Shown piece by piece: positions 1 through 64,000 of a stretch of DNA of 64,000 nucleotides. This stretch comes from Mycobacterium marseillense (lineage in GTDB: Bacteria > Actinomycetota > Actinomycetes > Mycobacteriales > Mycobacteriaceae), in contig NZ_AP022584.1 of NCBI RefSeq assembly GCF_010731675.1, positions 3,596,001 to 3,660,000 of the forward strand. The letters run 5' to 3'. The notes under the pieces are model-generated. The model saw nothing but the letters and a program-made list of their open reading frames with translations. It did not search any database and had not been told where the DNA came from. The position numbers were made by a program, and so were the translations under genes. Position 1 is the stretch's first letter; each line of letters begins with the position of its first letter.

Positions 1-63
1 ATCCGCCGCCTGTCGGATCGGTTCGTCAAGGTGAAGTCCGGCCCCTCGGCCGAATCCAACTGA
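1..63 (+). CDS. C-terminal fragment of a rightward gene (probably the Rv0201c-type hypothetical)
   Basis: The window opens inside a reading frame whose last 20 codons run to a TGA at 61-63. Almost all third positions are G or C, as in the real genes around it, and the stop lies one base from the stop of the convergent gene that follows. The fragment ends in a short basic and Ser/Pro-rich tail with no recognisable motif. By recalled synteny the neighbour of the OmamA/OmamB pair is Rv0201c followed by mmpL11, so this is probably the end of an Rv0201c-like protein. The identity is inference only. Confidence 0.45.
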   Translation: MRRLSDRFVKVKSGPSAESN

Positions 64-64
64 G

Positions 65-748
65 CTACCTGATCGGCAGCACGTCGGCGACCAGCCAGTC
101 GCTGCCGCGCTTGGTCAGCGTCACCCGCAAGGCCGGCGCCGCCTGACTCGGTGGCTGGCCCGGCGCGTTCTGGGTCACCCGCACGACCACGGCCACGCTG
201 GCCGCCGACGGCCCGAGCGCCTCGACGCCGGCCGAGACCGTGGCGGCTTGGGCGGTGACGTGGTGCTGGCCCAGCTCGGCGCTGGACTTGGTGTACTGCT
301 CCTTGAACGCGGCGGCGTGCTCGGGCACGACCATGGCCGTGGCCCGGTCGATGGAACCGGTCGGGGCGGTGGGGCTGAACGACGCCATGGCCTCGGCCAT
401 GTCGGCGGCGATCCGCACGACCTTGCGGGAGTCGTCGGTGAAATCGCGGTCCGTCTTGGTCCAGTGCGTGTAGCCGGTCGCCACAGCCGCCGCCAGGGCG
501 GCCGTGCTCAGCAGGACGACCGCCAACCGCAGCCCCGGTGCTTCGTCGTCGGTGCCGAGGCTGACCGAATCGCGGCGCAGCAGCCAGAAATTGACGCCCA
601 TCCCCTCCACGATCAGCAGCACCAGCACCGAGCAGGCCGACACCCACCACAGCGGCCAGCCGAGCACCGCACCGATGGCCAACAACGCGGCGATCGCGGC
701 CAGCGGGGCCGCGAGGTCGAAGGCGAACAGTCGCCAGATGTTTCTCAT
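65..748 (-). CDS. omamB: Mce-associated membrane protein, OmamB-like (Rv0200 type)
   Basis: This 227-residue protein has three hydrophobic segments (about residues 10-30, 33-56 and 73-93), followed by a polar C-terminal domain of about 130 residues. That C-terminal domain resembles the NTF2-like domain of Mce-associated proteins. It ends in a strand with a WLVADVLPIR-type tail, a common ending in this family. It lies 7 bases downstream of the OmamA-like gene on the same strand, so the two are probably co-transcribed and act together. Orphaned Mce-associated membrane proteins are known to support Mce lipid importers; OmamA (Rv0199) is the characterised example. Assignment as OmamB rests on pairing and recalled gene order, and membership of the family is more certain than the name. 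Confidence 0.75.
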   Translation of the reverse strand: MRNIWRLFAFDLAAPLAAIAALLAIGAVLGWPLWWVSACSVLVLLIVEGMGVNFWLLRRDSVSLGTDDEAPGLRLAVVLLSTAALAAAVATGYTHWTKTDRDFTDDSRKVVRIAADMAEAMASFSPTAPTGSIDRATAMVVPEHAAAFKEQYTKSSAELGQHHVTAQAATVSAGVEALGPSAASVAVVVRVTQNAPGQPPSQAAPALRVTLTKRGSDWLVADVLPIR

Positions 749-755
749 CGGATCC

Positions 756-1403
756 TCACCTGATCGACGCCAGCCCGGAGATCATCAGCTTGCCGTCCAC
801 GTTGGATACGTCCAGCCGCAGGTTCCAGTGCACGGTCTGCGGCTTGGCGCCGACGTTTTCGCTGACCGACGTGGCGATCAGCATCACCGAGTCGGTGCGG
901 CTCGCGAACGGCGGCAACTTGGTGGGGACCGACTCTGATCCCGGGGGCCGTGGCGCACCCGGCTGGGAGTCGAGTTCGTGGTGCACGGTCTCGATCGCCA
1001 CGGCGTTGATCCGCCCGGCGCTCTTGGACTGCAGCTTTTCCACCACGGCGCGGTAGGGCTGCACGGCGGCATCGAAGTCGGTGTTGAGTTCGCCGACCGT
1101 GCCGTCGTGCAGCCGCTGCAGGCTGGCGTCGACGTTGCCGCTGTTCATGTTGATCAGCACGTTCGTCCACTCCGCAGCGGTCTGCATGACGCGGCTCAGG
1201 TAGCCGCGCTCGGCGACCTGGTCGCGGTGGCCGGACCAGATGAACACGCCGAGCACGATCGCGGCCACCGACAGCACGCCGAGAACCGTTGACGCGACGC
1301 CGTAATGGGAGAAGACCTCTCCGCCAGCGGCTTCGGCGTCGTCGACATGGACGTCGGCGGATTCTTCTTCGGCAGGTGGCTCGGTGCGCGCGCCCTCGGA
1401 CAT
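756..1403 (-). CDS. omamA: Orphaned Mce-associated membrane protein OmamA-like (Rv0199 type)
   Basis: This 215-residue protein has an acidic cytoplasmic N-terminus (residues 1-30) and a single membrane segment (about 36-56). An extracytoplasmic domain of about 155 residues follows, with the alternating strands of Mce-associated proteins and the ending DGKLMISGLASIR. In M. tuberculosis, OmamA (Rv0199) stabilises the Mce1 and Mce4 transporters and is needed for cholesterol and fatty-acid uptake. A full mce1 locus lies 26 kb away in this window, so a helper role for it is plausible here. The gene begins only 41 bp from the divergent zmp1 start, so the two must share a compact promoter region. 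The downstream gene is OmamB-like. Confidence 0.8.
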   Translation of the reverse strand: MSEGARTEPPAEEESADVHVDDAEAAGGEVFSHYGVASTVLGVLSVAAIVLGVFIWSGHRDQVAERGYLSRVMQTAAEWTNVLINMNSGNVDASLQRLHDGTVGELNTDFDAAVQPYRAVVEKLQSKSAGRINAVAIETVHHELDSQPGAPRPPGSESVPTKLPPFASRTDSVMLIATSVSENVGAKPQTVHWNLRLDVSNVDGKLMISGLASIR

Positions 1404-1444
1404 GGCCCGATCGTTGCACCCGGGAAAGATGGAAGGATGGCGGG

Positions 1445-3433
1445 GTGACGAATACGGCTCTCCGCTCGGGCATCGACCTGAGCCACGTAGACGACAGCAT
1501 CCGCCCCCAAGACGACCTGTTCGGTCACGTCAACGGTCGTTGGCTGGCCGAATACGAGATACCGGCGGACCGGGCCACCGACGGCGCCTTCCGGCAGCTC
1601 TACGACCGCGCCGAGGAGCAGGTGCGCGACCTCATCGTCGAGGCCAGCGAGCAGGGTTCGGCGGCCGGCGACCCCGACGCGCAGCGCATCGGCGATCTGT
1701 ATGCGAGCTTCCTGGACGAGGAAACCGTGCAGCGCCGCGGTGTGCGCCCGCTGCTCGACGAGCTGGCCGTGATCGATGGCGCCGCCGACGCCGACGCGCT
1801 GGCCGCGGCCCTGGGCGCGCTGCAGCGCACCGGGGTGGGCGGCGGCGTCGCGATGTACGTGGACACCGACGCCAAGAACTCGGCGCGCTACCTGGTGCAC
1901 TTCACCCAGTCCGGGCTCGGCCTGCCCGATGAGTCCTACTACCGCGAGGAGCAGCACGCCGAGGTGCTCGAGGCCTACCCCGGGCACATCGCGCGGATGT
2001 TCGGCCTGGTGTTCGGCGGGGACCCGGAAAGCCACATCCAGACCGCTGAGCGCATCGTCGCGCTTGAGACCAGGCTGGCCGAGGCGCACTGGGACGTGGT
2101 CAAGCGCCGCGACGCCGACCTCAGCTACAACCTGCGTACGTTCGCGGAATTGCGCGACGAATCGGTGGGCTTCGACTGGGTCACGTGGGTCGCCGCACTG
2201 GGCACCAACGTTGACGCGCTCGCGGAGGTCGTTGTGCGCCAACCGGATTACATTCGGTCATTCGCCGAATTGTGGCGCGGCGAAGACCTCGAGGTGTGGA
2301 AGAGCTGGGCACGCTGGCGGGTGATCCGCGCCCGATCCTCCTGGCTGACCGACGAACTGGTGGCCGCGGACTTCGACTTCTACGGCCGCCGCCTGACCGG
2401 GGCCGAGCAGATCCGCGAGCGGTGGAAGCGCGCGGTCTCGCTGGTCGAGGGCCTGATGGGCGACGCGGTCGGAAAGCTGTACGTGCAGCGGCATTTCCCG
2501 CCCGGCGCCAAGGCGCGCATCGACGAGCTGGTGGCCAACCTGCGGGCGGCCTACCGGATGAGCATCAACGACCTGGAATGGATGACACCGCAGACCAGGG
2601 AGCGGGCGCTGGCCAAGCTGGACAAGTTCACCGCCAAGGTCGGCTACCCGGCGAAGTGGCGGGACTACTCCGCGCTGGTGATCGACCGCAACGACCTCTA
2701 CGGCAACTACCAGCGCGGGTACGCCGTCGACCACGACCGCGAGCTGGCCAAGCTCGGCGGTCCGGTGGACAAGGACGAGTGGTTCATGACCCCGCAGACG
2801 GTCAACGCGTACTACAACCCGGGGATGAACGAAATCGTTTTCCCCGCGGCCATTTTGCAGCCGCCGTTCTTCGACGCCGAGGCCGACGATGCCGCGAACT
2901 ACGGCGGCATCGGTGCGGTGATCGGGCACGAGATCGGCCACGGCTTTGACGACCAGGGCGCCAAGTACGACGGTGACGGGAACCTGGTCGACTGGTGGAC
3001 GGATGCCGACCGCACCGAATTCGGCACCCGCACAAAAGCTCTCATCGAACAGTACGACACGTACATCCCGCGGGGGCTCGCCGGCGGCCACCACGTGAAC
3101 GGCGCGTTCACCGTCGGGGAGAACATCGGCGACCTGGGCGGGTTGTCGATCGCGCTGCTCGCCTACCAGTTGTCGCTGAACGGCCAGCCCGCTCCGGTGA
3201 TCGACGGCCTGACCGGCGTGCAGCGCGTGTTCTACGGCTGGGCCCAGGTGTGGCGCACCAAATCCCGTGACGCCGAAGCGATCCGGCGCCTGGCGGTGGA
3301 CCCGCACTCGCCGCCGGAATTCCGCTGCAACGGCGTGCTGCGCAACATGGACGCCTTCTACGACGCTTTCGACGGCGCCGACTCCGGAGCGCTGTTCTTG
3401 GAGCCGGACCGCCGGGTCAAGATCTGGAACTGA
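1445..3433 (+). CDS. zmp1: Zinc metalloprotease Zmp1 (M13/neprilysin family)
   Basis: Peptidase of 662 residues, almost exactly the length recalled for M. tuberculosis Zmp1 (663). The M13 zinc site is intact: HEIGH places the ligands at H495 and H499 with catalytic E496, inside VIGHEIGHGFDDQG. The third ligand is E559 in GENIGDLGG, with D563 four residues on. The family's substrate-pocket NAYYNPGMNEIVFPAAILQPPFF lies about 50 residues before the zinc helix, and the protein ends in VKIWN, close to the typical C-terminal W. No signal peptide is visible, as in the M. tuberculosis enzyme, which nevertheless reaches the host and interferes with inflammasome activation. The GTG at 1445 was chosen because translation from it matches the family N-terminus (SGIDLSH, then RPQDDLFGHVNG); the open frame further upstream crosses the divergent omamA. 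Confidence 0.96.
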   Translation: MTNTALRSGIDLSHVDDSIRPQDDLFGHVNGRWLAEYEIPADRATDGAFRQLYDRAEEQVRDLIVEASEQGSAAGDPDAQRIGDLYASFLDEETVQRRGVRPLLDELAVIDGAADADALAAALGALQRTGVGGGVAMYVDTDAKNSARYLVHFTQSGLGLPDESYYREEQHAEVLEAYPGHIARMFGLVFGGDPESHIQTAERIVALETRLAEAHWDVVKRRDADLSYNLRTFAELRDESVGFDWVTWVAALGTNVDALAEVVVRQPDYIRSFAELWRGEDLEVWKSWARWRVIRARSSWLTDELVAADFDFYGRRLTGAEQIRERWKRAVSLVEGLMGDAVGKLYVQRHFPPGAKARIDELVANLRAAYRMSINDLEWMTPQTRERALAKLDKFTAKVGYPAKWRDYSALVIDRNDLYGNYQRGYAVDHDRELAKLGGPVDKDEWFMTPQTVNAYYNPGMNEIVFPAAILQPPFFDAEADDAANYGGIGAVIGHEIGHGFDDQGAKYDGDGNLVDWWTDADRTEFGTRTKALIEQYDTYIPRGLAGGHHVNGAFTVGENIGDLGGLSIALLAYQLSLNGQPAPVIDGLTGVQRVFYGWAQVWRTKSRDAEAIRRLAVDPHSPPEFRCNGVLRNMDAFYDAFDGADSGALFLEPDRRVKIWN

Positions 3434-3449
3434 CGCCGGCCTCCCCCGC

Positions 3450-3494
3450 GAGCAGACGTAACACGCCGTCAAATGGGGACTGTTGCGTCTGCTC
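3450..3494. terminator. Bidirectional hairpin between convergent zmp1 and the oxidoreductase gene
   Basis: Arms 3450-3463 and 3481-3494 pair over 14 positions (GAGCAGACG core, one G-U wobble) around a 17-base loop. There is no poly-T run, as is usual for mycobacterial terminators. The right arm overlaps the last codons of the minus-strand gene ending at 3469. The position between two convergent stop codons supports a terminator for both. Confidence 0.6.
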
Positions 3495-5715
3495 GGCAGG
3501 GTTCGATGCGCGCGGGCACGTGCTTGTGCCACGGTGTGCCCGCATAGGGATCGCGCCACCCAGTCGAGGTCAGCGCGTTCGGGGCTACGCCGGGTACGAC
3601 GGTGTGACCGTCGTCGTCGAGGTAGTCGAGCCCAAAACCGTTGGGCAGGGCTGCATGTCCGGGCAGCATGGTCTCGGTGATCTCCACGGTCGCCTCGGCG
3701 CTGCCGGCCGCGGTGCTGATGCGCGCCCGGCATCCGTCGGCGAGGCCCAACGCCTGGGCGTCTTCGACGCTCACCCGCAAGGCGCCGTCGGCATCGCGCT
3801 TGCGCCAGGACGGGTCCCGGAAGATGTCGTTGGCGGTGTAGGCGCGCCGCTCGCCCACCGACAGCACGATCGGGAAATCGGGGGTGGTCAGCTCGGCCGG
3901 GGTGCGGGCCAGCGCCGCCAATTCGTCGAGCATCGACGGGATTTCCAGCGCGATCTTGCGGTCGGAGTGGCCGATCAACGCGAAGTCGTCCTCGTAGTTG
4001 TGAACGGTGAACGTCACTCCCGAGGGGTTATCGAGGATCGCGTCGAACAGCGCGTTGCCGTCGGCGTGCCCGGCGCGCCGCACGGCGTGGGGATAGCTCA
4101 TCGCGGTCTTCTGGGCCAGGCCCCACAGGGCGGCCGCGCCGCGCAGGCCGTCCGGCAGCGTGGGTCCGAGGGTCTCGTAGAGCACGTACGGGAGCAGCTG
4201 CGCCACCGTGGGATTGGTGGCGACGGCCGATAGGAAGGCCTCGGCGTAGGCTGGCCGGCCCCGTTGGGCGGCGTCGCGCAGGGGCCGCAGATCCGCGTCG
4301 TCGACCACGCCGAGCGCGCGCACCAGCCGGGCCCAGATCTCGGGCTCGGGCAGTGTTCCGGGCAACGGCTCCAGCAGCGGGCGGCGCAATTGGAAAGTGT
4401 TGTGCGGGAACTCCAGGTTGAAGAAGGTGGCCTCGGGCTTCTCGAATTGGGAGGCGGCGGGAAGCACGTAATGGGCGAGCCTGGCGGTCTCGGTCATCGC
4501 GACGTCGATGACCACCATCAGTTCCAGCGACCGGAAGGCCTCGCGGCAGGCGGTCGAATCGGCCAGCGAGTGAGCGGGATTGCTGCTTTCCACGATCATG
4601 GCGCGGAAGCGGTCCGGGTGGTCGGTCAGGATTTCCTCGGGCACCACGTTGCTGGGCACCAGTCCGGAGATGATGGGAGCGCCGGTGACCGGCGTGCGGC
4701 CGGAGAACTGGCCGAACAGCGGCGCGAACGACGAATGCAGGTGCTGGCCACCTTTTTTCGCGAAGTTGCCGGTGAGCACCCACAGCAGCTTGTTCAGGTA
4801 GGAGCACAGCGTGCTGTTGGGGGCCTGCTGCACGCCGAGATCCTCGAAGACCGACACGCTGGCGGCGGCGCCGATGCGCCGGGCCGCCGCGCGCAGCAGT
4901 TCCTCGTCGACCCCGCAGTGTTGCGCGTAGTCGGCGACCGCGACGTCGCGCAAGGCGGCGCAGACGGTGTCGGCGCCGCGCACATGATCGGCGAGAAAAG
5001 TTTCGTCGCAGAGGTTTTCCTGGACGAGGATGGCGGCCAGCGCCGCCAGGCACCACGCGTCGGTGCCGGGTCGCACCCGCAGATGGAAGTCGGACATCTT
5101 GGCGGTGTCGGTGAGGACGGGATCGATGACGATCATCGACCGGGCCGGATCCTTGGCGATCTCGTTCAGCACCACCCGCGCGCGCGGAAAGCTCTGCGAC
5201 ATCCACGGATTCTTGCCGACGAACACCGCCACTTCAGCGTGCTCGAACTCTCCCCTGGTGTGGCCCCCGTACAACTGTCCGTCGATCCAGGACTCACCGG
5301 TTTTCTCCTGCGCCAACGCATTTGAGCGGTAGCGGGATCCCAGCGCTTTCAGGAAGGCGCCGCTGTACGCCCCGCCCAGGTGATTGCCCTGCCCGCCGCC
5401 GCCGTAGTAGAAGATCTTGTCCCCGCCGTAGGTGTCGCGAATGCGCTTGAACCCCTCGGCGATCTCCACGATCGCGGTGTCCCAGTCGATTTCCTCGTAG
5501 CTGCCGTCGGCGCGGCGGCGCAGCGGGGAGGTCAGCCGGGTGCGGCTGTTCTGATAGTGGTCCAGCCGCAGCGCCTTGTTGCACGTGTAGCCCTGCGATG
5601 CCGGGTGTGCCTTGTCGCCGCGGATGCGGGCTAGCCGGCGGTCGTCGAGCTGAACGACGATGCCGCAGTTGCATTCGCACAAGATGCAGGCGGTGGAGTG
5701 CCATTCACCGGTCAT
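3469..5715 (-). CDS. Molybdopterin-dependent oxidoreductase with [4Fe-4S] site (Rv0197 type)
   Basis: This 748-residue protein has the layout of the DMSO-reductase / formate dehydrogenase alpha superfamily. An N-terminal iron-sulfur motif has cysteines at 10, 13, 17 and 45 (CILCECNC, then GYTCNKALR). The large molybdopterin-binding region follows (YYGGGGQGNHLGG, GKNPWMSQ, and the IDPVLTDTA dinucleotide-binding strand), and a C-terminal molydopterin-dinucleotide domain begins at about residue 610 (LSVGERRAYTANDIFRDPSW). No Tat signal is present, so it is probably cytoplasmic. The physiological substrate is unknown. The start ATG overlaps the stop of the upstream TetR gene (ATGA), so the regulator and enzyme form one operon. 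It corresponds to Rv0197 by recalled order. The catalytic metal-ligand residue cannot be fixed by eye. Confidence 0.88.
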   Translation of the reverse strand: MTGEWHSTACILCECNCGIVVQLDDRRLARIRGDKAHPASQGYTCNKALRLDHYQNSRTRLTSPLRRRADGSYEEIDWDTAIVEIAEGFKRIRDTYGGDKIFYYGGGGQGNHLGGAYSGAFLKALGSRYRSNALAQEKTGESWIDGQLYGGHTRGEFEHAEVAVFVGKNPWMSQSFPRARVVLNEIAKDPARSMIVIDPVLTDTAKMSDFHLRVRPGTDAWCLAALAAILVQENLCDETFLADHVRGADTVCAALRDVAVADYAQHCGVDEELLRAAARRIGAAASVSVFEDLGVQQAPNSTLCSYLNKLLWVLTGNFAKKGGQHLHSSFAPLFGQFSGRTPVTGAPIISGLVPSNVVPEEILTDHPDRFRAMIVESSNPAHSLADSTACREAFRSLELMVVIDVAMTETARLAHYVLPAASQFEKPEATFFNLEFPHNTFQLRRPLLEPLPGTLPEPEIWARLVRALGVVDDADLRPLRDAAQRGRPAYAEAFLSAVATNPTVAQLLPYVLYETLGPTLPDGLRGAAALWGLAQKTAMSYPHAVRRAGHADGNALFDAILDNPSGVTFTVHNYEDDFALIGHSDRKIALEIPSMLDELAALARTPAELTTPDFPIVLSVGERRAYTANDIFRDPSWRKRDADGALRVSVEDAQALGLADGCRARISTAAGSAEATVEITETMLPGHAALPNGFGLDYLDDDGHTVVPGVAPNALTSTGWRDPYAGTPWHKHVPARIEPCRADATVPI

Positions 5716-6314
5716 TGCGGGACATCCTCTTCGGTTACCTGATGGGGCGGGGTCGCCAACAGCAGCTCGCGCAGCTGACGGCGCACGACGTCAAGGGGCA
5801 TCAGATCGCGGCGCACCCGGGCCAGCAGGATCGCGCCCTCGAGCGCGGTGGTGGCCAGGACCGCCAGTTCACCCCCTCGTTCCCGGGCTATGCCGTCGGC
5901 GATGAAGCGCTGCGCGATCAGGTCGGTCCAGCGGTCGAACACCGCCGCCGCACGCTCGACGACCGGCGCCATGCGCTCGGCGTCCTGCTGCTCGCCCGCC
6001 TCCACGGAGACGGCCACGATGGGACAGCCGGCGCGGAAGTCGGTGTCGAGCAGCTGTTGGCGGTATTTGTCGATCAGGGTGTCGATCAGCTGCAGGCCGT
6101 TCTCGGCCTCGGCGATGATCTCGGCGACGTGGTCGCCGGCGTAGTCCACCGCGTCGCACAGCAGTTGCGTGCGGCCGCCCGGGAAGTAGTGGTACGCCGA
6201 ACCGCGCGGCGCCCCGCTGTGCTCGAGCACGTCGGAGATGGCGGTGGCGTGCGCGCCGCGCTCCCTGATCAGCAGCGCCGCCGAGATCACCATCCGTTCG
6301 CGTGGACCGCGCAC
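5712..6314 (-). CDS. TetR-family transcriptional regulator (Rv0196 type)
   Basis: This 200-residue protein has a TetR N-terminal DNA-binding domain (residues about 5-50). The recognition helix region reads SAYHYFPGGRTQLL, the variant typical of the LmrA/YxaF-like TetR branch. A helical ligand domain follows and contains one cysteine in the stretch FRAGCPIVAVSVE. The start is GTG at 6314, preceded by a GAGGAG ribosome-binding site five bases away. Its stop overlaps the ATG of the molybdopterin oxidoreductase, which is its likely target. An AT-rich inverted repeat lies 22 bp upstream of the start and is a good candidate for autoregulation. The ligand is unknown. Confidence 0.88.
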   Translation of the reverse strand: MRGPRERMVISAALLIRERGAHATAISDVLEHSGAPRGSAYHYFPGGRTQLLCDAVDYAGDHVAEIIAEAENGLQLIDTLIDKYRQQLLDTDFRAGCPIVAVSVEAGEQQDAERMAPVVERAAAVFDRWTDLIAQRFIADGIARERGGELAVLATTALEGAILLARVRRDLMPLDVVRRQLRELLLATPPHQVTEEDVPQ

Positions 6315-6335
6315 CGCCGCTCCTCAGGGCCGAAG

Positions 6336-6357
6336 TTATATATGATGCTATACATAA
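6336..6357. promoter_or_regulatory. Candidate TetR operator upstream of the Rv0196-type regulator
   Basis: Inverted repeat TTATATAT-N6-ATACATAA (7 of 8 positions symmetric), 22-43 bp upstream of the GTG start. It is strikingly AT-rich for this genome, and the element could also contain a -10 box. Autoregulatory binding is inferred. Confidence 0.5.
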
Positions 6358-6409
6358 TCCGGCGACCCGCGAAAGCCCCCGCTGCGGCGCGACGGCGGAG
6401 AAAAGCAGA

Positions 6410-6440
6410 AATCGCCGAGTTCACGAGGAAATGGGCGATT
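6410..6440 (-). terminator. Possible hairpin after the L,D-transpeptidase gene
   Basis: A perfect 7-bp stem, AATCGCC (6410-6416) with GGCGATT (6434-6440), encloses a 17-base loop. It starts about 20 bp downstream of the stop of the minus-strand L,D-transpeptidase gene. The short stem and absence of a T tract make this weak. Confidence 0.3.
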
Positions 6441-6460
6441 CTGCGGCTGCTGGCGAAGAG

Positions 6461-7501
6461 CTAGTTCATCCAGTCGGCGGAGCCGTCGTTCTTCTTGTAG
6501 CTGCCGCCGGTGGAGTTCTTCACGATGATCGGGTCCCCCGCGCCGAAGTTGTCGAAGAACCACTTCGCGTTGGACGGGCTGATGTTGATGCAGCCGTGGC
6601 TGACGTCGCGCTTGCCCTGGTCGTCCACCGACCAGGGGGCGCTGTGCACGTAGTCGCCGACGTTGTCGAAGCGGACCGCGTCCTCCACCGTCACCTTGTA
6701 GCCGTAGGTCGAACTGACCGGCACCCCGTAGGTCGACGAGTCCATCACCACCGACGCCTTCTTGTCCTGCACGTAGTAGGTGCCATTGGGGGTCTGGTGG
6801 TTACCGGACGTCATGCCCATCGACATCGGGATCGTCTTCTCCACCGTGCCGTTGCGGGTCACGGTCAACTGATGCGTGGCGTCGTCGGCCGTCGCCACCA
6901 GCGTGTCTCCGGTGCGGAAGCTCGACACGGTGCCCCCGGCGTCGACGGTCACCGCGGTGTGGGCGGGCCAGAAGCTCAACGGCCGCCAGCGCAGCTGCGT
7001 GGGGGTCATCCAGTAGAACTTGCCCGGGACCGCGGGCACCGACGAGACGTGGACCGCGCCTTCGGCGGCGCCGGCGTCGTCGACCCGTCCCGGGAAGTTG
7101 ATGATGATCGGCTGGCCAACGCCCACGGTCGACCCGTTGGCGGGCTGGATCTTCGGGGGCCCGAATGGCGCGGTCCCGGTGAACGGGGCGGGGTTCTGCC
7201 CGGCGGCCGAGGCGGCCGCGGGTTCCGCCATCGGCGGAACCCATGGCGGGGCCGCCACCGGGTCGGGCGGGGGCGGCGGTGCCAGCGGGTCGGGCGGGGG
7301 TGGCGGCGCGAAGGGATCCGGCGGCGCGGGCGGGCCGGGCGGGGCGGCGACGGCGCCCGGATCACCGGGGGCCGGCTCCGGGTCGGCCAGCGCGGGGGCC
7401 GCGCTCAGCACCAGCGCCAGGGTCAAGACAGCGCCCCAGCCGGTGACGTTCAGAGCGGCGAAGAGACCCCTGAAAGTCCAGGCCTTCGTCCAGCCCGACA
7501 T
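6461..7501 (-). CDS. Secreted L,D-transpeptidase with proline-rich linker (Rv0192 type)
   Basis: Exported YkuD-domain enzyme that makes 3-3 peptidoglycan cross-links. A basic N-terminus and hydrophobic segment (about residues 8-37, cleavage near APALA-D) act as a signal sequence. Residues about 40-95 are a proline-rich linker with repeated PPPPPDP units. An Ig-like domain (about 115-200) and the YkuD domain follow. Catalytic residues are visible as H286 and the H302-G-C304 motif ([24 protein letters not shown]). The start at 7501 was preferred over the ATG at 7507 because GGAGG lies 7 bases before 7501 but only one base before 7507. By recalled synteny it corresponds to Rv0192. Unlike the M. 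tuberculosis order as I recall it, the next gene is directly the Rv0196-type tetR. Confidence 0.9.
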
Positions 7502-7619
7502 ATGCATACCTCCACTCGTCTACTCCGACACAGTGTGGCATAGGGCGCGCGCCGAAGACCGTCGTCGACGGGCGTGCGCGGGCCCGACGGCGGCGCAATG
7601 GCGCCCTTGAACAGGGCTT

Positions 7620-8873
7620 TTATGAATCGAGTGAGCTTGTCGGCGGCGGCTGGGGGACGTCGAGCATCCGCCGGTTGGCCGCGATGCCGACGAGCGCGAC
7701 CGCCATCAGGATCGCCGAAGCGATGAGCATCGTCGTGACGCTGTGCTCGTAGAGAAGACCACCCGCCAACGAGCCGGCCATGATGCCGACCTGAAACGCC
7801 GTCACGTACAGACCCGACGCGCCGTCGGGGTCGTCGGCCCCGTTGCGCATGGCGGCGGATTGCATCATCGGCGACACGGCGGTGGCCATGGCTCCCCACA
7901 GCACGATCGCGGCGGTGCCGATCAGTGCGGTCGTCGCGCCGGACCGGCCGCCGAACGCCAGCGCGGTCAGCACCACGAAGGCCGCCGTCAGTCCGGCCAT
8001 GCACAGGATGACGGCGCTCTTGGGCCGGTGGTCCAGCGGCCGCGCCACCAGCGGCACCGACAGCAGGCCGGCCAGCCCGTAGGCGGCCAGCACCCAGGCC
8101 AGGTTCGGCCCCCGCACGCCCAGGACGTTGCGGATCAACTCGACGATGAACGTGTAGGACACGAAATGGCCGGTCACCGCGATCATCGCCAGCACGCTCA
8201 CCGTGATCAGCCGGGGGTTGCGGTGATGGCGGGACCGGGGCCCGACGTGGGCCAGCTGGTCCTCCGTGAGCACCATCTCCGGCAGCATCAGCCGCGCGGC
8301 GACCGTGACCAGCGCGGCCGCCACGGTGACGCACACGACGGCCAGGCGCCAGCCCCACATCAGGCTCAGGGCCGCGGTCAGCGGGCTGCCCACGACCAGC
8401 GCCAGGCTGGTGCCGACGTAGATCGACGTGGTCGCGCGCCCGGCGTGGCTGGGCGGCACCAACCGGGTCGCGATCGGCGCGATGACCGACCACAGCAGGC
8501 CGTGGGTGATCGCGCACAGCACCCGCCCGGCGGCCAGCACCGCGAAGTTGGGCGCCAGCGCCGAGATCACCTGCGAGGCGGTCAGGCAGGTCAGGCTCAC
8601 CACCAGCACGCGGCGGCGGGGCAGGTGCGCCGTCCAGCGCACCAGCGGGATCGTCGTCAGCGCCGCCACCAGGGCGTACCACGACAGCAGGGTGCCAACC
8701 AGGACCAAGCTGACGTTGAGGTTGCGGGCGATCGCCGGCAGCGCCCCGACCGGCAAAATCTCGGCGGTGACATAGGTGAAGGCCGCGGCCGCGAGGATGG
8801 CGAGCTGAGCCGCGATCCGTGGCGTCCACGTTCGCGCGGCTGTGTTGGCGGTTTCGGCAGTCATCACAGTCAT
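7620..8873 (-). CDS. MFS efflux transporter, 12 TM (Rv0191 type)
   Basis: This 417-residue integral membrane protein has about 12 hydrophobic helices. It carries the drug-exporter style motifs of the DHA1 subfamily: AAAFTYVTAEILPVGALPAIA in helix 1, the loop after helix 2 (WTAHLPRRRVLVVSL), and RVLCAITHGLLWSVIAPIATRLVPPSHAGRATT in helix 4-5. The family exports small molecules by proton antiport, and chloramphenicol-type efflux has been associated with Rv0191. The substrate is not readable from sequence. The ATG at 8873 was chosen because the 28 residues upstream of it are polar, without a ribosome-binding site, and extend beyond the family's usual N-terminus. It is followed by a 109-base gap containing nothing recognised, then ricR on the same strand. 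Confidence 0.88.
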   Translation of the reverse strand: MTVMTAETANTAARTWTPRIAAQLAILAAAAFTYVTAEILPVGALPAIARNLNVSLVLVGTLLSWYALVAALTTIPLVRWTAHLPRRRVLVVSLTCLTASQVISALAPNFAVLAAGRVLCAITHGLLWSVIAPIATRLVPPSHAGRATTSIYVGTSLALVVGSPLTAALSLMWGWRLAVVCVTVAAALVTVAARLMLPEMVLTEDQLAHVGPRSRHHRNPRLITVSVLAMIAVTGHFVSYTFIVELIRNVLGVRGPNLAWVLAAYGLAGLLSVPLVARPLDHRPKSAVILCMAGLTAAFVVLTALAFGGRSGATTALIGTAAIVLWGAMATAVSPMMQSAAMRNGADDPDGASGLYVTAFQVGIMAGSLAGGLLYEHSVTTMLIASAILMAVALVGIAANRRMLDVPQPPPTSSLDS

Positions 8874-8982
8874 CGCTTGGGTGTGCGCAATCGGCTGAGC
8901 AACGTCGCCGAGGTCACGCTCCCCTACCGTACGCACACCGACAACCGGTTCCTCCAACTTGGCGTGGCAACACGCCCTGCGA

Positions 8983-9273
8983 TCAGGAGCGAACGAGGCG
9001 AGCGATCGCGGCGGAGGCCTCGGTGAGCTTGGCGTCGGCCTCGGCGCCGCCCTCGGCCACGGCCCGGGTGACGCAGTGGCTCAGGTGCTCATCGAGCAAA
9101 TTCAGCGCGACCGACCGCAACGCGCTGTTGACGGCGCTGACCTGGGTCAGGACGTCGATGCAGTACTTGTCTTCCTCGATCATGCGGGCGATGCCCCGCA
9201 CCTGGCCCTCGATGCGCCGCAGCCGCTTGGCGTAATTGTCCTTCTGCTGCGAGTACCCGTGTTCGTCGGTCAT
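8983..9273 (-). CDS. ricR: Copper-sensing repressor RicR (CsoR family)
   Basis: This 96-residue, all-helical CsoR-family repressor has the Cu(I) ligand triad intact: C38 (KYCIDVL), H63 and C67 (EHLSHC). It lies in the conserved frame RLRRIEGQVRGIARMIEED. Cu(I) binding releases the protein from DNA. RicR of M. tuberculosis (Rv0190) controls mymT, lpqS and other copper genes. Here a 19-bp RicR palindrome lies 45 bp upstream of its own start and another lies in front of mymT 4 kb away. The sequence therefore shows both autoregulation and the metallothionein target. The start codon is the ATG at 9273, which gives the family length. ilvD runs divergently. Confidence 0.95.
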   Translation of the reverse strand: MTDEHGYSQQKDNYAKRLRRIEGQVRGIARMIEEDKYCIDVLTQVSAVNSALRSVALNLLDEHLSHCVTRAVAEGGAEADAKLTEASAAIARLVRS

Positions 9274-9318
9274 CGTCGTTTCACCCCTGCCGCTCCGTGT
9301 GGCCCGCCGATCCCAGCT

Positions 9319-9337
9319 TATACCCCATCGGGGTATT
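9319..9337. promoter_or_regulatory. RicR operator in the ricR-ilvD divergent region
   Basis: TATACCC-CATCG-GGGTATT, a 7+5+7 dyad with one imperfect base, matches the RicR/CsoR-type consensus. It lies 45 bp before ricR and 44 bp before ilvD. Repression of ricR is well supported by the family; an effect on ilvD is possible but unproven. Confidence 0.85.
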
Positions 9338-9381
9338 ACCCCGGCAACGGGCATCGCGACTGGCCAGCGCATACTTGAACG

Positions 9382-11094
9382 ATGCCCACCACCGATTCGG
9401 CTCGGACCGCCGACATCAAGCCGCGTAGTCGTGACGTCACCGACGGCCTGGAGAAGGCCGCCGCCCGTGGCATGCTGCGGGCCGTAGGCATGGGCGACGA
9501 GGACTTCGCCAAGCCGCAGATCGGGGTCGCGTCGTCCTGGAACGAGATCACGCCGTGCAACCTCTCCCTGGACCGGCTCGCCAAGGCGGTCAAGGAGGGG
9601 GTGTTCTCGGCCGGCGGGTACCCCCTCGAGTTCGGCACCATCTCGGTGTCCGACGGCATTTCGATGGGCCACGAGGGCATGCACTTCTCGCTGGTGTCGC
9701 GCGAGGTGATCGCCGACAGCGTCGAGACGGTGATGCAGGCCGAACGCCTCGACGGCTCGGTGCTGCTGGCCGGCTGCGACAAGTCGCTGCCCGGAATGCT
9801 GATGGCCGCCGCGCGGCTGGACCTGGCCTCGGTGTTCCTCTACGCGGGCTCGATCCTGCCCGGGGTCGCCAAGCTTTCCGACGGCAGCGAGCGCGAGGTC
9901 ACCATCATCGACGCGTTCGAGGCGGTGGGGGCGTGCGCCCGCGGGCTGATGCCGCGCGAGGACGTCGACGCCATCGAGCGGGCGATCTGTCCCGGCGAGG
10001 GCGCCTGTGGCGGCATGTACACGGCCAACACGATGGCCAGCGCGGCCGAGGCGCTCGGGATGTCGTTGCCAGGCAGCGCGGCGCCGCCGGCGACCGACCG
10101 CCGCCGCGACGGGTTCGCGCGGCGCAGCGGCGCGGCGGTCGTCGAACTGCTGCGGCGCGGGATCACCGCCCGCGACATCCTCACCAAGGAGGCGTTCGAG
10201 AACGCGATCGCGGTGGTGATGGCGTTCGGCGGTTCCACCAACGCGGTGCTGCATCTGCTGGCCATCGCCCACGAGGCCGACGTCGCGCTGACGCTCGACG
10301 ACTTCAGCCGGATCGGATCGAAGGTTCCGCATTTGGCTGATGTCAAGCCGTTCGGCCGCCACGTCATGTCTCACGTCGACCACATCGGCGGCGTGCCGGT
10401 GATGATGAAGGCCTTGCTGGATGCCGGCCTGCTGCACGGCGATTGCCTGACGGTGACCGGCGCGACCGTGGCCCAGAACCTGGCCGAGATCGCCCCGCCC
10501 GACCCGGACGGCAAGGTGCTGCGGGCCCTGAGCAATCCCATCCACCCCACCGGCGGCATCACCATCCTGCGCGGATCGCTGGCGCCCGAGGGCGCGGTGG
10601 TCAAGTCTGCCGGTTTCGATTCCGACGTGTTCGAGGGCACCGCAAGGGTTTTCGACGGCGAGCGGGCCGCGCTGGATGCGCTGGAGGACGGCACCATCAC
10701 CAAGGGTGACGCGGTCGTGATCCGCTACGAAGGCCCCAAGGGCGGGCCCGGCATGCGTGAAATGCTGGCCATCACGGGCGCAATCAAGGGCGCCGGCCTC
10801 GGCAAGGACGTGCTGTTGCTGACCGACGGCAGGTTCTCCGGCGGGACGACCGGCCTGTGCGTCGGGCACATCGCCCCGGAGGCGGTGGACGCCGGACCGA
10901 TCGCGTTTCTGCGCGACGGCGACCGTATTCGCCTGGACGTCGCGAACTGTGTCCTCGACGTGCTCACCGATCCCGCCGAATTCGACTCTCGGCGAACGGG
11001 GTTCACGCCGCCCGTGCCGCGCTACAAGACCGGCGTGCTGGCCAAGTACGTCAAGCTGGTCAGCTCGGCGGCGATCGGCGCAGTCTGCGGTTGA
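9382..11094 (+). CDS. ilvD: Dihydroxy-acid dehydratase
   Basis: IlvD/Edd-family enzyme of 570 residues that converts 2,3-dihydroxy-isovalerate (or -methylvalerate) to the 2-keto acid in valine, isoleucine and leucine synthesis. The three cysteines expected to hold the Fe-S cluster are present: C59 (NEITPCNLS), C132 (GCDKSLPGM) and C209 ([14 protein letters not shown]). The C-terminal active-site signature [14 protein letters not shown] is present too. Length matches actinobacterial IlvD (about 575). It starts 44 bp from a RicR operator shared with ricR. IlvD clusters are a known target of copper toxicity, so proximity to the copper sensor is interesting, though the pairing is ancestral in mycobacteria. 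Confidence 0.97.
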
Positions 11095-11159
11095 TCTCCG
11101 CCTGACCGGATCGCCCGGCCAGGCGGTCAATCGTCCTGCGACCTAACCGAATTCGGGGT

Positions 11160-11600
11160 CTACGCGTGGGTGCCCGTGGCGCGCGTGCGCATGCCGAAGT
11201 AGGTGGCGTTGAGACCCAAGAACGTCAACAACGCACCCGCGACGACATTCGACCAGGTCATGCCGGTGGTCAGCGCGACGTCCGGCAGGATCCACGTCGA
11301 CACGATGACCCACACGCCGAGCACCGGCAACGTCCACGTCATGCCGTGTGCGCGATCCAGCGTCGTCGCGAACCCGTACGCCAGGAACGCCACCGCGATC
11401 CCGACGATCAGGTCAGACGTGGCGAGCGACCTCGTCGCGCTGAATCCCACGATCCACGGCGACGTGGCCACATACAGACCCGTCAGCAGTGCGAGGCCGA
11501 AGGTGAAATGCGCACTCATCGACTCGGCCACGCGCTCGTAGCGGGCGCGTAGCGCCAACAAATCGGGGTGGTGATCGATTGATGAATGGACTGTACTCAT
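11160..11600 (-). CDS. Small SPW-repeat membrane protein (Rv0188 type)
   Basis: This 146-residue protein has four predicted membrane helices after a polar N-terminus of about 25 residues. Two copies of the SPW repeat are visible: ATSPWIVGFSATRSL in the first pair of helices, and the degenerate VSTWILPDVALTTG in the second. The function of SPW proteins is unknown. It corresponds to Rv0188, which is annotated as a transmembrane protein. A GAAAGGT ribosome-binding site precedes the ATG. The gene is divergent from a flavin oxygenase gene across 115 bp, in which CTGGAC and GTCCAG (11637-11642 and 11661-11666) form a small dyad. Confidence 0.85.
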   Translation of the reverse strand: MSTVHSSIDHHPDLLALRARYERVAESMSAHFTFGLALLTGLYVATSPWIVGFSATRSLATSDLIVGIAVAFLAYGFATTLDRAHGMTWTLPVLGVWVIVSTWILPDVALTTGMTWSNVVAGALLTFLGLNATYFGMRTRATGTHA

Positions 11601-11715
11601 TTTGTGACCTTTCTGTTATGCAGCAAGCCTTTTGAGCTGGACTGCACCCATCCATCTGTGGTCCAGATTACGCTCGATCGCGGCGGGGTTCGAGGGTCCG
11701 CGTAGCGTATTGAGG

Positions 11716-12699
11716 ATGGACGTCACGGACCGGTTGCGGCTCGATTGCCCCGTGGGGCAGGCCGGCATGGGCGGCGGGCTGGCGGGGGCGAGCCTGGCGG
11801 CCGCGGTCGCCGACGCTGGTGGGCTGGGCACGCTGGGCATCGACACGCCGCGGCGACTGCGCGCCTCGATCGACCGGGTGCGCGAACAAGCGCCGGGCCG
11901 TGCCGTTGCGGTAAACCTGTTGCTGCCCTTCGTGCATCGCCACCACGTCGCGGTGTGCGTCGACGCCCGGGTGGACGCTGTCGTGTTGGCGTTCGGCGAG
12001 AAGCGGGGCCTCGTCGAGCATCTGCGCGACGCCGGGATCTTCGTCTTCGTGATGGTGGGCACCGAGGCGCAGGCGGGTGCCGCGATCGCCTGCGGCGCCG
12101 ACGGTTTGATCGCTCAGGGGCGCGAGGCCGGCGGGCACCTCGTCGGGACCGTGCCAGCCCTCGATTTCCTGCCGCACGCCCTGAGCGCGGCCGGGGACCG
12201 TCCGGTATTCCTGGCCGGCGGCATCGCCACCGCCGCCGATACGCGCGCCGCGCTGGACGGCGGTGCCAGCGGCGTGATCGCGGGCACGCGATTCCTGTTG
12301 ACGCACGAGGCCAACGCGAGCCGCGAGTATCAGCGGCGAATCCTTCAGGCCGACAGGACGATCGAGACCAACCTGTTCGGCCTGAGCTGGCCGCTACGCC
12401 ACCGCGTCGTGCCCAACGCAGCCACGCGCCGGTGGTGCCGCCCCGACGGATGGGCCAAGGCGGTGCCGGCGGCGCTCAACGCGGCCAGTCGCCCGGTCTC
12501 GGCGCTGGGCTATTTCGACGCGGGTGCACTGATGCGCCTGCAGTCCCCGGCTCTTCCGTTCTTCACGCCCCTGGCGCCGGTGGCCGGTGTGCCCGATTCC
12601 CGGCTGGACAGCGTCGCCCTCTACGCCGGTGAAACCGCCCTGCGGATCGGCGAACTCACCTCCGCCGGGCAAGCGGTCGCCGACCTGTCGCCGCGCTGA
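11716..12699 (+). CDS. Nitronate monooxygenase-like FMN oxygenase
   Basis: This 327-residue TIM-barrel protein is of the 2-nitropropane dioxygenase / nitronate monooxygenase family. It uses FMN to oxidise alkyl nitronates or related compounds. The N-terminal glycine-rich strand (QAGMGGGLAGASLAAAVADAGGLGTLG) and the phosphate-binding segment VFLAGGIATAADTRAALDGGASGVIAGTRFL are both clear. So is the REAGGHLVGTVPALDF stretch, which in this family carries the catalytic histidine region. The start is the ATG at 11716; the open frame upstream lacks a ribosome-binding site and lies in the divergent promoter region. I do not recall this gene between Rv0188 and Rv0187 in M. tuberculosis. It ends 2 bp before the convergent methyltransferase stop. 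Confidence 0.83.
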   Translation: MDVTDRLRLDCPVGQAGMGGGLAGASLAAAVADAGGLGTLGIDTPRRLRASIDRVREQAPGRAVAVNLLLPFVHRHHVAVCVDARVDAVVLAFGEKRGLVEHLRDAGIFVFVMVGTEAQAGAAIACGADGLIAQGREAGGHLVGTVPALDFLPHALSAAGDRPVFLAGGIATAADTRAALDGGASGVIAGTRFLLTHEANASREYQRRILQADRTIETNLFGLSWPLRHRVVPNAATRRWCRPDGWAKAVPAALNAASRPVSALGYFDAGALMRLQSPALPFFTPLAPVAGVPDSRLDSVALYAGETALRIGELTSAGQAVADLSPR

Positions 12700-12701
12700 G
12701 G

Positions 12702-13358
12702 CTACTGCACCAGAGCCAAGGCGAAGCCGTCCCAGTGCTTGGCCCCCACCGTCTGGATCACCGCCGTGTCCAGGCGCGGGTGCTCCCCCATCGCCTGCAG
12801 CGTCTTTCGGGTCGCCACCACCCGGGCATCGTCGGAGTCCGGCCGCAGGATCTGTCCGTCGCGAATCACGTTGTCCACCACGACGACTGCGCCGGGACGG
12901 GCCAGTCGAACGGCCCACTCCAGGTACGCAAGGTTGTTCTCCTTGTCGGCGTCGATGAAGATCAGATCGAAGGGGCCGGTGACCGTCGGCAGCGTATCCA
13001 GCGCTGCGCCGACGATCACCTCGACCCGCTCGGCGACGCCGGCGCGCTCCAGGTTGCCGCGCGCCACTTCGGCGTGCTTCGGCGCGTATTCCAGCGTCAC
13101 CACCCGGCCCTGCGGCCCGGCGCCGCGCGCCAGCCAGATCGTGCTGAAACCGCCCAGGGTGCCGATCTCGAGGATGCGCCGCGCGCCGGTGGCGCCCGCG
13201 AGCAGGCTCAGGAACTTTCCTTGCTGCACCGAGACCGCGATCGGCGGTAGCCCGGCCGCGTTGCTGGCCTCGAGCGCGGCGGTCAATGCCGGGTCGTCGC
13301 CGACCACTGTGCTGTCCAGGAAGGCGTCGACGTCGTGGGGGGTTGGTTTTTCGCTCAT
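12702..13358 (-). CDS. SAM-dependent O-methyltransferase, class I CCoAMT-like (Rv0187 type)
   Basis: This 218-residue enzyme is of the caffeoyl-CoA O-methyltransferase / COMT-like family. The SAM site is visible as ILEIGTLGGFSTIWLARG (about residues 62-79). The metal and substrate region follows as FIDADKENNLAYLEWAVRLARPGAVVVVDNVIRDG, whose acidic residues bind the divalent cation in this family. Substrates are probably catechol-type, and the physiological role is not known. The ATG at 13358 gives the length recalled for Rv0187 (220). The longer frame upstream runs through the RicR operator and mymT promoter and is not used. It is divergent from mymT. Confidence 0.9.
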   Translation of the reverse strand: MSEKPTPHDVDAFLDSTVVGDDPALTAALEASNAAGLPPIAVSVQQGKFLSLLAGATGARRILEIGTLGGFSTIWLARGAGPQGRVVTLEYAPKHAEVARGNLERAGVAERVEVIVGAALDTLPTVTGPFDLIFIDADKENNLAYLEWAVRLARPGAVVVVDNVIRDGQILRPDSDDARVVATRKTLQAMGEHPRLDTAVIQTVGAKHWDGFALALVQ

Positions 13359-13425
13359 GACGTCAACGCTAGCCGCGCGCGATCGGCCCACGCGCGCGCC
13401 ACCGAACCCGTCGCGAGTGTTTACG

Positions 13426-13444
13426 TATACCCATGGGGGGTATA
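13426..13444. promoter_or_regulatory. RicR operator of mymT
   Basis: Perfect 19-bp dyad TATACCC-ATGGG-GGGTATA, 61 bp upstream of the mymT ATG and 67 bp from the divergent methyltransferase start. The right arm runs into TATATA, a probable -10 box for mymT, so repressor binding would block the promoter. It matches the operator in front of ricR. Confidence 0.9.
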
Positions 13445-13505
13445 TAGTGAGGGTGCGGCCGAACCGCGCCGCATGAGTCACACCACAAGAAGAGGGTGAG
13501 TCAAA

Positions 13506-13652
13506 ATGGCAACTTACGAAGCCGGAACCCTGTTGACGTGCGGTCACGAAGGCTGCGGCTGCCGTGTCCGCATCGAGGTTCCCTGCCACTGCTCGGGTGC
13601 GGGTGAGGGGTACCGCTGCACGTGCGGCGATGCGCTGACCCCCGTCGAGTAA
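13506..13652 (+). CDS. mymT: Copper metallothionein MymT
   Basis: This 48-residue protein has seven cysteines at positions 12, 17, 19, 27, 29, 38 and 40, in C-x4-C-x-C, C-x-C and C-x-C groups. They lie in the sequence frame known for MymT ([15 protein letters not shown], then YRCTCGD). MymT binds several Cu(I) ions and protects mycobacteria from copper. An in-frame TGA nine bases before the ATG fixes the start, giving a slightly shorter N-terminus than the 53-residue M. tuberculosis protein. AGAAGAGGG is the ribosome-binding site. The RicR operator 61 bp upstream makes it copper-inducible. Confidence 0.95.
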
Positions 13653-13693
13653 CGCGTCGGGCCGGTCGTGCGTTCGGCGTCAACCGGTGCGAG

Positions 13694-15811
13694 TCATCGC
13701 CCGAACGTACGGCCGGTCAGCTCGACCGCGGCCGCCAGCCGCATGGCCGACGCCGAAATGCCCACGGCCGCCGCGTAATCGCCGGGCTCGATCCGCCAGC
13801 TTCCGACACTGCTGTCGTAGCGGGCGAGCAGGCGCGGATCGGCCTCGATCCTCACCCGGCGGGTGGCGCCCGGTTCGAGCTCGACCCGCTCGAATCCCAG
13901 TAACCGCAGGCACGGTCCGCCGGGTGCTGCCGTCACATACAGCTGCGGCACGTCGGCCCCGGCGCGATCGCCGACATTGACGACGCTGAAACTCGCGGTG
14001 ATGGTGTCTCCGCCGGTGAGCACCAGGTCGCGGTAGTCAAACCTGGTGTAGGACAAGCCATGACCGAAGGCAAACATCGGGACGTGGCCATTGCCCGCAT
14101 ACCAGCGATAGCCGACATCGGCGCCCTCGGAGTACTCGATCGTGCTGGCCGTCCCCCATGGCGCGCCGGCGCCGGGCAGCCGCGGGCGCGGCGTCTGGTC
14201 CAGATCGACCGGAAAGGTGATCGGAAGCCGGCCCGACGGATTCACCCGCCCGGTGAGGATCCCTACGATCGCGCGGGCGCCGGCCTGGCCCGGATACCAT
14301 GCCTGCACGACGGCGTTCACCGCAGCACGCCACGGCATGCTCACCGGATTGCCGGTCTCGAGGACCACCACGGTGTTGGGGTTGGCTGCCGCCACGGCCA
14401 TGATCATCTCGTCCTGCCCCCACGGCAGCGACAGGTCGGCGAGGTCGTAACCTTCCCCCTCCGCACGCACCGCGAACACGATCGCGACGTCGGCGAGCTG
14501 CGCCGCGCGCGCCGCCTCGGCGGGGCTGACGCCGGGATCGAACTCAATCTGGGTCTGCGGCAATTGGTTTCGCAATTCTTGCAGCGGAGACGACGGTAGC
14601 AGGTACAGGTTGCGCAGCCCGGCCTCCAGTCCCGAGCCGCCGATCGGGACCACGCCCGCATAGCCACCGTGGGGGACGACGGTGCTCGAACCGTAACCGG
14701 CCGGCACGCCCAGGTGCGCGTACCCGCCGATGACGGCGATGCGTTGGCCCGGCTCGGGCGCCAACGGGAGCGCTCCGCGGTTGGTCAACAACACGGCGCC
14801 TTGGCGAGCTATGCGCAGCGCAATCTCGTTGTGCGCGGCCATATCCGGTTCCGGCGGCGCGGCGGCGGCGTCGATACCGACGGCGAACATGGACCGCAGG
14901 ATCCGTCGGACCATGTCCGACAGCCGCTCCCGGGGCAGCCTGCCCTCGGCGTACGCGTCGCGCAGCGGCGCACCGAAGGTCTCGGCCTGCCACAGCAGCG
15001 CGTCGATCTGGGCCCCGCATTCTTGGTCGAGACCGGCCAGCGCGCATTCCCAGCCGGGGGTGGCGCCCCAGTCGGACATGACCCAACCGCGATACGCCCA
15101 GGCGCCCTTGAGGACCTCGTTGATCAGGACGGCGTTCGCCGCGGCGTAGACGCCGTTGACCTTGTTGTACGCGGTCATCACGGCGCCGGGTTGCGCCCGC
15201 TCGATCGCGATCTCGAAGGCCAGCAGGTCGGATTCGCGGTGCGCGTCGGGATCGATGACCGCGTCCAGGAAGTGCCGATTGGACTCGTTGCAGTTCAGCG
15301 AGTAGTGCTTGACCGTCGAGATGACGCCGTGGCGCTGAATGCCGTCGATCGACTCCGCGATCATCGTGGCGGTCAAAAGCGGGTCCTCGGACAGGTATTC
15401 GAAGTTGCGGCCGTTGCGCGGGTCGCGCGCGAGATTCATCGCCCCGGCGAGCTGCACGTTGAATCCGCGGCTGCGCGCTTCTGAACCGATCACTTCGCCG
15501 GCGGACCGGGCCAGCGCCGGATCGAAGCCGGCGGCCAGTGCCAGGCCGGCCGGCAGCGCGGTGGCCGTGTCGCCCGGGCGGTAGCCGGGGTTGGTGACGC
15601 CCAGGCCCGCGTCGCTCATCCGCAGGGGCGGCACCCCGAGGCGGGGTACCCCGGGCACGTACCCCGCGCTCATCGGTGTGTCCGCCGGGATGCGCTCGTC
15701 GCGTACCGGCCACAGGTCACCGGCCCCCATCACCGAGACCAGCAGCGAGAACCGCTCGTCGTCGGTCATCTGGGCTTCGATCTCGCGCGCCCTCTCGTCA
15801 GGATCGCTCAC
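13694..15811 (-). CDS. bglS: GH3 beta-glucosidase (Rv0186 type)
   Basis: Glycoside hydrolase family 3 enzyme of 705 residues. The N-terminal barrel (about 40-330) contains VKHYSLNCNESNRHF and MSDWGATPG, whose Asp is the expected nucleophile. The GH3 C-terminal alpha/beta domain starts near GAVLLTNRGALPL. A fibronectin-III-like domain with ASFSVVNVGDRAGADVPQLYV ends the protein. No signal peptide is seen. The start is the GTG at 15811, whose GTGA overlaps the stop of the upstream metallohydrolase gene and is preceded by AAAGAGGG; the longer frame would run into that gene. It is the third gene of a three-gene unit beginning at 17066. Confidence 0.92.
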   Translation of the reverse strand: MSDPDERAREIEAQMTDDERFSLLVSVMGAGDLWPVRDERIPADTPMSAGYVPGVPRLGVPPLRMSDAGLGVTNPGYRPGDTATALPAGLALAAGFDPALARSAGEVIGSEARSRGFNVQLAGAMNLARDPRNGRNFEYLSEDPLLTATMIAESIDGIQRHGVISTVKHYSLNCNESNRHFLDAVIDPDAHRESDLLAFEIAIERAQPGAVMTAYNKVNGVYAAANAVLINEVLKGAWAYRGWVMSDWGATPGWECALAGLDQECGAQIDALLWQAETFGAPLRDAYAEGRLPRERLSDMVRRILRSMFAVGIDAAAAPPEPDMAAHNEIALRIARQGAVLLTNRGALPLAPEPGQRIAVIGGYAHLGVPAGYGSSTVVPHGGYAGVVPIGGSGLEAGLRNLYLLPSSPLQELRNQLPQTQIEFDPGVSPAEAARAAQLADVAIVFAVRAEGEGYDLADLSLPWGQDEMIMAVAAANPNTVVVLETGNPVSMPWRAAVNAVVQAWYPGQAGARAIVGILTGRVNPSGRLPITFPVDLDQTPRPRLPGAGAPWGTASTIEYSEGADVGYRWYAGNGHVPMFAFGHGLSYTRFDYRDLVLTGGDTITASFSVVNVGDRAGADVPQLYVTAAPGGPCLRLLGFERVELEPGATRRVRIEADPRLLARYDSSVGSWRIEPGDYAAAVGISASAMRLAAAVELTGRTFGR

Positions 15812-16320
15812 CGCACACCCTCTTTGGCGTAGACGACGCGCAGCACATGCCCCACTTCGGGTCCCATCACCAGCTCCGACAACTCGCAGATCGTCGCGAC
15901 GAACTCGGGGCCGTGCGCCGGCTCGGCCTGGCACAAATGATGCGCCACTTCGTGCAGCATCACCAGCTCACGCAGCGCCCAGTCGGCGGTGTCACGGTCC
16001 GGGACCGCGATAACGCCCGTGCCGTCGTGGTTTTCGTAGTGCGCGGCGGTGGCGGCCCGCCGCGGCCGGACCCGCAGCGGTGCCACGCCCGGCCACCGCT
16101 GACGCACCGCGGGCAGCGCCAGCACGTCGTCCACGTAGCGCTGGGCGGAGGCCACCGAACCGAATCGTCCCTCGGGTGGCAGCGTCAACTGGGTGCCGAA
16201 GAAATCCACGGCGGGCGACCCGTGCTCGGTGGCACGGTCGAACAGCGTGCGGACGAATTCCTCGGCCGCATAAACCCTGGAGCGTTGAGAATCCCGCCGG
16301 CGGGAGTTCCCGGGACTCAC
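15808..16320 (-). CDS. Putative zinc metallohydrolase, HExxH protein (Rv0185, TIGR04338 type)
   Basis: This 170-residue protein has a zinc-binding helix LHEVAHHL (HExxH, about residues 121-128) followed by AHGPEFVATICEL, whose histidine can supply a third ligand. This is the arrangement of the mycobacterial TIGR04338 metallohydrolase family. No signal peptide is seen and the substrate is unknown. The start is a GTG at 16320 forming GTGA with the stop of the DUF2786 gene upstream, and its stop overlaps the bglS GTG. The three genes are therefore translationally coupled. It corresponds to Rv0185. Confidence 0.83.
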   Translation of the reverse strand: MSPGNSRRRDSQRSRVYAAEEFVRTLFDRATEHGSPAVDFFGTQLTLPPEGRFGSVASAQRYVDDVLALPAVRQRWPGVAPLRVRPRRAATAAHYENHDGTGVIAVPDRDTADWALRELVMLHEVAHHLCQAEPAHGPEFVATICELSELVMGPEVGHVLRVVYAKEGVR

Positions 16321-17066
16321 CCGCTCAGCGCGCTCCGCGCCCCGGGGAGTTCCGGGCTGTTGCCGAGCCGCGCTCGCTTCCCGGCCCGGTCGCCCGCGCG
16401 CCGCGCGGCCGAGGAATACCCGGCCGAGGCTCGACTGGCCTGCCAGGTGCCGCGCGCCTTGGACGCACCGCGGTAGTAGTCCACGAGCTCAACCTCCTTG
16501 TCCCGCAGGGCGATAGCGGTGCCCGGTGCACGCCGCCGGTCCTTGGTGGCTTCCTGCCGCGCTTCGTCGCGGGCCTCGGCCAGCCGGTGGCCGACGCGCG
16601 CCCCGAAGGCCAGTTGAAAGTTGAGTCGGGCGGTGATCGTCGGTGTCGGACGATGCGCACCCGAGGCGAGATAGGCGTCCGACGCGCGCACCATTTGCAC
16701 GACCAGGCTGGCGTACAGGGCGTGGCTGGCGTCGATGTCCTCGGCGAACCCGTAGGCGTAGACGAACGTCGAGTTCGATGCGACGTCGCATCGAACGTCG
16801 TTGGCCGCGGCGATCAGCACGAAGAGCTGAACATACGTCCGTAACCCCTTGGTGCCCGCCGCGCCGATGGTGATGGTGCGCTGCGTCGGGGCCTCCGCGG
16901 CCGAACGCTGCGCCGAATGGGAGCGCGCCACCGCGAGGTCGATGGACGCGGCCGTCGCCAGCCGCTGCGCCGCCGACATGAACGCGTCCGCTTCGTGGGA
17001 GTTGTCGGTGCCTTCGGCCTGACGCAGTAGCGCGGCGATGCGCGCCAGCATCTTGTCGTCAGTCAT
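16317..17066 (-). CDS. DUF2786-domain protein (Rv0184 type)
   Basis: This 249-residue protein begins with the DUF2786 motif KMLARIAALLRQAEGTDNSHEADAFMSAAQRLATAASIDL. Proteins with this domain often pair with a metallopeptidase-like partner, here the next gene; biochemical function is unknown. Residues 70-190 are a mixed alpha/beta domain, and the C-terminus is a basic, Ala/Arg-rich tail. The ATG at 17066 lies inside the first unit of a 53-bp tandem repeat, and that unit also supplies the GAGGAGG ribosome-binding site. The repeat therefore decides how translation starts. Confidence 0.85.
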   Translation of the reverse strand: MTDDKMLARIAALLRQAEGTDNSHEADAFMSAAQRLATAASIDLAVARSHSAQRSAAEAPTQRTITIGAAGTKGLRTYVQLFVLIAAANDVRCDVASNSTFVYAYGFAEDIDASHALYASLVVQMVRASDAYLASGAHRPTPTITARLNFQLAFGARVGHRLAEARDEARQEATKDRRRAPGTAIALRDKEVELVDYYRGASKARGTWQASRASAGYSSAARRAGDRAGKRARLGNSPELPGARSALSG

Positions 17067-17212
17067 CGGCGCCGTTCCTCCTCATCGCTGCGTTCTGCAT
17101 CGTCACCGGCGCGAGTCATCGGCGCCGTTCCTCCTCATCGCTGCGTTCTGCATCGTCACCGGCGCGAGTCATCGGCGCCGTTCCTCCTCATCGCTGCGCT
17201 CTGCATCGTCAC
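17062..17212 (-). repeat. MIRU-like 53-bp tandem repeat, about 2.85 copies
   Basis: Units begin at 17062, 17115 and 17168, exactly 53 bp apart, and are identical except for one C/T change; the third unit stops after about 45 bp. Read on the minus strand, each unit carries an AGGAGG ribosome-binding site, a GCGCCGATGA start/stop junction and a GACGATGCAGA segment. These are features of mycobacterial interspersed repetitive units such as that between senX3 and regX3. The unit nearest the gene provides the start of the DUF2786 gene. Copy number is likely to vary between strains. Confidence 0.85.
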
Positions 17213-17247
17213 AGCGCCAAACTACGGGAGCGGTCCGACACGCTCGC

Positions 17248-18090
<843 letters not shown>

Positions 18091-18161
18091 CTAGTCATCA
18101 CGTGGCAGCGTAATGGCTGGGATCGGGACCGGGTTTGCGGACACTGCGTAGGCTCATGCGG

Positions 18162-19193
18162 ATGAGCTCCCCCGCAAGCGGGTGGCACCACCATCCGGCG
18201 GAGTACCCGGCGCCCTCCCCGGTGGTGGGGGCCGATTTCTCGGCGCAAGCCGAACCGTATCGCCGCGAGCTGCTCGCCCACTGCTACCGGATGACCGGCT
18301 CCTTGCACGACGCCGAGGATCTGGTGCAAGAGACGTTGCTGCGGGCCTGGAAGGCCTACGACCGTTTCGAAGGTAAGTCCTCGCTGCGGACCTGGCTGCA
18401 CCGCATCGCCACCAACACCTGCCTGAGCGCGCTGGAGGGCAAGGGACGCAGGGCGCTGCCGGTGGGCCTGGGCGCCCCCAGCGCGGACCCGACCGCCGAG
18501 CTGGTGGAGCGCCGCGAGGTGCCCTGGCTGGAGCCGCTGCCGACGTCGACCGACGACCCGTCCGACCCGTCGGTGGTCGTCGGGTCGCGGGAGTCGGTGC
18601 GGCTGGCGTTCGTGGCTGCGCTGCAATACCTTCCGCCACGGCAGCGGGCGGTGCTGTTGCTGCGCGACGTGCTGCAATGGCGCTCCGCCGAGGTCGCCGA
18701 GGCGGTGGGCACCACCACGACCGCCGTCAACAGCCTGCTGCAGCGGGCCCGGTCGCAACTGGACGCCGTCGGCCCCAACGTCGATGACCGACTGGCGCCG
18801 CCGGATTCGCCGGAGGCCCAAGACCTGCTGGCCCGCTACATCGCCGCGTTCGAAACCTACGACATCGACCGCCTGGTCGAGTTGTTCACCGCCGAGGCGA
18901 TCTGGGAAATGCCGCCGTACGCCGGCTGGTATCGGGGTGCGGCGGACATCGTCACCCTGATCCACCAGCAATGCCCGGCCGAGGCGAGCGGAGACATGCG
19001 GCTGCTGCCGCTCGTCGCCAACGGTCAGCTGGCCGCGGCGATGTACATGCGCGCCGGTGACGTGCACGTCCCCTTTCAGCTGCATGTGCTCGATCTGCAC
19101 GGCGACAAGGTGTCTCACGTGGTCGCGTTCCTCGACGACACCTTGTTCACCAAGTTCGGGCTGCCCGGTTCGCTGTCCGCGGGTCACCAATAA
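18162..19193 (+). CDS. sigG: ECF sigma factor SigG with C-terminal SnoaL-like domain
   Basis: This extracytoplasmic-function sigma factor has about 343 residues. Region 2 is visible as ELLAHCYRMTGSLHDAEDLVQETLLRAWKAYDRF with RTWLHRIATNTCLSAL. Region 4 is visible as AALQYLPPRQRAVLLLRDVLQWRSAEVAEAVGTTTTAVNSLLQRARSQL. About 120 residues then form an NTF2/SnoaL-like domain (LARYIAAFETYDIDRLVELF and the GWYRGAADI region), the layout of M. tuberculosis SigG (Rv0182c), which has no classical anti-sigma partner. TTG 18135 and ATG 18156 are alternative starts; 18162 is preferred because GTAGG lies 9 bases before it. Thirteen bases after its stop begins a hydrolase gene that is likely co-transcribed. 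Confidence 0.9.
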   Translation: MSSPASGWHHHPAEYPAPSPVVGADFSAQAEPYRRELLAHCYRMTGSLHDAEDLVQETLLRAWKAYDRFEGKSSLRTWLHRIATNTCLSALEGKGRRALPVGLGAPSADPTAELVERREVPWLEPLPTSTDDPSDPSVVVGSRESVRLAFVAALQYLPPRQRAVLLLRDVLQWRSAEVAEAVGTTTTAVNSLLQRARSQLDAVGPNVDDRLAPPDSPEAQDLLARYIAAFETYDIDRLVELFTAEAIWEMPPYAGWYRGAADIVTLIHQQCPAEASGDMRLLPLVANGQLAAAMYMRAGDVHVPFQLHVLDLHGDKVSHVVAFLDDTLFTKFGLPGSLSAGHQ

Positions 19194-19206
19194 GAAGGGT
19201 GCGCTT

Positions 19207-20628
19207 ATGCCGAGTTCCACCGCCCAGGTCACCGCCGCGCCCGGGAGACCGCTGCTGCTGCTGAGCGCCTATGACCTCGCCGACGTGGGCTACCAGGTCG
19301 AGGAGTTCTTCGTTTCCGCGACGGCCACGTCCTATACCCCGGTGACCGAGCTGGGCCCGGACGGCCGTTGGGACGTAACACCCTCGGGCTCCGCCGATTT
19401 CACGACGCGAATCGTGGTGCTGACACCCACCGATCCGGCGCGCTTCAACGGGACCGTGCTCGTCGAATGGCTCAACGTGAGCGGCGGCATCGACGCTCCC
19501 GCGGTCTGGATGATGGCGCACCGCGAAATCATCCGGGCCGGTTACGCCTACGTCGGGGTCTCGGCGCAGCGGGTGGGGATCGAGGGCGGCGACAGCCTGC
19601 TCGGCGCGGACATGTCGCTGAAAAGCCAGGATCCGCAACGTTATGCGCCCCTCCACCACCCGGGCGACGCCTTCTCCTACGACATCTTCTCCCAGATCGG
19701 CGACCTGCTCAACAGCGCCAACCACTGTGACCTGGTCCGGGATCTGCCCGTGCAGCGCGTCATCGCGCTAGGGGAATCGCAATCGGCGATGTTCCTCACG
19801 ACCTACATCAACGCCGTCGACCCGTTGGCCCGCAGCTACGACGGGTTCCTCGTCCATTCCCGCTTCGGCTCGGCCGCCCCGCTCCACGGGACCTCGATCT
19901 TCGCGGAAACCGAGGAGCCGCAAGGGGTTGCGTTCCGGCCGGAGCTGCGCGTCCCGCTGCTGACGGTCGTCACCGAAACCGACGTCTTCGGCGGAGCCCG
20001 GCAGGGCTACTACTTCGCCCGGCAGCCCGACAACCAGCACCTGAGGGTGTGGGAGATCGCCGGCGCCGCCCACGCCGACAACTACACCATCCAGGTCGCG
20101 TTCATCGACAGCGGCTCGGCGCCGCTCGCGGACATCGCCGCCGCCTACGCGCCGACCAACATGCTGATGGGCCAACAATTGGCGCACTGCATCAACTTCG
20201 GACCGCAACACCACTATGTGGTGCAGGCCGGGCTCGCCGCCCTCAACGCCTGGGTCGCCAGCGGCGAGCCGGCGCCGAGCGCGGAGCCTCTCGCGGCCCG
20301 CGAAACGCCAGGGCCACAACCGGTTCCGGATGACAACGGCGTCGCCCGCGGCGGCCTCAGGACCCCGTGGGTGGACGTGCCGGTCGCCCGGACGTCGGGC
20401 CTGGGCGGCGAGGAAAGCATCATGTCCATGATCTTCGGCTCCGGCGAGCTTTTCGACGCCGCCACGCTGCGCGGGCTCTATCCCGGCGGTAGCACCGAAT
20501 ACCTGGAGCGCTTCACCGGCGCGCTCGACGCGGCGATCGGCGCCGGGTTCATCCTGCCGGCCGACCGCGAGGAGATCCTGCAGCTCGCCGCCGCGACGTA
20601 TCCCGGGCGCGGCAAAAACCAGGGCTAA
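19207..20628 (+). CDS. Alpha/beta hydrolase domain protein, Abhydrolase_10-like
   Basis: This 473-residue protein resembles the large alpha/beta hydrolase domain family. The N-terminal half has RIVVLTPTDPARFNGTVLVEWLNVSGG. The nucleophile elbow is probably ALGESQSAMFLTTYINA. The C-terminal half carries VWEIAGAAHADNY, whose histidine may complete the triad, and a later CINFGPQHHYVVQAGLAALNAWVASGE. Substrate and localisation are unknown; no signal peptide is visible. It starts 13 bp after sigG with an AGAAGGGTG ribosome-binding site, so expression with the sigma factor is likely. I do not recall it beside sigG in M. tuberculosis. A hairpin follows the stop. Confidence 0.78.
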   Translation: MPSSTAQVTAAPGRPLLLLSAYDLADVGYQVEEFFVSATATSYTPVTELGPDGRWDVTPSGSADFTTRIVVLTPTDPARFNGTVLVEWLNVSGGIDAPAVWMMAHREIIRAGYAYVGVSAQRVGIEGGDSLLGADMSLKSQDPQRYAPLHHPGDAFSYDIFSQIGDLLNSANHCDLVRDLPVQRVIALGESQSAMFLTTYINAVDPLARSYDGFLVHSRFGSAAPLHGTSIFAETEEPQGVAFRPELRVPLLTVVTETDVFGGARQGYYFARQPDNQHLRVWEIAGAAHADNYTIQVAFIDSGSAPLADIAAAYAPTNMLMGQQLAHCINFGPQHHYVVQAGLAALNAWVASGEPAPSAEPLAARETPGPQPVPDDNGVARGGLRTPWVDVPVARTSGLGGEESIMSMIFGSGELFDAATLRGLYPGGSTEYLERFTGALDAAIGAGFILPADREEILQLAAATYPGRGKNQG

Positions 20629-20635
20629 CGCTGAC

Positions 20636-20695
20636 GCCGAGCGCGCGATCGGTGGCGACCGCACCGCGTGCCGCGTCGTGAAATGCGCACTCGGC
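20636..20695. terminator. Convergent-gene hairpin after the sigG-linked hydrolase
   Basis: Arms 20636-20646 (GCCGAGCGCGC) and 20685-20695 (GCGCACTCGGC) pair over 11 bp with one wobble, between two convergent stop codons. The loop itself is GC-rich and may fold further. No T tract is present. Confidence 0.45.
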
Positions 20696-20713
20696 GAAGC
20701 GGACTGAGCGCCC

Positions 20714-21904
20714 CTAGGTCCGATTACCCGGCTCCTCACTCGCGCTGTTCCGGCGCTCGCCGTCGCCGGGCGAGAACAGCCGGCTGTCCGGCGGCGGCCC
20801 CGGCACCGGCCGCACCAGCCCGGTCCCCGTGATCAGCGGCAGGTCCAGCGCGGAGAGCAGCCCGGGCGGGGCGGCGCACACCGCGGGGATGGCGTTGACC
20901 ATCCGCGAGGAGCCCGCAATGCGCGCCCCCAGGTCGTGGTCGTGGTCTTCGGCCATCTCGAATTCGCACCGCATGCTCGGGGAGCCCTCGATCTCCACGC
21001 GGTACAACCCGCGGCCGGACGCCATGCCGTAACCGAGGTCCTTCGGCTCGATGCAGATGCGCGGCTGGGGCCAGTCCGGCGCGATGTCGTCGCGCATGCG
21101 CGTCACGTGGTCGAGGACGAATGTCGGTTTCCCACCGACGTAACCGGTCAGGGTCGAGCGCATGGCCGCGATCGTTCCGGCCGCGATACGCCCCGTCGGC
21201 GTGTCGAACGATTCACCCGCGGACACCCGCTCGTTGGCCTCCTCGATGTTGTCGATCTTGACCCCCAACCCGGCGGCGAGCTGGTGCAACACGGGCCCCC
21301 AGCCGAAGGTGAAGATCCCGGGCTGGGCAGCGAAGGCCGGGTAGTCCGGTGGTTGCCCGAAGCCGAGGATCTCGTAGACCGCGGAGCGATCCGGATAGGT
21401 CGCGTAGTTGAACATCTCGGTCACCCGCACCGAGTCGATCACCCGGGATACGCCGGTAAGTACCAGCGGCAGAACGTCATTGGCGAAGCCGGAGTCGATC
21501 CCGGTGGTGAAGAACGACACCCCGCCCTCGATCGCGGCCTGGCGCAGCGGCTCGGTGAAGGCGGCGTCGACGCCGTCGGGAAAGACCAGCGGCACCACCG
21601 AACACGACACCACGTTCTTTTTGGCCCGCAGGATCGAGACCATGTCCTCGACGGCGTCCAGCGGCCGCAGGTTGGCGCCGGCGGCGTAGACCACCGCGTC
21701 GGCGTCGCCGGCGAGCATGGCCGCCGGATCCTGGGTAGCCACCACGCCCACTGGCGCGATGCCGCACAGCTCCCCGGCGTCGCGGCCGGCCTTGGCGTCG
21801 CTGTGCACCACGACGTCGACCAATTGCAGCTCCGGATGGTCGATCACCCCGCGCAGGGCGACCACGCCCATGGAACCGGGCCCCCACACTCCCACCTTCA
21901 ACAC
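20714..21904 (-). CDS. DapB-like NAD(P)-binding oxidoreductase
   Basis: This 396-residue protein has an N-terminal Rossmann fold (KVGVWGPGSMGVVALRGVIDHPELQLVDVVVHSDAKAGRDAGEL), like the dihydrodipicolinate reductase N-terminal domain. It then has a large C-terminal domain with SCSVVPLVFPDGVDA and GIDSGFANDVLPLVLTG. This is the layout of mycobacterial DapB-like dehydrogenases and 2,4-diaminopentanoate dehydrogenase-type proteins, not of lysine-pathway DapB. The substrate is unknown. It is divergent from an IclR-like regulator across 62 bp containing a perfect palindrome, which suggests specific regulation by that neighbour. Its last 40 residues are Pro/Arg-rich and probably disordered. Confidence 0.8.
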   Translation of the reverse strand: MLKVGVWGPGSMGVVALRGVIDHPELQLVDVVVHSDAKAGRDAGELCGIAPVGVVATQDPAAMLAGDADAVVYAAGANLRPLDAVEDMVSILRAKKNVVSCSVVPLVFPDGVDAAFTEPLRQAAIEGGVSFFTTGIDSGFANDVLPLVLTGVSRVIDSVRVTEMFNYATYPDRSAVYEILGFGQPPDYPAFAAQPGIFTFGWGPVLHQLAAGLGVKIDNIEEANERVSAGESFDTPTGRIAAGTIAAMRSTLTGYVGGKPTFVLDHVTRMRDDIAPDWPQPRICIEPKDLGYGMASGRGLYRVEIEGSPSMRCEFEMAEDHDHDLGARIAGSSRMVNAIPAVCAAPPGLLSALDLPLITGTGLVRPVPGPPPDSRLFSPGDGERRNSASEEPGNRT

Positions 21905-21912
21905 GACGATCT

Positions 21913-21924
21913 CCTAATATTAGG
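21913..21924. promoter_or_regulatory. Palindrome between the DapB-like gene and the IclR-like regulator
   Basis: CCTAATATTAGG is a perfect 12-bp palindrome 8 bp upstream of the minus-strand ATG (14 bp as TCCTAATATTAGGA). A looser TCC-N9-GGA partner follows at about 21932-21946. It is probably the operator of the divergent regulator, blocking the leader of the DapB-like gene. Confidence 0.55.
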
Positions 21925-21966
21925 ACGTATATCCTTGTATTTTGGACGGATCGTAGGGAGGCGGCG

Positions 21967-22857
21967 GTGGCTACGTCAATGGCCCAGGAGCGCAGCGAAT
22001 CACGCGCCAAATCGCCCCCCACGGCGCGGGTGATGGATGTCCTTGCCGCCCTGGCGAATTCGCCGGGTGGCTTGACGTCGGCCGAGCTGGCGAAGCGGTG
22101 CGCGATCAGCACCTCGACGTGTGCCCTCGTGCTGGCCGAGCTGGAACGCGGCGCCTGGGTGGCGCGCCGCGGGGATCGTCGCTATGCGCTGGGCAGCGGG
22201 CTGTTCGGGCTCGTGCATGGGCTGCGCGAGCAGTTTCCGCTGCTGGACCGCGGGCGTGACGCGCTGCGCTTCCTGCACGACACGCTCGGCGCGGGCTGTT
22301 CCATGTCGAAGATCGGCGCCCGGCACCTGACCACTGTCGACACCGTGGGCCACGGCACCGACGGCGAACATGCCGTGGGGCAGCGCTTCCCCATCGACCC
22401 GCCATTCGGTCTGGTCGCCATGGCCTGGCGTGACGAGGATTTCATCGCGACCTGGCTGCACCGCGTGATGCCCCGGCTCACCCGCGCCGAAATCACCGAG
22501 CACCAACGGGTGCTGGCCGACATCCGCGCCCGCGGCTATGGCGCCTGGCGCTTCGACGACACCCACCAGTCGCTGCACAATCGGCTGGCCGAGGTGCTGT
22601 CGTCGCTGGAGCCGACGGCCCAGGTGACCCGTCAGCTCACCACGCTGATGACGATGGTGACGCTGCGGTCGGTCACCGACGTCCTCGAAACAGACTTGCC
22701 CACTGCCGAATTCGTCGTGCTGCCGATCTTCTCCCCGGCTGGTCAACCGGAGTACCAGATCGAGATCCACCTGGGCCACGCCACCGGACTGACCCTGTCC
22801 GAACTCGACGCCGCGCTCCGTCATGCCCAAGGGCTGCTCACCGCCGCCGTCGGCTGA
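21967..22857 (+). CDS. IclR-like winged-helix regulator
   Basis: This 296-residue protein has an N-terminal IclR-type winged helix (ARVMDVLAALANSPGGLTSAELAKRCAISTSTCALVLAELERGAWVARRGDRRYALGSGL, about residues 20-78). An effector domain of about 200 residues follows, less conserved than classical IclR. The start is the GTG at 21967, which has GGGAGG five bases before it; ATG at 21979 is an alternative. It is divergent from the DapB-like gene and probably represses it through the CCTAATATTAGG palindrome. The ligand is unknown. Confidence 0.78.
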   Translation: MATSMAQERSESRAKSPPTARVMDVLAALANSPGGLTSAELAKRCAISTSTCALVLAELERGAWVARRGDRRYALGSGLFGLVHGLREQFPLLDRGRDALRFLHDTLGAGCSMSKIGARHLTTVDTVGHGTDGEHAVGQRFPIDPPFGLVAMAWRDEDFIATWLHRVMPRLTRAEITEHQRVLADIRARGYGAWRFDDTHQSLHNRLAEVLSSLEPTAQVTRQLTTLMTMVTLRSVTDVLETDLPTAEFVVLPIFSPAGQPEYQIEIHLGHATGLTLSELDAALRHAQGLLTAAVG

Positions 22858-22882
22858 CCCGGCCGAGGATTACCCTGGAAAC

Positions 22883-23608
22883 ATGTCTGCCACCACGGAG
22901 ATCCGGCGTGCGGCCGATCGGGCCGTCACCACCACACCCTGGCTGACCTCCCGGCACTCGTTCTCCTTCGGCGACCACTACGACCCGGGCAACACCCATT
23001 ACGGGCTGCTGTTGGTCAACAACGACGACATCGTCGCCCCTGGAACGGGTTTCGACACGCACCCGCATCGAGACATGGAAATCGTGACCTGGGTGCTGCG
23101 CGGCGAACTGTCCCATCACGACTCCACCGGAAACCGAGGGGTCATCTATCCCGGGCTGGCGCAACGTATGTCGGCCGGCAGTGGCATTCTGCACTCCGAG
23201 CGCAACGACTCCCCCAGCGAGCCGGTGCATTTCGTGCAGATGTGGGTGGTGCCCGACGAGTCCGGCATCGACCCGAGCTACCAACAGTACGAGATCGACC
23301 AGAAGCTGTTGGACGACAACCTTGTGACGATCGCCTCAGGCAGCCCCGCCGACGACGCGGCCATCACCCTGCACAACCGCAGCGCCGCCCTGCACGTCGC
23401 ACGCCTGCGGGCGGGGACGACGGTGGCCCTCCCTGCGGCCCCCTACCTGCATCTTTTCCTGGCCCACGGCCGGATCCGGGTCGAAGGAATCGGGGAGTTG
23501 AACGAGGGCGACGCCCTGCGATTCGCCGACGCCGACGGCCGGCACGTGGCGGCGAGCGAGCCCTCGGAGCTGCTGATCTGGGAGATGCACGCGAAGCTGG
23601 GTGACTGA
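22883..23608 (+). CDS. Pirin-family protein (Rv0181c type)
   Basis: This 241-residue bicupin is of the pirin family. The N-terminal cupin carries the metal-binding set FDTHPHRDMEIVTWVLRGELSHHDS and SAGSGILHSERND, giving the usual three His plus Glu. The C-terminal cupin is degenerate (LHLFLAHGRIRVEGIGELNEGDALRF). Some pirins have quercetin dioxygenase activity and others act as cofactors of transcription or metabolic enzymes; the role here is unknown. The ATG at 22883 gives the recalled family length (244). It follows the IclR-like gene by 25 bp, so read-through is possible. Confidence 0.88.
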   Translation: MSATTEIRRAADRAVTTTPWLTSRHSFSFGDHYDPGNTHYGLLLVNNDDIVAPGTGFDTHPHRDMEIVTWVLRGELSHHDSTGNRGVIYPGLAQRMSAGSGILHSERNDSPSEPVHFVQMWVVPDESGIDPSYQQYEIDQKLLDDNLVTIASGSPADDAAITLHNRSAALHVARLRAGTTVALPAAPYLHLFLAHGRIRVEGIGELNEGDALRFADADGRHVAASEPSELLIWEMHAKLGD

Positions 23609-23665
23609 GACCATAGAGGGCCGGCGGCACAGCCCATAGAGTGGGCACGACAGACAGGAGTCGGC

Positions 23666-25069
23666 ATGCCTCACTCGCACCCGCAGCACGCGGCGCCCAA
23701 CCCCAAGCACAACATCAAGGCGATCCGCACCGTGCGATTCTGGGCGGCACCGCTGATCATCACGTTGGCACTGATGTCGGCGCTGTGCGCGCTGTATCTC
23801 GGCGGTATCTTGAACCCGAGCACCAACCTGCGCCATTTCCCCATCGCGGTGGTGAACGAGGACGCCGGCCCCGGGGGCGCGCAGATCACCGACCGGCTGG
23901 TCAATGGGTTGGACAAGAACAAGTTCGACGTCCGGGTGCTCTCCCGCGGCGAGGCCAAACAGCAACTGGACACCGGCCAGGTGTACGGCTCGGTGGTGAT
24001 ACCGGTCAGCTTCTCGTCCAAGCTGCGCGACTTCGCGACGAGCGCGGTGGTGCCGACCCGCGCCGAACGCCCGTCGATCACCGTCTCCACCAACCCGCGC
24101 GCCGGCACCCTGGGCGCGAGCATCGCCGGGCAGACCCTCAGCATGGCCATGGGCATGGCCAATGGCATAGCGGGGCAACGGGTTATGGCGGAGGTGGCCG
24201 CGCAGACCGGCGGCGCGCCGCTACCCGGCGCGGCCCAGGTGGGCCTCGCCGCTCCCATCGAGATTCAGTCGGTCGTCTACAACCCGCTGCCCAACGGCAC
24301 CGGTAACGGGTTGTCCGCCTTCTATTACGCGCTGCTGCTCCTGCTGGCCGGGTTCACCGGCAGCATCGTGGTCAGCACGCTCGTCGACGCGCTACTCGGC
24401 TATGTGCCTGCCGAATTCGGCCCGGTATACCGGTTCGCCGAGCAGGTCAGGATCTCCAGATTCCAGACGCTGCTGCTCAAGTGGGCCATGATGGTGCTGC
24501 TCGCGCTGCTCACCTCGGCGGTGTACCTGTGGATCGCCGACGCGCTCGGCATGCCCATCGATCTCAGTTGGCAACTCTGGGCGTTCGGCGTGTTCGCGAT
24601 CGCCGCGGTGGGCATCACCTCCAGTTCCCTGCTCTCGGTGCTGGGCACGGCGGGAATGCTCGTCAGCATGCTCATCTTCGTCATCCTTGGCTTGCCATCG
24701 GCCGGAGCCACGGTGCCGCTGGAGGCGACGCCGTCCTTCTTCCGCTGGCTGGCCGAATTCGAACCGATGCACCAGGTTTTCCTGGGCGCTCGATCCCTGC
24801 TGTACTTCGGCGGCCGCGCGGATGCGGGCCTGGCTCAGGCCCTGATCATGACGTCGGTGGGCCTTGTCATCGGTCTGCTGCTCGGCGGTGTCGTCACGCA
24901 TCTGTACGACCGCAAGGGCTTTCACCGTATCCAGGGCGCGGTCGCGTTGGCGATCGCGCAGGAGCATCAGGCGCAGCACAAAGCCCGCCGCGGCAAGCAG
25001 GCGGAGGCCGTCGTCACCGAATCGGAGCCGGTGGTCACCGAGCCCGAAAGCTCAAGCGAACAAACGTAA
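23666..25069 (+). CDS. YhgE/Pip-like (DUF3533) membrane protein, Rv0180c type
   Basis: This 467-residue membrane protein has one helix near the N-terminus (about 26-47). A large extracytoplasmic domain of about 170 residues begins FPIAVVNEDAGP, as in YhgE/Pip and ABC-2-type exporters. Five to six helices follow between about 215 and 410. The C-terminal tail of about 50 residues is charged (EHQAQHKARRGKQAEAVV). Family members are linked to export of surface or secreted factors, and no ATPase partner is adjacent. It corresponds to Rv0180c. It starts 57 bp after the pirin gene and is followed by the LprO-like gene. Confidence 0.82.
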   Translation: MPHSHPQHAAPNPKHNIKAIRTVRFWAAPLIITLALMSALCALYLGGILNPSTNLRHFPIAVVNEDAGPGGAQITDRLVNGLDKNKFDVRVLSRGEAKQQLDTGQVYGSVVIPVSFSSKLRDFATSAVVPTRAERPSITVSTNPRAGTLGASIAGQTLSMAMGMANGIAGQRVMAEVAAQTGGAPLPGAAQVGLAAPIEIQSVVYNPLPNGTGNGLSAFYYALLLLLAGFTGSIVVSTLVDALLGYVPAEFGPVYRFAEQVRISRFQTLLLKWAMMVLLALLTSAVYLWIADALGMPIDLSWQLWAFGVFAIAAVGITSSSLLSVLGTAGMLVSMLIFVILGLPSAGATVPLEATPSFFRWLAEFEPMHQVFLGARSLLYFGGRADAGLAQALIMTSVGLVIGLLLGGVVTHLYDRKGFHRIQGAVALAIAQEHQAQHKARRGKQAEAVVTESEPVVTEPESSSEQT

Positions 25070-25108
25070 TTCGCGCGTGTCCCAAGCGTCACCGGCCCGT
25101 TATTTTTG

Positions 25109-25137
25109 TTGACAGTGTGACTTATGAGGCTGATGAT
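25109..25137 (+). promoter_or_regulatory. Candidate sigma-70 promoter for the LprO-like gene
   Basis: A consensus TTGACA (25109-25114) and GATGAT (25132-25137, four of six matches to TATAAT) are separated by 17 bp. They stand about 21 bp before the first ATG. Confidence 0.4.
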
Positions 25138-25157
25138 GTCTGTGTTGCATTCAGATC

Positions 25158-26258
25158 ATGGCCGAAAGGGCGATCGTGGTGACCCGACGCGCCAGCTTCC
25201 GCCGGCTGGCGGCGTGCTGCACCGCCCTCCTGGCCTGGTTCACGCTTGGCGTCACCTCGGGCCAGCCCCTGGCGCGAGCCGCCGACGGGCGCGATCTGCT
25301 CGCCAACGCCATCGGCGGCACCCGCGGTTCCTACCTGGTCTATAACTTCGGCGCCGGCCACCCCGCGCCGATGCTCAACGCCGGCGGCAGTTGGTATGAG
25401 ATGAACAACGGCGGCCATCTGATGATCATCAAGAACGCGGCCGGACGTCTCTCACCGCATTTGCTCGTCGACACCCACCAGGGCGACCAGGCCCGCTGCG
25501 AAAACAATCCCGGCGCCCGCACCGGCGAAGGGCTGTGGCAGGCCTCGGAGCTCTACGCACCGCTGCAGGCGTGGCAGCGCATGGGCCAGCCGACGATCGC
25601 GATCAACGCCAACTTCTTCGACGTGCGCGGGCAGAAGGGCGGCTCGTGGCGCCAGACCGGCTGCAGTTCGCCGTTGGGCGCCTTCGTGGACAACACCAAT
25701 GGCCGGGGCCGCGCCAACCAGGCGGTCACCGGCACCCTCGCCTACCCCGGCAAGCAGGGTCTCTCCGGCGGTGGCGAGAGCTGGAGCGCGCTGACGACGA
25801 TGATCCTGCCGTCCGGCGGCGCGCCCTATGTGGTGTGGCCCAGGACGAAAAAGGACTACGACGCCGCCACCCCCGTCGTCCAGGACCTGCTCAACAAGAA
25901 CGAGAGGTTCGTGGCGGTGTCGGGAATCGGACTGCTGGCGCCCGGCAACACCGGACAGCTTCACGACGGCGGGCCCAGCGCGGCGCGAACGGCGTTGGCC
26001 TACTCGCGACAAAAGGACGAGATGTACATCTTCGAGGGCGGCAGCTACACGCCGGACAACATGCAGGACCTGTTCCGCGGGCTGGGCAGCGACAACGCCG
26101 TGCTGCTCGACGGCGGTGGCTCCTCGGCGATCGTGCTGCGCCGTGACACCGGCGGCATGTGGGCCGGCGCCGGCTCGCCTCGGGGGTCGTGCGATACCCG
26201 ACAGGTGCTCTGCGACTCCCACGAGCGGGCGCTGCCGAGCTGGCTGGCCTTCAACTAG
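25158..26258 (+). CDS. Exported phosphodiester-glycosidase-domain protein (LprO/Rv0179c-like)
   Basis: This protein has up to 366 residues, with a basic N-terminus and hydrophobic segment (about residues 15-43), then a NAGPA-type phosphodiester glycosidase domain. The domain is shown by QPTIAINANFFDVRGQKGG in the middle and NAVLLDGGGSSAIVLRRD near the end, the family's signature. Paired cysteines (ENNPGARC-type region, TGCSS, RGSCDTRQVLCDS) suit an extracytoplasmic fold. Position and length match LprO, but I see no lipobox: the only signal-region cysteines (C20, C21) precede the hydrophobic stretch. GTG at 25176 or 25179 after GAAAGGG are credible alternative starts. The last 8 bp overlap the convergent DUF1275 gene. 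Confidence 0.78.
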   Translation: MAERAIVVTRRASFRRLAACCTALLAWFTLGVTSGQPLARAADGRDLLANAIGGTRGSYLVYNFGAGHPAPMLNAGGSWYEMNNGGHLMIIKNAAGRLSPHLLVDTHQGDQARCENNPGARTGEGLWQASELYAPLQAWQRMGQPTIAINANFFDVRGQKGGSWRQTGCSSPLGAFVDNTNGRGRANQAVTGTLAYPGKQGLSGGGESWSALTTMILPSGGAPYVVWPRTKKDYDAATPVVQDLLNKNERFVAVSGIGLLAPGNTGQLHDGGPSAARTALAYSRQKDEMYIFEGGSYTPDNMQDLFRGLGSDNAVLLDGGGSSAIVLRRDTGGMWAGAGSPRGSCDTRQVLCDSHERALPSWLAFN

Positions 26259-26952
26259 CAACCGCCGCAGTGTTTCTCGCCGCAGCGGGACCGAACCGGA
26301 AGATCAGCAGGCTCGTCGCGATCACCGCCGCCGCCACCACGAAGACCGGGGCGACCACGTACCTCGACATCGTCGCGCCGACGAACGCGCCGGCGCACAT
26401 CGTGACGACGACGCCGATGCGCAGCCGTTGGCGCTCGCCCGTGCCGCCGGCCAGCCGGCTGTCCAGGCCGAGGCTGACGATCGTCGACGTCAGCACCGTG
26501 GTGGAGAGTTCGGGAATGCCGAACTGACGGGCGCTGGAATGTTGCAACCCGAATGTCACGGCGAGCATGCCGATCATGATGAGTGTGGAATTCCGTTGGT
26601 AGGGCAGCACTCCCGCGCCCGCCAGAATGGCCAATGCGACCAGCAACGCGATTTCGGTGGCCAGCACCGTGGTGATCCACGCCCGCGTTCGCTCGCCGAA
26701 GTGCCGGGACAGCCGGCCGCTGAGCACGGTGGTGCACACGAACGTCGGCAGGGCGACCACGACGGCGGTCAGGTCGATGCTGGTTCTCGGCGCCAGCCAG
26801 AAACCGAGGAAGATCACGTTGCCGGTCATGTTGGCGACGAACACGTGGCCGAGCACCAGGATACTGATCGAGTCGGCCAATCCCGTCGCAAACGTCAGCA
26901 GCAGCAGCGCCGCCACCGTCGATCGTTGTGATACCGGTGAGGTAACTGCCAT
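26251..26952 (-). CDS. DUF1275 (YoaK-type) membrane protein
   Basis: This 233-residue protein has about six membrane helices. The family signature TFATGLADSISILVLGHVFVANMTGNVIFLG lies in the first two helices and QHSSARQFGIPELSTTVLTSTIVSLG in the fourth. DUF1275 proteins are of unknown function. It begins 36 bp after the last Mce-associated gene on the same strand, so it may be the distal end of the mce1 transcript. Its stop overlaps the convergent LprO-like gene by 8 bp. I do not recall a homologue at this place in M. tuberculosis. Confidence 0.85.
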   Translation of the reverse strand: MAVTSPVSQRSTVAALLLLTFATGLADSISILVLGHVFVANMTGNVIFLGFWLAPRTSIDLTAVVVALPTFVCTTVLSGRLSRHFGERTRAWITTVLATEIALLVALAILAGAGVLPYQRNSTLIMIGMLAVTFGLQHSSARQFGIPELSTTVLTSTIVSLGLDSRLAGGTGERQRLRIGVVVTMCAGAFVGATMSRYVVAPVFVVAAAVIATSLLIFRFGPAAARNTAAVAS

Positions 26953-26988
26953 GGGGTGCAGTCTCTTTCGGCGCGGGCCGCTGCGGCG

Positions 26989-27732
26989 TTACGTTTTCGG
27001 TGTCAGATCCAGCGAGGTGATCGTCGTCATCCTGGTCACCAGCCAGTGGCTCTTCTGGCGCTTCATGAACAGCCGGTAGGACAGGTATTTCAGCGATGGC
27101 ACGTTCTTCGTCAGCGGGCTGGTGGACGTCGTGTTCGTGTAGGTGATGACGACGGCGTTGTTGTCGTCGAGCGATTCGACCGCCGCGCCGGTGACTTCGG
27201 TGCTGTTGGTGATCTTGGCCTGCTTGTTGGGCGCCACGATGGCGTCGACGAATTTGCGGTACTGCGCGGCGAAATCACCGCTGAGATAGGCGGATGCGCG
27301 GTCGGCCAGGGTGTCCATGTTTTCCGGGGTGTAGGTCCACAGGGTGGTGATCGCCCTTGCCGCGGTTCGCGCGACGTTGAGTTTCGTTTCGGCGACGGCC
27401 CGGTCGGCCAGGTAGGGCTGCACCATCGCCCCGGCGAATCCCGCCGAACCGACGAAGAGCAGGGCGGCGACCAGCGCGACGATCGCCCACGCCTTGCCCG
27501 CCAGGCGTCTTTTCCGCTTCGCGGGCGGTGGTGCTTCGGTTGCGTCGGCGGCGTCCTCAGTGGCCTCGCCGTCCTCGGTCGTCTCGGCGTCTTCGGTGGC
27601 CTCGGCGTCGTCCGGTGCCGCCGCGGTCGCCTCGTCCTCGGGGCCCGCTGGGTTGTCCTCGGCGGTCAGATCACCTGTTGCAGGTTGCTGATCTTCCACT
27701 GGTTCCCTTCCTGCGTCGCGGTTGCCGCCCAA
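26989..27732 (-). CDS. Mce1-associated membrane protein (Rv0178 type)
   Basis: This 247-residue protein has an acidic N-terminal region (residues 1-68, rich in Glu, Asp, Ala and Thr) and a basic stop KRKRR. A single membrane helix (about 80-103) and an extracytoplasmic NTF2-like Mas domain with SHWLVTRMTTITSLDLTP at the end follow. It is the last Mce-associated protein of the operon. Its ATG lies 67 bp inside the preceding gene, in a different frame, and the encoded acidic region justifies the long overlap. Mce-associated proteins are thought to support assembly or stability of the importer. Confidence 0.88.
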   Translation of the reverse strand: MGGNRDAGREPVEDQQPATGDLTAEDNPAGPEDEATAAAPDDAEATEDAETTEDGEATEDAADATEAPPPAKRKRRLAGKAWAIVALVAALLFVGSAGFAGAMVQPYLADRAVAETKLNVARTAARAITTLWTYTPENMDTLADRASAYLSGDFAAQYRKFVDAIVAPNKQAKITNSTEVTGAAVESLDDNNAVVITYTNTTSTSPLTKNVPSLKYLSYRLFMKRQKSHWLVTRMTTITSLDLTPKT

Positions 27733-28220
27733 CGGTTGGCGTTTTCCAAGACCTGTTTCTCATCCGGTGATTTCGTGGTGATGGCCGTGGCCACCATGAC
27801 ATTGGCGCTGCCGTCGTCGTTCCATCGCTCCAGGCCGGCGTCGAGCACGCTGCCCGTGGCCGGTTCGGCCCGGGCGACCTGGAGCAGGATCTCGTTGGCG
27901 TTCTTCTGGTACTGCTTGGCGAAATCACCGGTCGCCTGGGCGAGTATCCGGTTCACGTAGTCGTTGGCGTGAAAGGGGTCGATGGAGGTGAACTGCGTCA
28001 TGAAGCCGGTCACGTAGGTCAGCACCTCGCGGTCCCGCGAGGCGGCCCGCGCCTGCGATTCGTGGGAAACCCACACCAGCGCGCAGACGGTGATCGCCGC
28101 CACCATCAGCACCGCCGCGACCGTACTGGCCAATGACATCAGCCACCCTCGCTGCGGCGCGACCGGGCACTCGACGAGCAAGGGCCGCTCACCGGGCGCG
28201 AACTTGCGGCGGGGGCTCAT
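27666..28220 (-). CDS. Mce1-associated membrane protein (Rv0177 type)
   Basis: This 184-residue protein has a short basic N-terminus, one membrane helix (about 28-51) and a Mas domain. The Mas domain includes FMTQFTSIDPFHANDYVNRILAQATGDFAKQYQKNANEI and ends WKISNLQQVI. Length equals that recalled for Rv0177. Its start overlaps the stop of the RDD-domain gene upstream (ATGA), and its 3' end overlaps the next Mas gene by 67 bp, so it is internal to the operon. It probably contacts the Mce1 transporter at the outer face of the membrane. Confidence 0.88.
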   Translation of the reverse strand: MSPRRKFAPGERPLLVECPVAPQRGWLMSLASTVAAVLMVAAITVCALVWVSHESQARAASRDREVLTYVTGFMTQFTSIDPFHANDYVNRILAQATGDFAKQYQKNANEILLQVARAEPATGSVLDAGLERWNDDGSANVMVATAITTKSPDEKQVLENANRWAATATQEGNQWKISNLQQVI

Positions 28221-29188
28221 TTGCCGTCTCCCGGCGGTTTCGGCTTGGACAGCACGGTGAGATCATCGACGCGCCAACCGTTTCCGCCATTCTTGGCGAA
28301 GTTCACCCGCACGGTCGCGCTGATGTAGCGCACCTCGGGTGCCGCGCCGCGCCGGCCCTGCATGAACAGCAGCATGGTCGCCCGGTTCGGGGCGGCCGTT
28401 TCGATCGAGCTGTTGGTGACCCAGTACTCGTTGATCACCGGGGTGCCCTTGCGCACCAGGTCCTGCTGGGCCGCCAACTGTCCGCGGTATTTGTCGGTCG
28501 CCAGCGACTGCGCCCGGGCGAAGTCGTCCTGCAGCGACTTGGGGTCATACGTCAGCATCTGGGCCACGATTTTGGGGCCCTGCGTGGCGATCTGGGCGCG
28601 GGTCTGATCGCTCGCCCGCTGCGGGGCGTACACCGCGCCATAGCTCATCGCCGCACCGCCCAGGCACGCCAGCGTCGCGCCCGCCACCGCGACCGCGGCC
28701 CAGCGCCGGGCATCCGGCGGCACCTGGTCCGGTGGCAGGCGCCGCACCTCGGTGCGCGCCACCATGTCGGCGAACGTGCGGCGACGCGAATCCCACAGCG
28801 GCCACAGCCATCCCACCACCGACACGGTGTCGAGCAGGTGGGCGACGTCGCGCAGCAGCAGCGTCCACGGCCCCGCAGCGTCGCCGCCGCGACGGGTCAC
28901 GGCGACGCCGACCAGGCCGCGGCCCAGACTCCACCCGAGGATCGTCGGCAGCAGCAATCGGTTGACCAACATCGCCAAGACGACAAGCCCCAACACGCAG
29001 ATGCACACCCACCACCACGCGCCGCGCGCCGGCACCGTGGACGACACCAACGCCAGCGTCACCACGACCGCCACGCCGGGCAGCACGTCGACGCCAACGG
29101 CGCCGGCACGAGAAGGCCAGGGCGCCAAGGCTTCCCGCGGTGGCTCTTGGACGTCCGTGGGTGCAGTCTGTTCGACCACCACCGTCAC
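28217..29188 (-). CDS. RDD-domain Mce1-associated membrane protein (Rv0176 type)
   Basis: This 323-residue protein starts with an RDD domain of two to three helices (RAGAVGVDVLPGVAVVVTLALV, the WWVCICVLGLVVLAMLVNRLLLPTILGWSLGRGLVGV segment, and RDVAHLLDTVSVVGWLWPLWDSRRRTFADMV). A further helix (about 163-185) and a C-terminal Mas domain ending WRVDDLTVLSKPKPPGDGK follow. It is a fusion of RDD and Mas parts, as in Rv0176 (322 residues). The start is the GTG at 29188, which forms GTGA with the stop of the upstream Mas gene; the longer open frame is a shadow. Confidence 0.9.
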   Translation of the reverse strand: MTVVVEQTAPTDVQEPPREALAPWPSRAGAVGVDVLPGVAVVVTLALVSSTVPARGAWWWVCICVLGLVVLAMLVNRLLLPTILGWSLGRGLVGVAVTRRGGDAAGPWTLLLRDVAHLLDTVSVVGWLWPLWDSRRRTFADMVARTEVRRLPPDQVPPDARRWAAVAVAGATLACLGGAAMSYGAVYAPQRASDQTRAQIATQGPKIVAQMLTYDPKSLQDDFARAQSLATDKYRGQLAAQQDLVRKGTPVINEYWVTNSSIETAAPNRATMLLFMQGRRGAAPEVRYISATVRVNFAKNGGNGWRVDDLTVLSKPKPPGDGK

Positions 29189-29865
29189 TTCGTCACCTGG
29201 TCGAGTTTGGAGATCCGGTAGCGCCCCTCGGCGAAGGCCATCTTCACCCGCAGGCGGTAACCGGCCTCGTTCTGATTCTGGTCGCTGGCCACCTGGACGC
29301 GAAGCGCGACCAGGATATCGATCGAACCGTCGGGGTTGTTGCGCTCGACCGCCGCGCGCACATCCGACACCTGAACGTGGATGTTCGCGGCCTGATATGC
29401 CTGGATGAGCATGGAGGTGTAGAGCAGGGCCTGCGTGCGGAAAGTGTCTGTGCCACAGTCGATGATCTTCTGCTCGCTCGCGGTCATCGCGTTGGTGTCC
29501 GGCGCCTGGGTCGCCGTCACGCATTCCACCGCCGCCTTGAGCGCGGTGGCGTCGTTGCGGGCGATCATCTGGCTGTCGTGGTGGTAACGCAGCGCAAGGT
29601 AGCCACCCGCCCCGATCGCGGCCGCACACAGCACCAGCAGCACGGCGATGGCGGCTAGCCACCCACGCCCCACCCGCGACGGACCGCGTGGCGCGACCGC
29701 GCCGGGCTCACCGGATTCCACCGGATCCTCGGGGTCGCCCTGCGGACCGGTCTCCTCGGCTCCGCTGTCGGCCGCCGTCGAATCCTCATCCTTGTCTTCG
29801 GGGTTCAACGAATCGTCGTCCGTGTCGATGGGGTTCAGCCGGCTGGTGCCAGCATCTCCTTCCAT
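29185..29865 (-). CDS. Mce1-associated membrane protein (Rv0175 type)
   Basis: This 226-residue protein has a long acidic N-terminus (residues 1-60), one membrane helix (about 68-92) and a Mas domain. The domain has two cysteines (VECVTATQ and KIIDCGTDTF) that could form a disulfide outside the membrane. It ends GRYRISKLDQVTK. It overlaps the end of mce1F by 31 bp and couples to the RDD-type gene by GTGA. It is the first Mas gene of the operon. Confidence 0.88.
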   Translation of the reverse strand: MEGDAGTSRLNPIDTDDDSLNPEDKDEDSTAADSGAEETGPQGDPEDPVESGEPGAVAPRGPSRVGRGWLAAIAVLLVLCAAAIGAGGYLALRYHHDSQMIARNDATALKAAVECVTATQAPDTNAMTASEQKIIDCGTDTFRTQALLYTSMLIQAYQAANIHVQVSDVRAAVERNNPDGSIDILVALRVQVASDQNQNEAGYRLRVKMAFAEGRYRISKLDQVTK

Positions 29866-31385
29866 CCGTCGTCTCCTGTTCTGGCCGAGTTCTCGACGGA
29901 GTATTTAACTCCGTCTGGCCCCACCAGTTCACCGCTTTGGGGACTGTAGACCGCCGTGGGAGGCCCGCTGGGGGTGTAGACACACGGGTTCGGTTGCTGG
30001 CCGTTGCACTGCACCGTACCCGACCCCGGCCGCGACAACGGATCGCTGGTCGGCGGGGGCGTTCCCGCCACCCGGTCCGACGGCGCGGGGTTGAGCCCGT
30101 TGTTGATCGACGGCGCCGGGATCACCATGCCGGGCTTGACGGGCTGGTCACAGCGCGCGGACGGCGCCGGGCAGGTGAGGGTCTGGTTGGGGTCGCCGTA
30201 CCAGGGGTTGGTGCCCGCCGGGACGTACGGTTTGGGGTCGCGGCATTCCCGCGGGGTGGCCGCCCGTTTGCCCGGGATGTCGGTGCAGGGGATGTTGCGC
30301 GACCCACGCACGCTGTTGGCCGGGGTCTCCATCGGGATCTTGCAGTAGGTGCCCGTCGGCAACGGCTGCATGCTGGTGTCCGCCGGGGACCGCCACTCCG
30401 ACGCCGGGATGAACCCGGTGAGGCACGGCGGCGGCTGGTTGATCGACAGCGCCAGATCGAGCGCGGCCATGTTCGGGAACGGCGCGGCCACGGTCTGTGC
30501 GATCGATGCGCCCTGCGGAAGAAACACCAGGACCTGCTCGACGCCGGTGTGGTAGCGCTTGAGCAGGTCGAAGACGACCTCGAGATTGGCCAGCGTCTGC
30601 GGCAGCGAATCCCGAACACCGCTGAAGACGCTTTCGACCTGATCGGCCGTCGGGGCCGCCTGGCGCAGCAGGCTTTTCAGGTGCGGGTCCTGCTGTGCGG
30701 ACTGGGCGGCCAGCCTGTTCAGGTTGCGCGCCCAGCGCTCGATGTTGTCACCCGATTTGACCTGGCTGTCCAGCACCGGGCCGGAGTTCTCGATGATGTC
30801 GTTGACGTCGGTGATCTGTGTTTTGAAATCGCCCACGATCGCCTGGGTCGCGTCGACCAAGCGCTGCAGGGCGGGCCCCAGCCCGCCGACGGACTGCGCC
30901 GTCTCGTCGAGGAGCTGGCCGATCTTCTCCTTGGGCAGCACCGACAGGCCGCGGTTCGCCGTGTCCAGGGCCGGCCCGATCTCCGCGGGCACCGTGCCCT
31001 TGGTGATGGTCTGCCCGTCCGCCAGGTATTTGCCGGGGTTTCCGGTCGACACCAGGTCCAGGTATTGCTCACCGACGGCCGAGACCGAATGCACGTCGGC
31101 CGTCGCGTCGACCGGGATCTTGTAATGGCTGTCGATGCTCATGGTGGCCTCGGCGCCGTGCTCGGTCGGCTCGACATCCGTGACCTTGCCGATGGTGATG
31201 CCCCGGTAGGTGACGTTGGCCGTCGGGTACAGCCCGCCCGAAGCGGGCAGCTCGGCCTTCAGGGTGTAGCGACCGATCCCCACCAGGCTCGGGATCTGCA
31301 GGTAGTACACCCCGAGCACGAGCAGCGAGACGACGGTCAGGATGCCGAACGCGATCAGCTGGCGTCGGATGAAGGGAGTCAGCAA
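29835..31385 (-). CDS. mce1F: Mce1F, substrate-binding subunit of the Mce1 lipid importer
   Basis: This 516-residue protein has an N-terminal membrane anchor (about residues 8-28) and the MCE domain (about 35-115: YTLKAELPASGGLYPTANVTYRGITIGKVTDVEP). A long helical region that forms the periplasmic needle follows, then a Cys/Pro-rich C-terminal region of about 170 residues. This is the usual architecture of Mce F subunits and the length matches Mce1F (515). Mce1 imports long-chain fatty and mycolic acids. Its ATG overlaps the stop of lprK by 7 bp. Confidence 0.96.
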   Translation of the reverse strand: MLTPFIRRQLIAFGILTVVSLLVLGVYYLQIPSLVGIGRYTLKAELPASGGLYPTANVTYRGITIGKVTDVEPTEHGAEATMSIDSHYKIPVDATADVHSVSAVGEQYLDLVSTGNPGKYLADGQTITKGTVPAEIGPALDTANRGLSVLPKEKIGQLLDETAQSVGGLGPALQRLVDATQAIVGDFKTQITDVNDIIENSGPVLDSQVKSGDNIERWARNLNRLAAQSAQQDPHLKSLLRQAAPTADQVESVFSGVRDSLPQTLANLEVVFDLLKRYHTGVEQVLVFLPQGASIAQTVAAPFPNMAALDLALSINQPPPCLTGFIPASEWRSPADTSMQPLPTGTYCKIPMETPANSVRGSRNIPCTDIPGKRAATPRECRDPKPYVPAGTNPWYGDPNQTLTCPAPSARCDQPVKPGMVIPAPSINNGLNPAPSDRVAGTPPPTSDPLSRPGSGTVQCNGQQPNPCVYTPSGPPTAVYSPQSGELVGPDGVKYSVENSARTGDDGWKEMLAPAG

Positions 31386-32551
31386 TTCCTGTCCCCCCTT
31401 TCCACCAGCGGTCCGCCCGGAGCGTCATTCGGGTTCGGTGTGTAGCGCACGTCCGGGATCATCGTCTCGGGATCGCGCCCGAACGACTGCTCGAGTGCCC
31501 GCAGCGCTCCGGACAATCCGGTCCCGGTGAGGAACGCGTTATCGACGGCGCTGTAGGTCAGGTCCAGCGTCAGCGAGATGTTGATGTAGTCACCGCGGAA
31601 GATCTTCGGCACGGTGTCGATGTCGAACGGCTGGGTCAGGATCAACTTCAGCGCGCCGATCAAATACGGCGAAGCGCGGCCGAGCTCCTTGAGCGGGCAT
31701 TGCAGCAGTTGCAGGTCCTTGTTCAGCGGCGCACGCGTCTCCGACAGGTACTGGTCGGCGACCTGGCTCAGGCGTCCCACCGAATCGACGGCGTTGATCA
31801 GCAGGTTTTGGGTGTCGGCGAAGTGCTTGATCACCGGCGGGATGTCGGTGAGCACCCGGTCCAGGACGTCGGCCCGGCCGCCCACATAAGTCAGCAGCCG
31901 GTTGGTGGAGTCGATGGCGTGGGTGATGTCGTCACGCTGCGCGTTGAGCTGGGTGGTGAACGTGTCCAGCTTGCCCAGCAGGGACCGGATCGCCTCGCCC
32001 CGCCCGTTGAAGATGTTGTAAATCTCGTTCTGCAGCACCTCGAGATTGGGGATGCCGCCACCGCGCAGGATCAGCGACAGGCTGGCCAGCGTCTGCTCGG
32101 TCGTCGGATACGACGACGAGTTCTTCAGCGGGATGGTGTCGCCGTCCTTGAGCAGCTCGGGCGACGGGTTCGGCGGTGCCGCGAGCTCGACGTGCTGGGA
32201 ACCCAGCAGCGAGGTCTGGCCGATCTTGGCGGTGGCGTTCTTGGGCAGCTTGGTGTGCTTGTCCAGCCCGAGCGTCAGGGTGGCCACCCAGTTCTTCAGG
32301 TTGATGGCCTTGATCGAGCCGACGAACACGTCGGCCACCATCACCTTGCTGTTGCCGTTGATCGCCAGGGTGTCGGGCACCTGGACATAGATGGTCATGG
32401 CCCCCGACCCGCTGCCGGGGCCACCCGGAATCGAGACGTTGGAGATGCCCTTCCAGCCGCAGGAGCTCAGCACCATCGCGGCCACCAGCAGTACCAAGGT
32501 CTGCCACGACCGGTAGCGGATCAGCCTCATCACGCTCGTCGCGCCCCTCAC
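31379..32551 (-). CDS. lprK: Mce1E lipoprotein LprK
   Basis: This 390-residue MCE-domain lipoprotein has a signal peptide ending in the lipobox LSSC, with the lipidated cysteine at C31. The MCE domain (MTIYVQVPDTLAINGNSKVMVADVFVGSIKAINL) follows, then helical segments. A conserved C-terminus (YTPNPNDAPGGPLVERGDR) closes the protein. Subunit E is the only lipid-anchored subunit of the hexamer. Length equals that recalled for M. tuberculosis LprK. It is coupled to mce1D by ATGA at 32548-32551. Confidence 0.96.
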   Translation of the reverse strand: MRGATSVMRLIRYRSWQTLVLLVAAMVLSSCGWKGISNVSIPGGPGSGSGAMTIYVQVPDTLAINGNSKVMVADVFVGSIKAINLKNWVATLTLGLDKHTKLPKNATAKIGQTSLLGSQHVELAAPPNPSPELLKDGDTIPLKNSSSYPTTEQTLASLSLILRGGGIPNLEVLQNEIYNIFNGRGEAIRSLLGKLDTFTTQLNAQRDDITHAIDSTNRLLTYVGGRADVLDRVLTDIPPVIKHFADTQNLLINAVDSVGRLSQVADQYLSETRAPLNKDLQLLQCPLKELGRASPYLIGALKLILTQPFDIDTVPKIFRGDYINISLTLDLTYSAVDNAFLTGTGLSGALRALEQSFGRDPETMIPDVRYTPNPNDAPGGPLVERGDRNC

Positions 32552-34164
32552 TGGCCACCCCCGAAGTCAGCGGCCGACGCCGGGCCACCCGCGTTCGGCG
32601 CGGGCGCCGACACCGGCGCCGGTGTGGGCGCCACGGGGCCCGGGGCCACGCCCGGCCCGGGCGGTGGCGGCGGTATCGGAACCTGCGGCGGGTTTTGGCC
32701 GATCACTGGCGCGATCGGGTTCTCGTCGTAGGCGTTCGGCGGACCCGGCGGAGTCTGCAGGTTCGACTGGACGGGTTCGATGTTGGGGCCACCCATGAGC
32801 TCTTCCAGCGACTCCGGCGTCATCAGGCCCGCGGTGATAGGTCCGACCTGCTGGCCCTGCATACCCGGGGCGACGATCCAGCCCGGCTGGGTGTTGCGGT
32901 GCGAGGTCGGGGTGTCCGGCACCCAGATGCCCGGAACGGTCGTGTCCTTGTATCCGTTCGGCGGCTGTAGCCGCGGCTCGGAGTAGGCGACTTCCTTGGG
33001 CAGCGTCTCGGCGGTGCTGAACAGGTTCAACCCGAACGGCGGGTAGTTGAACTTGATCGCGTCGAGGATCGGTGCCAGGTATTGCGCGCACAGTTCGGCC
33101 GACTCCTGATAGCCCAGCCGGCTGCCGGCCTGAATCGCGCTGCAGATGAACTGCATCGGGTTCGCGAAGTTGGTGATCGAAGGGATGGCGACCACTGATC
33201 CGTGCGACGGGTGATAGATCTGGTTGATGTTCGCCGCGGCCGTCGGCAGCACATGCAGCGCGGTCTCCAGCCCGTTCAGCGGGTCCGGCTGCAGCAGCGC
33301 GTTGGTCGCGGTCTCCAGGTTCTTGACGTCGTAAATCAACACTTCGCTGTTCTTGTCCAGCCACGGACGGATCGTGGTCAGCAGGCTGTCGAACTGCTGG
33401 AGCGCGTTGGACAGGTCGGTGTCGTTGTGCGCGAGCCGGGTGGTGAAATCGGCCAGGTTCTGGTTGAGGGCGACGAACTGCGCGTCGTCCTCGTGCAGCG
33501 CGTTGACGAACAGCGCCAGGCTGCGCACCACCGCGAAGAAGTCGCCGCGACCCTCGTTCAATGCGGTCAACGCTCGCGACAGGTTGCTCAGCGTGGTGTT
33601 GAACTGCTTGCCCTTGCCGGCCAGCCCGTTGGCGAACGACTCGATGACCTCACCGAACGGGCCCTTGGGTTGCTCGGCAGTGGGGCCCAGCTTCGAGATG
33701 ATGTTGGTGATGCTGTTGCGCAGCTGATCCCATTCGACCGGAACCTGGGTGCGCTCCTCGGGGATCACCGCGTTGTCGGACAGCACCGGGCCGCCCTTGT
33801 ACGGCGGCTCCAGCTGGATCGCGCGCGAGGCCACCAGGGTGGGGTTGAGGATCACCGCCGACGCGTTGGCCGGCACCCGGTACTTGTTCTCGTAGTGGAA
33901 GGTGACCTTCATCTTGTCGCCGGCCGGCTCGATCTTGTCGATCGCGCCCACCCGCAGGCCCATGATCTGGACCTTGTCCCCCGGGTAAAGGGCGTTGGCC
34001 GCGGGGAAGTAGGCGACCACGGTGTTGTTGGTGAGCTTCTCGTACAGCCGCCAGCCGACGTAGCCGACAACGAGGGCCAGCACGATCACCAGGGCCCCGA
34101 TGATCACCGACGCCCGGGACAGCTTCGGGAGCCGAATGTTGCGGATGTCAAAGATGGTGCTCAA
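32548..34164 (-). CDS. mce1D: Mce1D subunit
   Basis: This 538-residue protein has an N-terminal anchor (about residues 18-40) and an MCE domain (NNTVVAYFPAANALYPGDKVQIMGLRVGAIDKIEPAGDKM). Helical repeats of the needle follow, with a Pro/Gly-rich C-terminal tail of about 90 residues (PIPPPPPGPGVAPGPVAPTPAP). It is slightly longer than M. tuberculosis Mce1D (530) because of the tail. ATGA overlaps join it to mce1C upstream and lprK downstream. Confidence 0.96.
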   Translation of the reverse strand: MSTIFDIRNIRLPKLSRASVIIGALVIVLALVVGYVGWRLYEKLTNNTVVAYFPAANALYPGDKVQIMGLRVGAIDKIEPAGDKMKVTFHYENKYRVPANASAVILNPTLVASRAIQLEPPYKGGPVLSDNAVIPEERTQVPVEWDQLRNSITNIISKLGPTAEQPKGPFGEVIESFANGLAGKGKQFNTTLSNLSRALTALNEGRGDFFAVVRSLALFVNALHEDDAQFVALNQNLADFTTRLAHNDTDLSNALQQFDSLLTTIRPWLDKNSEVLIYDVKNLETATNALLQPDPLNGLETALHVLPTAAANINQIYHPSHGSVVAIPSITNFANPMQFICSAIQAGSRLGYQESAELCAQYLAPILDAIKFNYPPFGLNLFSTAETLPKEVAYSEPRLQPPNGYKDTTVPGIWVPDTPTSHRNTQPGWIVAPGMQGQQVGPITAGLMTPESLEELMGGPNIEPVQSNLQTPPGPPNAYDENPIAPVIGQNPPQVPIPPPPPGPGVAPGPVAPTPAPVSAPAPNAGGPASAADFGGGQ

Positions 34165-35726
34165 TTCTGGCTACCTCCCCCCGCTGCGCCACTACCTCCG
34201 GCTCCGCCGGGGTTGATGAACGGTGCCGGCAGCTGGTTACCGGGCCCGGGCGGTGCCGGCGGACCCGGCGGCAGCCCCGGCGCGAACGTCGACGGCGGCG
34301 GCACCGGTCCGGCCGGCGCCAGGTTCTCGGTGCGCGCGCCCGGGGGCGCCTGCGTCGGCAGCGGCACCGGTGTTCCCGGCACGTCGGGCGGCGGGTCGCC
34401 CGGCCGCCCGGCGATATTGATGCCCGGCGTGGGCGGCAGGCCCGCGGGGTTCGGCGGCGACGTCAACACGTCGACCGGCGCCGGGAAGCCCGGCCCACCG
34501 AATGGCCCGGACACCGCGCCCGCACAGGGCAGCGGGTTGTCGGGCCGGGGCAGCCCGTCGGCCGCGGGCGTGTACGAACACGGCGATCCCGGTGGGACGG
34601 CCGGGCCCGGGTGATCGGGCGTGCCCTCGAGCACCGGGGGCGCCGGGGGCGGTGCGCCGTTGGGGAACCGGGTGCCGTTGGGGTCGGGGAACCGGTAGGC
34701 GGGCAGTCCGGCGCTGCGCCAGAAGTCCTCCGGATCGATGCCGCGCTTCTTGAACGCCGCGTCGACCCACGGCTGCGAGATCTGGTAAAGGGCCAGGTTG
34801 TGGAGGACCACCTTGAAGAACGGTCCCGACGCGATGGCCTCGTTCAAAGACGGCAGGAACTTGCCGACCTCGGTGAACCCATTGGCCAGGTCGTCCTTGC
34901 GCTGGACCAGGATGTCGCTGAGCGTGCGCAACTGCTCCAGCACGTGGTTCAGGTTCGGGTTGTCATTGATGAAACCCTTGACCTGCTCGGAAAACGCGGC
35001 GATGTTCGCCAGCAGGGCGTTAATGGCCTGGCCGCGCTCGTTGAAGGCGGCCAGCAGCGTTTTCGCGTTGACCAACGCCCGGTCGACCTGGTTGCTGCGG
35101 TCACCCAGGACGCTGGCCACCTGGTTGGCCTGGGCCAGCAGATGCTTGACCTCTTCGTCGCGCTTGCCGATCGTGTCGGAGAACTTGGCCACGCCGTCGA
35201 GCGCCGGGCTCAGGTGTGGGTAGGTCTGGTCGATGGTCTCCGAGAGCACGTGCAGTGACTGCTTGACGGTGTCGATGTCCCATCCCTGGGCAGCTTTGGT
35301 GACGTCGAAGAACGCGTCGTAAATCTGGTAGGGCGTGGTGCTTTGGCCCAGCGGCAGGGTCTGGCCGGGGCGCAGCGGCTGGTTGCCGCGGGCCTCGACG
35401 TCGAGGATCTTCTTACCGAGGATGGTGTCGGTCTTGATCGCCAGCCGGCTCTCGGTGCCGATGGAGTTGGTGCCGACGGAGAACTTCAGCTTGACGTGGT
35501 CGCCGTCGATCTTCAGGCCCTCCACTTTGCCGACGTCCACGCCGGCGATGCGCACTTTGTCGCCGGTGTTGATGCCGCCGGAGTCGGTGAACTGCCCGTA
35601 GTAGCTCGGCTTGGCGAACAGCATCGGAACGCTGGTGAAGCTTTGGCCGACGCCGATCACCAGCACCGTCACGGCGATGCCCATCAGTCCGATGCGCACC
35701 CGGTTCGGGGGTTCCAGGGTTCTCAT
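34161..35726 (-). CDS. mce1C: Mce1C subunit
   Basis: This 521-residue protein begins MRTLEPPNRVRIGLMGIAVTVLVIGVGQSF, an anchor helix. The MCE domain (YYGQFTDSGGINTGDKVRIAGVDVGKVEGLKIDGDHVKLKF) and needle helices follow. The C-terminal third is very rich in proline and glycine. The ATG at 35726 forms ATGA with the mce1B stop, so this start is preferred over a Met four codons upstream. Length matches Mce1C (515). Confidence 0.95.
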   Translation of the reverse strand: MRTLEPPNRVRIGLMGIAVTVLVIGVGQSFTSVPMLFAKPSYYGQFTDSGGINTGDKVRIAGVDVGKVEGLKIDGDHVKLKFSVGTNSIGTESRLAIKTDTILGKKILDVEARGNQPLRPGQTLPLGQSTTPYQIYDAFFDVTKAAQGWDIDTVKQSLHVLSETIDQTYPHLSPALDGVAKFSDTIGKRDEEVKHLLAQANQVASVLGDRSNQVDRALVNAKTLLAAFNERGQAINALLANIAAFSEQVKGFINDNPNLNHVLEQLRTLSDILVQRKDDLANGFTEVGKFLPSLNEAIASGPFFKVVLHNLALYQISQPWVDAAFKKRGIDPEDFWRSAGLPAYRFPDPNGTRFPNGAPPPAPPVLEGTPDHPGPAVPPGSPCSYTPAADGLPRPDNPLPCAGAVSGPFGGPGFPAPVDVLTSPPNPAGLPPTPGINIAGRPGDPPPDVPGTPVPLPTQAPPGARTENLAPAGPVPPPSTFAPGLPPGPPAPPGPGNQLPAPFINPGGAGGSGAAGGGSQN

Positions 35727-36763
35727 TGCGGCGTGCACCTACCCGTCGGCTGCTGGAACAGCCGGACCGTGCGGACCGGCCCGCCCGCCTGCAGGCCGTT
35801 GATCTTGAGGGTGATGTCGCAGGCGTAGAAGTTCACGAAGTCCCCGTAGGAGCCGATGGCGCGACCGATCATGTTCAACGCGGTCGGCACCTTCTTGAGG
35901 TAATCCTGCAATTGGTCTTGCTGGTCGATCAGCGGCTGCTGCACGGCGTCCAGATAATTCAGCGTCTTGTGCAGCAGTGTGCGATCTTCGGCCAGCAGAT
36001 CGGCGACCGTCCCGGCGGCGTTGCTGATGTGGGCGAACCCGGCGGCCTGCTGGTCGCCGTGGTTCTTGAGCCCGGTGATCAACACCTCGAGCTTGTCGAC
36101 CGTCTGGTCGAACTGCTGCCGGTGCCGAACGGTCGTGTCCAAGACGACGTTCAGGTTCTTGATGACCTCGCCGATCGCTTGGTCGCGCTCACCGAGCTGG
36201 TTGGTCAGCTGCGCGGTGTTGTCGAGGATGTCGTTGATGGTGCCGCCCTGGCCCTGGAACACGGTGACCAGCGTGGACGCGATGGTGTTGACCTTCTGCG
36301 GGTCCAGCGCCCGAAACAGCGGCTTGAAACCGCCGATCAGCGCGTCGAGGTCGAGTGCCGGCTGGGTGCGCGACAGCGGGATGAAGCCGCCGGGCGGCAG
36401 AACCTTGTCCGCTCCCTCACCCTGACCGCGTTTGATCTCCAGGTAGCGGTTACCGATCAGGTCGAGGTAGCGGATCTGGGCGCGCGTCGACTGGTACAGC
36501 GGGATCGAGCGGTCGACGTTGAATTTCACCCGTGCGCGCTTGCCGCCGTCGGTCAGTTCCACCTTGTCGACCTTGCCGACCTCGACGCCGGAGGCGCGGA
36601 CGAACTGACCCGCGCGCAGGCCGCTGACGTTGGTGAACTCCGCCGAGTACCCGTTGGTGCGGTCAAAGCGCATCTGACCGAACACCACGATGATCATCAC
36701 AGTGAAGATCAGCAGCACCACCGAGAAGATGCTGAGTCTGACAAGGGTTCCGGTGATTTTCAT
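35723..36763 (-). CDS. mce1B: Mce1B subunit
   Basis: This 346-residue protein, identical in length to that recalled for M. tuberculosis Mce1B, is the shortest subunit because it lacks a proline-rich tail. It has an N-terminal anchor (about 8-28) and an MCE domain (NGYSAEFTNVSGLRAGQFVRASGVEVGKVDKVELTDGGKRARV). Needle helices and a C-terminal cysteine-containing end (GRCTPQ) follow. It is coupled to mce1A and mce1C by ATGA. Confidence 0.96.
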   Translation of the reverse strand: MKITGTLVRLSIFSVVLLIFTVMIIVVFGQMRFDRTNGYSAEFTNVSGLRAGQFVRASGVEVGKVDKVELTDGGKRARVKFNVDRSIPLYQSTRAQIRYLDLIGNRYLEIKRGQGEGADKVLPPGGFIPLSRTQPALDLDALIGGFKPLFRALDPQKVNTIASTLVTVFQGQGGTINDILDNTAQLTNQLGERDQAIGEVIKNLNVVLDTTVRHRQQFDQTVDKLEVLITGLKNHGDQQAAGFAHISNAAGTVADLLAEDRTLLHKTLNYLDAVQQPLIDQQDQLQDYLKKVPTALNMIGRAIGSYGDFVNFYACDITLKINGLQAGGPVRTVRLFQQPTGRCTPQ

Positions 36764-38067
36764 GGGTTGATCGTGTTATCCCCTACCTGGCGGCCCCAGA
36801 CGTACTCGATCGCATACGGCGATCCGGTGTCGAGGTGGTTGTACGGCGCGAGGCTGTTTCCGGAGTCCATCACCAACTCCGGTGCGGGCCACAGATCGTG
36901 GGTGAGGGGCTGCCAGCAACCCGGGGCGCCGCCGGGGCCGCCGCGGGCGTTCACCCGGGGCAGGTTCTCGGGCCAGACGTAGGGGTTGGGCGCCCCGCCG
37001 ACCAAACCGGCCGTGGCGCCGAGTCCAAGCGTCAACGCGGCGACGGCGACCAAGGACAGCGGGTTGGCGATCAGCCCCAGTCCGGACAGCGCCTGGGTGT
37101 GGCTGTTGAGCGAGTAGCCGTTGCCGCCCAGGAACGACGCGGCCTTGGGCTCGATGTCGTGGTAGTTGCGCACCGTGCAGAACAGCTCGGGGCTGTACGT
37201 GTCCAGCAGCTCCGCCGAGGGCACCAGGTCGGCCGCGCCGCGCGCCAGGTACGGCCCGCCCTTGGTGAACAGGTCGGCCCCGGTGTTGCCGAACCCGGCC
37301 GCCGCCAACAACGCCTGATCCAAATCCTTTTGCTGCGCATTGATCGTGCGCGAGGTCACCACCGCGTTATTCAAAAAGTCGAACAGATCCGGCGACGCGT
37401 TCGCATACGTATCCCCCAGCGCCGCCAACCGCTGAATGTCCTTGCGCGCCTGCGGCATTCGCGGGTTCACATCGTCGAGCAGCATATCGGCGTTCACCAC
37501 CGACTGGCCGAACTTCTCCCCCAGCCCCGCCAACGACTGCGCCGCCGCGCTCAACGTCAAATTCAACTTGACCGGATCAACCTTCTCCGCGATCGAGGTG
37601 ATCGTCTGAAACAACGTGTTGATCTCAGTGGTCACCGACCGCGCATCCAGCACCGTGTGCGACGAGATCTTCTGCGGCGACGGGTTGGCCGGCGTCGTCA
37701 ACGACACATACTTCCCACCGAACACCGTCGTCGCCTTGATATCGGCGTTCACATTCGACGGAATCAGCTTCAAATACCGCGGATAGACCTCGAGGGTGAA
37801 CTTGGCCGCCGGCTTGCCATCACGCACCGTCTCCGCGATCTTGCCCACCCGGCCGATCTCCACCCCGTTGTAGGTCACCTTCGACCCCGGATCCATCACC
37901 AGCCCGGCCCGCGCGGCCAGCATCGTCAGGTTGGTCTTCGGGGTGAAATCGCCACGGAACTGCCCGTAGACGAAGCCGAGGACCAGCGCGGCGATCAGCA
38001 ACGCCACCAACCCGACCCACTTGTACGGCGGGTTCCGCGGGGCGTTGGTCTGGATCGGCGCGGGCAT
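36760..38067 (-). CDS. mce1A: Mce1A subunit
   Basis: This 435-residue protein has an anchor (about 17-38) and an MCE domain (PKTNLTMLAARAGLVMDPGSKVTYNGVEIGRVGKIAE). Needle helices follow (SVTTEINTLFQTITSIAEKVDPVKLNLTLSAAAQSL). A conserved end, NPYVWPENLPRVNARGGPGGAPGCWQPLTHDLWPAPELVMD then YVWGRQVGDNTINP, completes the protein. It is about 20 residues shorter than M. tuberculosis Mce1A in the glycine/alanine-rich segment near residue 340. Codon use changes sharply in the middle of the gene, about 37300-37900: G- and T-ending codons replace the C-ending ones used on either side. Confidence 0.95.
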   Translation of the reverse strand: MPAPIQTNAPRNPPYKWVGLVALLIAALVLGFVYGQFRGDFTPKTNLTMLAARAGLVMDPGSKVTYNGVEIGRVGKIAETVRDGKPAAKFTLEVYPRYLKLIPSNVNADIKATTVFGGKYVSLTTPANPSPQKISSHTVLDARSVTTEINTLFQTITSIAEKVDPVKLNLTLSAAAQSLAGLGEKFGQSVVNADMLLDDVNPRMPQARKDIQRLAALGDTYANASPDLFDFLNNAVVTSRTINAQQKDLDQALLAAAGFGNTGADLFTKGGPYLARGAADLVPSAELLDTYSPELFCTVRNYHDIEPKAASFLGGNGYSLNSHTQALSGLGLIANPLSLVAVAALTLGLGATAGLVGGAPNPYVWPENLPRVNARGGPGGAPGCWQPLTHDLWPAPELVMDSGNSLAPYNHLDTGSPYAIEYVWGRQVGDNTINP

Positions 38068-38072
38068 GGCGG

Positions 38073-38942
38073 CTACACCGTGAGCGCGAAGTTGGGGTTG
38101 ACGCCATAGAGCGCCAACGCGGCGGCCAACACGACAACCTGCACCGACACCAGCGAGAAACGCATCGATCGGCCGACGGCCTCACCCACGCCGACCGGCC
38201 CGCCCCCGGCGTTGTAGCCGTAGAAGCAGTGGGTGATCATGACGACGGCGGTGATGATGATGGCTTCCAAGAACGACCAGAAGACGTCGTCGGGGCGCAG
38301 GAACGTCCGGAAGTAGTGCTCGTAGGTGCCGTTGGATTGCCCGTAGAGCACGGTCGTGGTGATCTGCGGTGACAGGAACGACATGATCATCGCCAGCGCG
38401 TACAGCGGGATGATCACCACCAGCCCGGCCATGATCCGGGTGGTCGCCAAGAACGAAATCGATTTGATGCCCATCACTTCCAGCGCGTCGATCTCCTCGC
38501 TGATGCGCATCGCGCCCAGCTCGGCCGTCGCGCCGGCACCGACCGTGGCGGCCATCGCGATGCCGGTGACGACGGGCGCGGCGATGCGCACGTTGATCAG
38601 CGCGGCGAAGAACCCGGTGAACGCCTCGACGCCGATGTTGCCCAGCGAGGCGAACCCCTGGATCGCGACCAGGGAGCTACCGGACAACGTCACGAAGCCG
38701 ACGATGGCGACGGTGCCGCCGATGACGGCCATGGCGCCGGTGCCCATGCCGATCTGGGCGATCAGCCGCAGCGTTTCCTTGCGGTAGTTGCGCAGCGCGT
38801 GCGGAATGTGGGCCAGGGCCACCCCGCCGAACCACGCCATCTGGCCGATGTCGTCGAGCCCGCGTGCCGCGGCGAGGCCGTAGCGGTTGAGGTTTTCTGC
38901 CGCCCGCGGGAAGCGGGAGCGAAAGACGGCGGCGGTCGACAT
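38073..38942 (-). CDS. yrbE1B: YrbE1B permease
   Basis: This 289-residue MlaE-type permease matches the recalled YrbE1B length. The hydrophobic core contains the family EExDALEVMG motif (ISEEIDALEVMGIKSISFLATTRIMAG), which is the coupling loop to the Mce ATPase MceG, encoded elsewhere. It pairs with YrbE1A to form the transmembrane part of the Mce1 importer. Only one base separates it from yrbE1A and five from mce1A. Confidence 0.96.
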   Translation of the reverse strand: MSTAAVFRSRFPRAAENLNRYGLAAARGLDDIGQMAWFGGVALAHIPHALRNYRKETLRLIAQIGMGTGAMAVIGGTVAIVGFVTLSGSSLVAIQGFASLGNIGVEAFTGFFAALINVRIAAPVVTGIAMAATVGAGATAELGAMRISEEIDALEVMGIKSISFLATTRIMAGLVVIIPLYALAMIMSFLSPQITTTVLYGQSNGTYEHYFRTFLRPDDVFWSFLEAIIITAVVMITHCFYGYNAGGGPVGVGEAVGRSMRFSLVSVQVVVLAAALALYGVNPNFALTV

Positions 38943-38943
38943 G

Positions 38944-39759
38944 TCAGTGCCCCGTCCCGAATCGGACGCCGATCGTGGTCAGCACGACGTTGACCGCATA
39001 CAGCGCGACGACGCAGAGCACCACGGTCTCGTTGACGGCGGTGCCGAGCCCCTTGGAGCCGCCGCGCACGGTCAGGCCGCGGTAGCACCCGACCAGCCCG
39101 GCGATCAGACCGAAGACGGCGGCCTTGACCGTCGCGATGACGACCTCGGGCAGGCCGGTGATGGTGGTCAGGGTGGCCAGGTACGCCCCGCCCGACACGT
39201 TCTGCAGGTAGACACCGAATAGATAGCCACCGACCAGACCGACGGTGATCACCAGGCCGTTGAGCAGGGTGGCGACCAGGGTCGCGGCAATCACCCGGGG
39301 CACCACCAGCCGGTGGATCGGGTCGATCCCGAGCACCTCCATCGCGTCGATCTCTTCGCGGATGGTGCGCGCGCCCAGGTCGGCGCAGATCGCCGTCGAG
39401 CCGGCGCCGGCGACCACCAGCACCGTGGTCAGCGGGCCGAGCTGGGTGACCGCGCCGATGGCCGCGCCGGCACCGGAGAGGTCAGCGGCGCCGAACTGCG
39501 CCAGCAAAACGTTGAGGGTGAAGATCAGCAGCACGGTCAGCGGGATCGAGACCATGATGGTCGGCAAGAACGCCACCCGCATGATGAACCAGCACTGCAG
39601 GATGAACTCGCGATACTGGAAAGGCCAGCGGAACAGGGCTTTTCCGGTGAGCACGCACATCCGGAAGAACCCGCCGACAAGCTCCAGCGGGGTTTGCAGT
39701 TGATCGCGCACATAGCCGACCAGGTAGGGGCCCCGTCGACTCGTCGACGTTGAAGTCAC
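38944..39759 (-). CDS. yrbE1A: YrbE1A permease
   Basis: This 271-residue MlaE-type permease has five to six helices and the coupling motif TIREEIDAMEVLGIDPIHRLVVPRV. It is the first transporter gene of mce1. The start is a GTG at 39759 with GAGGGGG about seven bases upstream. The same position forms GTGA with a short upstream reading frame that could be a coupled leader peptide. The N-terminus (TSTSTSRRGPYLVG) is a little longer than that recalled for M. tuberculosis. Confidence 0.95.
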   Translation of the reverse strand: MTSTSTSRRGPYLVGYVRDQLQTPLELVGGFFRMCVLTGKALFRWPFQYREFILQCWFIMRVAFLPTIMVSIPLTVLLIFTLNVLLAQFGAADLSGAGAAIGAVTQLGPLTTVLVVAGAGSTAICADLGARTIREEIDAMEVLGIDPIHRLVVPRVIAATLVATLLNGLVITVGLVGGYLFGVYLQNVSGGAYLATLTTITGLPEVVIATVKAAVFGLIAGLVGCYRGLTVRGGSKGLGTAVNETVVLCVVALYAVNVVLTTIGVRFGTGH

Positions 39760-39854
39760 CGTTGCCCCCTCAGACCGTCACCGCGCACCGTCCGGCGCCG
39801 CGGCGGAACATGTAGCACGCCTCCTCCTCGCCCCGACTCAACGTCTGTGACCAT
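39756..39854 (-). other. Possible leader peptide frame translationally coupled to yrbE1A
   Basis: A 32-codon frame starts at ATG 39854 and ends with a TGA that overlaps the GTG of yrbE1A (GTGA), the same junction used throughout this operon. The peptide is basic with an RRR run and has no known motif. The same frame stays open further upstream to 39959. It sits in the 260-bp gap between fadD5 and yrbE1A, where an internal promoter of the M. tuberculosis mce1 operon has been described. The rest of the gap shows nothing else recognised. It may be chance. Confidence 0.25.
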
Positions 39855-40019
39855 CGGCTCCCTACTGGCAAGTAGTAACGGAGACCACAGGAATGTACCC
39901 GATGGCCAAGCACGTGTGAACCGCATCCGCACAATTAACCCTTCGCCAACAGCTGGCAAACGTTACCGCTCCTGCCCAACTTCCTCTCTGGCTTTAAAAC
40001 CTCTTGCCCTAGAATGGAT

Positions 40020-41615
40020 TTAGTCGATTTTTGCGACTCCGTAACGGACCCGCAGCTCAGTCTTGAGCACCTTGCCGGCCGGGTTGCGCGGCAGCGCGTC
40101 GACGATCTCGAGCGCCTTCGGGTGCTTGTAGCGCGCCAGCCGCTCGGTCAAGAACTCGTCCAGTTCGTCGAGCCCCAACTTGTCGCCCGCCACCGCGGCG
40201 ACCGCGATCGGCACCTCGCCCCACTTGTCGTGGGACCGGCCGATGACGGCGACTTCGACGATGCTCGGGTGGCTGGCCAGGACGTTCTCCACCTCGGCGC
40301 AGTAGATGTTCTCGCCACCGGAGATGATCATGTCCTTCTTGCGATCGACCACCCACACGTAACCGTCGGAGTCCATGCGGACCAGGTCGCCGGAGTGGAA
40401 CCAGCCGCCGGCGAACGCTTCCGCCGTCGCCTCCGGGTTGTTCCAGTACCCGCTCATCAAAGTTGGTGCGCGATAGACGATTTCACCGACCTCGCCGATG
40501 GGCACGTCGTTCATGTTCTCGTCGACGACCCGGGCGGCCACCGTCGGGATCACCTTGCCGACCGAGCCGCGCTTACGGATCGCGTCCTCGCCCAGCAACA
40601 TGCAGGTGACCGGCGACATCTCCGTCTGGCCGAACGCGGCCAGGATCTGGGTGCCGGGGAACCTTTCCGACATCTCCCGCAGCAGCGCGTCGGGAGCCGG
40701 TGCGGCGCCCCAGGAGATCACCCGCAATTTCAGGTCGCGTGGGTGCGCCTTTTGCTCGGCGCAGACCGCCTGCCACTGCGCGGGGACCAGAAAAATCCCG
40801 GTGACCTTTTCTGCGGCCAGCACGTCGAGCAGTTGCCCGGGCTCGAACGCGCCGAGCGGGTAGATGACGGTGGCGATGCCGAGCAGCACCCCGGTCAGCA
40901 TGTTGCCGATGCCGGCGATGTGGAAGAACGGCACCCCGATGAACCCGACGTCACTGTTGATGTCGGCGCCGTTGGTGTACAGCCCGGTCATCGTCTGGCC
41001 GGTCAGGTTGGTGTGGGTGAGCACGGCGCCCTTGGGGCGGCCGGTAGTGCCCGAGGTGTACATGATCAACGCCGGCGAGTCGTTCGGGATGTCGACGGGT
41101 TCGTGCGACTCCCCGGTCTCGCTGACGAGGTCTTCGTAACCCAGCACCTTGGCCGTGTCGTCGTAAGTTGAGCCGCCCGCAACCACGATGGTGCCGAGCA
41201 GCGACTCGATGTCGCGCACGCCGGTGGCGACCGGGGCGAGCACCGATTCGGTGATGATCACCCGCGCTTCGCAATCCTGGACCAGGAAGGCGATTTCGGC
41301 CGCGGTAAGCCGGAAGTTCAGCGGCACCGCGATGGCGCCGAGCATGTTGATGGCCAGCACCGACTCGACGAACTCGGTGCGGTTGAGCATCAGGATCATG
41401 ACGCGGTCGCCGAAGCCGACACCCCGGCGGCTCAGCGCGTCGGCCAGCGCCGCCACCCGGCCGCGCAGGTCACCCCACGTCAGGGTCTTGCCCAGGAACC
41501 TCAGCGCCGTCGCGTTCGGCTGCATCAGGGCGTGCCGCTCGAGCTGGTTCACCCAGTTCTGCCGCCGGGCCAGGTACGGCTGCTGGGTCAGATGGTCTGC
41601 CAATTGCGCGGTCAA
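40020..41615 (-). CDS. fadD5: Fatty-acid-CoA ligase FadD5
   Basis: This 531-residue acyl-activating enzyme carries the AMP-binding P-loop IMYTSGTTGRPKGAVLTH at about residue 187. Other motifs are AAFGQTEMSP (motif A4/A5), WFHSGDLVRMDSDGYVWVVDRKKDMIISGGENIYCAEVE (A7/A8), and the catalytic lysine in LPRNPAGKVLKTELR. It activates fatty acids imported or recycled by Mce1. The TTG at 41615 was chosen: it follows GAAGGGAA at suitable spacing and gives the family N-terminus MTAQLA, whereas the GTG at 41624 is too close to the ribosome-binding site. The C-terminus ends about 20 residues earlier than my recollection of M. tuberculosis FadD5. It is the first gene of the mce1 operon. Confidence 0.94.
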   Translation of the reverse strand: MTAQLADHLTQQPYLARRQNWVNQLERHALMQPNATALRFLGKTLTWGDLRGRVAALADALSRRGVGFGDRVMILMLNRTEFVESVLAINMLGAIAVPLNFRLTAAEIAFLVQDCEARVIITESVLAPVATGVRDIESLLGTIVVAGGSTYDDTAKVLGYEDLVSETGESHEPVDIPNDSPALIMYTSGTTGRPKGAVLTHTNLTGQTMTGLYTNGADINSDVGFIGVPFFHIAGIGNMLTGVLLGIATVIYPLGAFEPGQLLDVLAAEKVTGIFLVPAQWQAVCAEQKAHPRDLKLRVISWGAAPAPDALLREMSERFPGTQILAAFGQTEMSPVTCMLLGEDAIRKRGSVGKVIPTVAARVVDENMNDVPIGEVGEIVYRAPTLMSGYWNNPEATAEAFAGGWFHSGDLVRMDSDGYVWVVDRKKDMIISGGENIYCAEVENVLASHPSIVEVAVIGRSHDKWGEVPIAVAAVAGDKLGLDELDEFLTERLARYKHPKALEIVDALPRNPAGKVLKTELRVRYGVAKID

Positions 41616-41680
41616 ACTGCACACTTCCCTTCACTCGCGCACCGCTTGCGCCAGGTTGATATTTGATAAAACTTAGTGTT

Positions 41681-41718
41681 GTGTGGGTCACACTATGGCT
41701 TTGACAGTCCACTGACAA
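41681..41718 (-). promoter_or_regulatory. Promoter of the fadD5-mce1 operon with overlapping palindrome
   Basis: On the minus strand, TTGTCA (41718-41713) and TAGTGT (41695-41690) are separated by 17 bp. A perfect palindrome GTGTG-GGT-CACAC (41681-41693) overlaps the -10 box and start point, within a wider AGTGT-N10-ACACT dyad. This is where a GntR/FadR-type repressor would act, and mce1R is divergent next to it. Assignment to Mce1R is inference. Confidence 0.5.
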
Positions 41719-41721
41719 GTC

Positions 41722-41739
41722 CCCGTCAACACCCGTCAA
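41722..41739 (-). repeat. 10-bp-phased direct repeat upstream of the fadD5 promoter
   Basis: Two perfect 8-bp copies (TTGACGGG on the minus strand) are spaced one helical turn apart, immediately upstream of the -35 element. They could bind a dimer side by side on one face of the DNA. No known regulator is assigned. Confidence 0.45.
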
Positions 41740-41786
41740 AACTTAAACCCCGTCCCGCCACGTCACTGAAAGTCCTGGCAGACCCT

Positions 41787-42476
41787 GTGAACGCACCGAT
41801 GTCTATGCAGCCGAGGAGTCGGCGGCCGCTGCGGCGGGCCCAGCTGTCCGACGAGGTCGCCGGCCACCTGCGGGCGTCGATCATGTCCGGCAGGCTGCGT
41901 CCGGGAACGTTCATCCGTCTCGACGAGACCGCGGCCCAGCTCGGTGTCAGCGTCACCCCGGTGCGCGAAGCCCTGCTGAAATTGCGCGGCGAGGGCATGG
42001 TGCAGCTGGAGCCGCACCGCGGTCACGTCGTGTTGCCGCTCACCCGCCAGGACATCGAGGACATCTTCTGGCTGCAGGCCTCGATCGCCAAGGAGTTAGC
42101 GGCCGCGGCCACCGACCACATCACCGAGGCCGAGATCGACGAGCTGGACCGCATCAACGATTCCCTCGCCGCGGCCGTCGGTTCCGGCGACGCCGAGACC
42201 ATCGCGGGCATCGAGTTCGCCTTTCACCGCGTCTTCAACCAGGCCAGCGGCCGGATCAAGCTCGCCTGGTTCCTGCTGAACGCCGCGCGCTACATGCCGG
42301 TGCTGGTGTATGCCGCCGATCCGCATTGGGGCGAGGCGGCCGTCGACAACCACCGGAAGCTGACCGCCGCGCTACGCCGACGCGACACTGCCGCGGTGAT
42401 CGAGCACACCGTGTGGCAGTTCACCGACGCGGCGGCCCGGCTGACCGAGATGCGGGACCGCACCGGAATCTTCTGA
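41787..42476 (+). CDS. mce1R: GntR/FadR-family repressor Mce1R
   Basis: This 229-residue regulator has a GntR winged helix (RRAQLSDEVAGHLRASIMSGRLRPGTFIRLDETAAQLGVSVTPVREALLKLRGEGMVQLEPHRGHVV). An all-helical FCD ligand domain follows, with the metal-binding residues expected around IEFAFHRVFNQASG and VDNHRKLTAALRRRD. Mce1R represses the mce1 operon in M. tuberculosis during intracellular growth. The GTG at 41787 gives a family-like N-terminus (NAPMSMQ); an ATG four codons later is an alternative, and the longer frame crosses the promoter region. It is divergent from fadD5 across 171 bp. Confidence 0.93.
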   Translation: MNAPMSMQPRSRRPLRRAQLSDEVAGHLRASIMSGRLRPGTFIRLDETAAQLGVSVTPVREALLKLRGEGMVQLEPHRGHVVLPLTRQDIEDIFWLQASIAKELAAAATDHITEAEIDELDRINDSLAAAVGSGDAETIAGIEFAFHRVFNQASGRIKLAWFLLNAARYMPVLVYAADPHWGEAAVDNHRKLTAALRRRDTAAVIEHTVWQFTDAAARLTEMRDRTGIF

Positions 42477-42535
42477 TTCGCGGCGATCGCAACAGACCAG
42501 CCGGGCGCAGCGGGTGTCGCCATCAAGCGCCGCGG

Positions 42536-42976
42536 CTAGCTGGCGGCCAGCTGCTCGGCTCGCTTCTTGAGGCTCTCGGCCAGATGGTCGAGGACGTTGT
42601 TGAGGAGTTGCTTGACCATCGGAGCGGGGACCGGCATCGACGTTTCGACATCCAGGTCCACGGTCAGCAGGCTCGACGCGCCCATCGCCACCACGGAGAA
42701 CAGCTGCTCCTGCTTGGTGAACAGGTCGCCCTGCTGCAGGACGGTCTGGATCTGGTTTTCGCCCGGGTAGTACACGGCCTGGATGAACATGCTCTGCATG
42801 CCCTGGTAATCGGTGTCGAGCCGCAACTGGCTGGGCCGCCCGTCGTCGTACCGGGCGAGCACCCAGAGACCCTTGATCTCCTCGTTCCACTGCGGGTAGG
42901 CCTCGAAGTCGCCGACGATCTTCATGATCAACGCGGCGTCGGCGCCGATCTCGACGGTCTTGCTCAACACTGGCAT
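42536..42976 (-). CDS. SRPBCC/START-like lipid-binding protein (Rv0164, TB18.5 type)
   Basis: This 146-residue protein has the polyketide-cyclase/START fold typical of SRPBCC proteins. It reads VEIGADAALIMKIVGDFEAYPQWNEEIKGLWVL at the N-terminus, followed by a curved sheet and a long C-terminal helix (MVKQLLNNVLDHLAESLKKRAEQ). Such proteins bind hydrophobic ligands. Rv0164 is a known T-cell antigen of unknown function. It is convergent with mce1R and downstream of a thioesterase gene on its own strand. Confidence 0.88.
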   Translation of the reverse strand: MPVLSKTVEIGADAALIMKIVGDFEAYPQWNEEIKGLWVLARYDDGRPSQLRLDTDYQGMQSMFIQAVYYPGENQIQTVLQQGDLFTKQEQLFSVVAMGASSLLTVDLDVETSMPVPAPMVKQLLNNVLDHLAESLKKRAEQLAAS

Positions 42977-43034
42977 GCGCGCAGCATAACGGGGTGAGCG
43001 AAAACCCCAGCGCGGGGCGCTATCTGGGCCGCGG

Positions 43035-43523
43035 CTAGGCCGATTCGCCGACGTCGGCCGTCGACAGCAGGGTCCGGACGGGCTCGGGAATCGGGACGGA
43101 CTTGCGCGTGAGACGGTCGACGTAGACGTGCACCCAATGTCCCAGCGCGGTGATCGGCCGCGCTATTTCTTCTTCGGGGCCGTCCCCGGACTCGAACACG
43201 CCCAGCCGGTAGGTGACGCTGCTGCGGCCCAGCCGCGTCACGGCCAGACCCACCATGAGGTCCTGCGGGAAATGCAGCTCGGCGAAATAGCGGCAGCCCG
43301 ACTCGGCGACGATGCCCAGCGCGGGGGTGGTCATCGGATCCAGCCCGGTGCTGGTGTTAATCCACGCGTTGATCGCGGTGTCGAACAACTGGTAGTAGAC
43401 CGCGTTGTTGAGGTGTCCGAACATGTCGTTGTCGGCCCACCGCGTCCCGACCGGCCACAGCACCGGGAAGTCGTTGCTGGTCAACCCGTCCGGGGCGGGG
43501 GGAACTACTGGAGCCGGGGCCAT
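43035..43523 (-). CDS. Hotdog acyl-CoA thioesterase (Rv0163 type)
   Basis: This protein of about 162 residues is of the 4-hydroxybenzoyl-CoA thioesterase class. The active-site segment is TRWADNDMFGHLNNAVYYQLFDTAINAW, in which the Asp in the DxFGHxNN motif is catalytic. Substrate is presumably a CoA ester, and no specificity can be read. The ATG at 43523 lies only 14 bp from the divergent dehydrogenase start, so one or both transcripts must be leaderless or one start is further inside. It probably shares a transcript with the SRPBCC gene 58 bp downstream. Confidence 0.87.
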   Translation of the reverse strand: MAPAPVVPPAPDGLTSNDFPVLWPVGTRWADNDMFGHLNNAVYYQLFDTAINAWINTSTGLDPMTTPALGIVAESGCRYFAELHFPQDLMVGLAVTRLGRSSVTYRLGVFESGDGPEEEIARPITALGHWVHVYVDRLTRKSVPIPEPVRTLLSTADVGESA

Positions 43524-43537
43524 GGTTGTATTCCAGC

Positions 43538-44650
43538 ATGTCCGGAATTCGGGGCGCGGTGCTGGAGCACATCGGGGCGCCCCGGCCCTACGCACGGTCG
43601 CGGCCGATCAGCATCACCGACGTCGACCTCGCGCCCCCGGGACGCGACGAGGTGCTGGTCCGCATCGAGGCGGCCGGCATCTGCCACTCCGACCTGTCGG
43701 TGGTCGACGGCAACCGGGTACGCCCGGTGCCGATGCTGCTCGGCCACGAAGCCGCCGGCATCGTCGAGCAGGTCGGTGACGGTGTCGGTGACGTGGCCAT
43801 CGGTCAGCGGGTGGTGCTCGTGTTCTTGCCGCGCTGCGGCCATTGCGCCGCGTGCGCGACGCAGGGACTGACGCCGTGTGAACCGGGCAGCGCGGCCAAC
43901 GGCGCCGGCACCCTGCTGGGCGGTGACATTCGGCTCAGCCGGGCCGGTCGGCCGGTCTATCACCACCTCGGGGTCTCGGGTTTCGCGACGCACGCGGTCG
44001 TCAACCGCGCCAGCGCGGTCCCGGTGCCGCCCGACGTGCCGGCCGATGTCGCCGCGCTGTTGGGATGCGCGGTGCTGACCGGCGGTGGCGCGGTGCTCAA
44101 CGTGGGGCATCCGCGGCCCGGCCAGGCGGTCGCGGTGGTCGGTCTGGGCGGCGTCGGGATGGCGGCGCTGCTCACCGCGCTGACCTACGACGACGTGCGG
44201 GTGGTCGCCGTCGATCAATTGCCGGAGAAGTTGGCCGCCGCCCGCCGCCTGGGCGCCCACGAGACCTACACGCCACAGCAGGCCGCGGACGCGCGGGTGA
44301 AGGCGGCCGTGGTCGTCGAGGCCGTCGGCCATCCAGCCGCCCTTGAGACCGCGATCGGGTTGACCGCGCCGGGCGGTCGCACCATCACGGTCGGTTTGCC
44401 GCCGCCGGACGCGCGAATCAGCGTGTCGCCGTTGGGTTTTGTGGCCGAGGGCCGGTCGCTGATCGGTAGCTACCTCGGATCGGCGGTGCCCAGCCGGGAC
44501 ATCCCGCGGTTCGTCGAGCTGTGGCGTTCCGGCCGGCTGCCGGTCCAATCGCTGGTGTCGTCGACGATCCGGCTGGACGACATCAACGAGGCGATGGACC
44601 ATCTGGCCGACGGCACCGCCGTGCGCCAGCTGATCCGATTCGACGCCTAG
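43538..44650 (+). CDS. adhE1: Zinc-dependent alcohol dehydrogenase (Rv0162c, AdhE1 type)
   Basis: This 370-residue MDR dehydrogenase has an intact catalytic zinc set (C49 in GICHSDLS, H70-E71 in LLGHEAAG). The structural zinc cysteines C100, C103, C106 and C114 are also present (RCGHCAACATQGLTPC). The NAD-binding Rossmann motif is VAVVGLGGVGMAALLTAL. It would interconvert an alcohol and aldehyde or ketone. ATG 43538 is preferred; a TTG four codons upstream is possible. Its last four bases overlap the convergent esterase stop. This is the last gene at which I recall conserved order with M. tuberculosis. Confidence 0.92.
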   Translation: MSGIRGAVLEHIGAPRPYARSRPISITDVDLAPPGRDEVLVRIEAAGICHSDLSVVDGNRVRPVPMLLGHEAAGIVEQVGDGVGDVAIGQRVVLVFLPRCGHCAACATQGLTPCEPGSAANGAGTLLGGDIRLSRAGRPVYHHLGVSGFATHAVVNRASAVPVPPDVPADVAALLGCAVLTGGGAVLNVGHPRPGQAVAVVGLGGVGMAALLTALTYDDVRVVAVDQLPEKLAAARRLGAHETYTPQQAADARVKAAVVVEAVGHPAALETAIGLTAPGGRTITVGLPPPDARISVSPLGFVAEGRSLIGSYLGSAVPSRDIPRFVELWRSGRLPVQSLVSSTIRLDDINEAMDHLADGTAVRQLIRFDA

Positions 44651-45570
44651 CCGCCGTGCAGCGCGCTGGACAGGACATCGCCTTGCAGCGCGAACAGGCG
44701 CTGGGAGCCCGGCCATTCCGGTAGCAGCGAGTCGAACCCATGGCAGGCGCGCGCAAACACGTGCAGCTCCGCTGAGACACCGGCACGCAGGAGCCGCAGC
44801 GCATAGTCGATGGCCTCGTCCCGGAAGGGATCGATCTCGGCGCAGGTGATCAAGGCCGGTGCCAACCCGGCGAATTCCTGCCGACGGGCGGGCACCGCTG
44901 CCTGCGGCCCGACCTCCGGGTGCAGGTAGTGGCGCCACATCAGCTCGGCGCCCTCGCCGTCGAACGCCGGGCTGGCGCGGAACTCCGCCTTCGACGGGGT
45001 GGGCCGGTCGTCGAGCACCGGCTGGTGCAGCAGCTGGAACACCACCGGCGGCAACGATCCGTCGGCGGCGCGCTGCGCCAGGCACGCGGCCAGGGCGGCG
45101 CCGGCGCTGCTACCCGCGACGGCCAGCCGGGTGGGATCCACGCCGAGTGACGCCGCGTCGTCGGCCACCCAGCGCAGCACGGCGCTCGCGTCCTCGAGCG
45201 CGGCCGGATGGGGGTGCTCCGGCGCCAGCCGGTAGTCCACCGACACCACCGTGCACCGCCCGCGGCGGGCGAGCTCCACGCACTGGCGGTGATCGGTGTC
45301 GAGGTTTCCCAGCGCGAAACCGCCGGCGTGGCAATACACGACGGCGGGCGACGGCGCCGCGCCCCCGCGGTAGATACGCACCGCGACGCCGCCCACGCTG
45401 TCCTCGTCGATTCGGACGTCGCCGGCGCCGGTCTGCCCGGCCGTGATGCGGCGGCGTTCGTTGAACGGATCGCGGGTCAGTCGGATTGCGGCAGCCGAGA
45501 AGTCGGTGCGGGTGGTCGCGAGCGCGCGCAGCGCCGGGTCGAGGCGGTCGGCGCCGTCGAGCTCCGTCAT
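44647..45570 (-). CDS. HSL-family carboxylesterase/lipase
   Basis: This 307-residue alpha/beta hydrolase is of the hormone-sensitive lipase family. The oxyanion motif is CHAGGFALG (HxGG). The nucleophile is S155 in GSSAG, the acid D246 in AEIDPFRDEA, and the base H276 in ACHGFDS. Such enzymes hydrolyse short to medium esters and could act on a lactone or ester in the pathway of its neighbours. The ATG forms ATGA with the stop of the Baeyer-Villiger-type monooxygenase upstream; it is the distal gene of the nine-gene cluster. Confidence 0.88.
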   Translation of the reverse strand: MTELDGADRLDPALRALATTRTDFSAAAIRLTRDPFNERRRITAGQTGAGDVRIDEDSVGGVAVRIYRGGAAPSPAVVYCHAGGFALGNLDTDHRQCVELARRGRCTVVSVDYRLAPEHPHPAALEDASAVLRWVADDAASLGVDPTRLAVAGSSAGAALAACLAQRAADGSLPPVVFQLLHQPVLDDRPTPSKAEFRASPAFDGEGAELMWRHYLHPEVGPQAAVPARRQEFAGLAPALITCAEIDPFRDEAIDYALRLLRAGVSAELHVFARACHGFDSLLPEWPGSQRLFALQGDVLSSALHGG

Positions 45571-47072
45571 CGCGTACTTCGCTCGGGCTCGGCGGCCGGG
45601 GAGGGGGTCAAGGCGGCGGGCGGCTCGAAGCGGAAGTCGGCCGGTCTGAACCTGCGCGTCATGCCCCAGAAGGTACGCGCGCTGCGCGGCCACTGGGTGA
45701 CCACGCGCCCGTTAGGAGCGCGGAAGTAGTTGCTGCACTGGGTGGTCCACACGGTGCCCGCCATCCATCGGTCGATCTTGTCGACGAAGTCGGCCAGCGC
45801 CGAGGCACGCACCGCCACGTACCGCCGGCGGCGACGGCGCAGGTGCCGCAGCGCCCGCACGATGTAGCGCGCTTGGGCTTCGAGGATGAAGATGACGCTG
45901 TTGGAGCCGACGTTGGTGTTCGGCCCGTACAGCATGAAGAAGTTGGGAAACTCCGGCACGGCCATGCCGAGGTAGGCGTGTGCGCCGTCGCGCCAGACCT
46001 GCCGCAGCGTGATTCCGTGTTCGCCGGAAACGTCCAGTTCCCCGAGATAGTCGGCGGCGGCGTAGCCGGTGGCGCAGACCACCACGTCGACCTCGCGTTC
46101 GGTGCCGTCTTCGGTGACCAGGGATCGCTTACGCAGGTAGCGCGCCGGGCTGGTCACCACCTCGACGTTGGACCGGGTCAGCGCGGGCAGGTAGTCCGAG
46201 GAGAACACCAGCCGCTTGCAGCCCATCGGATGATCCGGTGTGAGCTTGCGGCGCAATTCCTCATCGTCGACCGTCTTTTCGAGCAGCTGCAGGGCCAGTG
46301 CGGTGAACTGCTCGGTCTTTTCGCTGCCGTGCTCGATCACGGAGATGTTGGATTCGCTGCGCAGCCACAGCCGGGCGCGGTAGAGCTTTTTGGCGAGCGG
46401 GAGGTGCGCGAAGGCCCAGCGCTCCCGCCGCGTGTAGTGCCGGTCGGGCTTGGGCAGTATCCAGGTGGGTGATCGTTGCACCGAATACACCGTGTCGGCC
46501 ACCTTGGCCAATTCGGGGATCAGCTGGGAGGCCGTCGACCCGGTCCCCAGCACCGCAATCTTCTTGCCCTCCAGCGCGATCGAGTGGTCCCAGCGCGACG
46601 AGTGCATCACCTTTCCGGTGAAGGGCTCTTCTTCGATGAGGTCGGGCAGCAGCGGCCGGGTGAACAGGCCGACGGCCGAAACGACGATGTTGAAGTTGTG
46701 CTGTTCGCCGGCGGTGGTGGTCAGGCACCAGAGCTGGGTGTCCGAATCCCAGTGCGCGGAGCGGATTTCGGTGCGCAGCTTCAGGTGCGGCCGCAGGCCG
46801 TGCTTGTCGGCGGCCCGCTGGAAGTAGTCCAGGATTTCGGGTTGTCCCGACCACAGCCGTGACCAGTGGGCGTTCAGGTCGAAGGAGAACGAGTACAAGT
46901 GTGACTTGACGTCACAGGCTAGCCCCGGATAGGTGTTGATGCGCCAGGTGCCCCCGACACCGTCTTCGCGGTCGAAAATGGTGAAGTTGCCAAAACCGGC
47001 GCGGGACAGCATGATTCCGAGCGCCAGGCCGCCCGGGCCCGCGCCGATGATGCCTACCGACAGGTCGTTCAT
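45567..47072 (-). CDS. Flavin-dependent monooxygenase, Baeyer-Villiger type
   Basis: This 501-residue flavoprotein has an N-terminal FAD site (SVGIIGAGPGGLALGIML). The type I Baeyer-Villiger fingerprint FxGxxxHxxxWD matches exactly at residues 151-162 (F151, G153, H157, W161, D162). The NADPH Rossmann motif IAVLGTGSTASQLIPEL follows at about 173. Enzymes of this group insert oxygen next to a ketone to make an ester or lactone. The start is the ATG at 47072, overlapping the SDR stop as ATGA. Placed between a dehydrogenase and an esterase, it suggests alcohol-ketone-ester-acid chemistry. The substrate is unknown. Confidence 0.9.
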   Translation of the reverse strand: MNDLSVGIIGAGPGGLALGIMLSRAGFGNFTIFDREDGVGGTWRINTYPGLACDVKSHLYSFSFDLNAHWSRLWSGQPEILDYFQRAADKHGLRPHLKLRTEIRSAHWDSDTQLWCLTTTAGEQHNFNIVVSAVGLFTRPLLPDLIEEEPFTGKVMHSSRWDHSIALEGKKIAVLGTGSTASQLIPELAKVADTVYSVQRSPTWILPKPDRHYTRRERWAFAHLPLAKKLYRARLWLRSESNISVIEHGSEKTEQFTALALQLLEKTVDDEELRRKLTPDHPMGCKRLVFSSDYLPALTRSNVEVVTSPARYLRKRSLVTEDGTEREVDVVVCATGYAAADYLGELDVSGEHGITLRQVWRDGAHAYLGMAVPEFPNFFMLYGPNTNVGSNSVIFILEAQARYIVRALRHLRRRRRRYVAVRASALADFVDKIDRWMAGTVWTTQCSNYFRAPNGRVVTQWPRSARTFWGMTRRFRPADFRFEPPAALTPSPAAEPERSTR

Positions 47073-47797
47073 CGGATCTGCAGGCATTGACCACCGTCGA
47101 TGATGAGTTCGGAGCCGGTGATGAACGACGCCTCACCGGAGACCAGGAAGGCCACGGCGTCGGCGACTTCGTCGGCCCGGCCTATCCGCCCGAACATCGA
47201 CGCCTCGGCCAGCCGGTCCTGGGTGGTTTCGTCGAGCATCGAGGTGGCGATCGGCCCGGGGAACACCGCGTTGACCCGGATGCCGGCGGGGGCGAGTTCG
47301 GCCGCGGCGGTCTGGGTCAGGCCGCGCAGCGCCCACTTCGACGAGCCGTAGGCGCCGTGCTGCGGGAACGGGCGGATCGCGCCGGTGCTGCAGATGTTGA
47401 CGATGGACGCGTCGGGCGCCGCGCGCAGGTGCTCCAGCGCCGCGCGCATGCCGAGGAACGCGCCCAGACAGTTGACCCGCCAGGAGTTTTCGAATCCTTC
47501 GGCGGTCTCCTCGGTCAACGACGCCCGGTGCAGCACGCCGGCGCAGTTGACCAGCGTGCTCAGCGACCCGAAGCGCTCGACCACCGCCGCAACCGCGGAG
47601 TCCCACTGCTGCTCCGCGGTGACGTCTAGTTCCACCGCGATCAGTTCCTCGTCGCCCGATTCGCGCACCGCGGCGGCGAGATCGTCGGCCCGCCGGTCGC
47701 AGGCCGCCACCGAAAACCCCTTGGCGCGTAACCGTTCGGCGATGGCCCGGCCCTGCCCGCCGGCCGCGCCGGTCACCAGTGCGACACGTGGATTCAT
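47069..47797 (-). CDS. Short-chain dehydrogenase/reductase
   Basis: This 242-residue classical SDR has the cofactor motif TGAAGGQG (residues 9-16), the NCAG structural motif and the YGSSK active site (S..Y..K). The C-terminal ITGSELIIDGG is standard. Residue D33 in VAACDRRADDL favours NAD(H). It would oxidise a secondary alcohol, giving a ketone for the monooxygenase encoded next. ATGA overlaps connect it to genes on both sides. Confidence 0.9.
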   Translation of the reverse strand: MNPRVALVTGAAGGQGRAIAERLRAKGFSVAACDRRADDLAAAVRESGDEELIAVELDVTAEQQWDSAVAAVVERFGSLSTLVNCAGVLHRASLTEETAEGFENSWRVNCLGAFLGMRAALEHLRAAPDASIVNICSTGAIRPFPQHGAYGSSKWALRGLTQTAAAELAPAGIRVNAVFPGPIATSMLDETTQDRLAEASMFGRIGRADEVADAVAFLVSGEASFITGSELIIDGGQCLQIR

Positions 47798-48204
47798 GCC
47801 GGCGTCACCTCCGGGCTCTCGGCTAATCCGCCGGTGGTGATGAAGCGGCACCGGCGCCGCGCGAAACGCCACTGGCCGGCGACGCGGGTCAACTCGTCGT
47901 CGTAGAGGGCGGGCCGCAACTGCAGATCGCCGCACCGGACGAACAGCACCTGCGATCGGGCGCTCGCGCGGTCCCCGTCGACCGTGATCCTCGAGACACC
48001 GGTCAGATGCAGGCCGCGCGCCGCGTCGCGGAACATGCCGGCGATCCCGTCGTGTCCTGCGAAAGTCTTGCCGTAGACCAGGAATTCGCCGTCGGAGGCG
48101 AACAGCTGGGCGCAGCCGTCGACATCACCGGCATCGAGTGCGAGGGCGTATGCGGCGATCAGGTCGCGGATCGCGGCCTGATCGTCCGCCTGGTTGGCGG
48201 TCAT
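47794..48204 (-). CDS. SnoaL-like (NTF2-fold) protein
   Basis: This 136-residue protein has the SnoaL/NTF2 layout. Helices come first (AAIRDLIAAYALALDAGDVDGCAQLFASDGEFLVYGKTFAGHDGI), then a curved sheet with YDDELTRVAGQWRFARRRCRFI. Proteins of this family act as isomerases, dehydratases or small-molecule binders, and are frequent in steroid and aromatic catabolic operons. The specific activity is unknown. ATGA junctions on both sides place it inside the operon. Confidence 0.82.
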   Translation of the reverse strand: MTANQADDQAAIRDLIAAYALALDAGDVDGCAQLFASDGEFLVYGKTFAGHDGIAGMFRDAARGLHLTGVSRITVDGDRASARSQVLFVRCGDLQLRPALYDDELTRVAGQWRFARRRCRFITTGGLAESPEVTPA

Positions 48205-48959
48205 TGCGTCGCCTCACGCAGGTGTTCGGCGGCCCCGCGCCGCAGCGCCAGGGACTCGGCGGCCAGGGTGATCATGCCGAAGCCCAACCGCGCCATGGCC
48301 TGGCCCGTGACACCGTCGCCGGCGTGGATGCCGGTGACCAGGCCCGCGTCCGAGGCCGCCCGGTGGACGCGCGTGATCGCGTCGAGCACCTCGGGGTGCC
48401 GGGTCGCCCCGAGGACGCCGACACCCATGGAGATGGCGAGATCGGCGGGGCCGACGTAGATTCCGGTCAGACCGTCGACGGCGCAGATCTCCTCGATGCC
48501 GGAGAGCGCCGCCGCGGTCTCGATCATCGCGAACACGCTCACCCGGGATTCGTGGGCGGCGGGGTCGGCACCGAGACTGGCGCACAGCGGGCCGAAGCTG
48601 CGCACGCCCGCCGGTGGATAGCGGGTGGCGGCCACCGCCGCCGCGGCCTCGTCGGCCGACTCGATCATCGCGATGACGACGGCGTCGGCGCCGGCATCGG
48701 CCACCCGCCCGATCGGCGCGGCATCGGCGTTGGGCAGGCGCACCGCGGTGGCCAGCGGCAGGTGCTCGGTGCGGCGCAGCATGCGGGCGATGTCGGCGTC
48801 GTCGAGATAGCCGTGCTGGGCGTCGAATCCGACGTAGTCGTAACCGGCGCGGGCGAATTCCTCGGGCCCCAGCCACGTCGGCCCGGTGACCCAGCCGCCG
48901 AAGATCACGGGTTTGCTGCCCAGCGCCAGCTGCAGATTGCTCGGCGAAGCATCCGTCAC
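48201..48959 (-). CDS. HpcH/HpaI-type aldolase
   Basis: This 252-residue TIM-barrel protein is of the HpcH/HpaI family of class II aldolases. Conserved blocks are GYDYVGFDAQHG, the ADAVVIAMIESADEAAAAVAATRYPPAGVRSFGP block and FAMIETAAALSGIEEICAVDGLTGIYVGPADLAISMG, in which Glu and Asp bind the metal. These enzymes cleave 4-hydroxy-2-keto acids to pyruvate plus an aldehyde. The GTG at 48959 follows GAGGGG. The start of the SnoaL gene overlaps its stop. It could supply the final carbon-carbon cleavage of a catabolic route. Confidence 0.87.
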   Translation of the reverse strand: MTDASPSNLQLALGSKPVIFGGWVTGPTWLGPEEFARAGYDYVGFDAQHGYLDDADIARMLRRTEHLPLATAVRLPNADAAPIGRVADAGADAVVIAMIESADEAAAAVAATRYPPAGVRSFGPLCASLGADPAAHESRVSVFAMIETAAALSGIEEICAVDGLTGIYVGPADLAISMGVGVLGATRHPEVLDAITRVHRAASDAGLVTGIHAGDGVTGQAMARLGFGMITLAAESLALRRGAAEHLREATQ

Positions 48960-48969
48960 GGTCGGCCCC

Positions 48970-49938
48970 TCACCCGGCGATCGCGATCTTGATGCGCTCG
49001 GCCACCGGTCGGCAGGCCAGCTCGAACGCATCCTGCACCGCCTCGACACCGAACGTGTGGGTGAGGTAGGCGCCGAGTAGCCAGGGATGCTCGGCGGTGA
49101 ACTTGCTCGCGAGCTCCAGCATGCGCCGCCGGTCAAGGGTCACACCGGATTTCAGCGTCAGGTTATTGCGCAGCATGGCCCGCATGCTGATCGGATACAT
49201 CTCGTCGTCGGCGACACCGAAATAGAAGACGGTGCCGCCGGGTGCGGTGGCGTCGATGGCGTGCGTCAGGGTGGCGACCTGGTGTCCGACCGCCTCGATG
49301 ACGACGTCGGCGCGGTCCCCGGGTTCGAGCTGACTCGCCCAGCGATCGCTGGTGGCGCGCACCGCCTCGTCGACGCCGAATGCCCTTGCCACATCGCGGC
49401 GATCGATCGGGTCGACCCCGGTGACGCGCCGCGCACCGGCCGCCTTGGCCACGTAGGAGAACAGCAGGCCGATCGATCCCTGGCCGATGATCGCGACGTG
49501 CCGGCCGGCCAAATCGCCGAGCTGCTCGCAGGCGTAGAGCACACAGGCCAGCGGTTGCAGGCCGATGGCCTGCGCCGGCGTCAGCGCCGGGTCGTAGGGC
49601 GCCAGCCCATCGCCGTTGCTCACGATGCGTTCCATCATGCCGTCGAACCCGGAGGCCCAGCCGACGACGACGTCCCCGGGACGGTGCGCGCGGTGCCGGC
49701 TGGCGATCACCTCACCGGCGACCTCGTGGATGGGGAAGCCGTCTTTCTCGGGTCCGCTGCGGCCGTCGTCGCCCGGGATCCGGCCCTTGGCACCGCGGAA
49801 GGCGGGCAGGTCGCTGCCGCAGACGCCGGCGGCCAAAAAACGCAGCAGCACCTGTCCGTCGGTCAGGGACTCGGGCGTGGGGTCCGCGATCGTCGTCCGC
49901 TCGAACTGGTACGGGGCGATGAGCCGGTAGGACCACAC
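48970..49938 (-). CDS. Medium-chain dehydrogenase (zinc-type, no structural zinc lobe)
   Basis: This 322-residue MDR protein has a likely catalytic zinc set, C40 (AAGVCGSDLPAF) and H71-E72 (FPIHEVAGEVI). It lacks the four-cysteine structural zinc loop. The Rossmann motif is VAIIGQGSIGLLFSYVAKAAGA. It resembles sugar- or threonine-dehydrogenase-like MDR enzymes. The GTG at 49938 has GGAGG six bases before it. It begins one base after the P450 stop, so it probably acts on the P450 product. Confidence 0.83.
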   Translation of the reverse strand: MWSYRLIAPYQFERTTIADPTPESLTDGQVLLRFLAAGVCGSDLPAFRGAKGRIPGDDGRSGPEKDGFPIHEVAGEVIASRHRAHRPGDVVVGWASGFDGMMERIVSNGDGLAPYDPALTPAQAIGLQPLACVLYACEQLGDLAGRHVAIIGQGSIGLLFSYVAKAAGARRVTGVDPIDRRDVARAFGVDEAVRATSDRWASQLEPGDRADVVIEAVGHQVATLTHAIDATAPGGTVFYFGVADDEMYPISMRAMLRNNLTLKSGVTLDRRRMLELASKFTAEHPWLLGAYLTHTFGVEAVQDAFELACRPVAERIKIAIAG

Positions 49939-49939
49939 G

Positions 49940-51181
49940 TCACACCTCCACCGGGATGTTGTTCCAACCCCATTGGAAGCTCGACGGCAACCGGGTGGCG
50001 GCTTCGGACTGAATAGCGTAGTCGGGCACCCGGCGCAGCCATTCCTGTAGCAGCACATCGATTTCCAGCCTCGCCAGGTGGTAGCCGATGCAGAAGTGCT
50101 GGCCGCGGCCGAACGCCAGTGAGCGGCGGATGGGCCGGTCCCAGAGGAATTCGTCGGGTTCGGGGTACTCCCGCTCGTCGCGGCTGGCCGACGCGAGCAG
50201 GGTGATGACGCGCTGGCCGGGGCTGATGGTCTGGCCGTGAATCTCGAAGGGCCTGCGCGCCGTTCGCGCGAACCACTGCGCCGGCGCGCAGTACCGGATC
50301 ATCTCCTCACGCGCGACGGGCACGTTGCTTGCGGGATCGGCGCGAACGGTGGCCAGCTGGCCGGGCCGTTGGCTGAGCTCCCACAGCCCGTGGGCGACGA
50401 TCTTGGGCACCGTCTCCGTGCCGCCAATGAAGATGCACAGCATCTGGGTGGCGACTTCCATGTCGTCGAGGGCGCTGCCGTCGGGCAGGTGATAGCCGAG
50501 CAGGCCGTCGACCACGTCCAGCGGCGGCCCGGACCGGTCGGCGCGACGGCGGGCGACCGCGGGCAGCAGGAACTCGAAATAGTTGGGGCGCGCCTGCCCG
50601 GTGTCCACGCCGACACCGGGCTGAGCGAGGCTGCCGACGTTGACCGCGGCGAGGACCTGCGGCGCGAGATCGGTGGGGATGCCCAGCAATTCGCAGACAA
50701 CCGCGGCCACCACGACGCCGCCGTAATCCTGGGTCAGGTCGAACGCACCGCGCGGCAGCAGCAGGTCGAGCCGTTCGTTGGCCAGCTCCCGGATCCTGCC
50801 CTCGAGGTCGGTGACCGACCGCGGCCGAAACGGCCGGGAGTGCGTGCGCCGGATCTCGCCGTACAGGTCGGCGTCGAACATGGCGTGGAACGGCAGGGGG
50901 TGCAGCGGTGGGTCGTCGACCGGACCCGAGTTGTGTTGGGCCAGCACCGATGCCGCGGGCAGGGTGCCCTCCGAGGCGACGAACGTGCCGTTGTTGACCT
51001 CCAGGACCTTCCAGATGTCCTCGAAGCGCGACAGCGCGAAGGTGTCCCACTGCGGCATGTAATACACCGGGTGGTGGTCGCGCAGGATTCGGTAGTACGG
51101 CAACGGGTTTGCCATCACCGCAGCGTCGAAGGGATCGTAGCTGAAGTCGGTGTGGTCCATGGGTCCTTGGCGCTCGGTCAC
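49940..51181 (-). CDS. Cytochrome P450
   Basis: This 413-residue soluble bacterial P450 has all key motifs. The I-helix reads FIGGTETVPK (253-257 GGTET) and the K-helix ExxR is E293-M-I-R296. The heme loop FGRGQHFCIGYHLARLE has the thiolate ligand at C364. The substrate is unknown. The CYP family cannot be named without comparison. The GTG at 51181 overlaps the upstream stop as GTGA; an ATG seven codons later is an alternative. It probably hydroxylates the substrate that starts the pathway. Ferredoxin and reductase genes are not adjacent. Confidence 0.93.
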   Translation of the reverse strand: MTERQGPMDHTDFSYDPFDAAVMANPLPYYRILRDHHPVYYMPQWDTFALSRFEDIWKVLEVNNGTFVASEGTLPAASVLAQHNSGPVDDPPLHPLPFHAMFDADLYGEIRRTHSRPFRPRSVTDLEGRIRELANERLDLLLPRGAFDLTQDYGGVVVAAVVCELLGIPTDLAPQVLAAVNVGSLAQPGVGVDTGQARPNYFEFLLPAVARRRADRSGPPLDVVDGLLGYHLPDGSALDDMEVATQMLCIFIGGTETVPKIVAHGLWELSQRPGQLATVRADPASNVPVAREEMIRYCAPAQWFARTARRPFEIHGQTISPGQRVITLLASASRDEREYPEPDEFLWDRPIRRSLAFGRGQHFCIGYHLARLEIDVLLQEWLRRVPDYAIQSEAATRLPSSFQWGWNNIPVEV

Positions 51182-51882
51182 TGCAGCGGTGAGGGCGGGA
51201 GGGCCTGCAGGATGGAATCTTCCCACCCGTCACGCAACGCGGGGGCCACGCTCATCCAGGTGACGATCTCGGCGGGCGGGCTCTCCTTCCACGAGGGGTA
51301 GTGCTCGGCGAAGCAGTCCCAGCCCCCGTCCAGCGCCCAGTAGTGGATGACCTCGTTGAAGCGGAAGGTCGTGGTGAACGAACCGAGCCAGCGTTTTCCG
51401 GTGCGTTCCGACCACGGCACGTAGAGCCGCTCGAGCTCCCGGATGTAGTCGTCCTGGCGGCCCGGCTTGGTCTGCATGATCTCCTGAATCACCAGCGGCG
51501 CAGTGAAATTCGCCTCACGCAGCTGGGCGAGCGTCCTGTTGCTGGGTCCGGCGTACATGATGCGGCCCTCGCCCGAGGCGCCGAGGTCGGCCAGAAACGC
51601 CGACCATTTTCCGGCCGCGGCCTCATGACTGCCGCCGCGGGCCTGGGCCGCGCCGATCCTGGCGTAGTCGGCGAACCCGTCGATCTCCCAGATGACCGTC
51701 ACCTGCGGCCAGTGCCCGTTGTACGCGGTGGACTCCCAGATCGCGAACAACCGGGCGCCCAGTTGCTCCATCATCGGCTGGTAGGTGTCGGCGAAGATCT
51801 CGGTGAACCGGTCGCTGCGTCCGGATCCCAGCGAGATCGTCTCGTGCAGGTAGAGCAGCGCGTGTTTGTAGTACTTCTTCAT
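51178..51882 (-). CDS. Hypothetical protein with two NIPSNAP/ferredoxin-like halves
   Basis: This 234-residue protein is not confidently recognised. It seems to contain two related alpha/beta halves: residues 5-105 (LYLHETISLGSGRSDRFTEIFADTYQPMMEQLGARLFAIWE) and 125-225 (PLVIQEIMQTKPGRQDDYIRELERLYVPWSERTGKRWLGSF). Each starts with a strand followed by a helix carrying a charged face, as in NIPSNAP-type ferredoxin-like dimers. It lies 4 bp after the hypothetical gene upstream and couples to the P450 by GTGA. A non-catalytic or isomerase role in the pathway is possible. Confidence 0.7.
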   Translation of the reverse strand: MKKYYKHALLYLHETISLGSGRSDRFTEIFADTYQPMMEQLGARLFAIWESTAYNGHWPQVTVIWEIDGFADYARIGAAQARGGSHEAAAGKWSAFLADLGASGEGRIMYAGPSNRTLAQLREANFTAPLVIQEIMQTKPGRQDDYIRELERLYVPWSERTGKRWLGSFTTTFRFNEVIHYWALDGGWDCFAEHYPSWKESPPAEIVTWMSVAPALRDGWEDSILQALPPSPLQ

Positions 51883-51886
51883 GGGC

Positions 51887-52450
51887 CTAGTCGAGCCGGA
51901 TCAGCTCGGAGTCGGCCCCCGACCCCACGTCGCACAGCAGCGTTTCGATGGGGGCGACCGTGGCGTCCGAAATGCCCGCTGCCGCAAGCGCATAGCCCTT
52001 GAACATGCGCGCCGCACCGCTGAGCAGGTGCTGGGCGCGGGTCGTGGCGCGATGCACTCCCAGGGGCCACCCGTCGCCCCACAACGCGACTTCCGTCAGC
52101 CGGTTGTCCAGCGACTCGAGCACGGCGTCACGCACCCGGGCGTCGGCGGTGAAGGCGTCCGCGCTGACGGCCAGGCTGGTCGAGCCCGCCCCCAGCGCGG
52201 CCAGGGACGACTCGAGGTCGGCAACCCGCACCCCCAGGATCCGCAGCGATCGGGTGTCGCGGCCCTGAGGCAGCAGGACCGTCACCTCCCAGCCGGCCAT
52301 CGCCCGGTCGTAGAGCCACCCCCCGGCCGATTGCACGACGTCGACGGCGCTGGCGGCGACGACGTCCAGTCGATAGCGCAGGCCATCACTGGTGGCCTGG
52401 GTTGCTCGGGCGGCGTCGGTCTTGCTGATGTCGAACGTTGGAGCGACCAT
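51887..52450 (-). CDS. Hypothetical protein, first gene of the P450 operon
   Basis: This 187-residue protein is not recognised. It shows an alpha/beta pattern with RYRLDVVAASAVDVVQSAGGWLYDRAMAGWEVTVLLPQGRDTRSLRILGVRV, which looks like a small Rossmann-like or receiver-like fold. An Ala-rich second half contains GDGWPLGVHRATTRAQHLLSGAA. No catalytic motif is evident. The ATG at 52450 follows GAGGAA nine bases upstream. It is the promoter-proximal gene of a nine-gene set, and a 27-bp element shared with two other promoters stands 118 bp upstream. Confidence 0.65.
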   Translation of the reverse strand: MVAPTFDISKTDAARATQATSDGLRYRLDVVAASAVDVVQSAGGWLYDRAMAGWEVTVLLPQGRDTRSLRILGVRVADLESSLAALGAGSTSLAVSADAFTADARVRDAVLESLDNRLTEVALWGDGWPLGVHRATTRAQHLLSGAARMFKGYALAAAGISDATVAPIETLLCDVGSGADSELIRLD

Positions 52451-52568
52451 CGATCCATTCCTCACCACGGCCCCAACGACTCCGTTGGCGGGCCTCAAGC
52501 ACTTGTCATGGGCTTTCTCAAGGGCTGGAGCCGCTGCACGCGTCGGGTGAAGCGACTCACCGGACAGC

Positions 52569-52595
52569 GTGACACTTCCGGCGAAATTTGTAAAG
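52569..52595. promoter_or_regulatory. Copy A of the GTGACACTT-N10-TTGTAAAG element
   Basis: A 27-bp element lies between the CoA-transferase gene and the P450 operon. It matches both other copies at every fixed position (9 plus 8 bases) with the same 10-base spacer. It contains an imperfect dyad TGACA-N14-TGTAA. The only gene it can serve is the minus-strand operon beginning at 52450. Confidence 0.65.
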
Positions 52596-52609
52596 GTCCT
52601 CGCGGGCCG

Positions 52610-53779
52610 TTACGAACCGCGGCGCGCCTCGAGGTCGGCCAGGACTTCCTCGGTGTGCTGCCCGAGTTCTGGTGCCGCAGAACGCGGTGCCCAGGGGGTG
52701 CCGTGAAAATCCGCGGGCGTGGCCACCATCGGCACGGCCGCCTCCCCGTCGGGCACGTCGACGATGCCACCCGCGGCGTGGAACTGCTCGTCGGCCACGA
52801 CGTCCTCGAGGGTGTTGACCGGTGACCAGAAGAAATCCGGTTCGCCGGCGAAGACCTGCGCCCATTCGTCGAGCGGGCGCGTCGCGAAGATCTCGTCCAG
52901 GGCGGCAATCAGCGCCGCCGAGTTGGCCGCACGGGATCGGGCATCGGCGAACCGCGGGTCGTCGCGCCATTCGGGCCGTCCCACCGCGCGGCACAGCGCC
53001 GGCCAGTGCCGCTCGGGCTCCAGGCCGACGATCCAGAACCGGCGCCCGTCTTGGGCGGCGTAGTTGTTCATGCACGGGTTGCCCATCGATTCGCGCTGCC
53101 CGATCGCGATCGGCTGGCCGCTCATCAGATAGGTGTTCAGGTCGAAGCTCACGGTGTAGGCGCCCTGCCGGTACAGCGAGGTGGTCACCAGCTGGCCCGC
53201 CCCGGTGCGTTCGCGCGCCAGCAGCGCCGCGCACACCGCCGCGGCCATCGTCATCCCGGCGGAGTGGTCGCCCATGCCGCCGCGCTGAAACGGAGGCGTC
53301 TCGCCGGGCCGGGTGAGCAGGTGGGCCACCCCGGCCCGCGACCAGAACGCGGCCACGTCGAAGGCGGCGCGATCGGCGTCCGGTCCGTTTTCGCCGTATC
53401 CGGTGATGAGGCCGTAGACCAGGCGGGGGTTGGTCGCCGACACCGACTCGAAGTCCAGCCCGAGGCGTTGCAGCGCACCCGGTCGCACGTTGGTCAGGAA
53501 AACGTCTGCGCCGGCGAGCAATTCGAAGGCGGTGGCGCGGCCCGCGTCGGTGCCGAGGTCCAGCACGACGCTGCGCTTGGACCGGTTGTCCATTTCGAAC
53601 GGCGGGTTGAGGCCCATATCGCAGCCCAGCATCCGGCCGAACAGGCGCGCCGGATCGCCGGTGGGCGGTTCGATCTTGATCACGTCGGCGCCCCAGTCCG
53701 CCAGGATGCCGCCGGCGGCCGGCCCGGCCACCCACACCCCGAGCTCGACGACTTTGACGCCTTCCACCGGTCCCGCCAT
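52610..53779 (-). CDS. CaiB/BaiF-type (family III) CoA transferase
   Basis: This 389-residue enzyme is of the formyl-CoA transferase family. The N-terminal Rossmann-like segment is VKVVELGVWVAGPAAGGILADWGADVIKIEPPTGD, and the nucleotide region is DNRSKRSVVLDLGTDAGRATAFELLAGADVFLTNVRPGALQRLGLDF. The catalytic aspartate is probably the Asp of MGDHSAGMTMAAAVCAALL. It would move CoA between carboxylic acids, activating the acid product of the pathway. It is separated by 63 bp from the NmrA-like gene upstream and by 159 bp from the P450 operon. Confidence 0.9.
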   Translation of the reverse strand: MAGPVEGVKVVELGVWVAGPAAGGILADWGADVIKIEPPTGDPARLFGRMLGCDMGLNPPFEMDNRSKRSVVLDLGTDAGRATAFELLAGADVFLTNVRPGALQRLGLDFESVSATNPRLVYGLITGYGENGPDADRAAFDVAAFWSRAGVAHLLTRPGETPPFQRGGMGDHSAGMTMAAAVCAALLARERTGAGQLVTTSLYRQGAYTVSFDLNTYLMSGQPIAIGQRESMGNPCMNNYAAQDGRRFWIVGLEPERHWPALCRAVGRPEWRDDPRFADARSRAANSAALIAALDEIFATRPLDEWAQVFAGEPDFFWSPVNTLEDVVADEQFHAAGGIVDVPDGEAAVPMVATPADFHGTPWAPRSAAPELGQHTEEVLADLEARRGS

Positions 53780-53842
53780 GGGTAAGTTCCTACCCTGTCG
53801 GCGGGCGGAGGCGCACGCATCCCCCCGATTGCGCGGTAGGGG

Positions 53843-54763
53843 TCAGCTCGCCACGGGCTGATCGCGCACCGCGAATCCGCCGTCATGGTCGAAGGCGGCG
53901 CGGTTGGCATCGACGTACTCGGGCACGGTCATGGGTTTGTGGCCTGTGATGACCTCGGTGAGGTTGTTCTCGCCCGCGAAGATGCCGTCCTGGTAGTCCC
54001 GGGCGACGCTGCTGATGTGCTGCACGAAGAAGTCGGACCTGCCTTGCGCTTTCAGCGCCGCGGCAAACGTCGGGACGCCGACCGGCTCGTAGCGGACCGG
54101 AATGCCCAGCGTGTCCGAGATTTGTTCCGCGATGTGAAAGTGGTCGAGTTCTTCGGCACCCACCAGCGGATAGATCTGGCGATTGTGGGGAGCCGGATTC
54201 TGCAGGATCGCGGCGATGACGCCGGCCTGATCGCGCCCGGCGATGGGCGCGTGGCGCCCGTTGCCGAACGGCAGTCGCAGCACCCCTTCGTCGCCGTTAC
54301 GCAGCCATTGCCATTTGAGCCACTCGGCGAAGAACGTAGGGCGCAGGTGTGTGGTGCCGAACGCGAAGCGGTCCAGCAGCCGCTCGGCGATCCAGTGCTG
54401 CTGTGCAGCATTGCTTTTCGCCTCACGTCGCGCGGATATCTGCGACATGTTGACCACCGCGCGCACGCCCGCTTCGCTGGCTGCCTGGGCGAAGATGGCA
54501 GTGGCCGGCAGCAGGCTGCCCGGGGCGATCGGGTAGCAAAAGTAGGCGGCGCTGACGCCGGACATCGCCGAGCTGACGGCATGGAAGTCGAGCAGGTCAC
54601 CTGTGACGACCTCGGCCCCGATGGCAGCCAGCGCGTCGGAGCGTCGGTCGCTGCGGTGCACGAACGCGCGCACTCGGTGGCCGGCGTCGAGCAGCATCTC
54701 GACGGTGGGCGCGCCGGTGTTGCCGGTTGCGCCGGTGATGAGAAACAGCTGGTCTGATGGCAT
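53843..54763 (-). CDS. NmrA-like NAD(P)-binding protein
   Basis: This 306-residue atypical SDR has the cofactor motif ITGATGNTGAPTVEMLLDAGHRVRAFVHR at the N-terminus and NmrA-family features (GDLLDFHAVSSAMSGVSAAYFCYP). The catalytic Tyr-Lys pair is absent, as in redox-sensing NmrA and quinone reductase QorB relatives. The ATG follows AGGAGGG. It is divergent from an HxlR regulator across 89 bp holding two identical-type operators, the typical HxlR/oxidoreductase pairing that responds to quinones or electrophiles. Confidence 0.87.
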   Translation of the reverse strand: MPSDQLFLITGATGNTGAPTVEMLLDAGHRVRAFVHRSDRRSDALAAIGAEVVTGDLLDFHAVSSAMSGVSAAYFCYPIAPGSLLPATAIFAQAASEAGVRAVVNMSQISARREAKSNAAQQHWIAERLLDRFAFGTTHLRPTFFAEWLKWQWLRNGDEGVLRLPFGNGRHAPIAGRDQAGVIAAILQNPAPHNRQIYPLVGAEELDHFHIAEQISDTLGIPVRYEPVGVPTFAAALKAQGRSDFFVQHISSVARDYQDGIFAGENNLTEVITGHKPMTVPEYVDANRAAFDHDGGFAVRDQPVAS

Positions 54764-54783
54764 TGTCCGCCCTCCTTGCTGAG

Positions 54784-54797
54784 TAACGATTCCGTTA
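54784..54797. promoter_or_regulatory. HxlR-type operator 1 (TAACG-N4-CGTTA)
   Basis: Perfect dyad with 5-bp arms and a 4-base spacer, 20 bp upstream of the NmrA-like ATG and close to its ribosome-binding site. The same arms recur 40 bp away. Confidence 0.7.
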
Positions 54798-54823
54798 GTA
54801 AGATAAGAGCACACCATGCTGGA

Positions 54824-54837
54824 TAACGCAAGCGTTA
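54824..54837. promoter_or_regulatory. HxlR-type operator 2 (TAACG-N4-CGTTA)
   Basis: Second perfect dyad with the same arms and spacer length, 15 bp upstream of the HxlR start. The centre-to-centre distance of 40 bp to operator 1 (about four helical turns) puts both on the same DNA face. Confidence 0.7.
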
Positions 54838-54852
54838 GTCATAGGGGTTGTG

Positions 54853-55320
54853 ATGGAGTTCGAGAACCGGCTGCAAGACCGGGAGCGATGGGCCATTGGC
54901 GAAAGCTGTTCGATGTCGAAAGTCCTCGAGCTACTCAGCACCAAGACCGCATTCCAAGTGGTCCGCGAGTTGTTCTTCGGCACAAGGCGATTCGAGGACT
55001 TTGTAGAACGCATTGCGACGTCGGCCCCGGCGGTGTCGCGGGCGCTCAAGCAGCTCGAAGCCGCGGGCATCGTCGCCCGCGTTCCCTACCGGGAGGCAGG
55101 TAAGCGCGTCCGCGACGAGTACCGACTGACCGAGGCCGGGGAGGACTTCCTGCCGGTGTTCATGTCGTTGGTGCAGTGGGGAGACACCTATCTGCAGGAT
55201 GGGCCTGCGCCTCTGTCGTTCGTCGACGCGGCCACCGGCCGGGCAGTTGGGGTGTGCGTCACCACCGACATCGACGCACCGGGAAAGCGGTCGGCCGACA
55301 TTCAGATACAGCGCACATGA
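54853..55320 (+). CDS. HxlR-family transcriptional regulator
   Basis: This 155-residue protein has a winged-helix HxlR domain. It reads CSMSKVLELLSTKTAFQVVRELFFGTRRFEDFVERIATSAPAVSRALKQLEAAGIVARVPY, with a DEYRLTEAGEDFLPVFMSLVQWGDTYL wing and dimer helix. A conserved N-terminal cysteine (C20 in GESCSMSK) is at the place of the redox-sensing Cys in several HxlR proteins. ATG 54853 is chosen; a GTG precedes it directly. It probably controls itself and the divergent NmrA-like gene through the two TAACG-N4-CGTTA sites. Confidence 0.88.
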   Translation: MEFENRLQDRERWAIGESCSMSKVLELLSTKTAFQVVRELFFGTRRFEDFVERIATSAPAVSRALKQLEAAGIVARVPYREAGKRVRDEYRLTEAGEDFLPVFMSLVQWGDTYLQDGPAPLSFVDAATGRAVGVCVTTDIDAPGKRSADIQIQRT

Positions 55321-55355
55321 TTGGCTAGAGCGGCGAGCAACCGGAAGGACGACGC

Positions 55356-56042
55356 ATGAGTCTGGTGGCAGGGCGCGGTCCCCTCAGCAGCGAGCCGGCG
55401 GGGCGCTTCGTGCCCGCGATCCCCTACGGTGTCGTCTACGTCGAGCCGCATCCCCGGCGCGTGCAGGCGGTCAAGGACGGGCGGCTGGTGATCGATACCG
55501 AGCGGGCGCTGATGGTGCACCGGCGGGGCCGCCCACTGGGCTACGTGTTCACGCCCGACGACGTCGGCGAGCTGCCGAGCGAGCCCGAGCCGGAGGCACC
55601 GGGTTTCGTTCACGTCCCGTGGGACGCGGTCGACACGTGGTTCGAGGAGGGGCGCAAACTCGTGCACTATCCGCCCAATCCCTATCACCGCGTCGACTGC
55701 CGCCCGACGCAACGGCGCCTGCGCGTCCGCGTCGACGGCACCACGTTGGTCGACACCGACGACACGACGATTCTGTTCGAGACCGCGCTCGAGCCGCGGT
55801 TGTACGTCGACCCGGCACACGTGCGCACCGATCTGCTGCGCCGATCCGAGACGTCGAGTTACTGCAATTACAAGGGCTTTGCGACGTATTGGTCGTTCGT
55901 CTCGGGCGACCGGGTCGCCGAGGACGTCGCCTGGTGTTATCCGGACCCGCCGCCGGAAAGCCTGCCGATCAAGGGTTTTCTGAGTTTCGACGACACGCGC
56001 GTCGACATGCTGGCCGCGCTGCCGGTCAGCGGCCGTAGCTAG
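55356..56042 (+). CDS. DUF427-domain protein, tandem domains
   Basis: This 228-residue protein has two DUF427-like halves. The second is clear: RRLRVRVDGTTLVDTDDTTILFETALEPRLYVDPAHVRTDLLRRSETSSYCNYKGFATYWSF. The first (AVKDGRLVIDTERALMVHRRGRPLGYVFTPDDV) is more diverged. DUF427 proteins form small beta barrels of unknown function. The ATG follows GGAAGGACG. Its last 17 bp overlap the convergent acyl-CoA dehydrogenase gene, and it lies 35 bp after the HxlR gene, so it may be co-transcribed. Confidence 0.82.
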   Translation: MSLVAGRGPLSSEPAGRFVPAIPYGVVYVEPHPRRVQAVKDGRLVIDTERALMVHRRGRPLGYVFTPDDVGELPSEPEPEAPGFVHVPWDAVDTWFEEGRKLVHYPPNPYHRVDCRPTQRRLRVRVDGTTLVDTDDTTILFETALEPRLYVDPAHVRTDLLRRSETSSYCNYKGFATYWSFVSGDRVAEDVAWCYPDPPPESLPIKGFLSFDDTRVDMLAALPVSGRS

Positions 56043-57210
56043 GGCGCCCGAGCCCCAACTCGTGCTGGGCGATCATATTGCGGAACACTTCCATGGTGCC
56101 GCCGTAGATCCCGGCGGGCACGCCGTGCCGGAAGATGAACTCGATGGCACCATTGTCGGCGAAGTCCGCGGATCCCGTGGTGTCGGTGGGCAATGCCGAA
56201 GCCGCCCCCAGCAGGTCCATCAACTCCTGGGACACCTCACGCATGGTCTGGATGAGCCCCACCCGCCCGTACATCCCGGGAGTCGACATGGCCGCCTCGA
56301 TCCGGGCCATGGCGCGCCCGAGGCGGTATTTCGTCGCCTCGTCGTCGATCGGGCGCCGCCCGCTGGCGTCGGGCCTGGACAGGATCGCGGCGACCCCGTC
56401 GGCCGCCTCGGCCATCAGGTGGCCGTGCTCTGAGAGCATCGAAATGTTCTGCAGGCCATGGTCTTGGACCTCGGTGATGCCATGTTCGGCATCGAGGGCG
56501 AACCGCATCACCGTCCAGCCGCCGTTGACCTCACCGATCCGGTAGAGGTCGTCGACCCGCACGTCGCTGTAGTACACGATGTTGGTGCGGTCCCCGTCGA
56601 CGGTGCGGATGGCCTGGACCTCGATGCCCTCCGAATCCAGCGGCACCAGAAACATGGTCAGGTTCTTGTGCTTCGGGCCCTGCGGGTCGGTGTTGGTGAG
56701 CAGGAAGACGTACTTGGCGTTCTGCGCGTTCGAGGTGAACATCTTGGAGCCGTTAATGATCCACGCATCGCCGTCGCGCACCGCGCGGGTCTTGCAGGTG
56801 GCGACGTCGGAGCCGCCCTCGGGCTCGGTGTAGCCCAGGCAGAGCCGGATCTCACCAGACAGCACCCCGGGCAACACCTGGCTGCTCAGTTCCGGCGCAC
56901 CGAATTGGCGCACCAACCGCGCGACGACCGCCGTGGTGCCCCAGTGGAACCACGGGGCGTGGGCACGACCGATCTCGAGGTGAAAGATCCGGCGGCGCAC
57001 CGGATTGAAGCCGCCTTCGGACTCCAGTCTCCAGTCCGACTCCAGATAGCCGGCTTCGCCTAATGCCAAATGCACCGGCTCACTGAAGTTTTCGCCGGTC
57101 TCCCGATCGCGTCGCCGGACCTCGTCGGTGACATGCTCGGTGAGGAATTCCCGGAACTGATCGTGGAAGTCCTGGTCCTCGGGCGAGAGCGCTACGCGGG
57201 AGAAGTCCAT
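56026..57210 (-). CDS. Acyl-CoA dehydrogenase family protein
   Basis: This 394-residue FAD enzyme has the ACAD layout. The helical N-domain (residues 1-120) is followed by the central sheet with CLGYTEPEGGSDVATCKTRAVRDGDAWIINGSKMFTSNA. The C-terminal helical domain contains GIYGGTMEVFRNMIAQHELGLGRPSYGR. At the place where MCAD-type enzymes have the catalytic Glu (YEGT), this protein has Gly (YGGT), so the base is elsewhere or the protein works with a partner subunit. It is the third gene of a unit with a thioesterase and a luciferase-like enzyme, starting directly after the latter's stop. Confidence 0.88.
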   Translation of the reverse strand: MDFSRVALSPEDQDFHDQFREFLTEHVTDEVRRRDRETGENFSEPVHLALGEAGYLESDWRLESEGGFNPVRRRIFHLEIGRAHAPWFHWGTTAVVARLVRQFGAPELSSQVLPGVLSGEIRLCLGYTEPEGGSDVATCKTRAVRDGDAWIINGSKMFTSNAQNAKYVFLLTNTDPQGPKHKNLTMFLVPLDSEGIEVQAIRTVDGDRTNIVYYSDVRVDDLYRIGEVNGGWTVMRFALDAEHGITEVQDHGLQNISMLSEHGHLMAEAADGVAAILSRPDASGRRPIDDEATKYRLGRAMARIEAAMSTPGMYGRVGLIQTMREVSQELMDLLGAASALPTDTTGSADFADNGAIEFIFRHGVPAGIYGGTMEVFRNMIAQHELGLGRPSYGR

Positions 57211-58131
57211 TCAGGCCGCGTCGATCACGAGGGTACGGAAACGGTCGAGGGTCTCCAGCGCGTGCGTCATGCTGTCGCCGGGCAGATGGACACTGACCCA
57301 GGTCACCCCCAGCTTCGCCAAGCTGTCCAGGCCCTCCAGGTAAGCGTCGGGGTTGAACGCGTCATCGGCGGGGCTGCCGCCCTCGAAGTTGGTGAAGGTG
57401 ATGTCGATCGCCGACCAATCCCGGCCCGCCGCATCGCATCTGCGCCGCAGGTCCTCGATGCCCGCGGTGAGCTTGGCCACCGAGTCGATGGTGGCCGTGC
57501 CCGCGGTCTGCGCCAACTGGGGCGGGGCGGGAAACGGGCACCAGCCGTCGCCGTACTGGGCCACCCGCTGACGCGACGCGGCGGTGTTGCCGCCGATCCA
57601 GATCGGGGGGTGCGGGCTGCTGACGGGCCGCGGATGCGCGGTGATGCCGCGCGCGCTGAAATGCTTCCCCTCGAAGGAGATGTCGTCTTGGGTCCAGACG
57701 GCCCGGATCACCTGGAGGGCTTCCTCGAACAACTCGGCGCGTTCGTCGTAGCTGACGCCCAGCGCGGCGAATTCGCGCTTGAGGTAGCCCACGCCGACCG
57801 CGAGCGTGAAGCGGCCGCCGGACAACAGGTCCAGCGTGGCGCCGGACTTGGCCACCACGAACGGGTTTCGGTACGGCAGCACCACGATGTTGGGGATCAG
57901 CCGCAGGGTGGACGTGGTGGCCGCGGCGAAACCCAGTGCGACGAAAGGATCTAACGCGTCATGCCCGCCGGCTTCCAGCCACCGCTGTGACGGTGCCGGG
58001 TGATCGGTGAAGCCGAAACCGTGGATCCCGGCGGCTTCGGTGGCCGCGGCCACCTTGCCGATGCCGTCCCCACTCACCAATTCCCGGTTGTAGGGATGGC
58101 TGTGCATCGGGTGGGTGATCGTGAAGTGCAT
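57211..58131 (-). CDS. Luciferase-like F420/FMN-dependent oxidoreductase (LLM family)
   Basis: This 306-residue TIM-barrel protein is of the bacterial luciferase-like family. It starts with HFTITHPMHSHPYNRELVSGDGIGKVAAATEAAGIHGFGFTDHPAP. The cofactor-binding elements GGRFTLAVGVGYLKREFAALGV and PPIWIGGNTAASRQRVAQYGDGWCPF are present. Many mycobacterial members use F420. It may oxidise or reduce a pathway intermediate. The ATG at 58131 was chosen; the longer frame upstream belongs to the thioesterase shadow. It lies 5 bp after the TesB-like stop. Confidence 0.87.
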   Translation of the reverse strand: MHFTITHPMHSHPYNRELVSGDGIGKVAAATEAAGIHGFGFTDHPAPSQRWLEAGGHDALDPFVALGFAAATTSTLRLIPNIVVLPYRNPFVVAKSGATLDLLSGGRFTLAVGVGYLKREFAALGVSYDERAELFEEALQVIRAVWTQDDISFEGKHFSARGITAHPRPVSSPHPPIWIGGNTAASRQRVAQYGDGWCPFPAPPQLAQTAGTATIDSVAKLTAGIEDLRRRCDAAGRDWSAIDITFTNFEGGSPADDAFNPDAYLEGLDSLAKLGVTWVSVHLPGDSMTHALETLDRFRTLVIDAA

Positions 58132-58136
58132 GGCCG

Positions 58137-59039
58137 TCAGAAGCGCGCGCGGGAGTCGATCGCGGAGTCGCTGGTCCGCAGCGGGCGGATCAGCGCCTCC
58201 TGGGAGAACGACGCCAGCAGCTCCCCCTCTTCGGCGTGCACGGCGCCGCGCACGTACGACATTCCCGCACCCACCTGAGTGCTCTCGTGGGTGTAGAGCA
58301 GCCACCCACTCCAGTGCACCGGCTCGTGGAAGGCGACCGAGATGCTCATCGGCGCGGTGGACACGGTCAGGTGCGCCTGGGCGGTGCCGATGCCTTCGTG
58401 CGCGCGCATGGTGGTGGAGATCCCCAGGTGGCCGGTGAAGTACGCCAGCAGCGCCTTGGCCAGATCGTCGCGCTGCGGGATCGGGTCGTAGTGCAGCCAC
58501 GCGTAGAGCTCCGGCGGGCCGACCTCGTCGGGGCTGTTGACGTCGACGACGTCCACCAGGCGCAGCTCGCGGCCGACCATCGGCATCGGTGAGGGGTTGG
58601 CGTCGGCCGGCGCGGCCACGTCGGGGCGCGGCAGGTGGTGACGGATGACATCGCCGGTCGGGACGTCGGCCAGCACCGTGATGCTCAGGCAGCGCCGGCT
58701 GTTCTGGTGCACGGCGACGACGGCGGTGGCGGTGGATCGGCCCTCGGCCACGACGTCGAGGATCAGCTCGATCGGCGGACCGACGGTCACGGCGCGAGAG
58801 AACACCGCGTGCGCCGAGCGCACCGACTTGTCCGGGAATCGTTTGGCCACCGCGACGATCGCCTGGGCCAGCACCTGGGTGCCCTCCACCACCTGGCGTT
58901 CGTCGCCGACAGCGATGCCGGTGTCGCCGGTGAACCGGTCCTGGCCGTCGGCCTGCACGTCAAACAGATCCAGCAGGCCTTGCACCGTCCACTCGGTCTG
59001 CTGAGATTCCTCGGAAGCTTTCGTCAAAATCCGCTCCAC
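58137..59039 (-). CDS. TesB-like acyl-CoA thioesterase II
   Basis: This 300-residue double-hotdog thioesterase has an N-terminal hotdog FTGDTGIAVGDERQVVEGTQVLAQAIVAVAKRFPDKSVRSAHAVFSRAV. The C-terminal hotdog has ISVAFHEPVHWSGWLLYTHESTQVGAGMSYVRGAVHAEEGELLASFSQEALIR, the region that holds the catalytic set of TesB enzymes. It would release CoA from pathway intermediates. It is the first gene of the three-gene minus-strand unit, and copy B of the shared 27-bp element lies 28 bp upstream of its ATG. Confidence 0.88.
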   Translation of the reverse strand: MERILTKASEESQQTEWTVQGLLDLFDVQADGQDRFTGDTGIAVGDERQVVEGTQVLAQAIVAVAKRFPDKSVRSAHAVFSRAVTVGPPIELILDVVAEGRSTATAVVAVHQNSRRCLSITVLADVPTGDVIRHHLPRPDVAAPADANPSPMPMVGRELRLVDVVDVNSPDEVGPPELYAWLHYDPIPQRDDLAKALLAYFTGHLGISTTMRAHEGIGTAQAHLTVSTAPMSISVAFHEPVHWSGWLLYTHESTQVGAGMSYVRGAVHAEEGELLASFSQEALIRPLRTSDSAIDSRARF

Positions 59040-59067
59040 CTCTCGCGCTAGCAGCTCAGGGCTCAGC

Positions 59068-59094
59068 GTGACACTTTGAGTAGGATTTGTAAAG
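59068..59094. promoter_or_regulatory. Copy B of the GTGACACTT-N10-TTGTAAAG element
   Basis: Lies in the divergent gap between the TesB-like unit (28 bp away) and the SRPBCC gene (66 bp away). All fixed positions match copies A and C, and the preceding CAGC is shared with copy A. Confidence 0.7.
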
Positions 59095-59160
59095 CTTGGC
59101 TAACAAGACGGCGGCCTGGCGGCTGAATCGGCCAACGGAAAGCGCAGGGAGGCAACACCA

Positions 59161-59637
59161 TTGGGCATCGTGACCACCACTTCGGAGACCGCGTTCACGC
59201 AGTCCGCCGAGACCGTCTACGACTTCGTCACCAACCCGCAGAACTGGACCAAGACCTACCCCGGCAGCGCCCACATCGGCGGGCTGCCCGAGCTACCCCT
59301 GAAGGTCGGTGACACCTGGGAGGAAGCCGGGCCCGACGGCGACCGGATCTTCCGCTGGCAGCTGGCCGCCGCCGTGCGGCCCACCCTGTTCGTGTTCACC
59401 TCGATCGGGCGCCTGGGCCATGACCGCGACGGGAACGGCGGTATGGAGGGGCGGATCACCGTCTCCTACCACTTCACCCGGCCGGGCCAGGACGTCACGC
59501 TGTTCTCCCGGACCATGACGATCGAGGCGTACAAGCACGCCCCCTTGCCCGATCAGCTCTTCGTCCAGGCCAACCCGGCGAAGATCGACGCCTACCACGA
59601 GGCCGTCGCGCGCGAACTCGCCCGATCGGCAGATTGA
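59161..59637 (+). CDS. SRPBCC-family protein
   Basis: This 158-residue START-fold protein reads TSETAFTQSAETVYDFVTNPQNWTKTYPGSAHIGG at the N-terminus, the standard SRPBCC opening. A six-stranded sheet and C-terminal helix (KIDAYHEAVARELARSAD) follow. It probably binds or transforms a hydrophobic pathway intermediate. The TTG at 59161 is preferred because AGGGAGG lies eight bases before it; GTG at 59170 is an alternative. It begins a plus-strand set that runs to the TetR gene. Confidence 0.83.
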   Translation: MGIVTTTSETAFTQSAETVYDFVTNPQNWTKTYPGSAHIGGLPELPLKVGDTWEEAGPDGDRIFRWQLAAAVRPTLFVFTSIGRLGHDRDGNGGMEGRITVSYHFTRPGQDVTLFSRTMTIEAYKHAPLPDQLFVQANPAKIDAYHEAVARELARSAD

Positions 59638-59655
59638 CACCGGCACCCGCGGTGC

Positions 59656-59682
59656 GTGACACTTTTTCGGTGTTTTGTAAAG
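59656..59682. promoter_or_regulatory. Copy C of the GTGACACTT-N10-TTGTAAAG element
   Basis: Stands 27 bp upstream of the SMP-30-like ATG, in the gap after the SRPBCC gene. All 17 fixed positions and the 10-base spacer match copies A and B, while the spacer sequence differs. Confidence 0.7.
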
Positions 59683-59709
59683 CGGAAGGTTGGCCGAAGG
59701 CATGAGCGG

Positions 59710-60528
59710 ATGATCCCCGAGCCGCTGGCCAACGGGTTCTGCTTCGGCGAGGGACCGCGCTGGTTCGAGGGCCTGCTGTGGTTCTCCGACATGCTAGGCG
59801 AAGCGGTCCACACCTCGACCATGGGGGGCTCGCTGACTACGCTGCCGCTGCCCGGGCACTCACCGTCGGGCCTGGGCTTCCGTCCCGACGGCTCGCTGCT
59901 GATCGCCTCGACCGAGGACCGGCGGGTACTGCGCTATGACGGCGAAACCGTCGTCACCATCGCCGATCTCGCCGACGTGGCGCCGGCCAACCTCGGCGAC
60001 ATGGTCGTCGACGACGCGGGCCGCGCCTACATCGGCTGCCAGGCGCTGCACGGCGGCGTCGTCATCCGCCTCGATCCCGACGACAGCGCGACCGTCGTCG
60101 CCGAGGATCTCGACTTCCCCAACGGGATGGCGATCACCCCGGACCGCAAGACCCTGATCGTCGCCGAGTCGACGGGGCGGCGGCTGAGCGCGTTCTCCAT
60201 CGGTGATGACGGGGGCCTGACCGACCGGCGGATCTTCGCCGACGGCCTGGACGGGCCGCCCGACGGCATCGCGCTCGACGCCGAGGGCGGGGTGTGGGCG
60301 TCGATGACGCTGGCCCATCAGTTCGAGCGGATCGTGGCCGGCGGCGACGTGACCGACCGCATCGACATGGGCGACCGCGTCGCCATCGCCTGCGCCCTCG
60401 GTGGCCCGCAACGCCGCACCCTGTTTCTCTTATCGAGCACGGAGGCCTACCCCCAGCGCCTGGTCGGCACCCGGCTGTCGCGGCTGGACGCCGTCACGGT
60501 GACCACCCCCGGCGCCGGCCTCCCCTAA
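59710..60528 (+). CDS. SMP-30/gluconolactonase-like lactonase
   Basis: This 272-residue six-bladed beta-propeller is of the SMP-30/gluconolactonase/LRE family. The metal-site glutamate is at the start (NGFCFGEGPRWFEGLLWFSDM). The conserved blades LGDMVVDDAGRAYIG, LDFPNGMAITPDRKTLIVAEST and DGPPDGIALDAEGGVWAS supply Asn and Asp ligands. It would open a lactone ring, which is a logical step after a Baeyer-Villiger monooxygenase. ATG 59710 is chosen; the frame extends to 59656 across the regulatory element. Confidence 0.88.
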   Translation: MIPEPLANGFCFGEGPRWFEGLLWFSDMLGEAVHTSTMGGSLTTLPLPGHSPSGLGFRPDGSLLIASTEDRRVLRYDGETVVTIADLADVAPANLGDMVVDDAGRAYIGCQALHGGVVIRLDPDDSATVVAEDLDFPNGMAITPDRKTLIVAESTGRRLSAFSIGDDGGLTDRRIFADGLDGPPDGIALDAEGGVWASMTLAHQFERIVAGGDVTDRIDMGDRVAIACALGGPQRRTLFLLSSTEAYPQRLVGTRLSRLDAVTVTTPGAGLP

Positions 60529-60546
60529 CCCCCGAAAAGGTTGACG

Positions 60547-61380
60547 ATGACCGACGCCTACTACGAACTGATCGACCCGGCCGGCGACGACGCCGATGCG
60601 CCGGGCGAGAAGTTCCGGGCGACCGACCTGGCGCGCGGCACCTGGTCGGCGGCGATCCAGCACGGCGGTCCGGTGTCGGGGCTGCTGGTGCGGGCGCTGG
60701 AACGCTGCGAACAGCGCGACGACACCCGCCTGTCCCGGGTCGTCATCGACCTGCTGGGCGGGGTGCCGGCCGACGGCGACCTGTGGGTCCGCTCGCAGGT
60801 GCAGCGCCCGGGCAAGCAGATCGAACTCGTCAGCGCCGAGATGCTGGCGCCGGGCCCCGACGGCGCACCCCGGCCGGTGGCGCGCGCCAGCGGCTGGCGG
60901 TTGCAGCACCAGGACACCCACGAGCTGGCGCACGCGGCGGCCCCCCTGCCCCGGCCGAGGGCCGAGGCCTACGACCGCAACCTCAAGGCCAAGGACTGGG
61001 ACCGCAATTACGTGCACAGCCTTCAGTGGCTGTGGCTGACCGAGCCGCTGAGCGAGGGCCCCGGCGAATCGTGGATCAACCCGACGGTCGACCTGGTCAA
61101 CGGCGAGTCCATGACCCCGCTGGAACGGCTGTTCGCGGTCGCCGACTGCGCCAACGGCATCGGCAGCAAGCTCGACATCACCAAATGGACGTTCCTCAAC
61201 ACCGATCTGGCCGTGCACGTGTTTCGTGTTCCCGACGGTGATTGGATCGGCATCAGGGCGGAAACCAGTTACGGGCCGGACGGAATCGGGACGACGATCG
61301 GCACATTGTTCGATGAGCAGGGCGCGGTCGGCGCCATCCAGCAGTCGGTGCTGGTGCGCCGGCGCCCCCCTCGGGCCTAA
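60547..61380 (+). CDS. Acyl-CoA thioesterase-like double-hotdog protein
   Basis: This 277-residue protein has an N-terminal hotdog (TWSAAIQHGGPVSGLLVRALERCEQRDDTRLSRVVIDLLGGVPADGDLWVRSQV) and a C-terminal hotdog (GESMTPLERLFAVADCANGIGSKLDITKWTFLNTDLAVHVFRVPDGDWIGIRAETSYGPDGIGTTIGTLFDEQGAVG). This is the mycobacterial TesB-related thioesterase-superfamily layout. It lies 18 bp after the SMP-30 gene and 15 bp before tetR, in one operon. ATG 60547 is preferred to TTG 60541 because of spacing from GAAAAGG. Confidence 0.85.
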   Translation: MTDAYYELIDPAGDDADAPGEKFRATDLARGTWSAAIQHGGPVSGLLVRALERCEQRDDTRLSRVVIDLLGGVPADGDLWVRSQVQRPGKQIELVSAEMLAPGPDGAPRPVARASGWRLQHQDTHELAHAAAPLPRPRAEAYDRNLKAKDWDRNYVHSLQWLWLTEPLSEGPGESWINPTVDLVNGESMTPLERLFAVADCANGIGSKLDITKWTFLNTDLAVHVFRVPDGDWIGIRAETSYGPDGIGTTIGTLFDEQGAVGAIQQSVLVRRRPPRA

Positions 61381-61395
61381 CGTGGAGGCGAAAAC

Positions 61396-61941
61396 ATGAG
61401 CCAGCCGGTCCGGGCGACGACGATCGCCGACACAGACACCTCGACCCGTCAGCGCATCCTGGCGGCCACCGCCGAGGTGCTCGGCCGCAATGGCAAAACC
61501 AAGCTCAGCCTGTCCGACGTGGCCACCCAGGCGGGCGTGTCCCGCCCGACGCTGTACCGCTGGTTCGCGTCCAAAGAGGAGTTGCTGTCGGCGTTTTCGG
61601 CCTACGAGCGACAGATCTTCGAAAGCGGCCTCGTGAAGGCCACCGCGGGCCTCAAGGGCGTCGACAAGCTCGACGCCGTGCTGCGGTTCATCGTCGATTA
61701 CCAGCATTCATACTCGGGTGTGCGCATGGTCGACGTCGAACCCGAGCACACCATCGCCCAGTTCTCCTGGGTCATCCCGCAGATGCGCGAGGGCCTGCGA
61801 CGGCACCTGCCCGGACCGAACTCCGCGGTGAAGGCGGCGACGGTGATCCGGATCGCGATCTCGCACTACATCGTGCGCAGCGACGACGCCGAGCAGTTCC
61901 TGGCGCAGCTGCGCCACGCGGTCGGGATCAAGGGCAGCTGA
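61396..61941 (+). CDS. TetR-family regulator of the catabolic region
   Basis: This 181-residue protein has a TetR DNA-binding domain (TRQRILAATAEVLGRNGKTKLSLSDVATQAGVSRPTLYRWFASKEELLSAFSAYE, about residues 17-71) and a helical effector domain. It ends the plus-strand unit with the SMP-30 and thioesterase genes, which is preceded by copy C of the 27-bp element. It is the best local candidate for the protein that binds all three copies. The ligand would then be a pathway intermediate or CoA ester. GGAGGC precedes the ATG. Confidence 0.88.
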   Translation: MSQPVRATTIADTDTSTRQRILAATAEVLGRNGKTKLSLSDVATQAGVSRPTLYRWFASKEELLSAFSAYERQIFESGLVKATAGLKGVDKLDAVLRFIVDYQHSYSGVRMVDVEPEHTIAQFSWVIPQMREGLRRHLPGPNSAVKAATVIRIAISHYIVRSDDAEQFLAQLRHAVGIKGS

Positions 61942-61951
61942 GATCAACCAC

Positions 61952-62016
61952 CCCCGCGAGCGTGCAACTGGCGACACATTTCCCGAGTAGCGGTGTCGGT
62001 ACTTGCACTCTCGGGG
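61952..62016. terminator. Nested hairpin between convergent tetR and the FAD oxidase gene
   Basis: Outer arms CCCCGCGAGCGTGCAA (61952-61967) and TTGCACTCTCGGGG (62003-62016) pair imperfectly. An inner perfect stem is CGACAC (61972-61977) with GTGTCG (61993-61998). It lies exactly between two convergent stops. The CCCGCGAGC start of the outer arm is shared with the hairpin near 3450. Confidence 0.55.
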
Positions 62017-62026
62017 CGAACGCGCG

Positions 62027-63367
62027 TCAGTCGAACAGCACCGCGGCGTTGAGATAACCGGTCGGGTCCAGCGCGGCCTTGAGCGTGCGCATCGCGGCGA
62101 TGTCGGCGGGCTCGCGGGACATGCCGAGGTAGGGCCGCTTGCGGCTGCCGACGCCGTGCTCGGAGCTGACATTGCCCCCGGATCGCGCGATGAGGTCCAT
62201 CATCGGCTCGTAGAGGTGCCGCTCTTGCTCATCGGGGCAACGCAATACGTTCAGGTGCAGGTTGCCCTCGCCGACATGCCCGAACAGCACCGGCAGCGCC
62301 CCGGGAGCGTGGGTAGCGACCAAATCGACGGCGTGGCTTTCGAATTCGCTGATCGCCGACAGCGGCAGCGACACGTCGAATTTCAGCGGCGGCCCGTACA
62401 CGCCCAGCACCTCGGCGAGTGATTCGCGCAACTGCCACAACCGTTGCTGCGCCGCGAGATCCACGCCCACCGCCGGTTCGCCGCACATGGGCACGTTTTC
62501 GAGCAGGTCGGCGAGGCGCTCGGTCTGGTCATGGTCGGCGGCCAACTCAACCAGCAGCAGCCAGTCCCCGGTGACCGGCGAACCCACACCGCGATGCTCG
62601 CGGGTCAGCGCGGCGGCCCGGCCGTCGATCAACTCCAGGGCCGCGATGCCGTCCACGTCGCGGAAGATGCGGCCGGCGGCCACCAGCGCGTCGAGGTCGG
62701 CGAATCCGCAGATGGCGGTCACCCGGTGCGGGGGGATGGCGTGCAGCCGCAGGTCCAGCCCGGTGATGACGCCCAGCGTGCCCTCGGCGCCCACGAATAG
62801 CGCCGGCAGGTCGTAGCCGGTGTTGTCGCGGCGCACCCGACTGTGCCGGCGCAGCAGGGAGCCGTCGGGCAGCGCGACGTGCACGCCGATCACCTGCTCG
62901 CCCATGTTGCCGTAGCGGACGGTGCGCAGTCCGCCGGCGTTGGTCGACGCCATGCCGCCGACGGTCGCCGTGTCGCGGGCGGACAGATCCACGCCGAACA
63001 CCAGGCCGGCCGCCGCCGCGGCTTGTTGCACCGCGGCCAGGGTGGCGCCGGCGCCGACCTCGATGCGGCTCTCGACGGTGTCGACGTCCCCGATGCCGTG
63101 CAGCCGTTCGGTGGACAACAACACGTCGTCGTGTTCGGGGACGGTGCCGGCCACCAGCGAGGTCCGGCCGCCCTGCACCGTCACATGCGCGCCGGCGTCG
63201 CGGCACACCCGCAGCACCTCGGCGACCTGCTCGGCCGAGCCGGGCCGCACCAGGGCGCTCGCTCGCCCGCGGTAGCGGCCGGTGTGGTCGACGCTGCGCG
63301 CCGCCAACACGTCGGGGTCGGTGACGACGTGGTTCGATCCGACCAGGCTCGCCAGGGTGCGCAGCAT
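62027..63367 (-). CDS. FAD-linked oxidase, GlcD / D-2-hydroxyacid dehydrogenase type
   Basis: This 446-residue flavoenzyme has a PCMH/VAO-type FAD domain at the N-terminus (ALVRPGSAEQVAEVLRVCRDAGAHVTVQGGRTSLVAG, then DLSARDTATVGGMASTNAGGLRTVRYGNM). The FAD-oxidase C-terminal domain ends in the signature VSSEHGVGSRKRPYLG, with FGHVGEGNLHLNV before it. The family oxidises D-lactate, D-2-hydroxyglutarate, glycolate and similar 2-hydroxy acids. It lies 21 bp after an SDR gene on the same strand. It could handle a hydroxy acid from lactone opening. Confidence 0.9.
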   Translation of the reverse strand: MLRTLASLVGSNHVVTDPDVLAARSVDHTGRYRGRASALVRPGSAEQVAEVLRVCRDAGAHVTVQGGRTSLVAGTVPEHDDVLLSTERLHGIGDVDTVESRIEVGAGATLAAVQQAAAAAGLVFGVDLSARDTATVGGMASTNAGGLRTVRYGNMGEQVIGVHVALPDGSLLRRHSRVRRDNTGYDLPALFVGAEGTLGVITGLDLRLHAIPPHRVTAICGFADLDALVAAGRIFRDVDGIAALELIDGRAAALTREHRGVGSPVTGDWLLLVELAADHDQTERLADLLENVPMCGEPAVGVDLAAQQRLWQLRESLAEVLGVYGPPLKFDVSLPLSAISEFESHAVDLVATHAPGALPVLFGHVGEGNLHLNVLRCPDEQERHLYEPMMDLIARSGGNVSSEHGVGSRKRPYLGMSREPADIAAMRTLKAALDPTGYLNAAVLFD

Positions 63368-63388
63368 GTTCGCGGTTATAGCACCGCC

Positions 63389-64000
63389 CTAGAACAGGTC
63401 CTTGTGCGGCACGTCGGTGACCAGGCCGCCGTCCATGACGAATTCGCTGCCGGTGGCATACGACGACTCGTCGCTGGCCAGGAACAGGATGAACGTCGAC
63501 ACCTCCCGGGACTCGGCCGGGCGGCCCAGCGGGATGGTCACCATGTCCTCGGGCAGGTGCTTGGTCATCGGGGTGCGGATGAACCCGGGGTGCACGGAGT
63601 TGACGCGGATGTTGTGCTTCGCCAGCTCCAACGCCGCGGACTTGGCCAGGCCGCGCACCGCCCACTTGGAGGCGACGTAGGGGTGCACCATCGGCGCGCC
63701 GCGCAGACCCTCGATGGACGACACGTTGATGATCGAGCCGCCCCCGGCGGCGATCATCGGCTCGACGGCCACCCGCATGCCCAGGAACGTCCCCGTCAGG
63801 TTGACGTCAATCACCTTCTGCCACTTGGCCAGATCGAAGCTCTTCAGTGGGCCGAGCGCGACGGTCCCGGCGTTGTTGACCAACACGTTGAGCTTGCCGA
63901 ATTCGCCGATGGCGGTCTGCACGGCGGCGTCCCACTGGTCGGGCTGGGTGACGTCGAGGTGCACGTAGCGCACCGCGTCACCGATCTCGGCAGCCACCGC
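63389..64000 (-). CDS. Short-chain dehydrogenase, Rv2002/FabG3-like (5' end outside the window)
   Basis: The 203 visible C-terminal codons are open to the right edge, so the N-terminal cofactor motif is missing from view. Visible features are YVHLDVTQPDQWDAAV, the NNAG motif, the active site S-x12-Y-x3-K (VSSIEGLRGAPMVHPYVASKWAVRGL) and the end DESSYATGSEFVMDGGLVTDVPHKDLF. The pattern closely resembles Rv2002, an NADH-dependent 3-alpha/20-beta-hydroxysteroid-type dehydrogenase. It probably acts on a ring alcohol and is co-transcribed with the FAD oxidase. Confidence 0.88.
   Translation of the reverse strand, partial: AVAAEIGDAVRYVHLDVTQPDQWDAAVQTAIGEFGKLNVLVNNAGTVALGPLKSFDLAKWQKVIDVNLTGTFLGMRVAVEPMIAAGGGSIINVSSIEGLRGAPMVHPYVASKWAVRGLAKSAALELAKHNIRVNSVHPGFIRTPMTKHLPEDMVTIPLGRPAESREVSTFILFLASDESSYATGSEFVMDGGLVTDVPHKDLF

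Follow-up and report, generated by a model that had tools for sequence, protein, structure and literature searches.

Sequence comparisons make it very likely that a DNA element present three times in a 64-kb stretch of the Mycobacterium marseillense genome (the window) is the operator of a TetR-family regulator encoded in the same stretch, and of close paralogs of this TetR, and that the regulator represses three units, including its own. The element is a ~32-bp split dyad, AGCkTkACA-N14-TGTaAaGCT, which is longer than the 27 bp first noted. Its sites mark a real regulon that recurs in most of the Mycobacterium species that we sampled. The switch very probably governs an oxidative degradation pathway that has not been described before (literature searches found no report of the regulon), and our best reading of the pathway type is alicyclic or terpenoid catabolism.

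Three perfect copies of the element lie beside catabolic genes

The original prediction was that a 27-bp element occurs three times in the window, and a pattern search of the 64 kb (0–3 mismatches) found perfect copies at 52569-52595, 59068-59094, and 59656-59682, all on the + strand. As had also been claimed, the window has no further copy: the runner-up position has 5 mismatches. By chance, we would expect a mean of 0.01 matches to the 27-bp pattern, and none of 100 dinucleotide shuffles contained three. Nor is the motif scattered genome-wide. The rest of the 5.5 Mb genome contains one copy with 2 mismatches and one with 3, so there are 4 matches with at most 2 mismatches, 3 of them in the window; as a control, the reversed pattern has 1 match in the whole genome. 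The 2-mismatch copy (C1:3498277-3498303) is 97.7 kb before the window, and a gene for an AMP-binding acyl-CoA ligase starts 25 bp downstream of it.

Copy 1 (predicted operator 52566..52597, core 52569-52595, + strand) is 118 bp upstream of an operon on the minus strand, and its position is kept in most of the named relatives. The operon does consist of nine minus-strand genes, as originally described (44647-52450, with gaps of -4 to 17 bases). It begins with a gene without a Pfam family (51887..52450), followed by genes for a NIPSNAP-like protein (51178..51882), a cytochrome P450 with the heme loop FGRGQHFCIG (49940..51181), a zinc alcohol dehydrogenase (48970..49938), an HpcH/HpaI-type aldolase (48201..48959), a SnoaL-like protein (47794..48204), a short-chain dehydrogenase (47069..47776), a flavin monooxygenase (45567..47072), and an alpha/beta hydrolase (Abhydrolase_3; 44647..45570). 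A regular expression matched FTGKVMHSSRWD in the flavin monooxygenase, which we take to be a Baeyer-Villiger fingerprint.

Copy 2 (predicted operator 59065..59096, core 59068-59094, + strand) lies between divergent genes. To its left, starting 28 bp away, is a TesB-like acyl-CoA thioesterase (58137..59039, minus strand), with an F420-dependent LLM oxidoreductase (TIGR03619; 57211..58131, minus strand) and an acyl-CoA dehydrogenase (56026..57210, minus strand) behind it. To its right, at 66–75 bp, is the start of a SRPBCC/polyketide-cyclase-like gene (59161..59637, + strand), whose score of 21 bits is below the Pfam cut-off of 27.4. The LLM family name suggested a link to Rv2160A/Rv2161c of M. 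tuberculosis, which was not established and was dropped; TIGR03619 has 11 members in the host genome.

Copy 3 (predicted operator 59653..59684, core 59656-59682, + strand) is 20–27 bp upstream of a + strand unit of three genes: an SMP-30/gluconolactonase-like gene (Pfam SGL; 59703..60528, with its start at 59703 or 59710), an acyl-CoA thioesterase (4HBT_3/3C; 60547..61380), and the candidate binder, tetR (61396..61941). Among 113 loci with a site, the SMP-30 gene was found in 101 and the thioesterase gene in 103.

The element is a long dyad with a strict spacing

The dyad was originally given as TGACA-N14-TGTAA. That axis is correct, but these arms are merely the core of the longer dyad, whose consensus arms are complementary at 7 of 9 positions. 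The additional positions lie outside the search pattern: the left flank is AGC at 69, 92, and 94%, and the right flank is C/T at 52 and 61%. The left AGC is not universal, as the SMP-30 class of sites in the named relatives has TGC instead and their tetR class lacks AGC. The 10-base spacer had been described as constant in length and differing in sequence. Its length is indeed constant, but its sequence is partly constrained: across 308 distinct 57-base site sequences, position 19 is T in 94% and position 18 is A or T in 88%.

The gap length is strict. In 133 loci, there were 344 matches with a gap of 10 and 0 or 1 with each other gap from 0 to 21. Similarly, a pattern with one extra spacer base had no matches in 6 genomes, while the correct spacer had 57 matches in 6 genomes (five of them shared). 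When we counted gapped word pairs in intergenic sequence from 40 loci, with no preset pattern, the 25 commonest all belonged to the element. The commonest was found in 35 of the 40 loci, and after masking the element, the best remaining pair was found in 11.

Sites in related genomes are at gene starts

Across 120 loci and the window, 304 of 323 sites are intergenic, although just 8.9% of the sequence is; the other 19 are intragenic according to our home-made gene caller. All but one of the sites (322/323) adjoin a gene start, with a median distance of 40 bp (quartiles 11, 40, and 88 bp; full range -714 to 1139). These sites comprise 227 distinct 27-mers, and many are orthologous. The element is retained in sister species: each of the 80 named loci that we fetched has at least one site, mostly at the same genes. 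The intergenic sites of the 120 loci and the window precede the P450/BVMO operon, the SMP-30/thioesterase unit, the tesB/SRPBCC genes, and often tetR. As the named loci were retrieved via TetR, circularity is avoided only in the counts over whole genomes.

The orientation of the element relative to the genes had been described as variable, which was taken to argue for an operator rather than a promoter. This argument largely stands: in the window, copy 1 serves a leftward operon, copy 2 a pair of divergent genes, and copy 3 a rightward unit. The orientation is nevertheless nonrandom, since the TTGTAAAG side of the element faces SMP-30 and tetR in the classes of sites that we listed.

The element and TetR occur together across the genus

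We surveyed 148 Mycobacterium genomes for the element (at most 2 mismatches) and for homologs of the protein encoded at 61396-61941. The expected co-occurrence was borne out: the motif is present in 116 of 123 TetR-positive genomes and in none of 25 TetR-negative genomes (Fisher P = 2.5e-22, not corrected for kinship). Site number also follows TetR dosage, with means of 0, 3.2, 4.9, and 7.3 sites per genome for 0, 1, 2, and at least 3 copies of TetR (Spearman 0.84 overall, and 0.73 among the 123 TetR-positive genomes). However, TetR and the targets are inherited together, so co-occurrence is not independent proof. In the seven TetR-positive genomes without the motif, SMP-30, NIPSNAP, and the P450 operon are absent from the fetched stretches as well, so these genomes do not separate binding by TetR from TetR traveling with its targets. 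Some of the seven retain CoA-transferase, LLM, or DUF427.

The window's TetR has 181 amino acids and one TetR_N domain (PF00440, 50.5 bits versus a cut-off of 24). Its predicted structure (pLDDT 83.7) has the all-helical TetR fold, with nine helices and a C-terminal ligand-binding domain, and the best 50 of 805 Foldseek matches are transcription regulators, nearly all named as TetR-family, with TM up to 0.68. As for operators of this family, the predicted operator is palindromic and lies near the starts of its regulator's own unit and of neighboring genes. Among the named relatives, 21 of 80 tetR genes have their own upstream site (0–3 mismatches) and 59 do not; tetR genes without a site of their own, including the window's, follow SMP-30 and its site.

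Alternative explanations

Could another regulator, encoded elsewhere, bind the element, with TetR just traveling along with the target genes? The co-inheritance of TetR and targets, and the seven genomes with TetR but neither motif nor main targets, are what this would predict. But site number follows TetR copy number, and at one locus (L243), a site with 2 mismatches adjoins a tetR paralog (53% identical) with no P450 or SMP-30 gene nearby. Among the neighboring genes that were labeled or scanned for such domains, the window's other helix-turn-helix genes are inconstant across the loci: HxlR (54853-55320) is in 14 of 113 and GntR (41805-42476) is in 6 of 113, which is perhaps an undercount as many stretches end earlier, and both are unlikely regulators. 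We consider binding by a different regulator to be unlikely. Activation by the same TetR at the same operator, alone or together with repression, seems similarly improbable. Copy 1 is 118 bp from its gene, farther than copies 2 and 3 are from theirs, as might suit an activator, but the majority of sites are close to gene starts, and divergent gene pairs often share a single site. TetR-family proteins typically act as repressors.

The element also resembles a promoter for an alternative sigma factor, with GTGACA as the -35 and TAAAG as the -10, since the 16 bases between them are near the usual -35/-10 spacing. However, 58 sites orthologous to copy 1 have their sole adjacent gene start to the left, so that a promoter would face away from it, and conservation extends beyond the hexamers to form a dyad. 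We rejected this as very improbable. We give almost no credence to a repeat, a mobile element, or conserved orthologous intergenic DNA without regulatory meaning. Several copies are clustered and many are orthologous, but the arms are fixed across non-orthologous intergenic regions while the free positions vary by class, practically no other gap length occurs, and the sites are at gene starts.

Proposed mechanism

Under repression by the window's TetR, we propose that an oligomer would bind the 32-bp split dyad beside or over the promoters and keep the genes off. The half-site centers are ~19 bp apart, which is wide for a single TetR dimer and thus suggests two dimers. The repressed units would be the nine-gene P450/ADH/aldolase/SDR/BVMO/hydrolase operon, the tesB-LLM-acyl-CoA dehydrogenase genes with the SRPBCC gene, and SMP-30-thioesterase-tetR; because the last includes tetR, the repressor would hold down its own level. 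Release of the DNA might follow when the C-terminal domain of TetR binds a substrate of the pathway or an acyl-CoA intermediate. The enzymes could begin with hydroxylation by the P450 and oxidation of the product to a ketone, from which a Baeyer-Villiger reaction would form a lactone; lactone opening, CoA activation, and beta-oxidation would follow. The degraded compound may be alicyclic, terpenoid-like, or steroid-like.

For a P450/BVMO/lactonase set of catabolic genes, conserved across most surveyed Mycobacterium species, these results provide a DNA code and a likely regulator. Members of the pathway should be predictable from the element in any mycobacterial genome, and derepression offers a handle for finding the substrate.

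Comparison with known regulators

According to PMC3068626, KstR2 controls a small local regulon and is autoregulated; its three sites lie close to the regulator, between divergent genes. The regulon described here is likewise small and local, with three sites in the window, predicted autoregulation, and genes for CoA-dependent catabolism. The KstR2 motif, as given there, is a compact 14-bp AnCAAGnnCTTGnT, unlike our 32-bp split dyad with its different half-sites, and the KstR motif is also a 14-bp palindrome; the arms here, at a gap of 10, do not form such an operator. Our best reading, as judged from regulon and motif, is that the regulon follows the logic of KstR2 and has an operator that is longer. 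KstR shares the TetR fold (5fmp and 5cxg are among the best 50 of 805 structural matches, at 19–21% identity), but TetR 61396-61941 scores 28.5 bits against NF033703 (KstR), far below the cut-off of 280.

The best PDB sequence match of the window's TetR is Mce3R, across the helix-turn-helix region only (E = 7e-7). According to PMC11667970, Mce3R also controls a mycobacterial lipid regulon and has long sites (25 bp), but it is a double TetR of 406 amino acids on an asymmetric site, whereas the window's protein is a single TetR of 181 amino acids with a dyad. Compared by description, the QacR-type operator (28 bp, bound by a tetramer, as outlined in PMC4482099) and our element are both long palindromes that suggest two dimers. 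The same article (Balhana 2015) reports 30 palindromic TetR motifs that were found by comparison in mycobacteria, starting from conserved, divergently oriented TetRs, and tabulates M. tuberculosis genes. Our palindrome is likewise derived from comparison, and, judged from the text of the article, it could conceivably coincide with one of those 30 motifs. The element offers a test case of a predicted TetR operator that is much longer than the usual 14–15 bp.

Paralogs of TetR

The recognition-helix residues VSRPTLYR are invariant in an alignment of 29 sequences across the paralog groups. In a quick tree (40 of 84 inner branches have support below 80) of 88 of the 140 sequences (139 collected plus the window's), reduced because the rows for named relatives were thinned, 17 of 18 tetR genes in clade A have a site with 0–1 mismatches within 200 bp upstream, versus 1 of 27 in clade B. 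We took these counts from the tree alone because the separate class labels were sorted by the presence of an upstream site. We tentatively suggest, at somewhat less than even chances, that the paralogs (the window's type and types A and B) form a shared-operator network, with one recognition helix and one operator, in which each of several intermediates from a single large oxidative pathway could free the same promoters. Type A paralogs are found by ferredoxin-P450, and type B by an EcKL/APH kinase-like gene and CoA-transferase. The largest number of sites in one genome is 17–18, with 14 within ~80 kb.

A split operator in Mycobacterium

The original prediction described three copies of a 27-bp element, with 17 fixed positions around a 10-base gap, at 52569-52595, 59068-59094 and 59656-59682. 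All three are present and perfect at the fixed positions; about 0.01 matches with up to 3 mismatches would be expected in shuffled window sequence. When we scanned all 5.5 Mb of the genome (2 contigs), we found one further copy with 2 mismatches and one with 3, and the same pattern read backwards, as a gauge of chance, gave one match. The 2-mismatch copy, at C1:3498277-3498303 (L242:5277), lies outside the window, 97.7 kb before its start. A gene for an AMP-binding acyl-CoA ligase, divergent from a MIP channel gene, starts 25 bp downstream of it, and genomes G060 and G038 have the identical 27 bases.

A wider set of 323 sites (227 distinct 27-mers) with up to 2 mismatches came from 120 loci and the window. 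Nearly all of them are intergenic (304/323, versus a background of 8.9% with our home-made gene caller) and adjoin a gene start (322/323). Across 133 loci (2.53 Mb), the two arms gave 344 matches at a gap of 10 and 0 or 1 match at each other gap from 0 to 21. Conservation within the 17-position pattern partly reflects the search, but the flanking positions are free of this bias: the left flank is A (69%), G (92%), C (94%), and the final G is followed by C (52%) and T (61%). Position 19, also outside the pattern, is T in 94%. The AGC is present in most classes of sites, including non-orthologous ones; the exceptions in named relatives are the SMP-30 class, which has TGC, and the tetR class, which lacks it. 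The extended dyad, AGCkTkACA-N14-TGTaAaGCT, spans 32 bp and is complementary at 7 of 9 arm positions. In a count of gapped word pairs that made no use of the pattern, run on intergenic sequence from 40 loci, the 25 commonest were all parts of the element. The top pair occurred in 35 of the 40 loci; after masking the sites, the best pair occurred in 11. Judged from sequence, the element is a real operator in most of the genus sample.

Co-occurrence with TetR

The candidate regulator is the TetR-family protein at 61396-61941 (+ strand), and the expected co-occurrence of motif and regulator is borne out. Among 148 Mycobacterium genomes, 116 contain the motif at no more than 2 mismatches (a total of 524 sites, versus 23 matches for the backwards control), and 123 contain a TetR homolog (E ≤ 1e-30). 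All 25 genomes without the TetR lack the motif (Fisher p = 2.5e-22, ignoring kinship). The mean number of sites per genome rises from 0.0 with no TetR (n=25) to 3.2 with one (n=70), 4.9 with two (n=35), and 7.3 with at least three (n=18); Spearman's correlation is 0.84 overall and 0.73 in TetR-positive genomes.

Seven TetR-positive genomes (G042, G054, G055, G062, G069, G077, and G083) also lack the motif. Their fetched TetR stretches do not contain SMP-30, NIPSNAP, or the P450 operon, and some retain genes for the CoA-transferase, LLM, or DUF427 proteins. Two have a degenerate copy with 4 mismatches upstream of tetR (L156:10522 and L158:10310), which hints weakly at decay of the site.

In a survey of 301 genomes from the family, the motif is found in 28/29 genomes of the window's genus and in 2/2 genomes of genus g20. 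Just 13 of the remaining 270 genomes have one to three matches at 1–2 mismatches, which is below the backwards control outside the genus (about 45 genomes). A stretch from g20 (L244) has the same gene order, with a perfect site followed by SMP-30, thioesterase, and tetR. Because of these counts and this gene order, we conclude that, among the sampled genomes, the system is restricted to Mycobacterium and one near relative.

In named relatives, the sites mostly occupy the positions seen in the window. At least one site is found in all 80 of the loci we considered (the best 80 of 237 from the TetR search), and most have two to four. These include M. colombiense (to which the window species is closely related, with TetRs 98% identical), M. 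arosiense, M. lepraemurium, M. nebraskense, M. genavense, M. szulgai, M. gordonae, and M. persicum. In some, an extra copy precedes tetR by about 35 bp; M. ostraviense, M. persicum, M. innocens, and M. fragae have it without mismatches, and in others it has 1–3. The M. lepraemurium stretch (L080, 1-2700) retains all three copies with one mismatch apiece. Only a 100-aa frame was called at the expected place of the P450, but this is close to the end of the stretch, which makes decay of the P450 operon no more than a possibility.

Paralogous regulators

A quick tree of 88 TetR sequences, in which 40 of 84 inner branches have support below 80, contains the window's own group and two others, types A and B. 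A site with 0–1 mismatches lies within 200 bp upstream of 17 of the 18 type A genes (support 99) and 1 of the 27 type B genes (support 88). For 21 of the tetR genes in the best 80 of 237 loci, from named relatives, a site with 0–3 mismatches lies within 200 bp; the other 59 lack one. VSRPTLYR is invariant in an alignment of 29 sequences that represents every group. The structure model has an ordinary TetR fold (pLDDT 83.7), and none of the 50 Foldseek matches listed, which include KstR, FasR, and FadR proteins, exceeds 23% identity. Sequence searches of the PDB gave partial matches, chiefly to the helix-turn-helix region, with Mce3R at the top.

Literature searches, judged by titles and the starts of abstracts and with most subscription papers outside their scope, found no paper on the motif or regulon. 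The operators of KstR2 and Mce3R, as described in PMC3068626 and PMC11667970, differ from this element. PMC4482099 presents 30 TetR motifs as logos; the element is unlikely to be one of them, because its table names M. tuberculosis genes. This is very probably a new TetR regulon. Its novelty lies in an unusually long split-dyad operator and in paralogous regulators that possibly share one operator.

Genes near the sites and a putative pathway

In stretches with TetRs of types A and B, a site that is usually perfect (sometimes with one mismatch) lies between NIPSNAP-P450-ADH-aldolase-SDR-FMO-hydrolase and SMP-30-thioesterase. A second site lies between a P450/ferredoxin pair and the type A TetR. 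Sites with 1–2 mismatches are found upstream of the aldehyde dehydrogenase behind the type B TetR and upstream of acyl-CoA dehydrogenase/SRPBCC pairs.

The monooxygenase of the nine-gene P450 operon (44647-52450, minus strand) has a Baeyer-Villiger fingerprint, and the operon's P450 has a normal heme loop. The gene set also includes alcohol and short-chain dehydrogenases, an SMP-30 lactonase-like protein, a hydrolase, and thioesterases, along with a CoA-transferase, acyl-CoA ligase, and acyl-CoA dehydrogenases. This combination of enzymes would fit a pathway that breaks down an alicyclic, terpenoid-like, or steroid-like compound, which might be hydroxylated, oxidized to a ketone, and converted to a lactone before its ring is opened and beta-oxidation follows. 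Genome G066 has 18 sites with a relaxed pattern, 14 of them in a catabolic island of about 80 kb on contig C4 (87937-170191; L170, L232-L235). The island, which may hold the full pathway, has genes for acyl-CoA dehydrogenases, thiolases, amidohydrolases, and WS/DGAT as well as several P450s.

A 1-mismatch copy (L237:5046) lies well away from the main cluster, between divergent genes for SnoaL-like and ribosomal S16 proteins. A perfect copy at L240:5483 has an apparently similar setting. Within the window's cluster, an NmrA-like gene is divergent from an HxlR regulator (53843-55320). Just 13–14 of 113 loci have this pair, which therefore appears to have been inserted later and may be under separate, local control. 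The cluster's DUF427 protein (55356-56042) is present in 79 of 113 loci. The F420-dependent LLM oxidoreductase (57211-58131) is one of 11 TIGR03619 members in the genome (E < 1e-50).
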